From Solimonas sp. SE-A11 (lineage in GTDB: Bacteria > Pseudomonadota > Gammaproteobacteria > Nevskiales > Nevskiaceae): DNA of 64,000 nucleotides. Under the pieces are notes generated by a model. It was not told the DNA's origin, did no database searches, and saw nothing but the letters and a program-made list of their open reading frames with translations. Positions within the stretch are counted from its first letter, which is position 1. The number at the start of each line of letters is the position of its first letter. The DNA is taken from positions 1-64,000 of the forward strand of contig NZ_JAUASX010000012.1 in the NCBI RefSeq assembly GCF_030345715.1, given 5' to 3'. The position numbers were made by a program, and so were the translations under genes. This document shows, piece by piece, positions 1 to 64,000 of this stretch.

Positions 1-70
1 GAGAACAGATCCAAAGCACGAAAGACCAACTTACCCACAGATTTGAACTAGACTCTCAACCCTTACAGGT

Positions 71-118
71 GGGTCACTTTTCGCTGCGCACCCTGGGTCA
101 ACTTTCGCTGCGCGCCAA
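71..118. repeat. Tandem 24-bp repeat, probable IS21-family element end
   Basis: Two adjacent imperfect copies, 71-94 and 95-118, share the core TTTCGCTGCGC after GGGTCA. Multiple short terminal repeats of this kind are characteristic of IS21-family insertion sequence ends, where the transposase binds. No transposase gene is inside the window, so any element would lie to the left. The repeat ends 47 bp before the dioxygenase gene, so the element boundary could mark the edge of the arsenic island. The family assignment rests on pattern similarity only. Confidence 0.5.
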
Positions 119-165
119 CATAGTGGCTGCCACGATTCCTCGCCATTCCAACCGGAGACGTGAAG

Positions 166-1167
166 ATGAGTCCCGAAGCCACTGTCAGGCGATTCCCCAA
201 TGCCGCTTGGCGCGGCCCCGAACTGGGCGACTCCGCCCGTTGGGTTACCGTTCTGACGCCAGCACAGCGGGCCGCAATCGCGGAGTTGGGGCTGAGCCTG
301 GAGTCCAGGGGCATTTCCGAGATGGAGGCCCACAAACCAAGCTCCAGCGAAGCGGGCCAATGGGCCATCCTGCAGGATGCGATGCGTGATGTACGCAAGG
401 AGCTTCGGGAAGGGCGTGGCTTCGTGCTGATGCGAGGATTTCCGGTGTCCGAGCTGTCCCCCCAAGCCACGAAGCTGGCCTACGCCGCACTGGGTTCAAT
501 GCTGGGTGCGGCGATGCCTCAGAACAAGCGAGGCGAACTGATCCACGACGTGCGGGATACCGGCGCCAGCAAGGTCGATCCGAACGTGCGCCTATCGATC
601 ACCAATGCGGAGCAGGACTTCCACACCGACGCAGCCGATCTGATCGGCCTGCTGTGTCTCCAGAAGTCCAAGTCGGGCGGCGTCAGTCGCATCGTCAGCT
701 CGGTGACGGTGTACAACGAGGTCGCTGCGGTTCGCACTGACTTGGCGGCGCTGCTCTTCGAGCCCTGGTATTTCCACATGAAGGGGGAGCAGGCAGCAGG
801 CGCCTTGCCCTATTTCCAGCTGCCCATCGCCCATGACATTGGCGGCCGGCTCTCCAGCTTCTTCATCGCCTGGTACATCCGGCACGCAGAGCAGCTCGAA
901 GGCGTGCCGCCGCTGACGCCGGCTCAGCAGGAAGCGCTGGACCTCTACGAGGCTACCGCGAACCGCGCCGACCTATACCTGGACATGCACTTCGAGCCGG
1001 GCGACATTCAGTGGCTCAAGAACTCCGTGATCCTGCATAAGCGCAGCGAATACGAGGACTGGCCGGAACCGGAGCGCAAGCGGCATCTGCTCCGGCTGTG
1101 GCTGGCGGCGCCGGATTTCCAGGACGGCATCGTGGCGCTGAGGCAGGGTCACAAGGTGGCGGCATGA
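166..1167 (+). CDS. TauD/TfdA-family Fe(II)/2-oxoglutarate-dependent dioxygenase-like protein
   Basis: The 333-residue product has the family iron-binding triad: His153-x-Asp155 in the segment FHTDAADL and a distal His291 in VILHKRSEYEDW. The basic C-terminal motif RHLLRLWL supplies an arginine expected to bind 2-oxoglutarate. The family couples 2-oxoglutarate decarboxylation to hydroxylation or cleavage of small substrates; the substrate here cannot be read from sequence. The ATG at 166 is preferred over the GTG at 160 because GGAG at 154-157 is spaced 8 nt from it. The stop overlaps the start of the ArsO-like gene by 4 bp (ATGA), so the two are probably translationally coupled. That context suggests action on an organoarsenical or arsenic-linked metabolite, which is inference. 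Confidence 0.8.
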   Translation: MSPEATVRRFPNAAWRGPELGDSARWVTVLTPAQRAAIAELGLSLESRGISEMEAHKPSSSEAGQWAILQDAMRDVRKELREGRGFVLMRGFPVSELSPQATKLAYAALGSMLGAAMPQNKRGELIHDVRDTGASKVDPNVRLSITNAEQDFHTDAADLIGLLCLQKSKSGGVSRIVSSVTVYNEVAAVRTDLAALLFEPWYFHMKGEQAAGALPYFQLPIAHDIGGRLSSFFIAWYIRHAEQLEGVPPLTPAQQEALDLYEATANRADLYLDMHFEPGDIQWLKNSVILHKRSEYEDWPEPERKRHLLRLWLAAPDFQDGIVALRQGHKVAA

Positions 1168-2255
1168 GCATCGACGTTCTGGTGATCGGCGCCGGTCAGG
1201 CCGGCCTGGCAGCCGCATGGCACCTGCAACGCGCGGGCGTTCCCTTCCGCATCGTCGAAGCCTCCACCCAGGTCGGCGGCTCCTGGCGGCACTACTACGA
1301 CAGCCTGACGCTGTTTTCCCCGGCGGGGTACTCCAGTCTTCCCGGGATGCCGTTTCCGGGAGACCCAGAGCGATACCCCGTCCGGGACGAGGTTACGGGC
1401 TACCTGGAGGCCTATGCCGCCCGCTACGAGCTGCCGGTCGAATTCGGTCGAAGGGTCGCCAGCGTTGGCCGCCTGGACGCAGGTTTTGCATCCAAACTGG
1501 CGGATGGCGAGATCATCCATTCCCGAGCCGTTGTAGCCGCCTCAGGCGCCTTTGCGCGGCCCTACATGCCCCCAATCGATGGACTGGAGAGCTTCCGGGG
1601 GCGGGTGCTTCACGCAGCGCAGTACCGGTCGCCGGAAGGCTTCGAGGGCCAGCGCATCGTCGTGGTAGGCGGCGCCAATTCGGCGGTGCAGATTGCCGCA
1701 GAACTCGCGTCGAGGGCTACCGTCACCCTGGCGTCACGCCGTCCCATCCGGTTTGCCCCGCAACGTGTTCTCGGCAAGGACTTCCATTTCTGGCTGAATC
1801 TGACCGGCTTGGACCGGACCCGGTGGCTGGACGACCAGAGCACACCGGTTCTGGATACGGGCAAGTACCGCGGCGCCATCAAGTCCGGGCATCCCGACCA
1901 GCGTGGGATGTTTCTGAAAGTCGACTCAACCGGTGTTGAATGGTCCCCGGGCCAGCATGAGCCCGTTGACGTTCTGCTGTTCGCTACCGGCTACCGCCCT
2001 CAGGTGCCCTACTTGGACAGCCTGGGCGCTATCGATGCCGAGGGGCGACTGCTACAGCGCAAGGGCGTCAGTACGACCGTTCCGGGCCTGTACTACGTGG
2101 GATTCCCGAAGCAGCGCAACTTCGCTTCCGCCACGCTGCGCGGCGTGGGTCCGGACGCGGAGGTGGTCGTGCGCTCCCTGCGAGCGCAGCTCGCACCGGG
2201 GACTTCGCGGCATCAGCGCGAGCACCGCCGAATCTGCTGTGAGCCAGCCACCTAG
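1164..2255 (+). CDS. arsO: ArsO-like flavin-dependent monooxygenase
   Basis: The 363-residue product begins with a Rossmann FAD-binding motif, GAGQAGLA at residues 8-15, followed by a GGSWRHYYDSL segment. A second dinucleotide site, VVVGGANSA, lies near residue 170, and the late motif LLFATGYRP is typical of class B flavoprotein monooxygenases. This matches ArsO, an NAD(P)H-dependent monooxygenase recurrent in ars clusters whose exact reaction is not settled. The start ATG at 1164 overlaps the upstream stop; a longer reading from 1098 would run inside the dioxygenase gene. The 3' end overlaps the convergent zinc-ribbon gene by four bases. Family assignment is strong; the arsenic role rests on context. 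Confidence 0.8.
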   Translation: MSIDVLVIGAGQAGLAAAWHLQRAGVPFRIVEASTQVGGSWRHYYDSLTLFSPAGYSSLPGMPFPGDPERYPVRDEVTGYLEAYAARYELPVEFGRRVASVGRLDAGFASKLADGEIIHSRAVVAASGAFARPYMPPIDGLESFRGRVLHAAQYRSPEGFEGQRIVVVGGANSAVQIAAELASRATVTLASRRPIRFAPQRVLGKDFHFWLNLTGLDRTRWLDDQSTPVLDTGKYRGAIKSGHPDQRGMFLKVDSTGVEWSPGQHEPVDVLLFATGYRPQVPYLDSLGAIDAEGRLLQRKGVSTTVPGLYYVGFPKQRNFASATLRGVGPDAEVVVRSLRAQLAPGTSRHQREHRRICCEPAT

Positions 2256-2992
2256 ATAGCGCGGCGCCCGCCCTGGAGGAATTCAGTAAACGCCCCAAGG
2301 CCGATGCGGTGCGTCGGCATCTGGCGGACATAGGTGTCGATAAGCTCCTCGCAGGGGTCTCGGTCGTGAAGGTACTGGAGAAACTCGAAGGCGATCGTAA
2401 TGAGCCGATGGATCGTTCTTGATCGCAAATGGCGGCGATTCAGTTCTGCGTGATAAGCCAGCAGCACGGCATAAGAGCGATGATCCTGGCGTTGAGCCAG
2501 GAGGCGGTCGGCACTTCGGGTAACGCGCAGGTCGGCGATGGCCTCCCGCGACGGCACCGTGTAGCCGATCTCTTTCAGGAATTCGAGATAGACCCTGCTG
2601 TGCTTGAGCATCTGCGCATCGCAGCGGGACAAGAGGCCCGTTGCTGTCACGTCCAGACAGTTCGCAAACGTCGTGTCCAGGACCTGGAAAAATCGTAGGT
2701 GGCGCGGCAGTCGTCGGACGACCAATCTCGCGTCCTGTCGCTCAAGCTCCCGAGCCACGAAGTGTGAGAACATCAGCCGTACCCACCCCTGGTCGATCTG
2801 GGTGCAACAGGCCTGGACCAGGTCCTGGACCTGCTGGAACCACGCCCGCTTTCGGCAGGCGACCGCTTCCTCGACGTTCAGGTGATCGATACATGGCCGG
2901 CAGACAGGGTTGCCCTTCGCCGCGCGGCCAAAGACCAGCCGCGGCTCGCCGCAGACAGAGCAGGGAACCTTGTCTCGGGAGGACCGACGCAT
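2252..2992 (-). CDS. Zinc-ribbon protein of unknown function, possibly a truncated recombinase-like protein
   Basis: The 246-residue product carries two CxxC pairs at its N-terminus (CSVC near 11-14 and CRPC near 31-34), which look like a zinc ribbon. A helical, Arg/Leu-rich body follows. Residues around 185-215 (YHAELNRRHL, then TIHRLITIAFEFLQYL) resemble the SAM-like core-binding domain of tyrosine recombinases, but no R-H-R-Y catalytic domain follows. The gene stops exactly where it meets the convergent arsO-like stop, so its 3' part may have been lost when that block arrived. It lies 80 bp downstream of phoX on the same strand. I do not recognise a characterised family. Confidence 0.6.
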   Translation of the reverse strand: MRRSSRDKVPCSVCGEPRLVFGRAAKGNPVCRPCIDHLNVEEAVACRKRAWFQQVQDLVQACCTQIDQGWVRLMFSHFVARELERQDARLVVRRLPRHLRFFQVLDTTFANCLDVTATGLLSRCDAQMLKHSRVYLEFLKEIGYTVPSREAIADLRVTRSADRLLAQRQDHRSYAVLLAYHAELNRRHLRSRTIHRLITIAFEFLQYLHDRDPCEELIDTYVRQMPTHRIGLGAFTEFLQGGRRAI

Positions 2993-3072
2993 CGACTTCG
3001 ACTAATGCAAGAGCTTCCCCTGGACCGGGAGGGGCCGTCACCCCAACCCGATCCAGGAGTCACCCTCAAGCC

Positions 3073-5226
3073 TCAGACACCAATCGGGCCGCCATCGTTC
3101 TTCGTGATGACGATCGTGGCGGTGCGGGGGCGCGTGATGGCCGTGCCGGTGACCGTGGCATCGTCGGTGGTCATCGACGGCCAGTTGCTCTGGAACGTGG
3201 TGAGCGTGCCGGACTCGCCCGGGTGCTGGATGTTGACGAACATGGTCTTGTAGTCCGGGGTCATGTCCACACCCGTGATCTCGCAGCCCGGCGTGCCGAC
3301 CAGGAAGCGACGCACCAGGTCCGGCGTGGCCGCCTTGCCGGCGAAGGTCTTCTGGGCGCCGACCATTTTCTGGCCGCCATCGCCCACCTTACCCGGCACC
3401 GCCGCGAGCATCATGCAGTTGGTGACATCGGTGTAAGCGCCGTCGTCCGTCTGGATCCAGAGGATGCCGCGATTGTCGAACCAGAGACCATCCGGGCTGG
3501 AGAAGTCGTTCTCGGCCGTTAGTCCCGACAAGTTAACCGTGGCCGCCGGAGCATCGGCCTGGGCGCCGAACAGGTAGACGTCCCAGGTGAAGGTCGTCGC
3601 CGCAGCGTCGCCGGAGCTGTCGGCCAGGCGGATGATGTGCCCGTTGACGTTGCCGCGCTGGGTGGCAGCGCCCTTGGGGTCTTCGTAGCTGCGGGGGTTG
3701 GCGGCATCCACGGCCGGGCCGCCGGTGCCACGGCTGCTGTTGTTGGTCAGCGTCAGGTAGAACTCGCCGGTCTTCGGATTGACTCCACCCCACTCGGGAC
3801 GGTCCATCTTCGTGGCGCCTGCCAGGTCAGCCGCCGTGCGGGTGTTGACGATGATCTCCGCCAGGCCGGAGAACTTGCCGGACAGCGCCGCGTTGTCCGG
3901 GGTCAGCGCCAGCCACTCGCCGGTGCCGTCGTCCTTGAAGCGCGCGGCGTACAGCACGCCGGAATCCAGGTACTTGCCGCCCATCGCCGGGCCCTTGGTG
4001 GCATCCGCCGGGTCCCAGTTCGCGGCGGAAACGAACTTGTAGGCGTACTCGTTGCGCGAGTCGTCGCCCATGTAGACCACGACCGGCCGTCCGGCCTTCA
4101 CCGGGGCAAACCAGGAACCCTCGTGCGATGTGCGGCCCAGCGCGGTGCGCTTGCGCGGCGTGAAGGTCGGGTCGTAGGGATCGAGTTCCACGACGTAGCC
4201 GAAGTGGTTCGGTTCGTTGCGGAAATCCTCGGCGGCGCTGGCGCCGGTGATCGTCACATTGAAGCGCTTCTGCAGGTCGGTGCCATCGACCGGCGTGTCC
4301 CAGCCACGGTAGTTGAAGCCCTTGCTGTTCGGGGTGATGGCGTAGCGGGCAAAGGCCTGCGTGCGGACCGCATCGCTCTGCGCCGCGTCGTTGCCGCGGT
4401 TGAAGTAGGCGTTCCAGTTCTCCTCGCCTGTGAGGAAGGTGCCCCAGGGCGTCACACCGTGGCCGCAGTTGTTCATGGTGCCGAAGCAGGTGCGGCCGTT
4501 GGGCGAGAGCTTGGTCACGGCGAACACGCTGCCGGCGACGGGGCCGGTCAGGGCCATTTCGCTGTTGATGTGCCAGCGCTTGTTGAGGGCGGCGGACTTG
4601 TCGATCGCCCACTTCGTGGCACCCTTCTTGACCTTGATGACGGAAACGCCGTGAGCATGCTGGTCCTTGAGGACTTCGGCCAGCGGGCGCGGTCCGGTGG
4701 CGCCGGTGCGGTCCGGGGTGGGGCCGGCAGCGTGCAGGTAGATGTCCGTCAGAGCCTCGTGATTCATCGCCAGGATGCCTTCCGTCGAACTGGTCGAGCC
4801 CTTGGGGAAGGGGAAATAGGCCAGGGCGTCGTGATGGTCGCCAGCGCGCTTGTCGAAGTCACCCTGCGTGCCATCGTTGGTGTAGGCCGCCACGCCTTCC
4901 ACGAGGGGGTCGCCCAGCGCGAACAGCACGTATGCGGAGTAGCCGGCCGGCACCGTTACCTTGTCAGCGAGGTTCTTGGGGACAGCCGTGAAGCCCAGCG
5001 GCGGGGTGGCCGCCGGAGTGCCCGTGTCGCCGGATTCGTCGTCATTGCTGTCGCAGCCGACCAGGCCGGTGCCGGTGAAGACCGCCGTGGTGGCAGCCAG
5101 GCCACCCAGCAGCGTCTTGCGGCGGGTCAGGCGGGCCGCCAGCAGCGATTCGAGCGTGGGATTGTTGGAGGTGTTGCTGCCGACGTCATCGGGATCGATG
5201 CCGTGTTTCACGAGGTCTGAGGTCAT
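3073..5226 (-). CDS. phoX: PhoX-family (DUF839) Tat-exported phosphatase
   Basis: The 717-residue protein has a twin-arginine signal (TRRKTLLGG near residue 34) with an FTGTGLVGCDS lipobox-like end. Its body is typical of DUF839/PhoX proteins, including LAMNHEA, HGVTPWGTFLTGEENW, GRTSHEGSWF and SPDGLWFDNRG. PhoX enzymes are periplasmic, calcium/iron-dependent phosphomonoesterases. The position next to arsenate genes is interesting because arsenate mimics phosphate and phosphate supply affects its uptake, but no Pho box was identified. The gene is divergent from arsC at 5389 with 162 bp between start codons. PhoX-like proteins of unproven activity are common, so the reaction is inferred from family. 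Confidence 0.85.
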   Translation of the reverse strand: MTSDLVKHGIDPDDVGSNTSNNPTLESLLAARLTRRKTLLGGLAATTAVFTGTGLVGCDSNDDESGDTGTPAATPPLGFTAVPKNLADKVTVPAGYSAYVLFALGDPLVEGVAAYTNDGTQGDFDKRAGDHHDALAYFPFPKGSTSSTEGILAMNHEALTDIYLHAAGPTPDRTGATGPRPLAEVLKDQHAHGVSVIKVKKGATKWAIDKSAALNKRWHINSEMALTGPVAGSVFAVTKLSPNGRTCFGTMNNCGHGVTPWGTFLTGEENWNAYFNRGNDAAQSDAVRTQAFARYAITPNSKGFNYRGWDTPVDGTDLQKRFNVTITGASAAEDFRNEPNHFGYVVELDPYDPTFTPRKRTALGRTSHEGSWFAPVKAGRPVVVYMGDDSRNEYAYKFVSAANWDPADATKGPAMGGKYLDSGVLYAARFKDDGTGEWLALTPDNAALSGKFSGLAEIIVNTRTAADLAGATKMDRPEWGGVNPKTGEFYLTLTNNSSRGTGGPAVDAANPRSYEDPKGAATQRGNVNGHIIRLADSSGDAAATTFTWDVYLFGAQADAPAATVNLSGLTAENDFSSPDGLWFDNRGILWIQTDDGAYTDVTNCMMLAAVPGKVGDGGQKMVGAQKTFAGKAATPDLVRRFLVGTPGCEITGVDMTPDYKTMFVNIQHPGESGTLTTFQSNWPSMTTDDATVTGTAITRPRTATIVITKNDGGPIGV

Positions 5227-5330
5227 GTCCGGGTCCTTGCGGTGGCTGGGAAATAGCAGGCCGACGTTAGGAGCGGCTCATTGCACCGAGCGGAATCTTC
5301 CGTGAATTAATTTAGACAGTTTTGGAAATA

Positions 5331-5364
5331 TTGACAGTAACTATTATTCGACCATAATCGAATA
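5331..5364 (+). promoter_or_regulatory. arsC promoter with ArsR-type operator
   Basis: A TTGACA -35 box at 5331-5336 is followed after 16 bp by CATAAT at 5353-5358. Between and over them lies the inverted repeat TATTCGA-N6-TCGAATA (5345-5364, core 5346-5363). The dyad covers the -10 box, so a bound ArsR repressor would block polymerase. The same core with the same 6-bp spacer occurs twice more before arsR2. Confidence 0.75.
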
Positions 5365-5388
5365 GTTAAACCACCGCCCGAGCACTCC

Positions 5389-5889
5389 ATGGCCCATCGC
5401 AAGTTCAACGTCCTGTTCCTCTGCACCGGCAATTCGGCCCGGTCGATCCTGGCGGAGGCCGCCATGAACAACCTGGCGATCAGCAACGGCAAGTTCGTCG
5501 GCTACAGTGCTGGCAGCCACCCCAAGGGGGAGCCCAATCCGTTTGCCATCGAGCTCCTGAAACGCAGCCATATCTCGACCGAGGGCCTGCGCAGCAAGAG
5601 CTGGGACGAGTTCGCTGCACCCGGGGCGCCCGAGCTGGACTTCGTGTTCACGGTCTGCGATCAGGCTGCCGGCGAGCAATGCCCGTACTGGCCGGGCCAG
5701 CCGATGACCGCACATTGGGGCACACCAGACCCTGCGGCCGTCGAAGGCACTGACGAAGAGAAACGTCACGCCTTCGCCGATGCGTTCATCGTCCTGCGCC
5801 GCCGCATCGAGCTTTTCGCCAGCCTGCCCTTCGACAAGCTGGACCGTCTGGCCCTGCAGAAGCAACTCAAGGACATCGGAACGAAGTAA
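5389..5889 (+). CDS. arsC: Arsenate reductase, low-molecular-weight phosphatase type
   Basis: The 166-residue enzyme reduces arsenate to arsenite in the cytoplasm. The CX5R loop is Cys12-TGNSA-Arg18, and two further cysteines near 90 and 98 (FTVC and EQCPYWPGQP) fit the disulfide relay of thioredoxin-coupled ArsC proteins. The start ATG at 5389 gives a leader of about 25 nt after the predicted -10 box, with only a weak ribosome binding site. It is the first gene of the ars transcript and lies 65 bp before the small secreted protein gene. It is one of three arsenate reductases in the cluster. Confidence 0.9.
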   Translation: MAHRKFNVLFLCTGNSARSILAEAAMNNLAISNGKFVGYSAGSHPKGEPNPFAIELLKRSHISTEGLRSKSWDEFAAPGAPELDFVFTVCDQAAGEQCPYWPGQPMTAHWGTPDPAAVEGTDEEKRHAFADAFIVLRRRIELFASLPFDKLDRLALQKQLKDIGTK

Positions 5890-5954
5890 AACCTTCGTCG
5901 GCATGTCACCGACGTTGGTCACCATTGACTCTCCACCCCACAATGGAGAGAGCC

Positions 5955-6236
5955 ATGTCCCCGATTCGCATCACCGCCGCTGCCCTCGTATTCGCCCTGC
6001 TGGCCCCGGTTGCCGCAGCCAAGGAAGCAAGCGCCCAGCACAGCAAGGAAGGCTTCATCACCTTCGTTGAGGATGGGCGCCTCTGGGTTTTCAAGGTAGG
6101 ATCGCAGGAAGCTGAGGATTTCAAGGCGCACGGCGAGCCGACCAAGATGGCGACCAAGGTTGGCGCCGGTCCTGGCGGCATGACGGTCAAGTCCGCCGAC
6201 CTGGAAACCCTCGACGCTTACCTGACGGCTCCCTGA
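5955..6236 (+). CDS. Small secreted protein of unknown function in the ars operon
   Basis: The 93-residue product has a cleavable-looking signal peptide (MSPIRITAAALVFALL, then APVAAAKEA). A short charged mature domain of about 70 residues follows, containing FVEDGRLWVFKVGS and PGGMTVKSADL. It has no cysteine, so direct arsenite binding is not indicated. The ATG at 5955 is chosen because GGAGAGAG lies just upstream; an ATG at 5943 would lengthen the product by four residues. Its stop overlaps the GAGGA ribosome binding site of arsR1. I do not recognise the family; the position between arsC and arsR1 suggests co-regulation by arsenite. Confidence 0.65.
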   Translation: MSPIRITAAALVFALLAPVAAAKEASAQHSKEGFITFVEDGRLWVFKVGSQEAEDFKAHGEPTKMATKVGAGPGGMTVKSADLETLDAYLTAP

Positions 6237-6244
6237 GGATTCCT

Positions 6245-6652
6245 GTGGCGACCAAAAGTACGATGGACACAAAGGCGGCTTTGAAGGCGCTCGCGGGCTT
6301 GGCCCAGGAGTCGCGGCTTGCCATCGTGCGCAACCTGGTCGAGCGCGGGGCAATCGGCGCCTACGCCGGGCAGCTCGCCGAGGACCTGCAGTGCGCTCCG
6401 GCAACGCTGTCCTTCCATCTGAAGGAACTCTCTCATGCTGGGCTGATCGAGGCCCAGCATGAGGGACGTCATATCCGATACGTCGCCAGCTTCCAGGTCA
6501 TGAATGGCCTGATCGAATACCTGACGCACAACTGCTGCGGCGGCCGCGCGGACTGTTTCCCGGGCAGCGCCTGCGAAAGCATCCCCAAGCCGAAGCCCAA
6601 GCGCGCTGCTGCGGCCCGCAAGGTTGCCGCGCCGCGCCGCAGGGCCGGATAG
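6245..6652 (+). CDS. arsR: ArsR-family arsenite-responsive repressor, copy 1
   Basis: The 135-residue winged-helix repressor contains the recognition helix region APATLSFHLKELSHAG near residues 51-66. Its inducer site appears to be C-terminal: vicinal Cys97-Cys98 in THNCCGG, plus Cys104 and Cys110. This resembles ArsR proteins such as that of Acidithiobacillus, where C-terminal cysteines rather than a CVC in the DNA-binding helix bind As(III). A basic tail (KPKPKRAAAARK, then RRR) follows. The GTG start at 6245 has GAGGA five bases upstream, inside the preceding stop region. It shares domain order and operators with arsR2. Confidence 0.88.
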   Translation: MATKSTMDTKAALKALAGLAQESRLAIVRNLVERGAIGAYAGQLAEDLQCAPATLSFHLKELSHAGLIEAQHEGRHIRYVASFQVMNGLIEYLTHNCCGGRADCFPGSACESIPKPKPKRAAAARKVAAPRRRAG

Positions 6653-6692
6653 TCCTCCAGGAAGGTCCCCGATCCCTGCGGGCACCTGTCAT

Positions 6693-6710
6693 ATTCGATA
6701 TTTCTCGAAG
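6693..6710. promoter_or_regulatory. Upstream ArsR-type operator of arsR2
   Basis: ATTCGA (6693-6698) and TCGAAG (6705-6710) form the same dyad with the same 6-bp spacer as at 5346-5363 and 6730-6747, with one end base different. It sits just before the -35 box of arsR2, with its centre 37 bp from that of the downstream operator, so the repressor could bind both sides of the promoter. Confidence 0.65.
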
Positions 6711-6712
6711 TA

Positions 6713-6750
6713 TTGACATTGAAACAATGATTCGACAACAATCGAATCAT
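6713..6750 (+). promoter_or_regulatory. arsR2 promoter and ArsR operator overlapping the start codon
   Basis: TTGACA at 6713-6718 and a weak AACAAT at 6737-6742 make an 18-bp-spaced promoter. A perfect 9-bp inverted repeat, ATGATTCGA (6727-6735) and TCGAATCAT (6742-6750), covers the -10 box and runs into the arsR2 ATG at 6749. Transcription would be expected to start at or next to the start codon. Confidence 0.7.
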
Positions 6751-7069
6751 GAAACCCGAATCCGCCGTGACGCTCCTGGCTGCCCTGGCGCAGAACTCGC
6801 GCTTGGCGCTGTTCCGCCTGTTGGTCCAGAAAGGTCCTGAGGGCATGCCCGCCGGCGAAATTGCCGAGCATCTGGGCGTGGCACCCAACACCCTGTCTTT
6901 CCATCTGAAGGAACTGAGCAACGCCGGCCTGCTCAAGTCCCGTCAGGAGGGGCGTTTCGTCTATTACGCCCCCGACTTCAAGGCCATGAACGGCCTGCTG
7001 GCCTATCTCACCGAAAACTGCTGCGGCGGCGTAACGACCGCGCCCTCAAACTCCTGTAAGGAATGCTGA
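6749..7069 (+). CDS. arsR: ArsR-family arsenite-responsive repressor, copy 2
   Basis: The 106-residue winged-helix protein has the recognition helix VAPNTLSFHLKELSNAG near residues 44-60 and a C-terminal sensor with Cys91-Cys92 (ENCCGG), Cys103 and Cys106. It lacks the basic tail of copy 1. The ATG at 6749 is inside the operator and no Shine-Dalgarno sequence precedes it, so the message is probably leaderless. It heads the arsI-aqpS-arsC-arsC-arsH run, and its stop is one base from the arsI start. It should repress its own promoter and probably the arsC promoter at 5331. Confidence 0.88.
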   Translation: MKPESAVTLLAALAQNSRLALFRLLVQKGPEGMPAGEIAEHLGVAPNTLSFHLKELSNAGLLKSRQEGRFVYYAPDFKAMNGLLAYLTENCCGGVTTAPSNSCKEC

Positions 7070-7070
7070 T

Positions 7071-7580
7071 ATGAAGCGCTTTCACGTCCACGTCTCGGTC
7101 AAGGACCTGACCCAGAGCATCGGGTTCTATTCCAAGCTTTTTGGAGCAGACCCGTCGGTGATCAAGCAGGACTACGCCAAGTGGATGCTGGAAGACCCGA
7201 GGATCAACTTCGCGATCTCCCAACGCGGGCATGCTGTGGGTCTCAACCACCTGGGCTTCCAGGTCGACTCGGAGCCGGAGCTGAAGGAGCTCCGCGAGCA
7301 GGTTGCGCTGGCGGACATTGCCGCCCTGGAGCAGACGGGCGCGGCCTGTTGCTATGCCAAGTCGGACAAGTATTGGGTCGAGGATCCGCAGGGCATCGCC
7401 TGGGAAACCTTCCATTCGCTCGGTAGCATTCCCGTGTTCGGGGAGGATGAGGCCGAGCAGGTCGCAGACAGCGCCTGCTGTGTTCCCCTGGCCCAGCAGC
7501 CGATGGACAAGCCTGCCGCCGCCTGCTGCGTTCCGAACGAAAAGCCGGCCGCCTCGAAGGCCACGGCCTGCTGCGGTTGA
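7071..7580 (+). CDS. arsI: ArsI-type C-As lyase (CadI family) with a Cys-rich tail
   Basis: The 169-residue vicinal-oxygen-chelate dioxygenase is of the type that cleaves the carbon-arsenic bond of methylarsenite and aromatic arsenites. Likely Fe(II) ligands are His5 or His7, His60 (GLNHLGF) and Glu112 (AWETF). The substrate-binding cysteine pair is Cys93-Cys94 in AACCYAKSDKYW. About 50 residues after the catalytic domain carry three more vicinal cysteine pairs (SACCVP, AACCVP and a terminal ACCG) that could pass or buffer arsenite. The start is one base after the arsR2 stop. ArsI together with ArsH and ArsO indicates handling of organic as well as inorganic arsenic. Confidence 0.88.
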   Translation: MKRFHVHVSVKDLTQSIGFYSKLFGADPSVIKQDYAKWMLEDPRINFAISQRGHAVGLNHLGFQVDSEPELKELREQVALADIAALEQTGAACCYAKSDKYWVEDPQGIAWETFHSLGSIPVFGEDEAEQVADSACCVPLAQQPMDKPAAACCVPNEKPAASKATACCG

Positions 7581-7622
7581 TCGTCCGACCATGAGCCAGA
7601 ACACTTCTCCGGAGCCGTTCCT

Positions 7623-8327
7623 GTGACCACGCTGTCGCGCAAACTTGTCGCCGAGGCGGTCGGCACGGCCATGCTGCTGGCTACCGTCGTGGGCTCCGGC
7701 ATCATGGCGGAGCGCCTGGCGGGCGGAAACGTCGCCATTGCGCTTCTAGCCAATACGCTCGCCACGGGCGCGGCCCTCATCGCTTTGATCCTGACCTTTG
7801 GCCCCATCTCCGGCGCCCACTTCAATCCGGCGGTCACGCTGGCTGACGCCTCGCAGCGCGGCCTGCCCTGGAGCGAGGTTCCTGGCTACATCGTGGCTCA
7901 AGTCGTCGGTGCCTTCGCGGGCGTGTTCTCGGCGCATCTCATGTTTGGGGAGCCGGTCCTGATGGTCTCGACGAAGGTCCGCGCCGGCATGCCGCAGGCC
8001 TTCAGCGAGTTCGTGGCGACCTTCGGCCTGCTGGCCGTCATCTGGGGCTGTTCGCGCCGCCGGTCCGAGTCGGTGCCCTTCGCGGTTGCGGCCTACATCA
8101 CGGCGGCCTACTGGTTCACGGCATCGACCTCGTTTGCGAATCCGGCATTGACGCTGGCGCGAGCGGCGACGGATACCTTTGCCGGCATCCGCCCGGCCGA
8201 TGCGCCGATGTTCATCCTGGCGCAGTTGCTCGGCGCTCTTGCCGCGACGGCCTTGTTCCGCTGGCTGGTACCGGCGCTTCCGGCCACCGCCCCTGACGTC
8301 GTCGTCCCCCACAACGAACGGAACTGA
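7623..8327 (+). CDS. aqpS: AqpS-like aquaglyceroporin for arsenite
   Basis: The 234-residue MIP-family channel has about six membrane segments and two NPA boxes, HFNPAV at 68-70 and FANPAL at 173-175. The residue after the second NPA, normally the selectivity-filter arginine, is not arginine, which widens the pore in arsenic-linked AqpS channels. The GTG start at 7623 has GGAG 8 bp upstream. In Sinorhizobium meliloti an arsR-aqpS-arsC-arsH operon confers arsenate resistance by letting arsenite formed by ArsC flow out; the same gene order and the lack of ArsB or Acr3 here support that role. Confidence 0.88.
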   Translation: MTTLSRKLVAEAVGTAMLLATVVGSGIMAERLAGGNVAIALLANTLATGAALIALILTFGPISGAHFNPAVTLADASQRGLPWSEVPGYIVAQVVGAFAGVFSAHLMFGEPVLMVSTKVRAGMPQAFSEFVATFGLLAVIWGCSRRRSESVPFAVAAYITAAYWFTASTSFANPALTLARAATDTFAGIRPADAPMFILAQLLGALAATALFRWLVPALPATAPDVVVPHNERN

Positions 8328-8329
8328 AA

Positions 8330-8737
8330 GTGAAGACCGCAATTTTTGCCTGCGTCCACAACGCGGGACGCTCACAGATGGCTGCCGCCTTCTTCAACCA
8401 GTTGGCCGATCCGGCCAAGGCTCGCGCGATCTCTGCCGGGACCAATCCGGGAAACCACGTGCATCCCGAGGTGCTGGCGGTGATGAAGGAGGTTGGGATA
8501 GATCTTTCTCACGCCCAGCCCACCAAGTTGACCCCCGAACTGGCGGCAGGGGCCTCGCTGCTGGTGACGATGGGCTGCGGCGACGAGTGTCCGTATGTGC
8601 CCGGCGCCCGCCGGGACGACTGGCCGCTGCAGGACCCCAAGGGCGGCACGCCGGAACTGGTGCGCGGAATCCGCGACGACATTCGCGGCCGGGTGGCGTC
8701 ACTGCTGCAGTCCGAGGGCTGGGCCCGCAATGCCTGA
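8330..8737 (+). CDS. arsC: Arsenate reductase, second phosphatase-type copy
   Basis: The 135-residue low-molecular-weight phosphatase-fold enzyme has its P-loop at Cys8-VHNAG-Arg14-S and candidate resolving cysteines at 83 and 87 (MGCGDECPYVPG). It differs clearly from the copy at 5389, so the two are not a recent duplication. A GTG at 8330 follows the aqpS stop by two bases, and the stop overlaps the region before the next arsC. It would supply arsenite directly to the co-expressed channel. Confidence 0.88.
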   Translation: MKTAIFACVHNAGRSQMAAAFFNQLADPAKARAISAGTNPGNHVHPEVLAVMKEVGIDLSHAQPTKLTPELAAGASLLVTMGCGDECPYVPGARRDDWPLQDPKGGTPELVRGIRDDIRGRVASLLQSEGWARNA

Positions 8738-8747
8738 GGAAAAGCCC

Positions 8748-9191
8748 ATGAGCATCGATATCGTCATCTATCACAACCCGGACTGCGGGACCTCGCGCAA
8801 CACGCTGGCGATGATCCGCAATGCTGGAATCGAGCCGCATGTCGTCGAATACCTGACGACGCCGCCCAGTCGGGCCTTGTTGGCCTCGCTCATCCAGCGC
8901 ATGGGCATCCCCGTCCGGGACCTGCTGCGCGAAAAGGGTACTCCGTACGCCGAACTGGGTTTGGCCGATCCTTCACTTACGGATGACCAGCTGCTGGACG
9001 CGATGATGGAACACCCGATTCTCATCAACCGGCCAATCGTGGTTGCGCCGATGGGTGTCAAACTCTGCCGGCCCTCTGAGCTGGTGCTGGATCTGCTGCC
9101 GACCGCCCAGCAGACGCCCTTCTCGAAGGAGGATGGCGAGGTGGTCATCGATGCCGCCGGCCGGAGAACGACGCCGGGAACCAGGTCGTGA
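8748..9191 (+). CDS. arsC: Arsenate reductase, glutaredoxin-coupled type
   Basis: The 147-residue ArsC is of the thioredoxin-fold plasmid R773 type, with catalytic Cys13 in [11 protein letters not shown] and the conserved ILINRPIV segment. It is unrelated in fold to the two phosphatase-type copies and uses glutathione/glutaredoxin. The ATG at 8748 is chosen because GAGGA at 8736-8740 lies upstream; an ATG at 8730 would overlap the previous gene. Its final TGA overlaps the GTG start of arsH. Confidence 0.9.
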
Positions 9192-9937
9192 GCCGCGTTC
9201 GACTGCTGGCTGATCTAGACCATCTGCCGGCGCTGGATGCGCGCTTCGCGCATCAGCGGCCGGCACAGGAGCTCGGCGCGGAAGGGCATAAGCCGCGCAT
9301 CCTGCTGCTGTACGGATCGCTGCGGCCGCGTTCGTTCTCGCGCTTTGCGACTGAAGAGGCAGCTCGGTTGCTGAATCAGTTCGGTGCCGAGACGCGGATA
9401 TTCGATCCCGGCGATCTGCCGATGCCGGACCAGGTCGCGGGCGACAAGCACCCCGCGGTGCAGGAGCTGCGGGAGCTGTCGATGTGGTCCGAGGGCCAGG
9501 TCTGGTGCAGCCCGGAGCGGCATGGGCAGATCACGGGCGTCATGAAGGCCCAGATCGACCACCTGCCGCTCAACATGGGCGGTATCCGCCCGACACAGGG
9601 CCGCACGCTGGCGGTCATGCAGGTCAGCGGCGGCTCCCAGTCCTTCAACGCCGTCAACACCCTGCGCCTCCTGGGCCGATGGATGCGCATGTTCACGATC
9701 CCGAACCAGTCGAGTGTCGCCAAGGCCTACGAGGAGTTCGACGCCGAGGGGCGCATGCGTCCCTCGGCGTACTACGACCGGATCGTGGACGTGATGGAGG
9801 AGCTGGTCCGTTTCACCGTGTTGCTGCGGCCCCATGCGGGCTTGCTGGTGGACCGCTACTCCGAGCGCAAGGAAGAGGGCCGGCCGGTCGACATGGCGAC
9901 GGACCTTTCGGCGATTGCCACGGCTCACCAGCGCTGA
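9188..9937 (+). CDS. arsH: ArsH NADPH:FMN oxidoreductase
   Basis: The 249-residue flavodoxin-fold protein has the FMN-binding loop [12 protein letters not shown] and the ArsH signatures [17 protein letters not shown] and [17 protein letters not shown]. ArsH oxidises trivalent methyl- and aryl-arsenicals to less toxic pentavalent forms. The GTG start at 9188 overlaps the arsC stop by four bases. It is the last plus-strand gene of the ars run; no clear terminator was seen in the 100 bp before the convergent gene ending at 10038. Confidence 0.92.
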
Positions 9938-10037
9938 GCGGTCGCGATTCAGGAGCTGCTGCTCTGTCGTGAGCACGTTCCGCCGAGTGGGGAAGGCCCA
10001 TGTCCTTAAACCGCCTTGGGACGGGCAGGTTGATCCA

Positions 10038-10883
10038 TCAGCGATTTCGCATCGGCCAGAGAATCTGCCCCAGGTAGGTCGAGGGAATATCGTCATCCTT
10101 GAGGCCGACCTCGCCGCGCGCCGGGCTTCGCGGTGCGTCGTGATGGGTGCCGAACAGTAGGTCCCAAACGAGGAACACCTCGCCGAAGTTCACCTGCGCA
10201 TCCTCGAACTCGCGCTTGTGGTGCCACCGGTGCATTTCCGCCACGCCGAGTACATGCCGGAAAGGCCCCAGCCGATAATCCAGATTGGCATGCTGGAATG
10301 CGAGATGGATGCTCATGATGCTGAGCCACGCTCCCAGGGCGATGGGTGTTGCGCCTAGCGCCAGCAGGGTGATCAAGCCGGGCCCCGCCAGGACCAGTGC
10401 CGACAGCGGATGGCGGCGTCCACCATTGAGCCAGTAGAGCCGTTCGGGCATGTGATGGATGGCGTGCAGCCGCCACAAGAAGCCGCTGATATGGCTGGCA
10501 CGATGCATGGTGTAGAGGCCCAGGTCCATGATCGCGCCCGCCAAAAGGATCTGCGCCCACATGGGGACCGAGGTGGGCCACAAGCTGGGCAGTTCGGGGA
10601 GGAGCGCCCGCAGTCCGAAAGCGGAAGCGACGGCTCCCTGAATTAGCGCGTGGCTCACCAGCAGGTGCAGGACATCGACCCGGGTATCGCCCCCATGGTC
10701 ACGGTTCCATGCCGGCTCATACGGTGCGAGTCGCTCCAGCACTGCCAAGGTGCCGATGCCGATGACCACGAGCAGGGGGAAGGCCGGCCAGTACGCGACG
10801 CCGCGACCGGCCAGTACGACCAGGAAAACGGCCAAGGTCCCCAGGATCAGGGGATAGGCGAGGTATCGAATTGCGGTCCGCAT
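10038..10883 (-). CDS. Sterol desaturase / fatty acid hydroxylase-family membrane enzyme
   Basis: The 281-residue membrane protein carries the three histidine clusters of the di-iron hydroxylase superfamily: HRASH, HAIHH and HRWHH. An N-terminal membrane region (residues about 8-50) and further hydrophobic segments surround them. Members hydroxylate or desaturate lipids, carotenoids or sterols; the substrate here is unknown. GGAG precedes the ATG at 10883. It may be transcribed with the membrane protein and AraC genes upstream on the same strand, though 133 bp separate it from the former. Confidence 0.8.
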   Translation of the reverse strand: MRTAIRYLAYPLILGTLAVFLVVLAGRGVAYWPAFPLLVVIGIGTLAVLERLAPYEPAWNRDHGGDTRVDVLHLLVSHALIQGAVASAFGLRALLPELPSLWPTSVPMWAQILLAGAIMDLGLYTMHRASHISGFLWRLHAIHHMPERLYWLNGGRRHPLSALVLAGPGLITLLALGATPIALGAWLSIMSIHLAFQHANLDYRLGPFRHVLGVAEMHRWHHKREFEDAQVNFGEVFLVWDLLFGTHHDAPRSPARGEVGLKDDDIPSTYLGQILWPMRNR

Positions 10884-11016
10884 GGGGGCTCCTTGGATTC
10901 TGCGATGGGATGCAGACTACGCAGGAGCCGGGTACCGGGCTTGAACGTATTGGCTATCGCTTCGGCACGGCGCCCTGACGCGGCTGGGGCAGCTTTCCCG
11001 CAGACGAGCTGGCTGC

Positions 11017-11661
11017 CTACATGTGCGCCCCAGGACCGTGTCCACCGTGCATGAGCATCGCAACGAGCAAGAGCAAGAAGACCACCGCGGCCGCGAGGAA
11101 GCCTTTCACCCAACGGGGCAATCCAGCGATTGATCCAGCATCACGCCTATCGGTGCTGCGAGTGCCCAGCATCCGGGTACCGTATGGGGTGAGGCCGGCG
11201 GGCTTGTAGATAGCCAGGGCGGTAGTCACGAGCAGCACTCCAAGGCCTCCCGCGGCATGGACCAACAGCGAGAGCTGCAGGCCGGCGAAATCCTGTAACG
11301 AGAAGGCGGTCTGAGCGGCGGCCGAGAGTGCGCTGATCGGTGTCAGCTTCAGCAGAAGTACGGCGGTGGCAAACGCCGTGAGCAGGAGTTTGATCGTCAC
11401 CCAGTAGTGCCGGAACAGCCCCCATGCGGTGCCCATGGCTTGCATCAGCCCTGTCACCAGTGAGGTCGCGGCGAGCGGCAGGATGACGAACCAGGCCGTG
11501 ATCCCCATCATCAGGCAGGCCGCCCGCACCATGGCGGGATCCTGGTTGGACAGGCTCACCAGCGAGTGCGCCAGGAACACGGCCAGCGCGCCGGCCCAGC
11601 CGATCGACGCGGTGACGTGGAAGGTCAGCATCAGCTTGCGGATGTTGGACGTCATGATCAT
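11017..11661 (-). CDS. Integral membrane protein of unknown function
   Basis: The 214-residue product has about five hydrophobic segments (for example residues 11-32, 52-72, 85-105, 125-148 and 190-205) and a His/Met-containing end, MHGGHGPGAHM. I do not recognise a characterised family, though the pattern resembles small conserved membrane proteins with HVTASIGW-type first helices. Either ATG at 11661 or 11655 is possible. It begins 36 bp after the AraC regulator on the same strand. Confidence 0.65.
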   Translation of the reverse strand: MIMTSNIRKLMLTFHVTASIGWAGALAVFLAHSLVSLSNQDPAMVRAACLMMGITAWFVILPLAATSLVTGLMQAMGTAWGLFRHYWVTIKLLLTAFATAVLLLKLTPISALSAAAQTAFSLQDFAGLQLSLLVHAAGGLGVLLVTTALAIYKPAGLTPYGTRMLGTRSTDRRDAGSIAGLPRWVKGFLAAAVVFLLLLVAMLMHGGHGPGAHM

Positions 11662-11697
11662 GGCGGTTCGTTCCAGTGCCGAAAGGCGGTGGGGGAC

Positions 11698-12486
11698 TCA
11701 GGCGTTTGCGCGCAGGGTCAGAAGAGGGTGCAGCAGGACATTCGGTGCAATCCCGAACGTGCTGCGAAAACTGCGCGACAGGTGCGCGGAGTCGGAAAAG
11801 CCACTGGCATGGGCGGCCTCAGTGAGATTGAGGCCACTGGCGATGGCGGCCAATGCGTGTTGCAGGCGCAGCCAACGCAAGTACGGACGCAGGGGCATGC
11901 CGGTGTGCGCGCGGAACAGGTGTGCGAAGCGGCCAGACGACAGGCCGGCCTTTTTCGCCAGTTGAGCGCCGGACAGGGATTCGGGCAAGGGCCTGGGAAG
12001 CGCGCCAAGGCAATCCTGGATACGCGAGTCCGTGAAGGGCTGCTCCGATGCCGCCGGGGCAGATCCCAGCAGACTAGCGATAGCGCGTTCAAGCATCCGA
12101 TCCGTGTCGGCTGACAGTAGTTCGACCAGGCGTTGGCACTGAGCTTCCGTCAGGGCGCGCGGTCCGGGACCGCACCACTGATCGAGTCTTCGCCCCTGGC
12201 TCGACTCTCGTTCCAGATAGAGCAACAGCAGCGGATTCGGCCCGCTGGTGAGCTGGTGGGGATGATCGGCAGGAATGATGATTCCGGGAACCCGGATCAG
12301 GCTCCCCGTTCCCACCCGTAGCTCGACGGCATCCTTCAGGCCTATCGCGAGTTGAACGGCGTGATGGCGATGGAGGGAGTGATCCCCGGCCGTGCCGCTG
12401 AATAGCGCCCACCCGGGCTGAATGCTGGCCTTGCCTGTCCACATGGCGGCATCTTCATGGCCCATGGCTGGAGGTTCAAGGAGCAT
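11698..12486 (-). CDS. AraC-family transcriptional regulator
   Basis: The 262-residue protein has a cupin-like N-terminal sensor half (HHAVQLAIGL, VPGIIIPADHPHQL). A C-terminal AraC DNA-binding domain follows with two helix-turn-helix segments: SGAQLAKKAGLSSGRFAHLF, and LTEAAHASGFSDSAHLSR before the conserved FRSTFGIAPN. It leads a minus-strand group with a membrane protein and a di-iron hydroxylase and probably controls them; its inducer is unknown. It diverges from the copper genes at 12682. Confidence 0.85.
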   Translation of the reverse strand: MLLEPPAMGHEDAAMWTGKASIQPGWALFSGTAGDHSLHRHHAVQLAIGLKDAVELRVGTGSLIRVPGIIIPADHPHQLTSGPNPLLLLYLERESSQGRRLDQWCGPGPRALTEAQCQRLVELLSADTDRMLERAIASLLGSAPAASEQPFTDSRIQDCLGALPRPLPESLSGAQLAKKAGLSSGRFAHLFRAHTGMPLRPYLRWLRLQHALAAIASGLNLTEAAHASGFSDSAHLSRSFRSTFGIAPNVLLHPLLTLRANA

Positions 12487-12681
12487 TTTCGGCCGGGCCA
12501 GCGCATAGGTAGCGGATATGTCTCAGCAATAATCCAGGCTTCAAGGACATGCGGCCGATTGCCTGGAGTGGGCTCCGGGACCTGACTCCGTCTTTACCCT
12601 TGGGCCGCTGACCAGCGGGGACGTGCAACCGCATGAAAATCATTGCGGAACGCCGTAGCGGGACTTAGACTCATAGGCGTC

Positions 12682-13044
12682 ATGAAAATGGGCCGGACAT
12701 GGTTGAGCGTGCTGCTGGGGCTGGTGCTCCTGCTGCAGGGCTATGCCGTGTCTGCGGCGCCCCGGGCAAACCTCATCAAGGCACTCGACGCCGACATGGC
12801 CATGCAGATGGACATGCCTTGCCATGGGCAGAAGGCCGATGCCGAGAAAGCCGGCAAGCCTTCCTGCTGCAACGCCGACTGCCCGGATATGACCACCTGC
12901 GCCCTGGGGCACATCGCCTCGGCGGTGAGCCTGACGCTGGAACCTCCTCGCGGCGGCATCGCTGAGCCCGATCCGCTTGCAGTGCGTGAAATTGCGCGCA
13001 CGTCGACATCCCTGTTGCGACCTCCCATCCTCTCCCTCGGCTGA
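12682..13044 (+). CDS. Small secreted Cys/Met protein, CopL-like, heading the cus operon
   Basis: The 120-residue product has a signal peptide (WLSVLLGLVLLLQGYAVSA) and a metal-ligand-rich middle, MAMQMDMPCHGQ followed by SCCNADCPDMTTC. It ends in LLRPPILSLG. This arrangement, an N-terminal signal, Met/His/Cys patch and RPP-type end, resembles CopL-like proteins that precede copper resistance genes. The ATG at 12682 fits the signal peptide; the reading frame is open from 12643. The gene is 71 bp upstream of the outer-membrane factor gene. It may bind periplasmic copper or act as a leader. Confidence 0.6.
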   Translation: MKMGRTWLSVLLGLVLLLQGYAVSAAPRANLIKALDADMAMQMDMPCHGQKADAEKAGKPSCCNADCPDMTTCALGHIASAVSLTLEPPRGGIAEPDPLAVREIARTSTSLLRPPILSLG

Positions 13045-13115
13045 TGCATAGCCGCAACTCGGGCGCCGCCTGAGTTGTTCCGGGCCGCTGCGCGGCCCTA
13101 TCGTGGAGAGAGTGC

Positions 13116-14429
13116 ATGTATCCCTTGTATCGCCGCGCCCCGGCGCGGTACCGATGGCCGCCGGCCGTCGCCGCGGTCCTGTTGGCGGCGGCTGTCCTGC
13201 CGTCCCTGGCCGAAGCCGACAGCGCCGCGCTGGCGCTCGGTGAAGTCGAGCGCCTGGCGGTGTCCGGCCAGCCCATCCTGATCGGCCTGGAAGCCCAGGC
13301 ACGCGCCGCGCGAGAGACCGCGGTGGCCACGCGCCAGCTGCCGGACCCGCAATTCGTGACGGGCATCCAGGACGTTCCCGTCAACACGTCCGATGCCTGG
13401 TCCCTGCGGCGCGATTCCGACACGCAGATCCAGGCCGGCCTGATGCAGGAGTTTCCGCGCGCGGAGAAGCGCCGCCTGAGAGGCGAGTTGCACGAACGCG
13501 AAGCGGGGCGCCTGCAGGCCGAGCATCACCTGGCCTGGCGCACGGTCCGGCGGGACGCGGCCCTGGCCTGGCTGCAGGTCTGGAAGTACGACCAGACCCT
13601 GCGCCTGACGCGGGAGAGCTTGCGGGAGGCCGAGACCCAGATGCAGGTCGTCGAAATTGCGCTGCGCACCGGTAGCGCCACGCAAGCCGAGTTCCTGACC
13701 GCGCGCCAGGAAGTGGACCGGCTGAAGGACGCTGCAGCCGCCGCCGAACAGAGCATGGCGCACGCCCGCAATGGGCTGTCCCGCTGGATCGGTGACGAAG
13801 CGTTCCGCCCCGTCGCCGCGGATCTGCCTGAGCTGCCGGCATTGCCGTCCTTGGACGTGGTGCTGGAGCGTGTGCGACAGCACCCGCACCTGGCCGGTGC
13901 CGCGGCGCAGGTCGCCATGGCTCAGACCAGTGCCGACTTGGCTTTCGCCGCCTACAAGCCGGACTGGCGCGTCGAAGTCGGCTACGGATACCGGCCGGAG
14001 TTCTCCGAGATGGCCATGCTGCAGGTCGGCATCGACCTGCCGGTCTTCACCCGCAACCGCCAGGACCGCGCCGTTGCTGCGGCTCATGCTCAGCAGGAGG
14101 CCGCGGCCGCGGCGGTCGATGATGCCGCTCGGCAACTGCTCTCGGAAGCCCGTCTCAATCACCAGGATTGGCAACGCCTGATCGCGCGCCTGAAGGCCTA
14201 CGACGAGGGCCTGCTGCCGCAGAGCAGTAGTCGCATCACCGCTTCGCTTGCGGGCTGGCGGTCGGGACGCGGGCTGCTGCGCGACGTGATCGACGCTCGC
14301 CGCGGCGCCCTGGAACTGCAGATGGCCCGCCTGGACCTGCAGTCCGACCTCACCATGCACACCATCCAACTCAGCTATCTCGGTGCCTTCGAGGACGCCT
14401 CGGGTACCGGAGACCCCAACCATGAATAA
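13116..14429 (+). CDS. cusC: CusC-type outer-membrane factor (TolC family)
   Basis: The 437-residue TolC-family protein forms the outer-membrane and periplasmic duct of a tripartite heavy-metal pump. It has a signal peptide ending near SLAEA, long coiled-coil stretches rich in Ala, Gln, Glu and Arg (about 80-230 and 300-400) and two outer-membrane-efflux repeats. There is no lipobox cysteine. Its stop overlaps the start of the adaptor gene by eight bases. The order C-B-A is that of cus/czc operons. Confidence 0.88.
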   Translation: MYPLYRRAPARYRWPPAVAAVLLAAAVLPSLAEADSAALALGEVERLAVSGQPILIGLEAQARAARETAVATRQLPDPQFVTGIQDVPVNTSDAWSLRRDSDTQIQAGLMQEFPRAEKRRLRGELHEREAGRLQAEHHLAWRTVRRDAALAWLQVWKYDQTLRLTRESLREAETQMQVVEIALRTGSATQAEFLTARQEVDRLKDAAAAAEQSMAHARNGLSRWIGDEAFRPVAADLPELPALPSLDVVLERVRQHPHLAGAAAQVAMAQTSADLAFAAYKPDWRVEVGYGYRPEFSEMAMLQVGIDLPVFTRNRQDRAVAAAHAQQEAAAAAVDDAARQLLSEARLNHQDWQRLIARLKAYDEGLLPQSSSRITASLAGWRSGRGLLRDVIDARRGALELQMARLDLQSDLTMHTIQLSYLGAFEDASGTGDPNHE

Positions 14430-15804
14430 GAAAATCTTGATTGCTTTGACCCTCGTGCTCGCGGCAGCCGCAGGCTTCGGCTGGTGGTACGCACAGAAGG
14501 GAGAAGGGCACCGCCACGAGCTGGTGAAGAAGGTGGATGCCCAGGGCCAGGCGTATTGGACCTGTCCGATGCATCCGCAGGTACGCCAGGATCATCCGGG
14601 CAACTGTCCGATCTGCGGCATGAAGCTGGTGAAGCGGGAGGACCAGCCCCCTGCCGCGCCTGCCAAGTCCTCTGCGGCCGAGCGCCGGGTGCTGTACTGG
14701 TACGACCCCATGAAGCCGGAGGTGCATTTCGACAAGCCCGGCAAGTCGCCCTTCATGGACATGGACCTGATGCCGAAGTATGCCGAGGAGTCGGCCGCTT
14801 CGAGCGACGAAGGCATGAATATCGAGATCGATCCGCGCATGGCCCAGAACCTGGGCATGCGCACCGCGCCGGTCGAGCGCGGCACCTTCTGGCAGCGTAT
14901 TGATGCCGTCGGCAGCGTCGCGGTCGACGAGCGTCGCATCGTGTCCTTGGAAGCCCGCGCCGCCGGCTGGGTCGAGCGCCTGGAAGTCCGGGCGGCCGGC
15001 GATACCGTGCGCCGCGGCCAGGTCGTGGCCGGCGTCTATGCCCCCGATCTGCTGGCGGCTCAGGAGGAACTGGCCCTGGCGCGCAAACTGGGCGACCCGA
15101 CGTTGATCGATGCCGCCAGGACCCGGCTCAATCTGCTGGGTGTCGGAGGCGGTTCGGGTGGTCCGCAGCGTCAGGTCGGCATCGTCGCGCCGCAAGGCGG
15201 CGTCGTCACCGAGTTGATGGTTCGCGAAGGGGGGCAGGTGACCCCGGGAATGCCCCTGATGAAGCTCGCCGACCTGTCGAGCATCTGGATCCTGGTCGAG
15301 GTGCCCGAGACGCAGGCCGGCTGGGTCGCCGTAGGCAAGGCCGCGGAGGCGCGCCTGAAGAGCCAGCCGGAGCGGGTATTCGAAGGCACTGTCGACTACG
15401 TGTACCCGATGCTCGACACCCAGACCCGGACGCTGAAAGTGCGCCTGGTATTCGACAATCCCGACCTGGCGCTCAAGCCCGGCATGTTCGCCGACGTGAC
15501 CCTCTTCGGCGGGGCGAAGCGCGACGTCGTCATGGTCCCGAGCGAGGCGGTCATCCGTACCGGGGATCGCAGTGTAGTGCTGGTGGCCGAGGCTGCCGGC
15601 CGCTACCGGCCGGTTCACGTCGAGCTGGGCCCCGAGCGGCAGGACCAGACGGTGATCCTGTCGGGGCTTTCCGAAGGGCAGCAGGTGGTCGTCTCCGGCC
15701 AGTTCCTGCTGGACTCCGAGGCCAGCCTGCGCGGGGCTTACCAGCGCATGGGCGGTCCGGCAAACATGGGTAAGGCTGCAATGGCACCGGAGGCGGCACC
15801 GTGA
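14422..15804 (+). CDS. cusB: CusB-type membrane fusion protein with heavy-metal-binding domain
   Basis: The 460-residue periplasmic adaptor links the CusA pump to CusC. After an N-terminal membrane anchor, residues about 45-72 form a heavy-metal-binding zinc-ribbon-like domain ([10 protein letters not shown], then CPICGMKL). A second degenerate copy reads WYDPMKPEV and MDMDLMPKY, the pattern found in CusB proteins. Barrel-sandwich and beta-barrel parts follow ([30 protein letters not shown]). The ATG at 14422 overlaps the cusC stop, and a 4-bp overlap joins it to cusA. The Met/Cys motifs fit delivery of Cu(I)/Ag(I). Confidence 0.9.
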
Positions 15805-18800
15805 TCGCCCGCCTGATCCATTGGTCGGTCCACAACCGCTTCCTGGTGTTGCTGGCGACGGTGTTGGTAATGGCCTGGGGCCTGTACTCGGCGGCGCGCA
15901 CGCCGCTCGATGCGATTCCCGACCTGTCCGACACGCAGGTGATCGTCCGCACTGTCTATCCTGGCCAGGCACCGCAGGTCGTGGAGGACCAGGTCACCTA
16001 TCCGCTGACGACGACCCTGCTATCGGTGCCGCACGCCAAGACGGTCCGCGGTTACTCGCTGTTCGGCGAGTCCTTCGTCTATGTACTGTTCGAGGACGGC
16101 GTCGATCTCTACTGGGCGCGTTCTCGCGTGCTGGAGTACCTGTCGCAGGTCCAGGGCCGGCTGCCGGCAACGGCGCGTGCGGCCCTGGGCCCTGACGCGA
16201 CCGGCGTCGGCTGGATTTACGAGTACGCCCTGGTCGATCGCACCGGCAAGAACGACATCAGCCAGCTGCGCGCGCTGCAGGATTGGTTTCTCAAGTACGA
16301 ACTCAAGACGGTCCCGAACGTGGCCGAGGTCGCCACCATCGGCGGCTTCAACCGCCAGTACCAGATCGTGCTCGATCCGGACCGGCTGCGTGCCTATCGC
16401 TTGCCGCTGGAAACCGTCGTCGCCGCGGTGCAGGACGCCAATGGCGAATCGGGTGGCTCGGTGCTGGAACTGGCCGAAACCGAGTACATGGTTCGCGCGC
16501 GGGGCTACCTCAAGTCGCTCGACGGCTTTCGCGAGACTCCCGTGGGCCTCGGAGACAACGGCACGCCGATCCTGCTGCGCGATATCGCGACCGTGCAACT
16601 GGGCCCGGAGACCCGGCGCGGCATCGCCGAACTGGACGGCGAGGGAGAGGTCGTCGGCGGAGTGATCGTGTTGCGCTCAGGCGAGAACGCCCAGTCGACG
16701 ATTGAAGCCGTCAAGGAGAAGCTCGAAACCCTGAAGGCCAGCCTGCCTCAGGGTGTCGAAGTCGTGGAGACCTACGATCGTTCGGCGCTGATCGACCGGG
16801 CCGTGGAAAACCTCTCGCACAAGCTGCTGGAGGAGTTCCTGGTGGTGGCGCTCGTCTGCGCCCTGTTCCTCTGGCACCTGCGCTCGGCGCTGGTGGCCAT
16901 CATCACCCTGCCGATCGGCATCCTGGCGGCATTCATCGTCATGCACGCCCAGGGCATCAACGCCAACATCATGTCGCTGGGCGGCATCGCCATCGCGGTC
17001 GGCGCGATGGTCGATGCGGCGGTGGTCATGATCGAGAACGCCCACAAGAAGCTGGAGCAGTGGCGACACGCGCATGAGGGCCAGGACCCGGCTGGCGCGG
17101 AGCGGCTGAAACTGATGGCGGACGCCGCCGGCGAAGTGGGACCGGCGCTGTTCTTCTCGCTGTTGATCATCACCCTGTCCTTCGTGCCGGTCTTCACGCT
17201 GGAGGCCCAGGAAGGCCGGCTGTTTGCGCCCCTGGCCTACACCAAGACCTACGCGATGGCCGCCGCGGCTGCCCTGTCGGTCACGCTGATCCCCGTCCTG
17301 ATGGTCGCCTTCATCCGCGGGCGGATCGTCGACGAGACCGCCAACCCCCTGAACCGTGCGCTGATCGCCGTGTACCGCCCGGTGATCGACAAGGTGCTGG
17401 CGCATCCCCGTGCGACGCTGGTAATCGCTCTGGTCGCCGCCCTGGCGACGCTGTGGCCGGCCACGCGTCTCGGTAGCGAATTCATGCCACCGCTCGACGA
17501 GGGCGACCTGCTGTACATGCCGACGGCGTTGCCGGGGCTGGCGGTCGGCAAGGCCGCCGAGGTGCTGCAGCAGACCGACCGCATCCTGAAGACCTTTCCC
17601 GAGGTGCAGCGGGTGTTCGGCAAGATCGGGCGCGCCGAGTCGGCGACCGACCCCGCGCCGCTGGAGATGGTGGAGACCACAGTCAGGCTCAAACCGCACT
17701 CGGAATGGCGGGAGGGCATGACCACCGAGAAGCTGATCGAGGAGATGGACGCGGCACTGAAGATTCCGGGCATGGGCAATGTCTGGGTCCAGCCGATTCG
17801 CAACCGCATCGACATGCTCGCGACCGGCATCAAGTCGCCGGTGGGCATCAAGATCGCGGGCCCCGATCTGGCGGTGATCGAGCGGGTGGGTGCGCAGATC
17901 GAGGCCGTGGTGAAGCAGGTCCCCGGCACCGTCTCGGCCTTCTCCGAGCGGGTTTCGGGTGGGCGCTACATCGAGGTCGTTCCCGATCGCCTCGCGGCGG
18001 CTCGCTACGGCATGAGCATCGCCGATGTGCAACGCATCGTTTCCCTGGCCATCGGCGGCGAGAACATCGGCGAGACGGTCGAGGGCCTGCAGCGCTTTCC
18101 GATCAACCTGCGTTATCCGCGGGCGCTGCGGGATTCGGTTCAGGACCTGCGGGACCTGCCGTTGGTGACGATGCGCGGCGAGACGATCACTCTGGGCAGC
18201 CTCGCGACCGTGCAGATCACCGATGGTCCGCCCATGATCAAGTCGGAGAACGCCCGCCCGAACGGCTGGATCTACGTCGACATCCGTGGCCGCGACCTCG
18301 GCGGCTATGTCGCCGAGGCTCGCAAGACCGTGGCCGAGCAGGTGCAACTGCCGGCCGGTTACTCGGTCGCCTGGTCGGGCCAGTTCGAATATCTCGAACG
18401 GGCCACCAAGCGCCTGCAGGTCGTCGTGCCGTTTACGTTGGCGATCATCTTCCTGCTGCTGTACCTGACCTTCCGCAGCGCCGCCTCCGCGGCACTGATC
18501 ATGGCGACGTTACCCTTCGCCCTGGTCGGTGGGTTCTGGCTGATCTACCTGCTGGGCCATCATCTGTCGGTCGCCTCCGGTGTCGGCTTCATCGCCCTGG
18601 CCGGCGTATCCGCCGAGTTCGGCGTGGTGATGCTGATCTACCTCGACAACGCCATTGGGGAGCGGCAGGAGCGCGGTCGGATGCGGACCCAGGCCGACCT
18701 GCGCGACGCTCTGATCGAGGGGGCCGTGCTGCGGGTGCGTCCGAAGGCCATGACCGTGGCGGTCATCATCGCCGGCCTGCTGCCTTTGTTCATCGGCGCG

Positions 18801-18944
18801 GGAACCGGCAGCGAGGTCATGCAGCGCATCGCGGCACCGATGGTGGGGGGCATGATCACCGCGCCCCTCTTGTCCATGATCGTGCTGCCGGCGGCGTATC
18901 TGCTGCTCCGTGGACGTCGGCTATCGAAGGAAGAGAGTCCGTGA
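15801..18944 (+). CDS. cusA: CusA-type Cu(I)/Ag(I) RND efflux pump
   Basis: The 1047-residue inner-membrane proton antiporter is of the HME-RND class. The fourth transmembrane helix reads [23 protein letters not shown] in overlapping parts ([23 protein letters not shown]), the signature of the monovalent Cu/Ag group rather than the DFG...DGAV form of zinc pumps. Twelve membrane helices and two large periplasmic loops fit the length. The GTG at 15801 overlaps the cusB stop. It exports periplasmic or cytoplasmic Cu(I)/Ag(I) through CusC. Confidence 0.92.
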
Positions 18945-19012
18945 CAGGCCTTCGCCGGAACGGGACAGCAAGCACCCGGTCAAAGTCCTGTAGGCCGAGC
19001 AGGAGTAACCGC

Positions 19013-19390
19013 GTGCGCCGAGGAGTCTGGGCCGTTCTGATCGTCATGGCGACGCTGCTGCCGTGGCGGGTCGCGCTGGCCTGTGCCCATGACGCTGCAT
19101 CCATGCAGCAGCGTTGCTGTTGCACCGACGCCATGGCGCCGTGCCCGCAGGTCAGCAGCGGCGTCGGCAAATGCTGCAAGCAGGTCGTCGCCCTGCAGGC
19201 GCAGGTAAAGGACGCCGAAGCCGACGCGCTTCCGACCTTCTCCGGCGACAAGACGCCCGCTCCACCACCGTTGTCGCATCTTGCGCCCGACTGGATTGGG
19301 CATCCACCGCCATTGACGGCTCCCGGCACGTTTCCGCCGCGCTTCGCCGGAACCCGCACCTACCTGGTTACGGCCCGCCTGCGACTGTAG
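19013..19390 (+). CDS. Small secreted Cys-rich protein downstream of cusA
   Basis: The 125-residue product has a signal peptide (VWAVLIVMATLLPWRVALA), then a Cys-rich mature start: CAHDAASMQQRCCCTDAM, a PC and GKCCKQV. A Pro-rich C-terminal half follows. The GTG at 19013 is chosen because AGGAG lies 7 bp upstream; the frame is open far into cusA, but that part is antisense to nothing and simply overlaps cusA. A cluster of seven cysteines suggests Cu(I) binding in the periplasm. It belongs to the same transcript as cusCBA. I do not recognise a named family. Confidence 0.65.
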   Translation: MRRGVWAVLIVMATLLPWRVALACAHDAASMQQRCCCTDAMAPCPQVSSGVGKCCKQVVALQAQVKDAEADALPTFSGDKTPAPPPLSHLAPDWIGHPPPLTAPGTFPPRFAGTRTYLVTARLRL

Positions 19391-19492
19391 GAGCGGCGAG
19401 GGCCCGCGTGCCAGCGGGCCTGGATTCACCTCGACGACAAAGACCGGCATGCCCGTCATGCCTTGCATTCCTGTTGCCCGAAGAGGTCATCC

Positions 19493-19777
19493 ATGAACAC
19501 TACAGTCATCCCGATCCGCCGGCTCGGCCTGGGCCTGGTCGCGATCATCAGCCTGGTCCAGGCGGCGCAAGCCGCGCCGACCTACGGCCCCCGCAATACC
19601 CTCCAGGTCAGTGCGCCAGCGACGCCTTGCACGGCCCCTGCGGTTACGCGGCAGCTCTGGGACGGCGCCAACAAGCGCCGTGTCGAGGTCGCTTTCCTGG
19701 AACCCTGCGACATCGCGCCGCAACCCCAACCGACGAGATGGATCGGCCCTCGGGGCACGATCCCTGTCGCTCCGTAA
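19493..19777 (+). CDS. Small secreted protein of unknown function
   Basis: The 94-residue product has a signal peptide (IRRLGLGLVAIISLVQAAQA) and a short mature part with two cysteines (APATPCTAP and FLEPCDI) that could form a disulfide. Aromatic and proline residues are spread through it. The ATG at 19493 has AGAGG upstream and places the signal correctly. It lies 23 bp before the triple-repeat protein gene in the same direction, at the end of the cus transcript. No family was recognised. Confidence 0.55.
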   Translation: MNTTVIPIRRLGLGLVAIISLVQAAQAAPTYGPRNTLQVSAPATPCTAPAVTRQLWDGANKRRVEVAFLEPCDIAPQPQPTRWIGPRGTIPVAP

Positions 19778-19799
19778 GTTTCCTCTCAAGGAGATCATC

Positions 19800-20180
19800 A
19801 TGAACATCCATTTGTTAATTGTTCGCTTCACTCGCGCCATGGCCGCCGCTGCGTTGCTGGGGGCGGCCGCCACCGGTGCCTGGGCACATCCGGCTCAGGA
19901 ACCCCCGGCACCCGGAAGCTTCGCGGCCATCATGAGCGTCAAGGACCCGGGCAACTACGGTCCGAAAGCCGTCAGTGATGCCCCGATATCACCGCGCGGC
20001 GAGGGGCTCCCGGGATCGTTCGAGGCGGTGATGTCCGTCAAGGACCCCGCGCATTGGGGGCCAAAGGCCGGCGTCAACCATGACGGTTGCCCGACACAGT
20101 CCGCGTCACCGGGTTCCTACGAAGCCGTCATGGCGGTGAAGGATCCGGGGCGCTTCGGCCCTGAGCCCTGTCGGCGTTAA
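19800..20180 (+). CDS. Secreted protein with three tandem VKDP repeats
   Basis: The 126-residue product has a signal peptide ending near GAWAHPA, followed by three copies of a repeat of about 20 residues: PGSFAAIMSVKDPGNYGPKA, PGSFEAVMSVKDPAHWGPKA and PGSYEAVMAVKDPGRFGPEP. Linkers of about 15 residues separate them. The invariant core is PGS-(F/Y)-x-A-(I/V)-M-x-VKDP-x3-GP. Each repeat has one methionine and an aromatic residue, a possible Cu(I) or membrane contact. AAGGAG precedes the ATG at 19800, and a strong terminator follows 20 bp after the stop. I know of no described family for this repeat. Confidence 0.65.
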   Translation: MNIHLLIVRFTRAMAAAALLGAAATGAWAHPAQEPPAPGSFAAIMSVKDPGNYGPKAVSDAPISPRGEGLPGSFEAVMSVKDPAHWGPKAGVNHDGCPTQSASPGSYEAVMAVKDPGRFGPEPCRR

Positions 20181-20199
20181 GGAGGTCATTGGTAAACAA

Positions 20200-20230
20200 G
20201 CGGGGCGCCACAGGGGCGCCCCGCTTTCTT
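20200..20230 (+). terminator. Rho-independent terminator of the cus operon
   Basis: A perfect 10-bp GC stem (GCGGGGCGCC at 20200-20209, GGCGCCCCGC at 20215-20224) with a 5-base loop is followed by TTTCTT. It closes the 12682-20180 transcript. Confidence 0.85.
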
Positions 20231-20432
20231 CCGGGCCCGCCGACGTTGCTGAGCCACGGGTTGCAGTTTGCATGGAAAGGCAGCCTCAGGCCTGCAAAGC
20301 TCACGCACTACGAATGGACGGCTATCCAAGGTTTTCAGCCATAAGACGCTGACGCAGAAAGCCCTTCCAGCGATGGCACGCCAACTGCCCCCATATGGCT
20401 GACGAACAACCGTAAAAGTGGGAGTGACCGCC

Positions 20433-20792
20433 ATGCCCGATGTCGAAGCGCCTTCAATCCAACTCTGTATCGAGGCCTCTCTCGAATGCCACCGCCTGTG
20501 TTCCGAGGCCGCGTTGCGACCGCAATCGGCCGGCATCCGGATCGGCTCAGACCCTGCCGCGACCTTGCTCAACTGTGCGGAACTCAGCATGGTGAACGCG
20601 CACTTTCTGATGGCCAGGGCACCTGAGCAGCACGCGGTAGTCCAGGCCTGCGCGACAGTGAGCCGCACCTCTGCCGAGGCGCTTCAAGACCTGACGGGTT
20701 TGCAGGACTGTGCGCAGATTTGCCAGGTACTGGCCGAGAGCTGCCTGCAACTACTTCGTCTCCCGGCCCCGCCGAGGAGGGCCGTGGCATGA
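20433..20792 (+). CDS. Reduced Cys-rich four-helix protein, Csp/DUF326-like
   Basis: The 119-residue product has cysteines spaced in helices (CIEASLECHRLC; later LLNC, ACATV, DCAQICQVLAESC), eight in all. The pattern is that of copper storage proteins (Csp), which hold many Cu(I) ions inside a four-helix bundle, but it has fewer than half the cysteines of the true Csp at 24238. Several helix positions carry Ser, Ala or Met instead. There is no signal peptide. The ATG at 20433 has GGAG 8 bp upstream. Its stop overlaps the start of a 66-residue membrane protein. Confidence 0.6.
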   Translation: MPDVEAPSIQLCIEASLECHRLCSEAALRPQSAGIRIGSDPAATLLNCAELSMVNAHFLMARAPEQHAVVQACATVSRTSAEALQDLTGLQDCAQICQVLAESCLQLLRLPAPPRRAVA

Positions 20793-20989
20793 GCCCCACC
20801 TTCGCCGTGCGCTGTGCGCGGCTCTTGTGGGTTGCCGCATTCGTAGCGCTGGTCGGCGCCTGGATCGCGGGTTTGTTCGGTCCGCTGCTGGGACTGAGTT
20901 CTGCGCATCTTTTCGCGGACGCCACGGTCCTCGCTCTGCTGTCGCTGGGCATGTTTGCCGACGCGTGGTGGCATCGCCAGGGAACGTAG
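20789..20989 (+). CDS. Small membrane protein coupled to the Csp-like gene
   Basis: The 66-residue product has two hydrophobic segments, CARLLWVAAFVALVGAWIAG and ATVLALLSLGMFADAWW, joined by a short loop, and a basic His-containing end (HRQGT). The ATG overlaps the upstream stop by four bases (ATGA), so expression is probably coupled. It is too short to be a transporter alone and may tether or assist the Csp-like protein. No family was recognised. Confidence 0.55.
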   Translation: MSPTFAVRCARLLWVAAFVALVGAWIAGLFGPLLGLSSAHLFADATVLALLSLGMFADAWWHRQGT

Positions 20990-21068
20990 CTTGGACGCAC
21001 CCCCGGCTCACATTCAAAAGATCGTTTGCTACGACCCGACCGGGTCATCTCACCCACGGAGAATTATC

Positions 21069-21494
21069 ATGACAAAGTCAAATTTTTTCACCAGAAAGAC
21101 CGCGGTACTCGCGCTTGGCCTGGTGTGTGCGCTCGTCGGCGCGCCCGCGAATGCGGATCAGTCTTCGATGTTCAAAGCCATCGACTACGGCAACGGCCAA
21201 TACTTGGCCGCAGCCGAAGCCATTAAGACCGGGGGGACAAAAGGCGGCAAAGGCATGAAGGACATGGGCGGCATGAAGCATATGGAAGGTATGTCCATGA
21301 CCGGTGACGCGGACTATGACTTCGCCGCCAATATGCGCAAGCATCACCAGATGGCCGTGGAAATGTCCGAAGCCGAGCTCAAGAAGGGCAAGAATCCGGA
21401 GATGCTGGAGATGGCCAAGAACATCATCGCCGCGCAGAAAAAGGAAATCGCCGAACTGGATCGCTGGCTCGCGGCGCACAAGGGGCCGAAATAG
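21069..21494 (+). CDS. Secreted DUF305-family protein
   Basis: The 141-residue product has a signal peptide (KTAVLALGLVCALVGAPANA). A Met/Gly-rich patch, KGMKDMGGMKHMEGMSM at about 60-76, comes next, then the DUF305 helix-pair region (ANMRKHHQMAVEMSEAEL and LEMAKNIIAAQKKEIAEL). DUF305 proteins are ferritin-like helical bundles often found in metal resistance islands. The patch and the paired His/Met residues fit periplasmic copper binding. GGAG precedes the ATG at 21069; the longer open frame back to 20955 is not needed. Confidence 0.8.
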   Translation: MTKSNFFTRKTAVLALGLVCALVGAPANADQSSMFKAIDYGNGQYLAAAEAIKTGGTKGGKGMKDMGGMKHMEGMSMTGDADYDFAANMRKHHQMAVEMSEAELKKGKNPEMLEMAKNIIAAQKKEIAELDRWLAAHKGPK

Positions 21495-21568
21495 CAGTTG
21501 ACGACGGTCACCCCGCCGGTCTGGACGGCATATGGCACCCGGGCCGACTTGAACCCGAGGACCAATGC

Positions 21569-22681
21569 ATGACGCCGCGTGGCCAGCGCTACGGTCAAAT
21601 ATTGCAAAGCCGTTTCCGGCCGCATCCTCTGTTGCCGGGCGCGCATCTGCAAACCATCGCGACGCTGTTGCGGCCCGCACCCAAGCTCGTCCTTCGCCGC
21701 GAGCGGCTGGAATTGACTGATGGAGACTTCGTGGATCTGGGCTGGAGCGGGGACCACAACGCCAGTGGTCCCTTGGCGGTGCTGGTACATGGCCTTGCCG
21801 GCGGCTTCGAGTCCAAGTATCTGCTGGGTACTGCTTGCCAACTGATAGCGAAAGGCTGGCGCACGGTGATCTTGCAACTGCGCGGCGCGGGTCCAGAGCC
21901 GAACCGCTTGCACCGCTGCTACAACCAGGGTGATACCGAAGACCTGCGCTATTTCTGGCATCTGTTGCGTCAGCGAGAACCCAAGGCGTTCATCGCTTCG
22001 CTGGGCTGGTCTCTGGGCGGTAACGTCACCCTCAAGGCGCTGGCGGAGGAGGGCCAGTTGGCGCCGATCAATATCGCCGCAGCGGCCTCCGTGCCCTTCA
22101 TTATCCGACCATGTGCAGAGCGCCTGCGCACCGGCTTCTCTTGCGTTTACCAGAAGCGTTTGCTCGACGCGGTGAAAATCGCTTTGCGGCGCAAGCATAG
22201 CCAGGTTCCGCTATCGCCTCTGGTCAATCTGTCCGCCGCACTAGCGGCGCAGGATTTCATCGAGTACGACGAGGCCTGCACCGCGCCACTGGCGGGTTAC
22301 CGCAGCGCGGAGGACTACTATGCGAACGCCTCCTGCGGTCAATTTTTAAAGGATATTCAGCGCTCGACCCTCGTGGTACACGCGCTGGATGATCCCTTCA
22401 TGACGGCCGACATCGTTCCCAATGTGGAAGCCTTGTCGCCCCATGTGACACTGGAATTGGCGCACAACGGCGGGCATGTCGGCTTTGTCAGTGCCGGCAC
22501 GCTTGGCCGACCCTACTGCTGGCTCGGACGCAGACTGGCGGAATTTTTGCCCGCTGGTTTTGAACGTCAGGCTGCCACGCAGCCTCGCACCTGGGATGTG
22601 AAGGGCTGGACGGAGGCGGCTTCAATCGTCTGTGGACCTATAGCGAGGATACCCGCGCACTTGAGGCCTCGGTGGGCCTGA
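21569..22681 (+). CDS. YheT-family alpha/beta hydrolase
   Basis: The 370-residue protein opens with the YheT signature (HPLLPGAHLQTI) and has the oxyanion segment LVHGLAGG, the nucleophile elbow GWSLGGN and late acid/His segments (ALDDPF and NGGHVGF). Members are hydrolases of poorly defined, probably lipid, substrates. The gene has no metal-specific feature and may be a housekeeping passenger between copper modules. The ATG at 21569 matches the family start. Confidence 0.85.
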   Translation: MTPRGQRYGQILQSRFRPHPLLPGAHLQTIATLLRPAPKLVLRRERLELTDGDFVDLGWSGDHNASGPLAVLVHGLAGGFESKYLLGTACQLIAKGWRTVILQLRGAGPEPNRLHRCYNQGDTEDLRYFWHLLRQREPKAFIASLGWSLGGNVTLKALAEEGQLAPINIAAAASVPFIIRPCAERLRTGFSCVYQKRLLDAVKIALRRKHSQVPLSPLVNLSAALAAQDFIEYDEACTAPLAGYRSAEDYYANASCGQFLKDIQRSTLVVHALDDPFMTADIVPNVEALSPHVTLELAHNGGHVGFVSAGTLGRPYCWLGRRLAEFLPAGFERQAATQPRTWDVKGWTEAASIVCGPIARIPAHLRPRWA

Positions 22682-22732
22682 GGCTCCGCTAGGAAATTCG
22701 CCGCAAGCCCGTACTGGTGCCCGGACCCGAGG

Positions 22733-24028
22733 TTAACGCAACGGGGCGGCGAGGCTGAGCATGCCCTTGAGCCCGGTGCCGAACCGCGCCAAGGCAGTGC
22801 GGTGTTCGCGCAGGGCGCCGTAGGGCAGGTAGTGGAGCTTCAGGTCGGAAACCCGGCTGAAGGCCGGCCGACCCAGTTGCGCACGCACCTGCTCCTGCCG
22901 ATCGTCGGGGGCGACGAGGAAATAATTGCCGGACGCCGGTTCGTCGAACGAGAGGGCGAGATCCAGCATGCGCACGATGCCTGAATAGATGCTGGTCGTG
23001 TGCTCGACCTCAAAGGCTGCGGCAATCCGCTCCTGGTCGGGGTCGATCCAGAGCACATCGATCAGCCGGATCGATTCAGCACTGCCGGTCGCGGCGATCC
23101 TGGGGGGCAAAGTGTCGACGCAGCCATCGGACAGGCGTCCACCGCCGTAGGGCCTGGATCGGTCATTGGCGGCGATCCAGACCAGATAGCCCAGCGCCTG
23201 ACCCAGGTCCCTTAGCCAGCCCTGCACCTCGGTATGAGTGAGATCACTCTCGGCCGCCGTGCGCAGCGTGTTGCTGAGTCGGGCCGACTGCTCGCGCACC
23301 AGGGCGAGGTCCGCCCGCCATTGGGCGATCAGCTCCTCTTCGCCACCGATCGCCGGCGCCGTATAGCGGCCGGAACCGATATCGAACAGCAGCCCGCCGA
23401 TGGCGCCGAGGTCATTGGAGAGCCACTGGCGATGCCGCTGGTTGAATTCGAGGATGCCCAGGCGCATGGCCAGGTATTCCTTCCAGCTGCCGAGTTTGGC
23501 CTGTGCTCCGGTCAGCAGGTTGTAGCCGCGCACGATCGCGGTGTTGAAGGGCGGTATCAGGGTGGGATGCAGGAAGTACAGCAGGTTCGCAGCCGCAGGG
23601 CCGAGACCCTTGATGCGCTGCGCGTCCAGTTGCTGGATCGCAGCCAGCACCGGTTCTTCAGTCTGGCAGCAGGCGCAGCTATGCAGGAAGCGGCCGAAAG
23701 CGCGCTGATTGTCGAGGTTCTCGTAGATATCCGGGATGCGTAGTTTCGGCTTCCAGAGAAAGGCGTGATCCGCGCCCCTGAAGATCTGGCGCTGCTCTGC
23801 GATGCTGCTGACCACCGTCTCCAGCGATGATCCCCGATAGGCGTTGCCGAAGCGCCCGGCGTCGATTTCCTCGACGACTGCGGCGAGGCCTCGTCGGATG
23901 GAGCGGAAGTTCTTGAGTCGCTCCTCCCACAGGAACCAGCTCCGGTAGGTTGCGGCGGGGTCTTCACGCCAGACCTCCAGCATTTGCCGGGTCGCGGCAG
24001 CGATGTCTTCGGGTTCAGGGAGGTTCAT
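22733..24028 (-). CDS. Nuclease-like protein with HhH-type and EVEH segments
   Basis: The 431-residue product has no recognised name. In the N-terminal half, IKGLGPAAANLLYFLHP followed by PPFNTAIVRGYN resembles a helix-hairpin-helix DNA-binding segment as in base-excision glycosylases. Near the C-terminus, IDVLWID and FEVEHTTSIYSG followed by YFLVAPD resemble the core of a restriction-endonuclease-like fold with an E-x-E in place of D/E-x-K. A CACC pair lies near residue 115. The start at 24028 (MNLPEPED) is chosen over an upstream ATG at 24091; neither has a good ribosome binding site. A DNA repair or defence role is inference. Confidence 0.6.
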   Translation of the reverse strand: MNLPEPEDIAAATRQMLEVWREDPAATYRSWFLWEERLKNFRSIRRGLAAVVEEIDAGRFGNAYRGSSLETVVSSIAEQRQIFRGADHAFLWKPKLRIPDIYENLDNQRAFGRFLHSCACCQTEEPVLAAIQQLDAQRIKGLGPAAANLLYFLHPTLIPPFNTAIVRGYNLLTGAQAKLGSWKEYLAMRLGILEFNQRHRQWLSNDLGAIGGLLFDIGSGRYTAPAIGGEEELIAQWRADLALVREQSARLSNTLRTAAESDLTHTEVQGWLRDLGQALGYLVWIAANDRSRPYGGGRLSDGCVDTLPPRIAATGSAESIRLIDVLWIDPDQERIAAAFEVEHTTSIYSGIVRMLDLALSFDEPASGNYFLVAPDDRQEQVRAQLGRPAFSRVSDLKLHYLPYGALREHRTALARFGTGLKGMLSLAAPLR

Positions 24029-24237
24029 TGAGGAGCGCGTTGTTGGGAGAGAGCCTGCAGTCTGCAAGTGCCTGCGGCAGAACCTCTCCATATTGCAGGG
24101 AACGGCGTCGGATCATGGTCCAGAGATTGCGGGCCAAGCACCTGAAGCGCTTGTCCTTCTGGAGCAGGCATGGCTGCTGCACGCGAAAGGCGGCGGGCCT
24201 TGTCGGTCCGTAGCCCACTTTTTACGGAGACAATGAC

Positions 24238-24615
24238 ATGGCCCACGATCAATTCCGAGAATGCATTGAGGCTTGCCAGGCCTGCGCCGACGCCTGCGAC
24301 CATTGCGCCACGGCCTGCCTGCAGGAGCCCGACGTCGGGGAGATGGCCCGCTGCATCGCGCTCGACATGGACTGCGCGCAGGTCTGCCGCTTTGCCGCTT
24401 CGGTGATGGCGCGCGGCAGTGAGTTCGCTGGCGCGATTTGCCAGATCTGCGCGGAGATTTGCGAGGCCTGCGGCGAGGAATGCGAACGCCATCCGCCTGA
24501 CCACTGCCAGCAGTGCGCCGAGGCCTGTCGGCGCTGCGCGGAGGCCTGCCGCCAGATGGCGAGCAAGGCTCCGGCACGCGGTACCGGGCAGGGCACGGCC
24601 GCCGCCGCCCACTAG
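24238..24615 (+). CDS. csp: Cytosolic copper storage protein (Csp family)
   Basis: The 125-residue four-helix bundle has about 19 cysteines in CxxC and CxxxC spacing (CIEACQACADACDHCATAC at the N-terminus; CQICAEICEACGEEC; CQQCAEACRRCAEAC at the end). Csp proteins line the bundle interior with Cys to store many Cu(I) ions. There is no signal peptide, so it belongs to the cytosolic Csp3-like group. The message reads toward the MerR gene ending at 24723. A start at 24238 keeps the first CxxxC. Confidence 0.88.
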   Translation: MAHDQFRECIEACQACADACDHCATACLQEPDVGEMARCIALDMDCAQVCRFAASVMARGSEFAGAICQICAEICEACGEECERHPPDHCQQCAEACRRCAEACRQMASKAPARGTGQGTAAAAH

Positions 24616-24722
24616 TCGATGCAGGCTCGCGAGAGGGTCCGGCACGGCAGTGACGTTTGCCGGGCCCTTCGTCGGGAACCAGAGGGTGTGGACCGCTGAT
24701 GCCGGCGTTGGCATGGCGGCGT

Positions 24723-25223
24723 TCATCGGACCTTGGCCTGGTAGCTGTCAGGCCCCAGCAGCGCGGCGATGATGGAGGCGCGACCCGCGGCGCGGCCCTT
24801 TGCCTTGCCAGTGTGCTGCCGCAAGCGGTCCCGGATGGCGGTGAGATCCTGAATGCGGCGCTCGATCTCGCGAACCCTCGGTTCGATACCGGATTCCAAC
24901 TTGCCGCTGAGGTCACCCTGATGCTCAAGGCGCAGGATGTCGGCAATTTCGTCCAGGTTGAAGCCCAGGGCGCGCACGCGCCGGATGAACCGCAATCGAT
25001 CGACGTCTTCCGCGCCGAAGTTGCGATATCCCGATGTCGCACGACGCGCCTTGGGCAAAAGCCCCAGGCGTTCGTAAAACCGGATCGTGTCGACCGTGGT
25101 GTCCGTCAGCTTGGCGAGACGGCCGATGGTGACGCGCGGCAGCGCCTGAGCATCCTCGGAAGTCGGCAGCGCAGAGAGTCCACCCGATCGTCGCGGCGGG
25201 GTGCCTCGTCGGTGCGTGCTCAT
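24723..25223 (-). CDS. MerR-family regulator lacking cysteine
   Basis: The 166-residue protein has a normal MerR DNA-binding half (TIGRLAKLTDTTVDTIRFYERLGLL, residues about 32-56, in parts) and a long dimer helix. It contains no cysteine at all, so it cannot sense Cu(I) with the CueR-type C-x7-C pair. The N-terminal 30 residues are an extra Arg/Ser/Pro-rich extension. It is the last gene of the minus-strand copper operon and overlaps the DUF411 gene by four bases. It may respond to a non-metal or redox signal, or use His/Asp ligands. Confidence 0.8.
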   Translation of the reverse strand: MSTHRRGTPPRRSGGLSALPTSEDAQALPRVTIGRLAKLTDTTVDTIRFYERLGLLPKARRATSGYRNFGAEDVDRLRFIRRVRALGFNLDEIADILRLEHQGDLSGKLESGIEPRVREIERRIQDLTAIRDRLRQHTGKAKGRAAGRASIIAALLGPDSYQAKVR

Positions 25224-25741
25224 GGCGCCGCCGGTCCGTGTTTAGCAAATACCGCCGGCGGGGCATCATCGCTGAACAGCAGGACCTCGTAGGGGTCGAC
25301 GCGATCCCCTTGCTCCATGCCGGGAGAGCCGATCGGCATGCCCGGCACCGCGAGACCCTTGGCCTTGGGACGCTCGGCCAGCAGCCGTCGGATGTCTTCC
25401 GCGGGCACATGGCCTTCGATGAGGTATCCCCGCACGATGGCCGTATGACAGGACGCCAGGTCGCCGGGCACACCCAGCCGGGTCTTGAGGGGATTCATCG
25501 CGTTTTCATTGCGCACGTCGACCGAGAAGCCAGCGTTCCGAAGGTGCTCGACCCATTTGGAACAGCAGTGGCAGGTGGGGCTTTTGTAGACGACCACGGA
25601 ATCTGCGGCCGCCGCCGCGGGAGGCGTGGATAGCTGCCAGTAGGCCCCGGCAATGAGGAGCAGCGCGGTCAGGCCAGCGGCGAGAGCGACGAGGAGGGGA
25701 CGGCGGTCCCGATGGGCAGTGCGTGGATTCATGCTTGGCAT
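25220..25741 (-). CDS. DUF411 metal-associated protein
   Basis: The 173-residue product has an N-terminal membrane anchor or signal (LLVALAAGLTALLLIAGAYW) and the DUF411 thioredoxin-like core. Its redox or metal site reads SPTCHCCSKWVEHL, with a second segment SCHTAIVRGYLIEGHVPAEDI. DUF411 proteins recur in copper and zinc islands and probably bind Cu on the periplasmic side. A second family member is at 53251. It is ten bases downstream of the outer-membrane protein gene in the operon. Confidence 0.82.
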   Translation of the reverse strand: MPSMNPRTAHRDRRPLLVALAAGLTALLLIAGAYWQLSTPPAAAAADSVVVYKSPTCHCCSKWVEHLRNAGFSVDVRNENAMNPLKTRLGVPGDLASCHTAIVRGYLIEGHVPAEDIRRLLAERPKAKGLAVPGMPIGSPGMEQGDRVDPYEVLLFSDDAPPAVFAKHGPAAP

Positions 25742-25751
25742 CTCATAAGGA

Positions 25752-26804
25752 CTACAGGAATCGCCATTGCCAGTTCAGCCGTCCGAGAAAAGTGGTCTTG
25801 AGCTGCGGTCCATCCAGGTCCTGGTACACCGGCGCGCCGACCTCAAGAAACACACGCTGTTGCTCGGAGCTGGGGCTCTGGCCTGGCCTCAGGTCAAAGC
25901 CGACCAGGAAGTCCAGCCGCTTGCCGCCCTGCAGGGACGGATCCTTGGTCGGCTCGTCCGCAGGATCGAGTTCCGCATCGGCGCCTCGGATGTTCTCGAC
26001 GCGGCGGGCCTCGACGCGAGCCGAGGCATTGGCCACCTCGTTGAGGCGACGGATCAACCACAGGCCCATCCGATAGTCGTTGCCGAGTCGATAGCCGTTG
26101 TCGTTGTCGCCGACACGCAGATTGGGCAGGAACTCCGCGCCCCAGCCCCATTGCGCGGCCTGTCCCAGGTAGGCGACTCCCGGACTCAGGGAAACGGTGC
26201 CGGTGCCCAGCTGCATGGGGTATTCCAGGCGCATGCCGTTCATGCGCTCGTCGATCGAGCCGGTCGGCAGGCTGAGGCCGGCATTGAGCACAACGCGATG
26301 GCGCAGATCGGGCTGCGCATAGACGACGTACTGCGCACGCAGTCCGACATCGCCGATGCCGCTGGTGCGTTCGTTGAATCGCTCGCCGTCGGCGGTGAGA
26401 TGCTCCATCGACTTGACGAGGTAGGGCAGCGTTGCCATCAGCGCCAGATCGTCGGTCGCCGCGTACATCAGCATGCCCATATGCATCTGCATGCTCATCT
26501 TGGTGGGCGCGGCGAAGTAGTTCTGCAGGATTTCACCCTCGCTGATCCGCCCGGTGCCATCAAGGTTTCGGTTCATCCGCTCGTAGCCGTATTCGTAGGC
26601 CGCCATCCATTTGCTGCCATGACCCAGCATGAACGCCGCCGGCTGTAACCCATGGGTCATGGTGGCCATTTGGTCCATGTTCCGTGACGGCACGGGAATG
26701 ACGGGATAGGTCCCGAGCTCCGGTGCGGAACGATCTTGGGCGAGCGCCGGAATGGCGCTGACCAGCAATGCGGTCAGCACAGAAGCCTGCGGGTATGGCT
26801 TCAT
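25752..26804 (-). CDS. Met-rich outer-membrane beta-barrel-like protein
   Basis: The 350-residue product has a signal peptide ending near IPALAQD, then alternating amphipathic strands and a terminal aromatic residue in WQWRFL, consistent with a beta barrel. A Met-rich stretch (TKMSMQMHMGMLMYAAT, near residues 105-121) is typical of copper-linked transport or porin-like proteins. It overlaps the rhodanese-cyclase gene by four bases. The function is unknown; a passive outer-membrane exit or sensor for copper is possible. Confidence 0.7.
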   Translation of the reverse strand: MKPYPQASVLTALLVSAIPALAQDRSAPELGTYPVIPVPSRNMDQMATMTHGLQPAAFMLGHGSKWMAAYEYGYERMNRNLDGTGRISEGEILQNYFAAPTKMSMQMHMGMLMYAATDDLALMATLPYLVKSMEHLTADGERFNERTSGIGDVGLRAQYVVYAQPDLRHRVVLNAGLSLPTGSIDERMNGMRLEYPMQLGTGTVSLSPGVAYLGQAAQWGWGAEFLPNLRVGDNDNGYRLGNDYRMGLWLIRRLNEVANASARVEARRVENIRGADAELDPADEPTKDPSLQGGKRLDFLVGFDLRPGQSPSSEQQRVFLEVGAPVYQDLDGPQLKTTFLGRLNWQWRFL

Positions 26805-27796
26805 GTTTTTCTCCTCTTGGGCGACTGATGAGTCAGATACACCGAGACGGGGGCATCGAAGCCCTTGAGGTGTTGCGGCTCTGCGTGCAGCACCAAGGCA
26901 TCGGCATGTTCTTGGTGGCTAGTACGCGCGTGGTTCATGACCGCTTCGGTTGCGGCAATGCCGCCCGGAGGGGCGAGCTTGAGCAGGCGTGCCGCGGTGT
27001 GCACAGCCGTGCCGATGAAGGAAAGTCCACGGCGTTCGCGGCCGCCAATCCGGCCAATAACCAGCGGACCGAAGTCCAGGGCCATGCGCACCTCGGGGAG
27101 GTCGGGGCGGGTTACGCGGCGTTCGGCGAGCGCATCACGAATGGCGAAGGCCGCGGGTAGGCTCTCCGTGGGACTGGCGAAGTACAGCATGGCACCGTCA
27201 CCTTCGAAGTCATGGACATCGCCGCAGTGGCTTACGGCGATCTCCGTCACGATCTCCATGAAGGCCTGCACCAGGCCGAGTACCTGCTCGGGGGCATGGG
27301 TCGCGAACAGGCGCGTGGAGTCGACCATGTCGACGAACAGCACGGCCAGGTCTCGGCGGGCGGGCAGGGCCAGGCCTCTCAGGAATGCGGCTTCCGCAAT
27401 GAGATCGCCCTGCGGTTCCTCGGCCAGGACCGTCCACCCGGCAATCTGACGCCGGGCTTCGGGGGCGAGCACCGCAGTGACGCCGCCGCCGGCAAGCCAG
27501 GCGGGCCATCCGCCGTCCAGGACCGCGATGTCGCGGTATCCCGCCGCGTCGAGCCAACGTGCGACGCGAGTGCTCGAAGCCTGTCCGTTGCACAGGCAGT
27601 AGACGACGATCGGCGTCGAGCGCGGCAGATCGGGAAGCTGTGGCGGCTGCTCGTCCATATGGATCGGAACCGCATGCGGCAGCGCCAGCGGCTCACGTCG
27701 AAACGCGTCACGGCGCCGGGCATCGAGCAGCAGCGGCGCGGGAGAGTGCCGAAGCCGCTCGCTCAACGCTGCGGGCGTGATGCGGCCGATGCTCAA
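26801..27796 (-). CDS. Rhodanese-class III nucleotide cyclase fusion
   Basis: The 331-residue protein joins a rhodanese-like domain (residues about 5-105) to a class III adenylate/guanylate cyclase domain (about 145-320). The rhodanese loop has Cys69 in [10 protein letters not shown]. The cyclase has the metal aspartates in LFVDMVDST (Asp156) and EGDGAML (Asp200), but the usual substrate Lys is replaced in HDFEGDG and the usual VNxAAR reads VHTAAR. Either nucleotide specificity is changed or activity is reduced. It overlaps copA and the outer-membrane gene by four bases each, so it belongs to the copper operon. A link between sulfur or copper status and a cyclic nucleotide is inference. Confidence 0.85.
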
Positions 27797-30156
27797 GTGG
27801 CCTCCGGCCAGAGCTGTGCCGAACGCAGCCGCAGCGCATTGGCCACGACCGACACGGAGGACAGGCTCATCGCGGCACTGGCGAGCATGGGCGACAGCAG
27901 CAGGCCGAAAAACGGATACAGCACACCGGCCGCGATAGGCACGCCCAGGGCGTTGTAGACGAAGGCCAGGAACAGGTTCTGGCGAATGTTGCGCATCGTG
28001 GCGCGGGACAGGGCCACGCTGCGCGCGATGCCGCGCAGGTCGCCCTTGAGTAAGGTAACGCTGGCAGACTGCATGGCCACATCGGTGCCCGTGCCCATCG
28101 CGATGCCGACATCGGCCGAGCTCAGCGCCGGAGCATCGTTGACGCCGTCACCCGCCATGGCAACGCGGCGGCCTTCGCGCTGCAGGCGTTGCACGACGCC
28201 GGCCTTGTCCTGGGGCAGGACGTCGGCGATGACCTCGTCAATGCCGAGTTCTTGGGCGACCGCGCGTGCGGTGCGCTCATTGTCTCCGGTCAGCATCAGG
28301 ATTCGCAGGCCAGCGGATTTCAGGGCCGTAACGGCCTCTGGCGTGGAGGCCTTGATCGCGTCGGCGACAGCAATGATGCCGGCGGGCCGGCCGTCGATGG
28401 CCACGAATACTGCGGTCTGTCCCTTGAGCCGGGCCAGTTCCGCGGGGCTGATCAGGGCTTCCGTCGGAATCCGGCGAGCTTCAAGCAGACGCTGGTTCCC
28501 CACGAGGACCTTGCGATCGCCGACGGTTGCCCAGACGCCGAGTCCCGGATCGGAGCCGAACTCCGTGGCTGCAGGGATGGACCCCGAAGTGTGTTGCGCG
28601 GCCGCTTCGACGATCGCGCGACCCAGGGGATGTTCGCTCAGCGCCTCCGCGGCGGCAGCCAGGGAAAATACTTCCGCCTCGGAGAACCGACCCACGGGCA
28701 GCACCGAGCGCAGGCTGGGTTTGCCTTCGGTCAGGGTGCCTGTCTTGTCGACGACGAGAGTGTCGATCTTCTCCAGGCGCTCCAGGGCGGCGGCGTCCTT
28801 GATCAGGACGCCTGCCTGGGCGCCGCGACCGATCCCGACCATCACCGACATCGGCGTCGCCAGGCCCAGCGCGCAAGGACAGGCGATGATCAGGACGGAT
28901 ACGGCGACCACCAGCGCCGTCGCCAGCTGCGGCGGTGGGCCTGCCAAGGCCCAGATCACCGCGGCGGCCACGGCCACGGCGATGACCGCCGGCACGAACC
29001 AGGCCGAAACCACATCGGCCAGGCGCTGGATCGGCGCACGCGACCGTTGTGCCTCCGCGACCATCTGCACGATCTGCGCGAGCAGGGTGTCCTTGCCGAC
29101 GCGGGCGGCGCGCACCAGCAGGCTGCCGCGGCCGTTGATGGTGCCGCCGGTGACACTGTCCCCGGCCTGCTTGCGAACCGGATCGGGTTCACCGCTGATC
29201 ATCGACTCGTCGACATGGCTCTCGCCCTCGACGACTTCGGCATCCACCGGAATCTTTTCGCCCGGCCGCACCCGCAGGCGGTCGCCCGTTTGCAGGTGCC
29301 GCGCATCCACATCCGACTCGTTGCCCTGGTCGTCGACCCGGTGGGCGGTCTTGGGCGCCAGTTCGAGCAGGGAGCGAATGGCGCTGGAGGTTTGCGAGCG
29401 TGCGCGCAGCTCCAGGACCTGTCCCAGCAACACCAGGACCGTGATGACCGCGGCGGCCTCGAAGTAAAGCGGCACCGCACCGCCTGACATGCGGAACGTC
29501 TCGGGCAGAAACCCCGGCACCAGGGTCGCCACGATGCTGAAGGCGTAGGCCGCGCCGATGCCCAGCGCGATGAGCGTGAACATGTTGAGACTGCGCTGAC
29601 GGATCGACTGCCAGCCGCGGACGAAGAAGGGGGCGCCCGCCCAGAGAACCACCGGCGAGGCCAGGATGAGCTGGCTCCAGCTCCACAGCCCGTGCCCCAG
29701 GCGGCGCATCAGGTCCAGGCCGGGAACGAACTCGGCCATCGACAGGACCAGCAGGGGCAGGGTCAGGGCGAGCCCGATGCGAAAGCGCTTGCGCATATCG
29801 CGCAATTCGCTGTCGTCCTGCTCCAGCGACGGCGCTTCCGGTTCCAGGGCCATGCCGCACTTGGGGCAGCTTCCCGGTCCCGGTTGACGCACTTCGGGGT
29901 GCATGGGGCAGGTATAGATCACGCTGCTGTCGAGCCGCGGAGCATGCGAGGGAGAGCCATCACCGGCGGGCGGTGACGGCGGCGCCAGATACCGGGCCGG
30001 ATCGGCGATGAACTTCTGGCGGCAGCGTTCGCTGCAGAACACGAAGACCTTGTCCTGGAATTCGTGGCGCAGCGCCGTGACCCGGTTCACCTTCATGCCG
30101 CAAACCGGATCGCGTGCCATCGGCGTGCTTCCGGAGTCTCCACAGCAGTCGCTCAT
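27793..30156 (-). CDS. copA: Copper-exporting P1B-type ATPase with YHS and heavy-metal-binding domains
   Basis: The 787-residue ATPase has an N-terminal YHS domain (DPVCGMKV, then CSERC; residues 16-50), a heavy-metal-binding zinc-ribbon-like domain (CPMHPEVRQ and CPKCGM; about 83-102) and the ATPase core. The ion site CPC is at 426-428, phosphorylated Asp in DKTGT at 470-474, SEHPLG near 508 and GDGVND near 669. There is no MxCxxC (HMA) domain, unlike the second CopA at 38140. This type exports Cu(I) to the periplasm and is often paired with a periplasmic acceptor; here the multicopper oxidase and cytochrome fusion genes are upstream in the operon. Confidence 0.92.
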
Positions 30157-30172
30157 GGCTCTATCCCCGCGC

Positions 30173-31243
30173 TCAGGTCGAAGGCGCCGCGACGGCAGCG
30201 TAGTCCTGCGAGGACCAGTGGACGTGCTGCACCCGCCAGCCCTGAGGGGTCTTGCGCAGCAGGATCGTCTCGGTACTCAGTACGTCGATGGGCCGGCCCT
30301 TGGACGACTGTCCACGGATGCGGTACTCCGAGTTGACCCAGGCACTGTCGCCGCTGCTGCCGGAAACGCGCTTGAGCAGATCGATCTTCGAGGCCTTGAG
30401 GAAGGCCGCATCCGCGCCGGCGTGCAAGGCCAGGAACTCGTCGCGCGAGCGCTCGGCGCCGCCGCCCTCGTAGACCAGCAGGTCGTCGGTCAGCCAGTAC
30501 GAGAGGACCGCCCGATCGCCCGCCTTCAAGGCCGATCGGAAGGCTTCCACGGCCTTCTCGGCCTCCGGCGCGGCCGATCCAGCCTCCGGCATCTGCATTT
30601 GCGACATGTCCATGCCGCCATGGCCACCGTGAGCATCGCCGCCCGATGGAGGCGCCGCAGCCGGCGCCGCGTCGTCGTGATCCATGCCCGAATCCCCTTC
30701 GCCCCGCGCCGTGAGGATCTGGTATTGCTCCGGGGTCAGCGAGGGCAGCTTCTGGAGAAACGCCACCATCGCCCAGATGCGCTGATCGTCGTGCGTCGCG
30801 CCCCAGGCCGGCATCGCGGTCATCTTCAGACCGTGCTTGATGATCCAGAACTGGCGGGCGGCGCTGGCCTTCTCGTCGCCGTGGTCGTGCTCATCCTGTC
30901 CTTCCCCGTGCATGCCGGCCGGCATGGCCAGGTTGGGAGGCTTCGGATACAGGCCGATCGACATGTCCGATTCGCTCTTCCCCGGCTTCAGGTGACAGCC
31001 GGCGCACATGTCGTTGTAGTCCGCGCCGCCGGCCAGCAGCATCTGCGAGTCGTCGAGCGCCGGTACAGATATGTTCTTGGTGCGAACCGCGATCGAGCGC
31101 TCGCGCAGGGTCTCCAGGGCCAGGTAGACCGGCCTGGTGTGAGCGTCGTCGGCCCCGATGGGGTAGGCCCCGGAGTAGATGAAGCCGATGGCGCCGAGTA
31201 CGCCGACGACCAATAGCAGGAGCAGGGGTTTGAGGAATTTCAT
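30173..31243 (-). CDS. Cytochrome c-SnoaL-like fusion protein
   Basis: The 356-residue secreted protein has an N-terminal anchor or signal ([19 protein letters not shown]) and a class I cytochrome c domain with CAGCH at 80-84 and a likely axial Met in [10 protein letters not shown] His/Met-rich linker ([18 protein letters not shown] near 215-232) follows. A C-terminal SnoaL/DUF4440-like domain (about 240-345; [18 protein letters not shown]) completes it. It is 18 bp after the multicopper oxidase gene. It could accept electrons from Cu(I) oxidation. The domain combination is unusual and its function is inferred. Confidence 0.78.
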
Positions 31244-31261
31244 GACCAGGCCTTTGGGAGA

Positions 31262-32698
31262 TCAGCCGCCGTGTTGGGAGTGGTCCATCTTCGGCATGGC
31301 CGGCGTCGCTGCCGGCTCCTGCCGCGGTCCATACGGATCACGCCGCGGCGGATTGCCGAAGTCGGGATCACTGGAGATACGCCGTGCGATCTTGTCGGGT
31401 GGATTGCGGTACCAGCCCGGATCGCGGTAGTCCCCGGCCGGCTGGTTGTCCCGCACCTTCACGACCGTGAACATGCCGCCCATCTCGATGGGGCCGTACA
31501 GTCCTTCGCCGGTCATCATCGGCAGCGTGTTCTCGGGACCCTTCAGGCCCATGGCCACATGGCCACCGTGCTCGGCCATGCCGTAGCGGCCCATGGCCCC
31601 ATAGCCGGGCAGCATCTTGCGGATGTCGGCTTCCACGCCGGACTGGTCGACGCCGACCAGGTTGGGGATGCCATGTCCCATCGGCCCCATCGTGTGATGC
31701 GCCATATGGCAGTGGAAGGCCCAGTCACCGGGTTCGGTAGCGACAAACTCGATGTCGCGGATCTGTCCGACACCTACGATCTCGGTCACCTCGCGACGCC
31801 ATTGCGCCTCGGGCCAACGACCGCCATCCGAGCCGGTGACCCAGAACGGATTGCTGTGCAGGTGTATCGGGTGATTCCACATCGACAGGTTGGCAATCCG
31901 GATGCGCGCTCGCTCGCCGGTGCGCATCACCAGGTTTTCGATCGCCGGGAAGGTCTTGCTGTTGAAGGTCCACAGATCGAAGTCCTGCATGATGCTGGGG
32001 TCGGGGCGATAGGTGCCCGGGTGCAGTGCCCAGTTGTGCAGCAGGAAGGTGTAGTCGCGGTCGATCTGGACGCCTTCACCGTCCTTGGGATGGATGATGA
32101 ACATGCCCATCATGCCGAACGCCATCTGCGTCATTTCGTCGGCATGCGGGTGATACATGTGCGAGCCGTGCTGCTTGAGCGTGTACTCGTAGACGAAGGT
32201 CTCGCCCGGCTGGATGTGCGGCTGGTTCAGACCGCCGACGCCATCGAAACCGTTGGGCAGGTCGATGCCATGCCAGTGCACGCTGGTCGGCTCGCCCAGG
32301 CGGTTGGTGACGAAGATGCGCACGCGATCGCCCTCGACGGCCTCGATCGTCGGCCCCGGGGTCGTCCCGTTATAGCCCCAGCACTTGGCTCGGGATCCCG
32401 GCGCGAACTCGTGCTCGATCTCCTCGGCGACCAGGTGGAACTCCTTGACGCCGCCTTTCATCTTGTACGGCAGGGTCCAGCCATTGAGCGTGCGCACCGG
32501 CAGGTAGCCCTGCGAATGCCGCTTGATCGTGGAGGGCACCTTCAGCCCAGGGGCAGGGGTGCTGGCCGTCCCGGCGCCGCTCATGCCCGGCATGTCGGCC
32601 ATGTTGTGGCCCTCGTGCTGGGCGAGGGCAGGAGCGCTGGCCAGAAGGCCAGCGCCACTCGCGCCCATCATCTGCAGCAGGTCGCGTCGTGTGACCAT
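31262..32698 (-). CDS. Multicopper oxidase of the CopA/CueO type
   Basis: The 478-residue periplasmic oxidase has a Tat-type N-terminus (TRRDLLQMMGASGAG) and all four copper-binding clusters: HWHG, HMYHPHADE, HPIHLH and HCHMAHHTMGPMGH. These bind the mono- and trinuclear sites and oxidise Cu(I) to less toxic Cu(II). Met/His patches lie at the start (HEGHNMADMPGM) and end (PKMDHSQHGG). The start overlaps the stop of the Met-rich gene by one base. Among known families it is closest to short two-to-three-domain oxidases in copper islands. Confidence 0.9.
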   Translation of the reverse strand: MVTRRDLLQMMGASGAGLLASAPALAQHEGHNMADMPGMSGAGTASTPAPGLKVPSTIKRHSQGYLPVRTLNGWTLPYKMKGGVKEFHLVAEEIEHEFAPGSRAKCWGYNGTTPGPTIEAVEGDRVRIFVTNRLGEPTSVHWHGIDLPNGFDGVGGLNQPHIQPGETFVYEYTLKQHGSHMYHPHADEMTQMAFGMMGMFIIHPKDGEGVQIDRDYTFLLHNWALHPGTYRPDPSIMQDFDLWTFNSKTFPAIENLVMRTGERARIRIANLSMWNHPIHLHSNPFWVTGSDGGRWPEAQWRREVTEIVGVGQIRDIEFVATEPGDWAFHCHMAHHTMGPMGHGIPNLVGVDQSGVEADIRKMLPGYGAMGRYGMAEHGGHVAMGLKGPENTLPMMTGEGLYGPIEMGGMFTVVKVRDNQPAGDYRDPGWYRNPPDKIARRISSDPDFGNPPRRDPYGPRQEPAATPAMPKMDHSQHGG

Positions 32699-33012
32699 CA
32701 GTGGCCTCCGTGACCGTCGGCAGGCGGCTTGCCGCTACCCGACTTCTGATCCATGCCCTTCATCTGGGAATGGTCCATGCCACCCATGCCGTCGGCCGGC
32801 TTCTTCTGGCCCATGCACTTTTCGTGCATCGCCTTGGCCACCGGGTCGTTCATGTCCATCTTCGACATGTCCATGTTTTTCATCGAGGCGCAATCGGGGC
32901 CGGCCTTCGCGGCGGCGGCTTCCTTGGCGTGCTCGGCCGGATCGTGGGCCCAGCTGCCCTGCGCAAACAGAACGGCGGCGGCGACCAGGGTGCTGCGGAA
33001 AAGCGTGTTCAT
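32698..33012 (-). CDS. Small secreted Met/His-rich copper-binding protein
   Basis: The 104-residue product has a signal peptide (LFRSTLVAAAVLFAQGSWA) and a mature half built from Met and His motifs (ASMKNMDMSKMDMNDP; GGMDHSQMKGMDQ; a terminal HGGH). Two cysteines occur in CASMK and EKCMG. It probably binds periplasmic copper and may feed the oxidase. The start at 33012 is chosen because AGGAG precedes it; a frame open to 33072 adds a non-signal extension. Confidence 0.75.
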   Translation of the reverse strand: MNTLFRSTLVAAAVLFAQGSWAHDPAEHAKEAAAAKAGPDCASMKNMDMSKMDMNDPVAKAMHEKCMGQKKPADGMGGMDHSQMKGMDQKSGSGKPPADGHGGH

Positions 33013-33061
33013 CGGGTAACTCCTACGTGAGAAACGCCGGGGGGCGTCGGGGGAAAAGGTT

Positions 33062-34831
33062 TCAGTGGGCATGCGGCTGCTCCTGGATCACGGGTTGCTC
33101 GACATCCTTGCGTCGCTTGGGCGGCGCCGGCGTTTCGTGCTTCATGCCGGGCATCGGCATGTCGCCCATGTCGTGATCGCTGCTTTGGGCGTCCTTGGCG
33201 GGCGTGGAGGATTGGCCGTGCTGGCTGTGGTCCATCGGCATTGCCGGGCCGTTGCCAGGTTTCATGCCGTGACCGGCGTGGCCGGAGTTGGAAGGCGCGG
33301 AATCGGGTTGCGAGGACTTCATGCCCGGCATTCCTGGCATGGCCTCCATGCCCTCCATCCCTTCCATATCGTCCATCCCTTCCATGCCATCCATGCCCGG
33401 CATGCCCATCTTCGAGTGGTCCATCGCAGCAGCGCCCTTGGGGCGCGTCAGCTCGGCCGGATCGAGGGTCGCCTCGACCGGCTGATCGCTACTGGGCAGC
33501 CTGCGCCCGACGGCCTGGGTGAGTTCGGCGCGGGCGATCCAGTAGTCCCGCACGGCTTCCAGATAGCCGGCATAGGCTTCGTACTCCTGCTGCTTGGCGA
33601 CGAGCAGTTCGAAGATGCCCACCAGCATGTAGTTGACCTCTTCCTGCATGCGGGCCACGACGGCTTCGCGCTGCGGAATCAGGGCATCGCGGTAGCGCTC
33701 CGCCCGGGTCTTGGCCGAAACGAGCTTGGCGTAGGCCAGCTTGACGTCGTTGCCGCTGTCGAGAACCGCCTCGTCGAGGCTGGCCTCGGCTTGGGCGAGC
33801 GAGGCCTGCGCGGCCGCAACGCGACCGCCGCCCCAGTTGAAGAGCGGCAACTCGAGCTCCAGCGTGGGGCCGACATTGATCGAGCCGTCGAAGTCCTTTT
33901 CGCGCTCGGCACCGATCTGGGTGCCATTGATCAGGCGGGTGCGGCGCTCCAATCCGAACCGGGCAGCCAGGGCTTCGGCGTTCTTGCGCGCACTCGCGAC
34001 GTCCAGCCGCGACTCGGCAGCGAGCTTGGACAGGGCATCGAGCTCGTCCTCGCGCGGCAGCGGTTCGGCCAGGCGGGCCTCGAGCGCCCAAACGTCCTGG
34101 GAGGATGAGAGGCCCATCAAGCGGTGCAGCTTGCTGCGCGCCTCGATGGCTTCGGCTCTGGCGGCGAGGGCGTCAAGCTCCGCCTGGCTGGCCGAGGCCT
34201 GTTCCATGGCCAGTTCGCGGCGGTTGATGTTGCCGGCATCGAAGAAGCGCTGACCGAGACCCGCCGAGGCGCGAGCGGCCTTCGCGACCGCCTCGCGCAT
34301 CTGCGCCAGCTGCTCGGCACCCACCGCCTCGTAGTAGGCCGCCTCGACTTCGCTCGCCAGATTCAATGTCCGGGAGGCGAGGGACAGCTTGGCGCTTTCG
34401 AACTGCGCGCCGGCGAAGCGGGAGTTGGCTGGCAGAAACAGCAGGTTGACGAAATTCACGGCGATGCCGAGCGTGAGGCTGGCGTTGGCTGCCGTGGGGT
34501 CGCCAGGTGAGAGGCGCACCGCGCTCAGGACCGGATTGGCCAGGCGCCCGGCGTCATAGACCTGCGCGGCGGCGAACCCCAGCTCGGCGGTATCGCGGCG
34601 CAAGCCGGGGTTGTTGAGCAGGGCCAACTGGACCGCGATCTCCGGGGTCAGCGGTCGGTCCAGCGCCTGTCGCGTAAAGGCGGCCGCATCGCCGCCACTC
34701 GGCGCCGATCGACCATGCGAGCGGGCCAGGTCGGCGACGTCGGAGCGTCCCCAGTCCGAAGGAATGCTGGCGCAGCCACTGAGCAGCGCTGCGGAAAGCG
34801 CTGGTACATAGAGATATTTTCGGGGAACCAC
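33062..34831 (-). CDS. Outer-membrane factor lipoprotein with Met/His-rich C-terminal tail
   Basis: The 589-residue TolC-family lipoprotein (lipobox LLSGC near residue 19) has the usual coiled-coil and barrel repeats to about residue 460. A tail of about 120 residues follows, made of MxGM and MDHS units (MDHSKMGMPGM; MEGMDDMEGMEGM; MDHSQHG). No RND pump or adaptor gene follows, so it may act alone or with the chromosomal or cus pump, replacing the CopB porin usual in such operons. The GTG at 34831 is chosen because GGGAGG lies upstream; an in-frame ATG at 34879 is not preceded by a good site. The gene lies 104 bp after the CopL-like gene. Confidence 0.78.
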   Translation of the reverse strand: MVPRKYLYVPALSAALLSGCASIPSDWGRSDVADLARSHGRSAPSGGDAAAFTRQALDRPLTPEIAVQLALLNNPGLRRDTAELGFAAAQVYDAGRLANPVLSAVRLSPGDPTAANASLTLGIAVNFVNLLFLPANSRFAGAQFESAKLSLASRTLNLASEVEAAYYEAVGAEQLAQMREAVAKAARASAGLGQRFFDAGNINRRELAMEQASASQAELDALAARAEAIEARSKLHRLMGLSSSQDVWALEARLAEPLPREDELDALSKLAAESRLDVASARKNAEALAARFGLERRTRLINGTQIGAEREKDFDGSINVGPTLELELPLFNWGGGRVAAAQASLAQAEASLDEAVLDSGNDVKLAYAKLVSAKTRAERYRDALIPQREAVVARMQEEVNYMLVGIFELLVAKQQEYEAYAGYLEAVRDYWIARAELTQAVGRRLPSSDQPVEATLDPAELTRPKGAAAMDHSKMGMPGMDGMEGMDDMEGMEGMEAMPGMPGMKSSQPDSAPSNSGHAGHGMKPGNGPAMPMDHSQHGQSSTPAKDAQSSDHDMGDMPMPGMKHETPAPPKRRKDVEQPVIQEQPHAH

Positions 34832-34935
34832 AAATCCTCCCAGGAATCCATGAGCGTTGTTCCGCGGCGCTGGGGCCACGGCATAGCCACGGGGTTGCGC
34901 GCAGGGGTCTCCTGCGCCGCAAACGCGGCTTCAAC

Positions 34936-35373
34936 TCAGGACATACTGGGGGGACGGATCAGGGCGAGGATATGCGCGCCCGAGGGCGCGACAGACGCCG
35001 GAGCGGCGTGCTGACTCCCGACGGGAATGTCGAGAGTGGAGGGAGAGAAGATCGCCGCGACACCGGGGCAGGCGCCGCTGCAGCCTACCTTGGCGCAGTC
35101 GCAGCCGCACTCGCAGCCAGGGACCTTGATGGTTTTGGTCTCGCCATCAGCGGCGGCCATCATATGGCCGGCGTGTTCTGCCTGCTGCTGCATCATGGCC
35201 GCGTGGTCGTGATGCATGGCCGCATGATCCGCCGGCATCGCCTGTGCGGCCGGAGCCGACATAGCGCCCGGTGGATGCCTGCAGGACATGCCCACGACGC
35301 CGGCCATCGCCTGGAACGAGAACGTCCAGGCGAGCAGTACGGCCAGAAAGGGCTTGAGCAGGCGCATCGTCAT
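34936..35373 (-). CDS. CopL-like secreted His/Met/Cys-rich protein, first gene of the copper operon
   Basis: The 145-residue product has a signal peptide (FLAVLLAWTFSFQAMAG), a His/Met patch (HAAMHHDHAAMMQQQAEH) and a Cys cluster (VPGCECGCDCAKVGCSGACPG). It ends in ALIRPPSMS. This matches CopL-type leaders that precede copAB operons in Xanthomonas-like bacteria. It probably binds copper and may influence expression of the genes behind it. A perfect 6-bp inverted repeat lies between its promoter region and its start. Confidence 0.7.
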   Translation of the reverse strand: MTMRLLKPFLAVLLAWTFSFQAMAGVVGMSCRHPPGAMSAPAAQAMPADHAAMHHDHAAMMQQQAEHAGHMMAAADGETKTIKVPGCECGCDCAKVGCSGACPGVAAIFSPSTLDIPVGSQHAAPASVAPSGAHILALIRPPSMS

Positions 35374-35382
35374 AGTGTCTTA

Positions 35383-35400
35383 CCAGCGCTTAGTCGCTGG
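35383..35400 (-). promoter_or_regulatory. Hairpin in the 5' leader of the CopL-like gene
   Basis: CCAGCG (35383-35388) and CGCTGG (35395-35400) form a perfect 6-bp stem with a 6-base loop, 10 bases before the CopL-like start codon at 35373. In the minus-strand message it would sit just before the weak ribosome binding site, where it could limit translation. This is inference from position. Confidence 0.45.
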
Positions 35401-35440
35401 CAAGTGGGGAAAGTTCATCATCTGCCTGAACATTAAAGGC

Positions 35441-35471
35441 TTGAGTCTGGAGCCGACTCCGGGGTTATAGG
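35441..35471 (+). promoter_or_regulatory. Orphan MerR-type promoter and operator
   Basis: TTGAGT (35441-35446), a 19-bp spacer with the dyad CTGGAG-x4-CTCCGG, and TATAGG (35466-35471) give the long-spaced layout of MerR-activated promoters. It resembles the zntA-type site CTGGAGTCGACTCCAG. It points right, into the 3' end of the minus-strand receptor gene, and no plus-strand gene follows. The operator is also about 70 bp upstream of the copper operon on the minus strand. Confidence 0.55.
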
Positions 35472-35502
35472 GCCCGAGCTGACTCGCCCGGGCCCCACTG
35501 CG

Positions 35503-37692
35503 TCAGAACTTGTACTCGAAACCGCCCTGCACCAGGCGAGGCGCACCGGTCAGGATGCCCCTGGTTCGATCGACGATGTAGTCCTTGTCGGCCAGATTCT
35601 TTCCGGTGATGAAGAGGCTCAGACCCGCGACCGATGGCACCCGGTAGTTCGCGGCGGCGTTCCAGATCAGGCTGCTGTCGATCTTCCCGATCTGGCCAGT
35701 TCCGTCCGCCGGGGCCTGCTCTGTATTGGCGAAGTCGCTGAACTGGTCGTCGATGAATACGCCCTCCAGGCGCAGGTCAAAGCCAGCCGTGTGTTCATAG
35801 CCGATGGTCCCGGTGAAGAGGTTCCTGGGCGCATACGGCAGCCGCTTGCCAGCCGCGCTGCCCGGAACCGGATCGCCGGCCGCGCAGGTGGTTCCGGAGG
35901 CGACGACGCAGCGCAAGGGCGTTTCCGACTTCGCCGTCGGCAACAGCGTGTAGGCGATCTCCATGAAGGGTCGCTGGTTCCAGCCGAGCAGGCGACCGAT
36001 CTCCGCGCGGCCGGAGAACTCGATGCCCTGGTACAGCGTTTCTCCCACGGCCAAGGGGGTGCTGCCGCCCGCGATCGAGCCCACGGCGATCTGCCGGCGG
36101 AAGTCGGTCCGGAAGGCGGTGAGCTCCAGGGCGACGCCGGCAACCGGTCGCGCACGCAGGCCGAGTTCGTAGTTGACGCTCTGCTCTGCGTCCAGATCCA
36201 CGCTGGTGCCGCTATTGCTGACGATGTCCTCGGTACGGGGCGGGGCGAAGCCGCGATGCACGCTGGCATACGCGGTGTAGGCATCGCTGATCTGGTAATT
36301 GAGACCAAGGGCAGGCAGCAGTTCGGTCAGGTCGGAGTCACCGCTGTCACCGGTCAACCGATTCTTGCGCTCATATCGGACGTTCTCCAGTCGCAGGCTG
36401 GGAATCAGCGACAGCTTGCCGAAGCCAAAGCGGTTCTGGATGAAGGCAGAGTACGCGTCGGTCCGCCGCTCGTTGCTCTCGGCAGTCGCGCCGGTGCGGG
36501 CGGTGGGCGATGTACCGTTCAACTGCAGGCGGTCCTGGTATTCAAAGTGCGCGCGCACCCCGGCTTGCAGTTCATTGTTCAGACCAAACAGCCCGTGGCT
36601 GAGGCGGTATCGGGGTTCGACACCATAGGTGTAGTAGTCGCGCAGGCGTCCCTGAGCGCTCGCACAGGTATCCGGGTCGACCACGGTACCGGCACGCCGG
36701 GCCGCGGTGAAGGCCGCGCCGCACTGGCCATCCGTGGTACTGGAAGCCTGTCGCCACCAGTCTCGCGAGAAATCGGCCCAGTACACCTGGGTAGTCAGAG
36801 ACGAAGCGGGATTGATGGTCCAGCGCTCGCTCAAGGACAGCCCCATCCGCTCAGCGTCGAACTCGTCATTCTTGAACGGGTTGTAGCGGGCTCCGAAATT
36901 GGCGTACTCGGCGTCCGTCAGGCCCGAGTAGGTGACGGTCGAATCTTCGGTGTAGTAGTTCGCCCGGGCAATCAGCTGGTGCTCGGCCGACAGGTCAAAA
37001 ACGCCCTTCAGGTTGAGATCGTTGAGCTCGGTATCCGTATTGTCGCGCGCGCCCTGGCCCTGTTTGCGCACGTAGTCCAGCAGCAAGCCCTTGCCGCCGA
37101 CGAAGGCATGGCCATTGAAGTAGTCCCGGCTTCCTCCCGTCAGGGCGACGCCGGCAGACAGTTCCTGCGGTGGAATGGGGGTGATGTAGTTGATGACGCC
37201 GCCGATGGTCTGCGGGCCATAGAGGTTCATGGTCGAACCCTTCAGGACTTCAATGCGATCGAACCGGTCGATGGGAGGATGGTAGTAGCTCGCGTTGTCG
37301 CCGTAGGGCGCATAGGCCAACGGTATCCCGTCTTCCAGGAGCAGGATCTTCGTGGAGCGCGTCGGGTTCAGGCCCCGAATGCCGATGTTGGGACGCAGTC
37401 CCAGTCCCTCCTCATCGCGCACGTTTACGCCGGGGGCTTTTCGGAGTGCCTCATTGGTCGTGAAGACCCGGGAGGCTTCCAGAGTCTCCGAGTCGATCGT
37501 GGCGTTGCTGCCCGCCAGGGCGTCCGCCTCCAGCGGCGAGCCGACGACGGTGACTGCTTCCAAGACCACGGGCGCTGTCCGTCCGGCGGCCGACTCGATC
37601 GGCTCTGCTGCGACCGGGTTCGCCGTAAATGCGGCCGACGCCAAACCCCACGCCATCTTGTGTTTCATGTTCGTTGTCCAATCGTTGTTCAT
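35503..37692 (-). CDS. FecA-like TonB-dependent outer-membrane receptor
   Basis: The 729-residue receptor has a signal region (MAWGLASAAFTANPVAAEPI), a plug domain (VFTTNEALRKAPGVNVRDEEG; GPQTIGGVINYITP in parts) and a beta barrel ending in FEYKF. It resembles receptors for ferric citrate and related siderophores; a copper role like OprC or NosA cannot be excluded. No FecI/FecR pair is nearby. A second start at 37668 (MKHKMAW) would give a more usual signal peptide. A Fur-type box lies 20 bp upstream of 37692. Confidence 0.85.
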   Translation of the reverse strand: MNNDWTTNMKHKMAWGLASAAFTANPVAAEPIESAAGRTAPVVLEAVTVVGSPLEADALAGSNATIDSETLEASRVFTTNEALRKAPGVNVRDEEGLGLRPNIGIRGLNPTRSTKILLLEDGIPLAYAPYGDNASYYHPPIDRFDRIEVLKGSTMNLYGPQTIGGVINYITPIPPQELSAGVALTGGSRDYFNGHAFVGGKGLLLDYVRKQGQGARDNTDTELNDLNLKGVFDLSAEHQLIARANYYTEDSTVTYSGLTDAEYANFGARYNPFKNDEFDAERMGLSLSERWTINPASSLTTQVYWADFSRDWWRQASSTTDGQCGAAFTAARRAGTVVDPDTCASAQGRLRDYYTYGVEPRYRLSHGLFGLNNELQAGVRAHFEYQDRLQLNGTSPTARTGATAESNERRTDAYSAFIQNRFGFGKLSLIPSLRLENVRYERKNRLTGDSGDSDLTELLPALGLNYQISDAYTAYASVHRGFAPPRTEDIVSNSGTSVDLDAEQSVNYELGLRARPVAGVALELTAFRTDFRRQIAVGSIAGGSTPLAVGETLYQGIEFSGRAEIGRLLGWNQRPFMEIAYTLLPTAKSETPLRCVVASGTTCAAGDPVPGSAAGKRLPYAPRNLFTGTIGYEHTAGFDLRLEGVFIDDQFSDFANTEQAPADGTGQIGKIDSSLIWNAAANYRVPSVAGLSLFITGKNLADKDYIVDRTRGILTGAPRLVQGGFEYKF

Positions 37693-37711
37693 GGCGGCGC
37701 GGAGAATATAC

Positions 37712-37730
37712 GAGAACGATTGTCATTCGC
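37712..37730 (-). promoter_or_regulatory. Fur-type box upstream of the TonB receptor
   Basis: Read on the minus strand, GCGAATGACAATCGTTCTC matches 14 of 19 positions of the Fur consensus GATAATGATAATCATTATC. It is 20 bp before the receptor start, where binding would block transcription when iron is sufficient. Confidence 0.6.
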
Positions 37731-37778
37731 ACCGGTGAAGTGAACTCCAAGGTTTTGAGGGCTCTGCGGAACGAGTGC

Positions 37779-37809
37779 TTGACCTTCCCACCATGGGAAG
37801 CTGGAAAGT
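37779..37809 (+). promoter_or_regulatory. CueR-type promoter of copZ
   Basis: TTGACC (37779-37784) and a 19-bp spacer with the dyad ACCTTCCC-x5-GGGAAGCT (37782-37802) are typical of CueR-activated copper promoters. The -10 region (GAAAGT, 37804-37809) is weak, as expected for activator-dependent promoters. Confidence 0.7.
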
Positions 37810-37851
37810 GTCACCGTCCGATCCGCGGATAACCAACAGATGGAGAATTTC

Positions 37852-38043
37852 ATGTACCAGTTCCACGTCCCCAACATGACCTGCGGCCACTGCGTTGCGC
37901 GTGTCACCAAGGCCTTGCAGTCCGCCGACAACCGCGCGCAAGTCCAAGTCGACCTGGCCAGCAAGACCGTCAGCGTCGAATCGACGGTCAGCGACGCCGC
38001 ACTGCGCAAGGCCCTCGGCGACGCCGGCTACCCGGTGCACTGA
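37852..38043 (+). CDS. copZ: CopZ copper chaperone
   Basis: The 63-residue HMA-domain protein has the Cu(I) site MTCGHC at residues 10-15 and the usual ferredoxin-like fold length. It delivers Cu(I) to CopA and regulators in the cytoplasm. The ATG at 37852 is chosen because GGAG lies six bases upstream; an in-frame ATG at 37840 adds four residues. A separate CueR-type promoter sits between it and copA. Confidence 0.88.
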   Translation: MYQFHVPNMTCGHCVARVTKALQSADNRAQVQVDLASKTVSVESTVSDAALRKALGDAGYPVH

Positions 38044-38084
38044 CCCAACCCTCGAGGCGCTCGGCGAGAACAACTCGCGGTGCC

Positions 38085-38115
38085 TTGACCTTGCCATGGT
38101 GGTAACCCTTAGCTT
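38085..38115 (+). promoter_or_regulatory. CueR-type promoter of copA
   Basis: TTGACC (38085-38090), a 19-bp spacer (TTGCCATGGTGGTAACCCT) and TAGCTT (38110-38115) repeat the layout of the copZ site. The dyad is less perfect. The copA start is 25 bp downstream. Confidence 0.65.
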
Positions 38116-38139
38116 GTCCGCATATCAGCGAGATTGACC

Positions 38140-40539
38140 ATGAATACGACCACAGCATCCGAACTCTGGCAGTTCCAGATCGAGGGCATGACTTGCGCCT
38201 CCTGTGTCAGCCGGGTAGAGAAAGCCCTGCTGAAAGTTCCGGGCGTCCAAGAAGCCACGGTCAATCTGGCAATGGAAAATGCCACGGTCAGTGCCGCACC
38301 GGGCACATCGATCGAGTCCCTGCAGAACGCGGTCCGAGACGCGGGGTACGGGATCGCTGAGAACACGGTGGGACTCGCCATCGAAGGAATGACCTGCGCG
38401 TCCTGCGCCGGGCGCGTTGAGAAGGCGCTGCGTGAGATCCCCGGTGTGCTCGACGCCTCGGTGAACCTTGCGACCGAGCGGGCGACCGTCCGGGTCAGCG
38501 GCGAAACGCCCGTATCGGCCCTGACCGTGGCGGTTGAACATGCCGGCTATGCCGCCAGCCCGGCGACACAGGCTGCGCCGTCGGTGCCCGGCAGGGGTGG
38601 GTGGCCTGGCTGGGCGCCGGTTGCGGCGGCCGCAGTCCTTTCGGCGCCGCTGCTGCTTCCGATGATCGGCATGATTTTCGGACAGCACTGGATGCTGCCC
38701 GGCTGGATACAGTGGGCGCTGGCCACTCCCGTGCAGTTCCTGCTCGGCGCCCGTTTCTATCGAGCCGCTTGGAAGGCTATGAAGGCAGGCGCCGGCAACA
38801 TGGACCTGCTGGTGGCCATCGGGACCAGCGCGGCCTACGGCCTTTCGGTGTATCAGATCCTGAAGGGACGTCCGGCGGATACCCTGTATTTCGAAGCCTC
38901 GGCTGTCGTGATCACCTTGGTGCTGCTCGGCAAGTGGCTGGAAGCGCGCGCCAAACGGCAGACGACCGAGGCCATCCGGGCGCTGCAGGCCCTGCGTCCG
39001 GAAATCGCGCGTGTGCGCCGAGGAGGCGAAGATCGGGAGGTGCCGCTGGCGCAGGTCGCGATCGGCGATCTCGTCGTGATCCGGCCGGGCGAACGCATTC
39101 CGGTTGATTCCAAGGTGTTGGAGGGACGCAGCCACGTCGACGAGTCCTTGATCACCGGCGAAAGCATGCCGGTGGCCAAAGAGCCCGAGAGTCGTCTGAC
39201 CGGCGGCGCGGTCAATGGCGAGGGCCTGCTGGTTGCCGAGACCATCGCCGTGGGCGCCGAATCCACGCTGTCCCGGGTGATCCGCATGGTGGAGTCGGCC
39301 CAGGCCAAGAAGGCACCGATTCAGAAGCTGGTTGATCGCGTCAGTGCGGTGTTCGTTCCCGTCGTGCTGGTGATCGCATTGGCCACGCTGCTGGGCTGGG
39401 GTCTGGTATCAGGCGACTGGGAGGCGGCCATCCTGCATGCCGTTGCCGTGCTGGTGATCGCCTGTCCTTGCGCTTTGGGCCTGGCGACCCCTACGGCCAT
39501 CATGTCCGGCACTGGCGTGGCCGCGCGCCACGGCATCCTCATCAAGGATGCGGAAGCCCTGGAAATGGGCCACCAGGTCGACACCGTCATTTTCGACAAG
39601 ACCGGCACGCTGACGGCCGGCCAGCCTGAACTGGTCGCCCTGAAAGCCTTCGAGGGTGACGAAGCGGCGAGCCTGGCCATCGCGGCCGCGCTGCAGTCCG
39701 GCAGCGAGCACCCGCTGGCACGAGCGGTAGTGGCGGCCGCTGCCCAGAAGACCCTGATCCCGGCGCAGGTCACCGAATTTCGGGCATTGCCGGGCAGGGG
39801 GCTGGAGGGCGTCGTATCCGAACGCCGCCTGGTGCTCGGCAGTACGCGTCTGATGATCGAACTGGGTCTGCCCGAGGCAATGCTGCGGCAGCACAGCAGT
39901 GCCTTGGAGGCACAGGGGCGCACGATCTCCTGGCTGGCGGAAGCCGCGCAGGCGCCGCGCCTGATCGCGCTGCTGGCATTCGGGGACCCGCTGAAGCCGA
40001 CAGCCCGGTTCGCCGTTGACGTGCTCCGTCGTCAGGGCATACGTACCGTCATGCTGACCGGCGACAACTGGGGCAGTGCGCGGTTGGTCGGCCAGCAGTT
40101 GGGACTCGATCAGGTGCGTGCCGAAGTCCTGCCTGCAGCCAAGGCGCATGAGGTCCAGAGGGTGAAGGAGCAGGGCGGCCGCGTGGCCATGGTCGGCGAT
40201 GGCATCAACGATGCCCCGGCGCTTGCAACAGCCGACGTCGGCATTGCCATGGCAACCGGTACGGATGTGGCGATGCACACCGCCGGCATCACGCTGATGC
40301 GGGGCGATCCCGCCCTGGTATCGGCAGCGATCGAGATTTCGCGAAAGACTTACGGGAAGATCCGCCAGAACCTCTTCTGGGCTTTTCTGTACAACGTGGC
40401 CGGCATTCCACTGGCCGCCTTCGGCCTGCTGAGCCCCATGGTTGCCGGCGCCGCGATGGCCCTCAGCAGCGTCAGCGTCGTCGCCAATGCCCTTACACTG
40501 GCCAGATGGCGTCCCGAAGACCAGGGACGGGGAGACTAG
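38140..40539 (+). CDS. copA: CopA copper-exporting P1B ATPase with two HMA domains
   Basis: The 799-residue ATPase has two N-terminal HMA domains (GMTCASC at 16-22 and 83-89), the CPC ion site at 442-444, DKTGT at 486-490 and GDGINDAP near 689. It exports cytosolic Cu(I). It differs in N-terminus from the YHS-type CopA at 27793, so the window holds two CopA classes. The ATG at 38140 follows the CueR-type promoter by 25 bp. cueR starts one base after its stop. Confidence 0.93.
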
Positions 40540-40540
40540 G

Positions 40541-40993
40541 ATGCGCCGTTCAAAGCCGACTCTGGAGACCGCTGAAGCGCTCAGCAGCGGGTATCACAAC
40601 ATCGGCCAGGCCGCCGAGGCGACGGGCGTGACGGCGAAGATGATCCGTCACTACGAGTCGCTCGGCCTGCTGAGCCGGGTCGAGCGGACGCTGTCCAACT
40701 ACCGCATCTACTCCGATCGCGATCTGCATGTGCTGCGTTTCATCAAGCGCGGCCGCAGCCTCGGCTTTTCGATGAAGGAAATCGAGGCCTTGCTGGGGCT
40801 ATGGCAGAACAGCCGCCGCAAGAGCATAGAAGTGAGACGCCTGGCCGCCCGGCATATCGAGGAGCTCGATGCCAAGATCGCCGAGATGCAAGGCATGCGC
40901 GACACGCTGACGCACCTGGTCGGTGCCTGCCATGGCGATCACCGACCGGATTGTCCGATTCTTGAGGATCTCGGGCGTTCGCCATTGGTTTGA
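40541..40993 (+). CDS. cueR: CueR-type copper-sensing MerR regulator
   Basis: The 150-residue protein has the MerR DNA-binding half (NIGQAAEATGVTAKMIRHYE) and the CueR metal loop with the pair Cys-x7-Cys in ACHGDHRPDCPIL near residues 127-135. It activates the TTGACC/19-bp promoters at 37779 and 38085. The ATG at 40541 is preceded by GGGGAG, one base after the copA stop. Confidence 0.9.
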   Translation: MRRSKPTLETAEALSSGYHNIGQAAEATGVTAKMIRHYESLGLLSRVERTLSNYRIYSDRDLHVLRFIKRGRSLGFSMKEIEALLGLWQNSRRKSIEVRRLAARHIEELDAKIAEMQGMRDTLTHLVGACHGDHRPDCPILEDLGRSPLV

Positions 40994-41127
40994 TTGCTTG
41001 AACTAGCCTTCGTCACGCATCCAGGTAGCCGAAGAAGCACGAAGTCATAAGCGTCGAATCCGCCAAAATGCGCGTAAAGCCAGGCTTGAGGCTCCTTCAG
41101 CTTTCCGACGAGGGTGCTGTATGGCAT
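40939..41127 (-). pseudogene. Possible fragment of an unrecognised gene
   Basis: A 62-codon frame starting inside the 3' end of pbrR encodes PYSTLVGKLKEPQAWLYAHF and FDAYDFVLLRLPG, with the aromatic composition of a real protein. It then runs antisense to the end of cueR, where it is unlike coding sequence. It may be the broken start of a gene lost at the junction of the copper and lead modules. Low confidence. Confidence 0.25.
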
Positions 41128-41537
41128 GCGCAGGCCTCACCGTGTGCTGCGGACACCAACTCTTGCAAGATGCCGCAGTTACTGGCTGTATGGCCGGCTT
41201 CGCAATGAGTTCGAAGAGTCGTCAGCTGCTTTTCCAAGGCGCGCATCGACTTTAGCCTGGCCCGGACCCGGATTAGTTGCTCGTCGATCAGCCGGTTGAT
41301 GTCCCCACAATCCGCCTGCGGCTGGTCAACAAAGCCTAGTAGGCGCTGAACATCCGCCAGCGGCATGTCCAAGGCCCGGCAATGCCGGATAAAGGACAAC
41401 CGCTCCAAGTGGACAGGACCATAGGCCCGATAGCCGTTGGCCTGTCTTTCCGGGGCTTGCAAGAGGCCGGAGCGCTCGTAGTAGCGAATGGTCTCGGTGT
41501 CCACGCCGGTGGCTTCACTCAGTTCGCCGATCCGCAT
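41097..41537 (-). CDS. pbrR: PbrR/CadR-type MerR regulator
   Basis: The 146-residue protein has the MerR DNA-binding half (RIGELSEATGVDTETIRYYE) and metal-binding cysteines in ADCGDINRL, THCEAGHTASNCGI and the C-terminal ACACHTA. This arrangement is that of Pb(II)/Cd(II) sensors. The start at 41537 is chosen because GGAGAGG precedes it; a frame open to 41564 adds nine residues. It is divergent from the transport genes over a MerR-type operator. Confidence 0.88.
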   Translation of the reverse strand: MRIGELSEATGVDTETIRYYERSGLLQAPERQANGYRAYGPVHLERLSFIRHCRALDMPLADVQRLLGFVDQPQADCGDINRLIDEQLIRVRARLKSMRALEKQLTTLRTHCEAGHTASNCGILQELVSAAHGEACACHTAPSSES

Positions 41538-41574
41538 GCCGCCTCTCCGGAAAAGTGAGCCCAATACTAGCCCC

Positions 41575-41605
41575 TTGACCCTGTAGCGGCTACAGGGTGT
41601 TCAAT
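41575..41605 (+). promoter_or_regulatory. PbrR/CadR-type promoter
   Basis: TTGACC (41575-41580), a 19-bp spacer and TTCAAT (41600-41605) enclose a perfect 9-bp dyad, ACCCTGTAG-CGG-CTACAGGGT (41578-41598). This is the classical lead/cadmium MerR-type operator. It would be activated by the divergently encoded PbrR-like protein. Confidence 0.85.
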
Positions 41606-41631
41606 GGCGCCCAGATTCATTGGAGACCGCC

Positions 41632-42264
41632 ATGGGCGATTCCTGCTGCGCCAGCAATTCCTGCCAGAGCGAGGTGACCCCGCGCTACCGCCGGGCGTTG
41701 TGGATCGCCTTGGCCATCAACGCGGCGATGTTCGCGGTCGAGTTGGGAGCCAGTTGGACTGCCGGATCCGTCTCCCTGCTGGCCGATGCGGCCGATTTTC
41801 TCGGGGACGCGGCCAACTACGGCATCTCCCTGCTGGTGCTGTCCATGGCCCTGGTATGGCGTTCACGGGCTGCCTTGGCGAAGGGCGCAACCATGGGGCT
41901 CTATGGGGTCCTCGTGCTGGCCCAGGCTGCCTGGAATGGATTCAACGGCGTCGTGCCGGGGGCGTACACCATGGGTGTCGTGGGCGCCCTGGCGCTGACC
42001 GCCAATCTGTCCGTGGCGGTCATGCTTTATGCCTTCCGTGATGGCGACGCCAACATGCGTTCAGTGTGGCTGTGCTCGCGCAACGACGCCATCGGCAACA
42101 TCGCCGTGATCCTCGCCGCCGGCGGTGTGTTCGGGCTCGGTGCCGCCTGGCCGGACTTGATGGTCGCCGTGATCATGGCGGGTCTGGGCCTGTCGGCGGC
42201 CCGCTCCGTCATGACCCAGGCTCGCGCCGAACTGAAGGAGATCGCCCATGTCGCTCACGCCTGA
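41632..42264 (+). CDS. Short CDF-like cation transporter, copy 1
   Basis: The 210-residue membrane protein has about six helices and the CDF metal-site motifs LADAADFLGDAANYG and LCSRNDAIGNIAVI, in which the usual His is replaced by Asp or Asn. It lacks the C-terminal cytoplasmic domain of full CDF proteins. The N-terminus MGDSCCASNSCQS has three cysteines that may bind soft metals. GGAG precedes the ATG at 41632. It is the first gene of the Pb-type module. Confidence 0.75.
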   Translation: MGDSCCASNSCQSEVTPRYRRALWIALAINAAMFAVELGASWTAGSVSLLADAADFLGDAANYGISLLVLSMALVWRSRAALAKGATMGLYGVLVLAQAAWNGFNGVVPGAYTMGVVGALALTANLSVAVMLYAFRDGDANMRSVWLCSRNDAIGNIAVILAAGGVFGLGAAWPDLMVAVIMAGLGLSAARSVMTQARAELKEIAHVAHA

Positions 42265-42523
42265 AACCACCTGGATGGCACTGCTGGCCGTCCAGACCTT
42301 GCACCTGCTGCATCATCTGCTGGCCAAGCGCCACATCAGTATTGTGGAGGTGTTGGCTGGAGCCGCACTGCTCATCCCGATTCCGGCAGGAGCGGCGGCC
42401 GGACTGCTGCTGATGATCCTCCACGTGGGCCTGATCCTGGTCCAACTGGTCGGCAGCCTCTGGATTCGGCGCCTGTCGCCGGGTTGCGGCGACGAAAAGA
42501 GCCTCTGGGCGACCCTGGGCTGA
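42248..42523 (+). CDS. Small membrane protein between two CDF-like genes
   Basis: The 91-residue product has an N-terminal His-containing helix (LLAVQTLHLLHHLLAKRH) and two hydrophobic segments (EVLAGAALLIPIPAGAAAGLL and HVGLILVQLVGSLW). A late cysteine is in SPGCGDEK. It overlaps the first CDF gene by 17 bp and ends 20 bp before the second. No family was recognised. Confidence 0.6.
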   Translation: MSLTPETTWMALLAVQTLHLLHHLLAKRHISIVEVLAGAALLIPIPAGAAAGLLLMILHVGLILVQLVGSLWIRRLSPGCGDEKSLWATLG

Positions 42524-42543
42524 TCCCGACTTAGGAAGCCGAC

Positions 42544-43167
42544 ATGAGCGACAACTGCGGCAAGCCGGGTGACCCCTGCAAGATGGCCGCGCAAGCCAAT
42601 CGGTCTGCGCTGCGCAAGGTGCTGGCCATCAATCTCTTCCAGTCGTTGGCCGGCGGGGGCGTCGGTGCCTGGGCACAGTCCACAGCTTTGGTCGGTGCTG
42701 CCCTGGACAATCTCGGCGACGCCGGCGTCTACGGCATCTCCCTGTATGCCGAGGGCCGCAGTGCCGCGCACAAGGCCCGTGCGGCACGCATCAGTGGCTG
42801 GCTGCTGGTCGGCTTCAGCCTGATGCTGGCGTTCGAGGTGCTGCGCCGTTTTTTCTCTGGTGCCGAGCCCATCGGCGTTGCCATGATGATCTGGGCGGCC
42901 TGCAATGCAGCCCTGAATCTGGTGTGCCTGAAGCTGCTGCGTAGCCACCGGAGGGAGGGCGCGCACTTTGCGGCCTCGTGGATTTTCACCAGCAATGACA
43001 CGCTGGTGAACCTGGGTATCGTGGCCTCCGGCGCCCTCGTGCTCTGGCTCGAATCACCGCTTCCCGATCTGGTGATCGGCTTGCTCGTGGCTGCGATCGC
43101 CTTCCGCGGTGGCCGCGAAATCCTCGAGATCGCCGAAGAAGCGTCCAAATCCTCTTCTACCTCTTAA
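42544..43167 (+). CDS. Short CDF-like cation transporter, copy 2
   Basis: The 207-residue protein resembles copy 1 in length and membrane layout. Its motifs are ALDNLGDAGVYG and TSNDTLVNLGIV, and the N-terminus MSDNCGKPGDPC again carries two cysteines. The two copies differ enough that they may form a heterodimer; CDF proteins act as dimers. It lies 12 bp before the PbrT-like gene. Confidence 0.75.
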   Translation: MSDNCGKPGDPCKMAAQANRSALRKVLAINLFQSLAGGGVGAWAQSTALVGAALDNLGDAGVYGISLYAEGRSAAHKARAARISGWLLVGFSLMLAFEVLRRFFSGAEPIGVAMMIWAACNAALNLVCLKLLRSHRREGAHFAASWIFTSNDTLVNLGIVASGALVLWLESPLPDLVIGLLVAAIAFRGGREILEIAEEASKSSSTS

Positions 43168-43179
43168 AAGAACAATACC

Positions 43180-45078
43180 GTGATGCGCCTGCGCTCCCTG
43201 CTTGCTCTGCTGCTCCTGTGGCCCCTGATGTCGCTGGCAGCCGGCGATGCCCAGACCACCTGGCGTCTGCTCGACTACATCGCCGTCGACTATGCCGGCG
43301 CGGTGGACAAGAGCGGGAATGTGGCCGATGCGGCCGAATACGCGGAAATGAGTGAATTCGCCGATTCGGTGAATCGTCAGCTCGGCACGCTGGCGACAAC
43401 GCCGGCACAGCCAACGCTGGTCCAGGATGCGCAGGGGCTGAAGTCTGCCATCGACGCCAAGGCCGATCCCGACACTGTCGCCAAACTGGCGCGCGCCCTG
43501 GGCGCGAAACTCCTGGAAGCCTACCCGGTGCCTCTGTCACCGAAGGCCGCGCCGGACCTCGAAAAAGGGCTGGCTCAGTACGCCACACTCTGCGCGGGTT
43601 GTCATGGCTCCAGCGGCCATGGCGATGGGCAGCTCGCCGCCGGCATGGATCCGCCTCCAGTGGACTTCACCGCCATAGACCGGGCGCGGGAGCGCAGCAT
43701 CTTCGCGCTCTACCAGGTGATCAGCCAGGGCCTGGAAGGTACGGCAATGCCCTCGTTCGCTCAGCTGCCGGATACCGAGCGCTGGGCGCTGGCCTTTATT
43801 GTCGGGCAGTTCGCATTCCCGCAGGGGCAGGTGGAGGCTGGCGCACGGCTCTGGCAGCAAGCATCGACTCATGAAGCCATTCCCGATCTGGCTGCACTGG
43901 CCACCTTGACGCCCGCTACATTGGAGGCGCGGCTGGGTGCTGAACAGGCGCGGGCTGTGACGGCATACCTGCGTCGTGATCCGTCTGTTCTGTTGCGGTC
44001 CACTGAAGGCTCTCTGCAGCTCGTGCGCGACCGCTTGGAGCAGGCGGTCGTTGCCTATCGGGCGGGGGAACGTGATACCGCCTCCCAGGCAGCTGTTTCC
44101 GCTTACCTCGATGGATTCGAGCCCGTGGAGCCGATCCTCGCCGTCAAAAATCCCGAGTTGATGCGCACCCTCGAAATGGCGATGACCGAACTGCGGGGCC
44201 GGATTTCGGCCGGCGCACCGGCAGACGAGGTAGCGGGGCGGGTCAAGGAACTGCAATCCCGGCTCGGCGCTGCGGAGCAGGCCCTCAAGGACTCCAGTGC
44301 GGATGCCGGCTCGGCCTTCGTCGGCGCCTTCACCATCCTGCTGCGCGAGGGACTGGAGGCGCTGCTCATCGTGGTCGCCATCATTGCTTTCCTGCGCAAG
44401 GCTGGCCGCACCGAGGTACTGCCTTACGTCCACGCCGGCACCGGCGTAGCGCTGCTGGCGGGTGTGGCCACCTGGGGGGTGGCGACCTACCTGATCGATA
44501 TCAGCGGTGCCAGCCGCGAGCTGACTGAAGGCGTCGCGGCCTTGTTCGCGGCGGCGGTGCTGCTGTTCGTCGGTATCTGGATGCACGGCAAGAGCCAAGC
44601 CGGGGCATGGCAGCGCTATGTCAAAGAGCAGATCGGTGCAGCCCTGTCGCGCCGCTCGGCCTGGTTCCTGTTCCTGCTTGCCTTCGTCGTGGTTTATCGC
44701 GAGGTCTTCGAGACCATCCTGTTCTATGTCGCGCTTTGGAGCCAGGGAGCCGAGCGAGCGGTCATCGCGGGCGCCGTAGCGGCCGTCGCCGCATTGGCGG
44801 TGATCGCCTGGCTGATGCTGCGCTATTCGCGCAAGCTGCCCGTAGGTACCTTCTTCACAATCAGCGCCGTGCTGATGGCCATCTTGGCGGTCATGCTCAC
44901 CGGCAAGGGCATCGCCGCCCTGCAGGAGGCCAACATGATTTCAGCCCGGCTGCTGGACCTGCCGCGCTTTGACTGGATTGGGTTCTATCCCACCTTGCAG
45001 GGCCTTGTGGCTCAGGTGGCCTGTACCTTGGTGCTGGCGGCTGGCTTTGCCTACAACCGTCGCCAAGCCGTCGCCTGA
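43180..45078 (+). CDS. pbrT: PbrT-like cytochrome c/FTR1-family permease
   Basis: The 632-residue protein joins a periplasmic cytochrome c domain (CAGCH at 138-142) to a C-terminal FTR1-type permease with two RExxE motifs (REGLE at 389-393 and REVFE at 507-511). This fusion is that of PbrT, the Pb(II) uptake protein of Cupriavidus pbr loci, and of related ferrous iron permeases. Start codons GTG at 43180 or ATG at 43183 are both possible. It is the last gene of the module behind PbrR. Confidence 0.87.
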   Translation: MMRLRSLLALLLLWPLMSLAAGDAQTTWRLLDYIAVDYAGAVDKSGNVADAAEYAEMSEFADSVNRQLGTLATTPAQPTLVQDAQGLKSAIDAKADPDTVAKLARALGAKLLEAYPVPLSPKAAPDLEKGLAQYATLCAGCHGSSGHGDGQLAAGMDPPPVDFTAIDRARERSIFALYQVISQGLEGTAMPSFAQLPDTERWALAFIVGQFAFPQGQVEAGARLWQQASTHEAIPDLAALATLTPATLEARLGAEQARAVTAYLRRDPSVLLRSTEGSLQLVRDRLEQAVVAYRAGERDTASQAAVSAYLDGFEPVEPILAVKNPELMRTLEMAMTELRGRISAGAPADEVAGRVKELQSRLGAAEQALKDSSADAGSAFVGAFTILLREGLEALLIVVAIIAFLRKAGRTEVLPYVHAGTGVALLAGVATWGVATYLIDISGASRELTEGVAALFAAAVLLFVGIWMHGKSQAGAWQRYVKEQIGAALSRRSAWFLFLLAFVVVYREVFETILFYVALWSQGAERAVIAGAVAAVAALAVIAWLMLRYSRKLPVGTFFTISAVLMAILAVMLTGKGIAALQEANMISARLLDLPRFDWIGFYPTLQGLVAQVACTLVLAAGFAYNRRQAVA

Positions 45079-45255
45079 TGCCGGTACGCATGCCCGCCAT
45101 GGAGTGCAAGGCCTTGAGTTTTCTGGAGACCAGAATGGGGACAGGCCAGTACGCGGAACTCAGATACTGGGGCTACGTACTAAGCGGGCAGGTCGTCACG
45201 ACTGTCTTTGACGGCCCGGGATCGATCCTCGGCCAATTTTGCTAGAGTAGCTCTC

Positions 45256-45651
45256 ATGACCCACGCTCCGACACTCCAACGGCTGCTGACGCTGATGTGC
45301 GTCCTGCTGTTGATCGTGCGCGTCGCGGGGCCTCATCTGCACCTATGCTTTGACGGGCAGGAAGCGCCTGCCAGTGTCCATTTCCTGGACGTTGGCTTGC
45401 ACCATACGGCCAGTCACGGTGCCCCACACCGGGACACAGATGTGTCCCTGGCGGTGGACGGCGTCTCCAAGACCGGCAAGCAAATCAGCTTTGATGATTT
45501 GCCGATTGTGTTGCTCGCGGCACTGCTGGTCTGGATTCTCTTCCAGACTCCGCGCCGGTTCGTTCTCCCCCTGCTGCCGGCACTCATTCCGGCAAGCCCC
45601 GCCTTCCTGCGGCCGCCCTTGCGCGGACCTCCCCAGCTGACCTCCCTCTGA
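45256..45651 (+). CDS. Small secreted or membrane protein heading the first czc operon, CzcI-like
   Basis: The 131-residue product has an N-terminal hydrophobic helix (LLTLMCVLLLIVRVAGPHLH), a His-containing middle (HFLDVGLHHTASHGAPH), a second hydrophobic segment (IVLLAALLVWILF) and an FLRPPLRGPP end. It resembles CzcI/CopL-like leaders. The ATG at 45256 is chosen for its signal-like start. It is 95 bp upstream of czcC. Confidence 0.6.
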   Translation: MTHAPTLQRLLTLMCVLLLIVRVAGPHLHLCFDGQEAPASVHFLDVGLHHTASHGAPHRDTDVSLAVDGVSKTGKQISFDDLPIVLLAALLVWILFQTPRRFVLPLLPALIPASPAFLRPPLRGPPQLTSL

Positions 45652-45746
45652 AGTCTTGAGGTGTTCCCGCGCGCGCGTCATTGCGCTGCTGCGGCGTCAT
45701 TGGGGCATTCGCGCGTCTGAACGCGCGGTGCCGATGGGAGGTTTCA

Positions 45747-47021
45747 ATGAATCGTTTTTCCGCACGTGCCATGGGCGCGTGTCTCTTCACCCTGGCCGCC
45801 TTCGCGCCGGGGACACAGGCCGCTGACGGCCTGACGTTGCGGCAGGCTGTTGATGCCGCTTTGGGTGGCAATCCCGAGCTGCAAACCTTTGCGTTCCAAT
45901 TCCAGGCCCTGGAAGCCCGCAGCCGGCAGGCCGCACTGCGGCCGGCACCGGAGCTTTCGATCGACGTCGAGAATGTGCTCGGCACCGGTGCCGTAAAGGG
46001 CACGGACGCCGCCGAGTACACCTTTGCGCTGTCGCAGGTGATCGAGCTTGGCGGCAAGCGCGACGCGCGCATCGCTGCAGCCCAGGCGGGCCGTAGCGCT
46101 GCGGATCTGGAGCGCCAGGCACGCCAGCTGGATGTGCTGGCGGAGGTCACCCGCCGTTTCATCACGGTGGCTACCCAGCAGGAGCAATTGCAGCTGGCCC
46201 GCAAGGCCACCCAGCTGGCGCAGCGCACCGTCAACGGCGCTCAACGTCGCGTCGATGCCGCCAAATCTCCCCATGCTGAACTGGACCGGGCACGCATCGC
46301 CCTGGACCGGGCCAAGCTGGACGAACGTCGCGCAGAGACCGAACTGGACACCGCCCGGCGACAGCTGGCGGCCACCTGGGGCGAATCCAAGCCGGTCATC
46401 AACGGGCGGCTGATGGGTGAGGTGCAGGCTGATTTGTTTTCGCTGCCGTCTCCTGACGCCTATGAGGCTCTATCGGCGCGCCTGGCTTCCAGTCCTGACT
46501 TCCTGCGGTTCGCCTCGGAAGCCCGCCTGCGTGACGCAGAGCTGCGACTGGCCGCCACGACGCGCAAACCTGACCTGACGCTGGGCGGTGGCTTCCGCCG
46601 TTTCCAGGAGGGCGGCGACCAGGCTTTCGTGGCGTCCGTGTCCATTCCGCTGTTTGGTGGCCGCCGAGCCGAGAGCTTCATCGCCGAAGCCCAGGCCAAC
46701 CGCGACCTCGTGGGTGCCGAACAGCGTGTGGCCGAGGTCAAGGCCCGCGCGATGCTCTATGAGCTGCATCGCGAGCTGACCCGGGCGGTGGCCGAAGCAC
46801 AGTCGCTGCGGACCGACATCCTGCCGCGCACCGAAGAAGCCCTGCGTGAGACCGAGTACGCCTTTGAGCGCGGTCGTTACAGCTACCTGGAGCTGGTGGA
46901 CGCCCAGCGCGAGTACCTGGACTTGCAGGCCAGCCTGATTGAGGCCAGCGCCAACGCCCATTCCCTGCGAGCCGAAATTGAGCGCCTGACCAACGCGCCC
47001 CTGGCGGCATCGACCCCTTGA
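45747..47021 (+). CDS. czcC: CzcC-type outer-membrane factor
   Basis: The 424-residue TolC-family protein has a signal peptide ending in GTQAADG and the two outer-membrane-efflux repeats (LRQAVDAALGGNPEL; GRYSYLELVDAQREYL). It forms the exit duct of the Zn/Cd/Co pump encoded next to it. GGGAGG precedes the ATG at 45747. It shares gene order and neighbours with the paralogue at 55678. Confidence 0.9.
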   Translation: MNRFSARAMGACLFTLAAFAPGTQAADGLTLRQAVDAALGGNPELQTFAFQFQALEARSRQAALRPAPELSIDVENVLGTGAVKGTDAAEYTFALSQVIELGGKRDARIAAAQAGRSAADLERQARQLDVLAEVTRRFITVATQQEQLQLARKATQLAQRTVNGAQRRVDAAKSPHAELDRARIALDRAKLDERRAETELDTARRQLAATWGESKPVINGRLMGEVQADLFSLPSPDAYEALSARLASSPDFLRFASEARLRDAELRLAATTRKPDLTLGGGFRRFQEGGDQAFVASVSIPLFGGRRAESFIAEAQANRDLVGAEQRVAEVKARAMLYELHRELTRAVAEAQSLRTDILPRTEEALRETEYAFERGRYSYLELVDAQREYLDLQASLIEASANAHSLRAEIERLTNAPLAASTP

Positions 47022-47040
47022 AACGAATTGAGATCCTGAA

Positions 47041-48042
47041 ATGAATTCCAAGCTGATTATGTTGACGCTGCTGCTGCCCTTGGCGCTCTCCGCCTGCGGT
47101 GGCTCCGAACCCGCCTCGGCGGAGGCAAAGCCCGAAAGTGCCGAGAAGTCCGGCAAGCACGCAGAAGGCGAAGCCGGCCACAAAGAAGGTGAGGAAGGGC
47201 ACGAGGAGGGTGAAGGCGGTCATGAAGAGGGCGTTTTGGCGTTGACCCCTGAGCAGATCAAGGCGGCCGGTATCGAGCTGGCCCAAGCCGGACCCGCCAC
47301 GATCCGCGAGACCCTGCCGCTGTACGGTGTCGTCGCACCCAACGCCGAACGCGTACGTGAAGTCGCTGCGCGCTACCCGGGCGTCATCCGCAGCGTCACG
47401 ACTGCGATTGGCAGCACCGTCCGCCAGGGCCAAAGCCTCGCAACGGTCGAAAGCAATGAGAGCCTGGAGACCTACACCGTGACCGCACCGCTGTCCGGGG
47501 TTGTCACCGCGCGCAACGCCAACCCCGGCGAGCAAACCGGCGAGAAGGCCTTGTTCACGGTCGCGGATCTGTCGACCGTCTGGGTTGAACTGTCGCTGTT
47601 CCCGCGTGACGTGGCCAAGGTCCGAGTTGGCCAGGAGGTCCGCGTGAAGAACTCCGACACCAACCTGAATGCCACCGGCAAGCTGGTCTACGTGGCGCCC
47701 TTCGGCAGCAGCAACAACCAGACGCTGACCGCACGCGTGCTTCTGGACAACGCCGAAGGCCGCTGGTCCCCGGGCCTGTACGTGACGGCGGACGTCACCC
47801 TGGCGGAGTCGCCGGTAAACCTGGCCATTCGCAACGAGGCGGTCCAGAACATGGAAGGCCGCAACGTCGTATTCGTGGCCGAGGGCAAGGGTTTCGAGCC
47901 GCGTCCCGTGAAGCTCGGCCGCAGCGACGGCGAGACCTCCGAGGTTCTGGGCGGAGTCCGCGCGGGCGAAACCTATGCCACGCACAACAGCTTCATCCTG
48001 AAGGCTGAGCTCGGCAAGGGCGAAGCTGAGCACGGCCACTGA
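47041..48042 (+). CDS. czcB: CzcB-type membrane fusion lipoprotein
   Basis: The 333-residue adaptor has a lipobox (LALSACGG) and a charged His/Glu-rich stretch (HKEGEEGHEEGEGGHEEG) that could bind Zn(II). The barrel-sandwich hairpin follows (GSTVRQGQSLATVESNESL; ARNANPGEQTG). It ends in a short His tail (AEHGH). It links CzcA to CzcC. It is shorter than the adaptor at 56934, which has an extra N-terminal domain. Confidence 0.9.
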   Translation: MNSKLIMLTLLLPLALSACGGSEPASAEAKPESAEKSGKHAEGEAGHKEGEEGHEEGEGGHEEGVLALTPEQIKAAGIELAQAGPATIRETLPLYGVVAPNAERVREVAARYPGVIRSVTTAIGSTVRQGQSLATVESNESLETYTVTAPLSGVVTARNANPGEQTGEKALFTVADLSTVWVELSLFPRDVAKVRVGQEVRVKNSDTNLNATGKLVYVAPFGSSNNQTLTARVLLDNAEGRWSPGLYVTADVTLAESPVNLAIRNEAVQNMEGRNVVFVAEGKGFEPRPVKLGRSDGETSEVLGGVRAGETYATHNSFILKAELGKGEAEHGH

Positions 48043-48106
48043 GCATGCGCGCTATGAATCTCCGCCATGTCCGAAGCCAATACCGGCGCCTGCGCGCCGG
48101 CTCTGA

Positions 48107-51581
<3,475 letters not shown>

Positions 51582-51582
<1 letters not shown>

Positions 51583-52196
51583 TGAGCAAGCAACCCTTCT
51601 TTTCCCGCTGGCGAATCTGGATCACACGCTTGTTCTGCGTGGCGATTGTCGGGCTGTTTTTAGTCTCGTTGCCTGCTTGGCATGACCAGGAAAGCTTGAT
51701 GGCTCACCTGATTACACCGCTGGGGCTGATTCTGGCCTCCATCGGTGCGATCGGGCGCCTCTGGTGCAGCAGCTACGCGGCAGGCAACAAGAACGCCCGG
51801 CTTTTAAGGGAGGGACCGTACTCGCTGACCCGCAATCCGCTCTACGGCTTTTCCTTCCTGGGAGGCTTGGGGGTCGCGATCACGACGGAAACCTTCACGA
51901 TTCCGGCGCTGTTCGTAGCGGGCTTTGCGTTGTACTACCACTTTGTGATCACGGAGGAGGAAAAGCGGCTGCAGGTTGACCATGGAGAGGACTATGCGAC
52001 CTATCAGGTTATGGTCCCGCGCTTCATCCCGCGCACCACTGCCTACGTGGAGCCACAGCGCTGGGAGATCAGCCCATCGGCGCTTCGCCGGTCGATGGGC
52101 GAAGTGATCTGGTTTGTCATCGCCGCAGTGTCGATTCATGCGCTTCACGATTTGCGCGGGGTGCTGAGCCTGCCGACGCTCTTGGTTCTTCCATAG
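51582..52196 (+). CDS. CzcN-like isoprenylcysteine methyltransferase-family protein
   Basis: The 204-residue membrane protein has four to five helices and the ICMT-family motif (GPYSLTRNPLYGF; EEEKRLQVDHGEDYATYQ). CzcN proteins of this type lie in many czc loci; their substrate is not known. It overlaps the PII-like gene by one base. It ends 132 bp before czcD. Confidence 0.85.
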
Positions 52197-52328
52197 GGGC
52201 GCAGGCGTAGCGATACGTTCGGGGCCGCAGCCGTAGAGAACGCGGGTGCGGCCCCACTTTTCTGGATGCAGTCCCGTATGCGGCCGCTGGGCACGACGGG
52301 ATTGCCGATGTTGAGTCTAGGAGGTGAT

Positions 52329-53249
52329 ATGTCACATGACCATGCAAAGGGTGAGAAGCATGCCCCTGGCGACAGTGTCGAACATGATCACGCCATTACT
52401 GCCTCGGACGCCCGCCTGAAATGGGCGCTCACCTTGACCGCGGGCTTCATGGGGCTGGAGGTGGTCGCAGGCTTGTGGAGCGGATCCCTGGCTCTGCTGG
52501 CGGACGCCGGGCATATGCTGACTGACGCCGGTTCGCTCGCGCTGGCGCTATATGCAGCCAAAGCCAGCCGACGCAGCCCGGATGACCGCCGCACCTACGG
52601 CTATGGCCGTGCTCGCGTGCTGGCGGCTTTCGTCAACGGGCTATCGTTGCTGCTGATTGCGGCCTGGATCGCGATCGAGGCGGCGCAGCGCCTTCAAGAG
52701 CCGGTACCGATCCTGGCAGGGCCGATGCTGGGCGTAGCCCTGGCCGGCTTGGGCGTGAATGTTCTGGCATACCTCATTCTTCGGGGTGGATCCGACCTGA
52801 ACAGCCGCGGAGCCTTGGCTCATGTTGTTGGCGACCTATTGGGGTCAGTTGCCGCCATTGGGGCCGCCGTGATCATCCTGACGACGGGCTGGAGCCCTGC
52901 AGATCCGCTGCTATCGGTCGTCGTTGCCGTTCTTATCGTGCGCACCGGCTGGCGCATCACAAGCGAATCGGCACATGCACTGCTCGAAGGGAGTCCTGTC
53001 GGCTACGACGTTGATCGTGTGCGGAAGTCCCTCCTCAGAACCATTCCCGGACTCTTGGACGCCCACCACGTGCATGCCTGGACGGTCGCGGCTGACGATA
53101 TCTATGTTTCCCTGCATGTGAGGGCATCAGTGGGACTGTCCGTGGATGCTGTTATCGCTGATGTTCGGGAACACCTGCATGCGGAATTCGGGGCTCGGCA
53201 CGTTACCGTCCAGGTTGAATTTGAGCGCTGCGCATCGCCGGAGCACTGA
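52329..53249 (+). CDS. czcD: CzcD-type CDF zinc exporter
   Basis: The 306-residue CDF protein has a His-rich N-terminus (MSHDHAKGEKHAPG), the metal-site helices LLADAGHMLTDAGSLAL and AHVVGDLLGSVAAIG, and a cytoplasmic C-terminal domain (LLDAHHVHAW). It exchanges cytosolic Zn(II), Cd(II) or Co(II) for protons. GAGGTGAT precedes the ATG at 52329. One base separates it from the DUF411 gene. Confidence 0.93.
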   Translation: MSHDHAKGEKHAPGDSVEHDHAITASDARLKWALTLTAGFMGLEVVAGLWSGSLALLADAGHMLTDAGSLALALYAAKASRRSPDDRRTYGYGRARVLAAFVNGLSLLLIAAWIAIEAAQRLQEPVPILAGPMLGVALAGLGVNVLAYLILRGGSDLNSRGALAHVVGDLLGSVAAIGAAVIILTTGWSPADPLLSVVVAVLIVRTGWRITSESAHALLEGSPVGYDVDRVRKSLLRTIPGLLDAHHVHAWTVAADDIYVSLHVRASVGLSVDAVIADVREHLHAEFGARHVTVQVEFERCASPEH

Positions 53250-53250
53250 C

Positions 53251-53778
53251 ATGGCCAAGAAGATTCGGCCGCGGGAACGTCCTCGGGGCTGGAAAGGGGT
53301 ATCCAGGACGGTGAAGGTGTGGGTGGTACTCGCCCTTGCCTGCAGTGTGCTTGCGGGAATCCTGGCACAGTGGCCCCGGTGGTTCCCCATTGATCCCATG
53401 CGGCAGGTCACCATCTATCGCACGCATGGCTGTCGCTGCGCCTTCACTTGGGCACGGGATCTGGAATCCAAGGGATACGTCGTCACGATGTATGAGCCCG
53501 AAACGCTCAAGACCATCCGTGGGGCCCTGAAGACTCCACCATCTCTACGGGGATGCCATGTAGGACGGTACATGGAGTATTTCGTCGAGGGGCATGTGCC
53601 CGCCGAAGCGCTGGGAGTGCTGGCGCGCCAGCACCCTGCCGGGCTTGGGGTAGGGGCAGAATCGGCTGCAGCTCGACATGAGCCTCCGTCATCCTCGCAT
53701 GCAGGCGGGACCCCAGGGGTTACTCTTTACGACCAGAACGGAAATGCCCATCCCTGGTGGAGTGGACTCGGCGCCTGA
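53251..53778 (+). CDS. DUF411 protein at the end of the first czc operon
   Basis: The 175-residue product has an N-terminal membrane helix (VWVVLALACSVLAGILAQW) and a DUF411 core with Cys motif GCRCAFTWARDL and the second segment GCHVGRYMEYFVEGHVPAEAL. Compared with the copy at 25220 the first site is CRC rather than CHCC, so metal preference may differ. A His/Pro-rich tail (SSSHAGG, HPWWSG) follows. It starts one base after czcD. Confidence 0.78.
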   Translation: MAKKIRPRERPRGWKGVSRTVKVWVVLALACSVLAGILAQWPRWFPIDPMRQVTIYRTHGCRCAFTWARDLESKGYVVTMYEPETLKTIRGALKTPPSLRGCHVGRYMEYFVEGHVPAEALGVLARQHPAGLGVGAESAAARHEPPSSSHAGGTPGVTLYDQNGNAHPWWSGLGA

Positions 53779-53905
53779 CTTTGTTTCCGAAAGAGGGCTG
53801 ACCAGGGAGGCGAGGGCGACCTTGTGGAGTGGACAGTCGCGAGGAAGGCCACCAACTCGTCGTATTGCCGACATGCCCCCATGGCGGTGAAGTAGCCCCC
53901 CGCGG

Positions 53906-54172
53906 TTACTTCATGTATGAACGAAAAATCTTGATCAGGTCGTCCAGCTCGTCGGCATGGCCGCCATCCACCGGCACCAGATGGGTGCGCAGATGGCCCT
54001 CGACGACTTCCATCATGAGCCCGTTGATGCCGCCGCGCACCGCGGCGATCTGCTGCAGCACGCCGCTGCATTCCGAGCCTTCCTCCAGCGCCAGTTCCAG
54101 ACTCTTGAGCTGGCCCTGAATACGCCGAACCCGGTTCAGGAGCGGTTTCTTGTTCTCGGAGGTATGCGCCAT
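53906..54172 (-). CDS. dmeR: DmeR/RcnR-family metal-sensing repressor
   Basis: The 88-residue all-helical repressor of the CsoR/RcnR family has the key N-terminal His (MAHTSENKK) and Cys in EECS-type position (GSECSGVLQQI), plus HLRTHLVP. These provide Ni/Co ligands. The start at 54172 is chosen over one at 54238, since AGGA lies upstream. It is divergent from the DmeF gene over a G-tract operator. Confidence 0.88.
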   Translation of the reverse strand: MAHTSENKKPLLNRVRRIQGQLKSLELALEEGSECSGVLQQIAAVRGGINGLMMEVVEGHLRTHLVPVDGGHADELDDLIKIFRSYMK

Positions 54173-54186
54173 GGGTGATCGTCCTG

Positions 54187-54205
54187 TATACTGGGGGTGA
54201 GTATA
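54187..54205. promoter_or_regulatory. DmeR/RcnR-type operator
   Basis: TATACT (54187-54192), GGGGGTG and AGTATA (54200-54205) form the TACT-G-tract-AGTA site typical of RcnR/DmeR repressors. It lies between dmeR and dmeF, so it should control both. Confidence 0.8.
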
Positions 54206-54228
54206 TTGAAACCGCAGGTCCCCGCCAA

Positions 54229-55152
54229 ATGTCGACACACACCCACGCCTTCAACGAAGGCAACCCTCTGGCGGAGAGCCGCACGCGTTGGGCGGTAGCA
54301 CTGACCTCGCTGATGATGGTGGTCGAGATCGCCGGCGGTTGGTTCTACAATTCAATGGCATTGCTGGCCGATGGCTGGCACATGAGTTCCCACGCTCTTG
54401 CGCTCGGCTTGGCGGCACTCGCTTACTCGCTGGCCCGCCGGCTTGCCAACGACCATCGCTTTGCATTCGGGACCTGGAAAATCGAGATCCTGGGTGGTTT
54501 CACCAGCGCGCTGTTGCTCCTGCTCGTGGCGTTCTCGATGGCCTATCAATCGATCGAGCGTCTGTACTCACCCACTCCGATTCACTACGACCAGGCGATC
54601 GTCATTGCCTTTGTCGGTCTGGCGGTCAATCTGGTCTGCGCAAAGCTCCTGCATGCCGGCGGACATCAGCAGCATGGCCATGATCACGCGCACGATCATG
54701 GACACAGCCATAGCCACGACCACGGCGCGCACGACCTCAATCTCAGGTCGGCCTACCTCCATGTTGTGGCCGACGCAATGACCTCGGTTCTGGCCATCGT
54801 CGCGCTTTTCGGTGGAAAGCTGTGGGGGGCCGACTGGCTCGACCCCACGATGGGCATCGTCGGAGCCGTGCTGGTCGGCACCTGGGCCATTGGCCTGCTG
54901 AAGTCCACCAGCCGCGTGCTGCTCGATGCGGAGATGGATGCGCCCGTGGTCGAGGAAATCCGCGAGGTGATTGCCCAAAGCCCGGTCAAGGCCTCGATCT
55001 CCGATCTGCATGTCTGGCGCGTGGCCACGGGCAAGTACGCATGCATCCTGCGGCTTTCGGTCGCTGGCCATGCGACGGCCGAGGAGTTCCACCGGCAACT
55101 GGCGGTGCATGAAGAACTGGTCCACGTCACGGTCGAGATCGCCGCAGCGTAG
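54229..55152 (+). CDS. dmeF: DmeF-type CDF exporter for Co/Ni
   Basis: The 307-residue CDF protein has the metal-site helices LLADGWHMSSHALALG and LHVVADAMTSVLAIVALFGG and a long His-rich loop (HQQHGHDHAHDHGHSHSHDH, near residues 145-165). These fit DmeF, which exports Co(II) and Ni(II). The ATG at 54229 places the first helix correctly; upstream codons overlap the operator. Expression should be relieved by Ni/Co through DmeR. Confidence 0.9.
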   Translation: MSTHTHAFNEGNPLAESRTRWAVALTSLMMVVEIAGGWFYNSMALLADGWHMSSHALALGLAALAYSLARRLANDHRFAFGTWKIEILGGFTSALLLLLVAFSMAYQSIERLYSPTPIHYDQAIVIAFVGLAVNLVCAKLLHAGGHQQHGHDHAHDHGHSHSHDHGAHDLNLRSAYLHVVADAMTSVLAIVALFGGKLWGADWLDPTMGIVGAVLVGTWAIGLLKSTSRVLLDAEMDAPVVEEIREVIAQSPVKASISDLHVWRVATGKYACILRLSVAGHATAEEFHRQLAVHEELVHVTVEIAAA

Positions 55153-55249
55153 GGACAACCATGCCCAGCTCTGACGTCCACGGCGGTTTTCGGCCTGCGG
55201 CCGTCCAGCCTGCTGGCCACCTTCAATCTAAATCGACTATTGTCCGCTG

Positions 55250-55618
55250 ATGTTCGCGCGCCTCGCCCCCATCCTGCTGTCGCTGTGCCTGCTGGCGGGC
55301 CTGAGCGGCTTGGGCCCGCATGTGCACCGGCATGCGCACGGGCATGATGAGGCACACAGCTACGTTGTTTCTGCGCTGGATATCGACCACGCCCAGGCCC
55401 ACGCCGAGGGCAGCCAGGATGATGACAGCAACAAGCTGGGGACCCGCGTTTCCCTGGACCTGCCCCAGCTTGGACCGGCACCTAGTGCCGTTCTGTCCAT
55501 CGACGTCGATGGCGTCCCAGGCTTGTTGCCCCTCCTCGCGGAGCAGCGTGTAACAGGGCCACCCCGATTCCTGCTGCCTCCCAGCCAGGCCCCTCCCCAG
55601 GCTTTCTCGACCGTTTAG
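55250..55618 (+). CDS. Small secreted His-rich protein heading the second czc operon
   Basis: The 122-residue product has a signal peptide (LAPILLSLCLLAGLSG), then a His-rich start to the mature part (PHVHRHAHGHDEAHSY) and an RFLLPPSQAPPQ end. It resembles the protein at 45256 in layout. It may bind Zn(II) or Co(II) in the periplasm. It is 59 bp upstream of the outer-membrane factor gene. Confidence 0.62.
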   Translation: MFARLAPILLSLCLLAGLSGLGPHVHRHAHGHDEAHSYVVSALDIDHAQAHAEGSQDDDSNKLGTRVSLDLPQLGPAPSAVLSIDVDGVPGLLPLLAEQRVTGPPRFLLPPSQAPPQAFSTV

Positions 55619-55677
55619 CGCGCCGCGCCCTCTGAAGGACGCGGCGTACATCCGCGTTCCTGGAAGAGGATTTCACC

Positions 55678-56933
55678 GTGTACCTTTCCGTTGTCTGGCG
55701 TCCTGCCGCTCTTGCGGCGGCGCTCACGCTCGTCGCGCCTGTGCTGGCTGCCGAGCCCCTTTCTTTGCGCGATGCCCTGCAGCGAGCAGAAGCTTCGCAT
55801 CCCGACCTGCAAGGATTTGATGCGGAGCGCTCAGGCGCCGCCGCCCGCCGCAGCCTGGCGGAGCGATCCCCCACGCCCGAGATCAGCGTCCTCCTGGAAG
55901 ATGCTTTTGGTAGCGGAGCCCGCAGCGGCCTTGATCGCGCCCAGTGGACCCTGAGCTTTTCCCAGGCCTTGGAGTTGGGCGACCAGCGCTCCAGCCGTCT
56001 GGGCGCGGCCGACTCCCGGGCCGTGGCCCTGACGGCCGACCAGGAACTGCGCCGCCGCGACGCCTTGGCTGAGGTTGCCCAGCGCTTCTTCGAGGCCGCC
56101 GCCGACCGCGAGCGTCTACGTCTTGCCGAAGAGAAGGTCGATCTGGCTCGCAAAAGTCTGGCGGCCGCAGACACTCGAGTTAGCTCTGCTCGCGCTCCTG
56201 TAGCCGAGCGCGCGCGTGCCCAGGCTGCTCTTTCCCAGGCAATTCTGGAACGAGAGCACGCCGAGCACGAGGAAATGAGCGCTCGGGTCGCATTGGCGGT
56301 CTCGATGGGCTCTCCCGAGCCGGACTTTGGCGAACTCAAAGCGCCCTTGTTCGATCTGCCCCCGCTGCGCCCACTGCCGGAGTTGCGTCAACGACTGAAG
56401 CAGAGACCGTCGGCTCGGGCTCGCCTGGCCGAAGCCGCCGCGCTGGAGGCGGAACGCCAGGCTGCGTTGGCGGCTGCTGGACTGCGACCGACCTTCATCG
56501 GCGGCGCACGCCGCTATGAGGACGGCAACGATGTCGCAGCAGTCGTCGGCGTTAGCCTGCCGCTGCTTGCGGGACGTCGGGCCCGGGACGAGGCCGCGCT
56601 CATCTCCGCCCGTCAGGAACAGACACAAGCCGAAGGCCAGGCCGCTCTGCTGCGCGCCGAAGAGCAGTTGTTCGAGCGCTACCAGGAACTCGGCCATGCC
56701 AAGGAAGCCCTGCGCTTGCTCGACACCGAAGTGCTGCCTGCTCGCCAGGAGGCACTCAAGCAGACCCAGTACGCCTATGACCGAGGGCGCTATGGCTACC
56801 TCGAACTGTCGCTGGTGCTCCAGGAGCTTGCCGACGCCCGTCGCGCCCGCTTGGACACGGCCCTGCGCTATCACTCGCTGCTCGCCGAACTCGAACGCAT
56901 TACCGGCGACCGTCTCATCGAAGGAAACACCCC

Positions 56934-56937
<4 letters not shown>
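55678..56937 (+). CDS. czcC: CzcC-type outer-membrane factor, second copy
   Basis: The 419-residue TolC-family protein has a signal peptide ending near PVLAAEP and motifs matching the copy at 45747 (GRYGYLELSLVLQELADARRA). It is rich in Ala and Arg in the coiled coils. The GTG at 55678 follows an AGAGGA site. It overlaps the adaptor start by four bases. Confidence 0.9.
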
Positions 56938-62678
<5,741 letters not shown>

Positions 62679-62699
62679 GACCACTGGAGCGCGAGAGAA

Positions 62700-62715
62700 G
62701 CGGCCGGTCGGCCGC
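62700..62715 (+). terminator. Possible terminator hairpin after the second czc operon
   Basis: GCGGCCG (62700-62706) and CGGCCGC (62709-62715) form a perfect 7-bp stem with a two-base loop 22 bp after the MFS stop. No T-tract follows, so termination would need Rho or another factor. Confidence 0.35.
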
Positions 62716-62878
62716 TGACGCCAAGACGTTGGGGAGCTACACCACAGCAACATTGACCAACAGCACTCGGCCCCGCCGCTGCGCCCCATGACAACCGAAT
62801 CAGGTTTCCACCAGCCAACAGGAGAGTTCTGTAGATAGTATTCACTGAAAAGGTGCCATCAAAGGCGGGGAAGGGAAC

Positions 62879-64000
62879 TTGGCTAGAATCCGATATGTCC
62901 AGATCAGGAACTTCCGCTCGATCAAATCCCTGGACTGGACACCAGGGCCGGGCATCAACTGCCTTATCGGCCCCGGCGATGCCGGCAAGTCGACGGTGCT
63001 CGACGCCATTGAAGCCTGCCTCTCACCGCGTCGTGTAATCACCTTCGCGGATACGGATTTTTACGGGCTCGACGTCACGCAACCGATCGAAATCACGGTC
63101 ACCCTCGGCGAGCTGTCCGATGAGCTGAAGGACATCGATCTCTATGGCGACTACCTGCGTGGATTCGATGAAGTGGTCGATGTCGTGGACGAACCCCACA
63201 GTAGTCTTGAAACCGTCCTCTCCCTCCAGCTGAAAGTTAACACGGATCTGGACCCCACTTGGCGGCTTTACTCTGACAGGACCGCCACGATCGATCCGGT
63301 GAGAAATCTCCCCTGGAAAGCCCGACTCGAGTTGAGCCCGATCCGGTTGGGCGGGCATCCCAATTCGAATCTCTCCTGGGCTCGTGGCTCCGTGCTCAAC
63401 AAGCTCTCGGAGGAGCGGGCGGACATGGGCGCGGAACTGGTCAAGGCCGCCCGAGATGCCAGGTCCAGCTTTGGCGAGGCCGCCGCCACGCAGCTGAAGT
63501 CGACACTCCAGACCGTGACGGCCACCGCCCAATATCTGGGCATCCCCATCGGGGGGGAGGCGAAGGCGCTGCTGGACGTCCACTCTGTCTCGTTCGCCGA
63601 GGGGGCGATTTCGCTACACACGGCTGCGGGGGTTCCCCTCCGTAGCCTTGGAACCGGCTCCAATCGGCTGTTGCTGGCCGGCTTGCACCGGACCGCAGCG
63701 GCCCGCGCCAGCGTCGTTTTGGCGGATGAAGTGGAGTACGGATTGGAGCCCCATCGGCTCACACGCTTGCTGCATTCCCTCGGGTCAAAAGAAGCGCCGC
63801 CGCCGCTGCAGGTCTTCATGACGACGCACTCCCCGGTGGTCGTTCGTGAACTGAGCGGAATTCAGCTGCACGTACTGCGTAATCTCGGTACCCAGCACCG
63901 TGCTTTCGAGGTGGGGGATACTGACGATATTCAAAGCACGGTTCGATGTGACCCCGAGGCTTTCCTGGCACATACGGTTTACGTCTGCGAGGGGGCCAGC
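62879..64000 (+). CDS. OLD-family ATPase/TOPRIM nuclease (partial, runs off the window)
   Basis: The frame has no stop before the right edge. It begins at a TTG at 62879 (LARIRYVQIRNFRSI) after an in-frame stop at 62846-62848, with AAGGGAAC upstream. The ABC-type Walker A reads IGPGDAGKST; later come VVLADEVEYGLEPHRL (Walker B) and VFMTTHSPVVVREL (a His switch). VYVCEGAS at the window end is the first TOPRIM motif. This is the layout of OLD nucleases, including GajA of Gabija phage defence. The partner gene, if any, lies to the right. It marks a change from metal resistance to mobile-element or defence content. Confidence 0.85.
   Translation, partial: MARIRYVQIRNFRSIKSLDWTPGPGINCLIGPGDAGKSTVLDAIEACLSPRRVITFADTDFYGLDVTQPIEITVTLGELSDELKDIDLYGDYLRGFDEVVDVVDEPHSSLETVLSLQLKVNTDLDPTWRLYSDRTATIDPVRNLPWKARLELSPIRLGGHPNSNLSWARGSVLNKLSEERADMGAELVKAARDARSSFGEAAATQLKSTLQTVTATAQYLGIPIGGEAKALLDVHSVSFAEGAISLHTAAGVPLRSLGTGSNRLLLAGLHRTAAARASVVLADEVEYGLEPHRLTRLLHSLGSKEAPPPLQVFMTTHSPVVVRELSGIQLHVLRNLGTQHRAFEVGDTDDIQSTVRCDPEAFLAHTVYVCEGAS

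Follow-up and report, generated by a model that had tools for sequence, protein, structure and literature searches.

A triple-repeat secreted protein at the end of a Solimonas cus operon, a possible accessory of tripartite efflux pumps

Small exported proteins encoded in copper operons are usually explained as metal binders. The cus operon of Solimonas sp. SE-A11 (Nevskiales, Nevskiaceae) raises the question of whether this explanation holds for a secreted protein that is encoded behind the pump genes and is built from three copies of a short unit. The gene lies in the window, i.e., the 64,000 nucleotides (positions 1 to 64,000, forward strand, of contig NZ_JAUASX010000012.1) that were analysed as a whole. 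A sequence-only reading of this DNA had described three conserved copies of a 20-residue unit behind a signal peptide, placed the gene at the end of a cus operon, linked it to copper export and recognised no family; it had also proposed a profile search and a structure prediction.

The open reading frame (Table 1) runs from an ATG to a TAA codon, with AAGGAG six bases 5' of the start, and a Sec-type signal peptide is recognisable by eye, in agreement with the secretion that had been proposed. The three copies are likewise real; their length, however, had been overstated, since the described residue pattern itself spells 18 residues, which recur with a period of exactly 33 (33 and 33). Pairwise, the units are identical at 13, 12 and 13 of 18 residues and at 35, 35 and 36 of 54 bases. 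With BLOSUM62, the highest-scoring pair of gapless 18-residue stretches reaches 76, while 200 shuffles of the mature protein gave a mean of 19.5, a standard deviation of 5.4 and a maximum of 47; the triple repeat is thus far from chance. Between copies, 18 or 19 of 54 bases (about a third) but 5 or 6 of 18 residues differ; the duplication is therefore an old one, after which the protein sequence was maintained. Comparison with the orthologues L006 and L007 yielded dN/dS values of 0.11 (window–L006), 0.23 (window–L007) and 0.18 (L006–L007) for the repeats and of 0.19, 0.58 and 0.20, respectively, for linkers and tail. All values are below 1, and the repeats are lower in each of the three pairs, in L006–L007 only just; the units are under purifying, protein-level selection.

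The mature part of 97 residues contains 3 Met, 3 His and 2 Cys. Its sole cysteines, Cys97 and Cys124, are 27 residues apart and flank the third unit, and the chain ends in GPEPCRR. The structure prediction gave a poor AlphaFold model (alignment of three sequences; pLDDT 47.1, pTM 0.20), so that disorder and the short helices at residues 41-44, 74-78, 107-114 and 116-119, besides the signal helix, are suggested at most.

Table 1. Features of the cus operon and of the triple-repeat gene in the window
Feature	Position	Strand	Basis or remark
CopL-like protein, 5' of cusC	12643..13044	+	NF033807, 30.7 bits, below the 40-bit cut-off
CusC-type outer-membrane factor	13116..14429	+	OEP match
CusB-type adaptor	14422..15804	+	HlyD_D23 and heavy-metal-binding domain HMBD; start by eye (scanned from 14416)
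CusA-type heavy-metal RND permease	15801..18944	+	TIGR00914, 1332.2 bits
Cys-rich exported protein ending in TARLRL	19013..19390	+	GTG start by eye
YGPR, secreted protein of 94 aa with GPR motifs TYGPRNTL and RWIGPRGTIP	19493..19777	+	relatives occupy the slot in sister cus operons
Triple-repeat secreted protein, 126 aa	19800..20180	+	ORF translation, repeat analysis, orthologues L006/L007
Signal peptide, residues 1-29, ending in AWA before HPAQ	19800..19886	+	Sec-type, by eye
Unit 1, PGSFAAIMSVKDPGNYGP, residues 38-55	19911..19964	+	repeat analysis
Unit 2, PGSFEAVMSVKDPAHWGP, residues 71-88	20010..20063	+	repeat analysis
Unit 3, PGSYEAVMAVKDPGRFGP, residues 104-121, with Cys97 and Cys124 on either side	20109..20162	+	repeat analysis
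G+C-rich hairpin of 12 pairs, then TTCTTCC	20198..20226	+	folding computation

All genes of Table 1 lie on one strand, in the order CopL-like, cusC, cusB, cusA, Cys-rich, YGPR and triple repeat, which bears out the location that had been read from the sequence. The triple-repeat gene begins 23 bases beyond the YGPR gene and appears to be the last of the operon; the following gene begins 253 bases after it. The stretch 20181-20240 folds with -33.6 kcal/mol (z -3.2), a value reached by 2 of 200 shuffles, and the hairpin contained in it, which a consensus scan did not report, is a probable transcript end.

The operon is part of a large copper island (12643-30156) that comprises, besides the CopL-like and cusCBA genes, those for a CopM-like/DUF305 protein, a MerR regulator, a DUF411 protein and a P-type ATPase, the latter named by eye and by tblastn to relatives. 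The same island encodes a rhodanese domain fused to a nucleotide-cyclase domain. A Cys-rich, DUF326-type protein, presumably copper-storage-like, is encoded at 24238-24615, and the product of 20433-20792, which has fewer cysteines, weakly resembles it (25%, E 1e-5, via L055). Upstream of the YGPR gene, at 19446-19462, lies the palindrome GGCATGCCCGTCATGCC, which may be an operator or an element of the RNA; GGCATGC palindromes like it are also found ahead of the YGPR genes in genomes G041 and G046. The Cys-rich protein at 19013-19390, for which neither Pfam nor NCBIfam gave a match, is a candidate for a new copper sensor of the CutF type. Cys-rich exported proteins with a nearly fixed C-terminus, T-[A/Q]-RLR[L/I], adjoin the slot for YGPR and triple-repeat genes (see below) in L012, L045, L046, L054, L058, L060 and L105.

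Relatives of the triple-repeat protein were found within the order. Orthologues are present in Hydrocarboniphaga effusa AP103 (G008; 83% identity to the window protein) and Solimonas fluminis (G050; 85%), both Nevskiaceae, the latter sharing the genus with the window genome (G000). A search with the single protein matched 13 of 85 genomes of the order at E 0.001, and a profile of 14 members matched 14 of 85 at E 0.01. After curation, the family comprises at least 16 proteins in 13 of the 85 genomes, window included: one each in G000, G008, G014, G016, G020, G023, G029, G030, G037 and G050, and two each in G024, G026 and G059. Left out were antisense or stop-interrupted matches in G000 (C4, minus strand), G026 (C3, plus strand), G016 (C4) and G080, together with matches in G008 (C2; E 0.002), G652 (one stop, E 1e-4) and G042 (E 6e-4, single protein only; TPR-like by eye), as well as three matches in the window's own genome (E 0.06 to 0.11); matches within one reading frame were merged, and a match of the A4 profile in G412 (E 3e-4) was not counted. 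Beyond the order, the profile found only the window among 369 genomes of the class and, among 398 genomes of the phylum, the window plus one stop-containing stretch; since only 10 to 13 or so candidates per genome were scored, absence there weighs less than absence within the order.

No family in Pfam, NCBIfam or the PDB accounts for the window protein, as had been surmised, and the profile search brought up relatives in the order. With a threshold of E 1, neither Pfam nor NCBIfam gave a model for the window protein; in the Pfam search with 14 members, five families each matched a single member at E 0.05 to 0.23, which was regarded as noise. No believable relative was found in the PDB. Two AI-designed TIM barrels were matched by the profile with whole-sequence E values of 4e-6 and 6e-6, no single stretch falling below 1.4, and were rejected as a summed effect of the barrels' own internal repeats; two matches of the single protein (E 0.36 and 0.47) were also rejected. 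Among 72,556 plasmid and 50,697 phage records, the protein had no match, and a weak match of relative L010 to a Rhizobium plasmid (E 0.9) was discarded. Fifteen stretches of viral contigs fit the repeat pattern, none of them a relative by tblastn. Five motif strings occurred in none of the papers searched, a weak result considering that sequences rarely appear in running text. We propose the term PGS-KDP repeat family for proteins of this kind, in which units like PGS[FWY]xA[IVL]M[SA]xK[DSAL]P, usually three, follow a signal peptide.

Across the 16 members, 46 units were compared, each column being left out of the choice of units; the set retains the misplaced first unit of G023 and the second unit of G029, which scores below zero. 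Lys11 is present in 43, Pro13 in 42, Ser3 in 41, Gly2 in 40, Ala6 in 39 and Met8 in 37 of the units, followed by the aromatic residue at position 16 (35), Gly17 and Pro18 (31 each) and Asp12 (27). The strictest positions are not metal ligands, and in the cus-linked copies of G024 and G016 the repeat Met has been lost from two of three units. Unit spacing is 31-39 throughout, except for a spacing of 48 in G016 and the misplaced unit of G023. The mature parts contain two cysteines in 14 members, four in one and none in one, i.e., an even number in all 16, as disulfides would give; the same holds for 11 of 11 YGPR proteins (counted after residue 28 or 26). In G030, the relative (L057, 6156-6380) is a lipoprotein-like protein of 75 residues with a single, Cys-bracketed unit, which may therefore be the minimal form. 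C-termini differ among relatives (CRR, CRRQAGH, CGRK, ATPHN). The relative in G037 (L054, 8164-8580) has divergent units, PGS[NA]EA followed by K[FT]P, with the repeat frame kept and KDP and YGP lost; despite the divergent triple repeat, the CusA encoded in this operon shares 89% identity with the window's.

The members fall into a close group of nine and a second group of seven, whose third unit ends in [NS]ARP; their neighbours were called by frame composition and, where no domain scan was made, named by eye. In the close group, cusC or cusA is no more than 5 kb away for eight members; the ninth, a second copy in G059, is in the same copper cluster but some 11 kb from cusC, beside a MerR gene. 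G008 and G050 share the window's order of cusCBA, Cys-rich, YGPR and triple-repeat genes; in G020, G059 (first copy), G024 (C498) and G016, the triple-repeat gene is directly 5' of cusC, and in G037 the order is Cys-rich, YGPR, divergent triple repeat, cusC, cusB and cusA. In the second group, six have an efflux gene at a distance of about 5 kb or less. Porin and efflux genes follow those of G014, G026 (C37), G029 and G030. The porin of G030 is of type BBP2, and the permease there, the only one of these four loci checked with TIGR00914, scores 831.6 bits for CusA/CzcA; the TolC and adaptor genes of G014 and G026 were named by eye, the adaptor of G029 was found by tblastn (E 1e-8), and a copper ATPase is 3.8 kb away in G026. 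The second-group gene of G024 (C228) follows an HlyD_D23 adaptor, and that of G023 adjoins a gene named by eye as an outer-membrane factor and a permease gene that scores best, though below the cut-off, with the model for the multidrug permease MdtC. The remaining gene, on C3 of G026, has no efflux gene in view and an L,D-transpeptidase nearby. In total, tripartite efflux genes, in one case those of a multidrug pump, are found no farther than about 5 kb from 14 of 16 members (some names by eye); by shared ancestry, these are fewer than 14 independent events. The proposed link to copper export, thus, stands for the close group, but linkage to both metal and multidrug pumps makes the pump type, more than copper, the common denominator.

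What else occupies the place of the triple-repeat gene, here called the slot, was surveyed at 60 near-full-length CusA orthologues of the order (at least 59% identity). The surroundings of 46 loci were read, and the other 14 were judged by genome-wide profile searches. A triple-repeat gene is present at seven loci, a YGPR gene at ten and both at four, so that at least 13 carry either; this is a lower bound, because the slot gene lies on another short contig in G024, G055 and G009 and several neighbourhoods end at contig ends. At 47 of the 60 (minus a few split contigs) neither was seen, which indicates that the pump does not need a slot protein in general. CusF (PF11604) is matched in 14 of 85 genomes, the window genome not being one of them, and lies within 5 kb of 11 of the 60 loci, none of which is among the 13 with a slot protein (hypergeometric P 0.05, a statistic that ignores kinship). 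The bodies of the YGPR proteins (n = 11), which have no Pfam match, contain 0-1 Met, 0-3 His and 0 or 2 Cys. Common to both occupants are export and a G-P-[R/K/H] motif, mostly preceded by a bulky residue, but not metal ligands. Outside the order, a genome from another family of the class (G168) has a YGPR gene between a Cys-rich gene and efflux genes (by eye).

The two occupants meet in G059. There, a stretch that takes in about 138 upstream bases and codons 1-27 of the triple-repeat gene shares 74% identity with the G039/G040 YGPR gene (E 6e-35) and 69% with its G037 counterpart (E 7e-26; both E values scaled to 5 Mb), the homology ending at the signal-peptide junction. The body behind it shares 62% identity with the triple repeat in the window (E 3e-11) and 66% with the one in G020 (E 2e-32, match from codon 16). 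As the start of cusC again matches G039 (63%, 5e-10), the loci are equivalent. Judged by these alignments, the G059 gene is a chimera, in which the mature body would have been changed behind a kept YGPR leader and signal peptide; the comparison sets one locus against YGPR genes from three genomes, of which two hardly differ. In the window, both bodies are encoded side by side. A broader reading, speculative and in our judgement improbable, is that the cus operons of these bacteria keep a cargo slot, in which disordered bodies, of the YGPR type with two motifs or the PGS-KDP type with three, are swapped at the signal-peptide junction behind a retained leader and serve as interchangeable multivalent ligands for the threefold pump; such ligands would form an overlooked class of periplasmic pump accessory, on which the family's other RND systems for metals and multiple drugs would draw as well.

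As to function, we tentatively favour, at somewhat less than even confidence, a periplasmic, largely unstructured and multivalent accessory of the Cus tripartite pump. Exported via its signal peptide, the protein would reside in the periplasm, each unit forming a small helix with a PGS cap, closed by K-[D]-P-x-x-[aromatic]-G-P. The three units would serve as consecutive docking motifs, the last of them possibly closed into a loop by a disulfide, as the cysteine pairing suggests, and would bind a repeated site on the assembled pump, be it CusC, CusB or CusA. Such docking may help to assemble, hold or tune the pump and, in this way, influence copper efflux. Multivalent docking would explain both the conservation of Gly, Ser, Lys and Pro and the ligand-poor alternative body, neither of which metal binding explains well, and a docking motif fits the linkage to metal and multidrug tripartite pumps alike. 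In being a small partner of a tripartite RND pump, the protein would resemble AcrZ; in contrast to this accessory, which is a membrane helix, it is exported, soluble by sequence and repetitive.

The pump accessory is preferred to a metal-binding role, in which the protein would be a sponge or chaperone for Cu(I)/Ag(I) in the periplasm, ligate the metal through the Met of each unit and the Cys pair and hand it on to the Cus pump; we consider this reading rather unlikely, if still a serious one. SilE and PcoE, which bind several Ag+ and fold on binding, are similarly small, exported, encoded with a Cus/Sil-type pump and made of repeated short helical motifs, and their possible disorder is a further likeness. 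Met8 is not far below Lys and Pro in the units, as a metal binder could show and as speaks against an accessory; together with the lack of CusF in the window genome, this is why a SilE- or CusF-like binder retains a share of the probability, and that CusF and a slot protein were seen together at none of the 60 CusA loci points the same way. In passages of PMC5008109, SilE is likewise disordered before binding, but its ten His and ten Met are set in the motifs MxxHxxxxxHxxMxx and HxxMxxxHxxMxx. Our mature sequence has far fewer of both and neither MxxH nor HxxM, and shows instead conserved Lys-x-Pro and paired cysteines. With CusF, a small periplasmic partner of CusCBA, it would share the predicted location; the W-H-MxM copper site given for CusF in an excerpt of PMC10304878 is, however, absent from it, and PF11604 is neither matched by the window protein (E up to 1) nor among the families matched by 14 members. 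Further points against a binder are the cus-linked copies in G024 and G016 that keep Met in one unit of three, the even Cys numbers throughout the family and the YGPR bodies, so poor in ligands that a role common to both occupants is unlikely to be metal binding. Export and the GP motif being shared, and metal ligands not, the accessory is the preferred reading, although two occupants of one slot need not have a common function. Copper binding by the triple-repeat protein is, so far, not supported by its sequence.

Two other readings depart from the finished protein as a partner of copper or pump. A nascent-chain copper sensor of the CutF/CopL/CruR kind, in which translation of the message controls the next gene, would suit a small protein of a copper operon with a Sec signal (by eye), with CopL-like and Cys-rich genes nearby and, in the five loci G020, G059 (first copy), G024 (C498), G016 and G037, a gene directly before cusC, where CutF-like genes are often found according to an excerpt of PMC9973294. 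It has neither CxxxC nor a clustered Cys/His motif, nor does the family have a fixed, stalling-like C-terminal motif, and its repeats are selected at the protein level. In the window, G050 and G008, the gene comes after cusA, apparently last of the operon rather than upstream of a controlled gene; with the strong hairpin behind it and nothing in the operon following, such a role is disfavoured in the window and, overall, quite improbable, while it is possible for the relatives that precede cusC. Slightly more credit, yet still little, is given to another cell-envelope role, e.g., that of a surface or peptidoglycan-bound repeat protein or a short-peptide precursor that merely shares copper control. 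The lipobox recognised by eye in the second-group members of G014, G029 and G030 and the C3 gene of G026 beside the L,D-transpeptidase would fit it, but tripartite efflux genes stand beside 14 of the 16 members.

Taken together, this is a real, selected and unnamed repeat family, ordinary in its setting and unusual in its make-up and in its exchange with a different body. Although poor in ligands, it sits where a metal binder would be expected; its distribution follows tripartite pumps and not copper alone, and at one locus it appears to have replaced a ligand-poor protein behind the same signal peptide. If the triple-repeat protein is a copper binder after all, it would bind through an unfamiliar site. 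If it is a pump-docking factor, RND pumps would have overlooked soluble, repeat-built periplasmic partners, and the protein would offer a handle on pump assembly.
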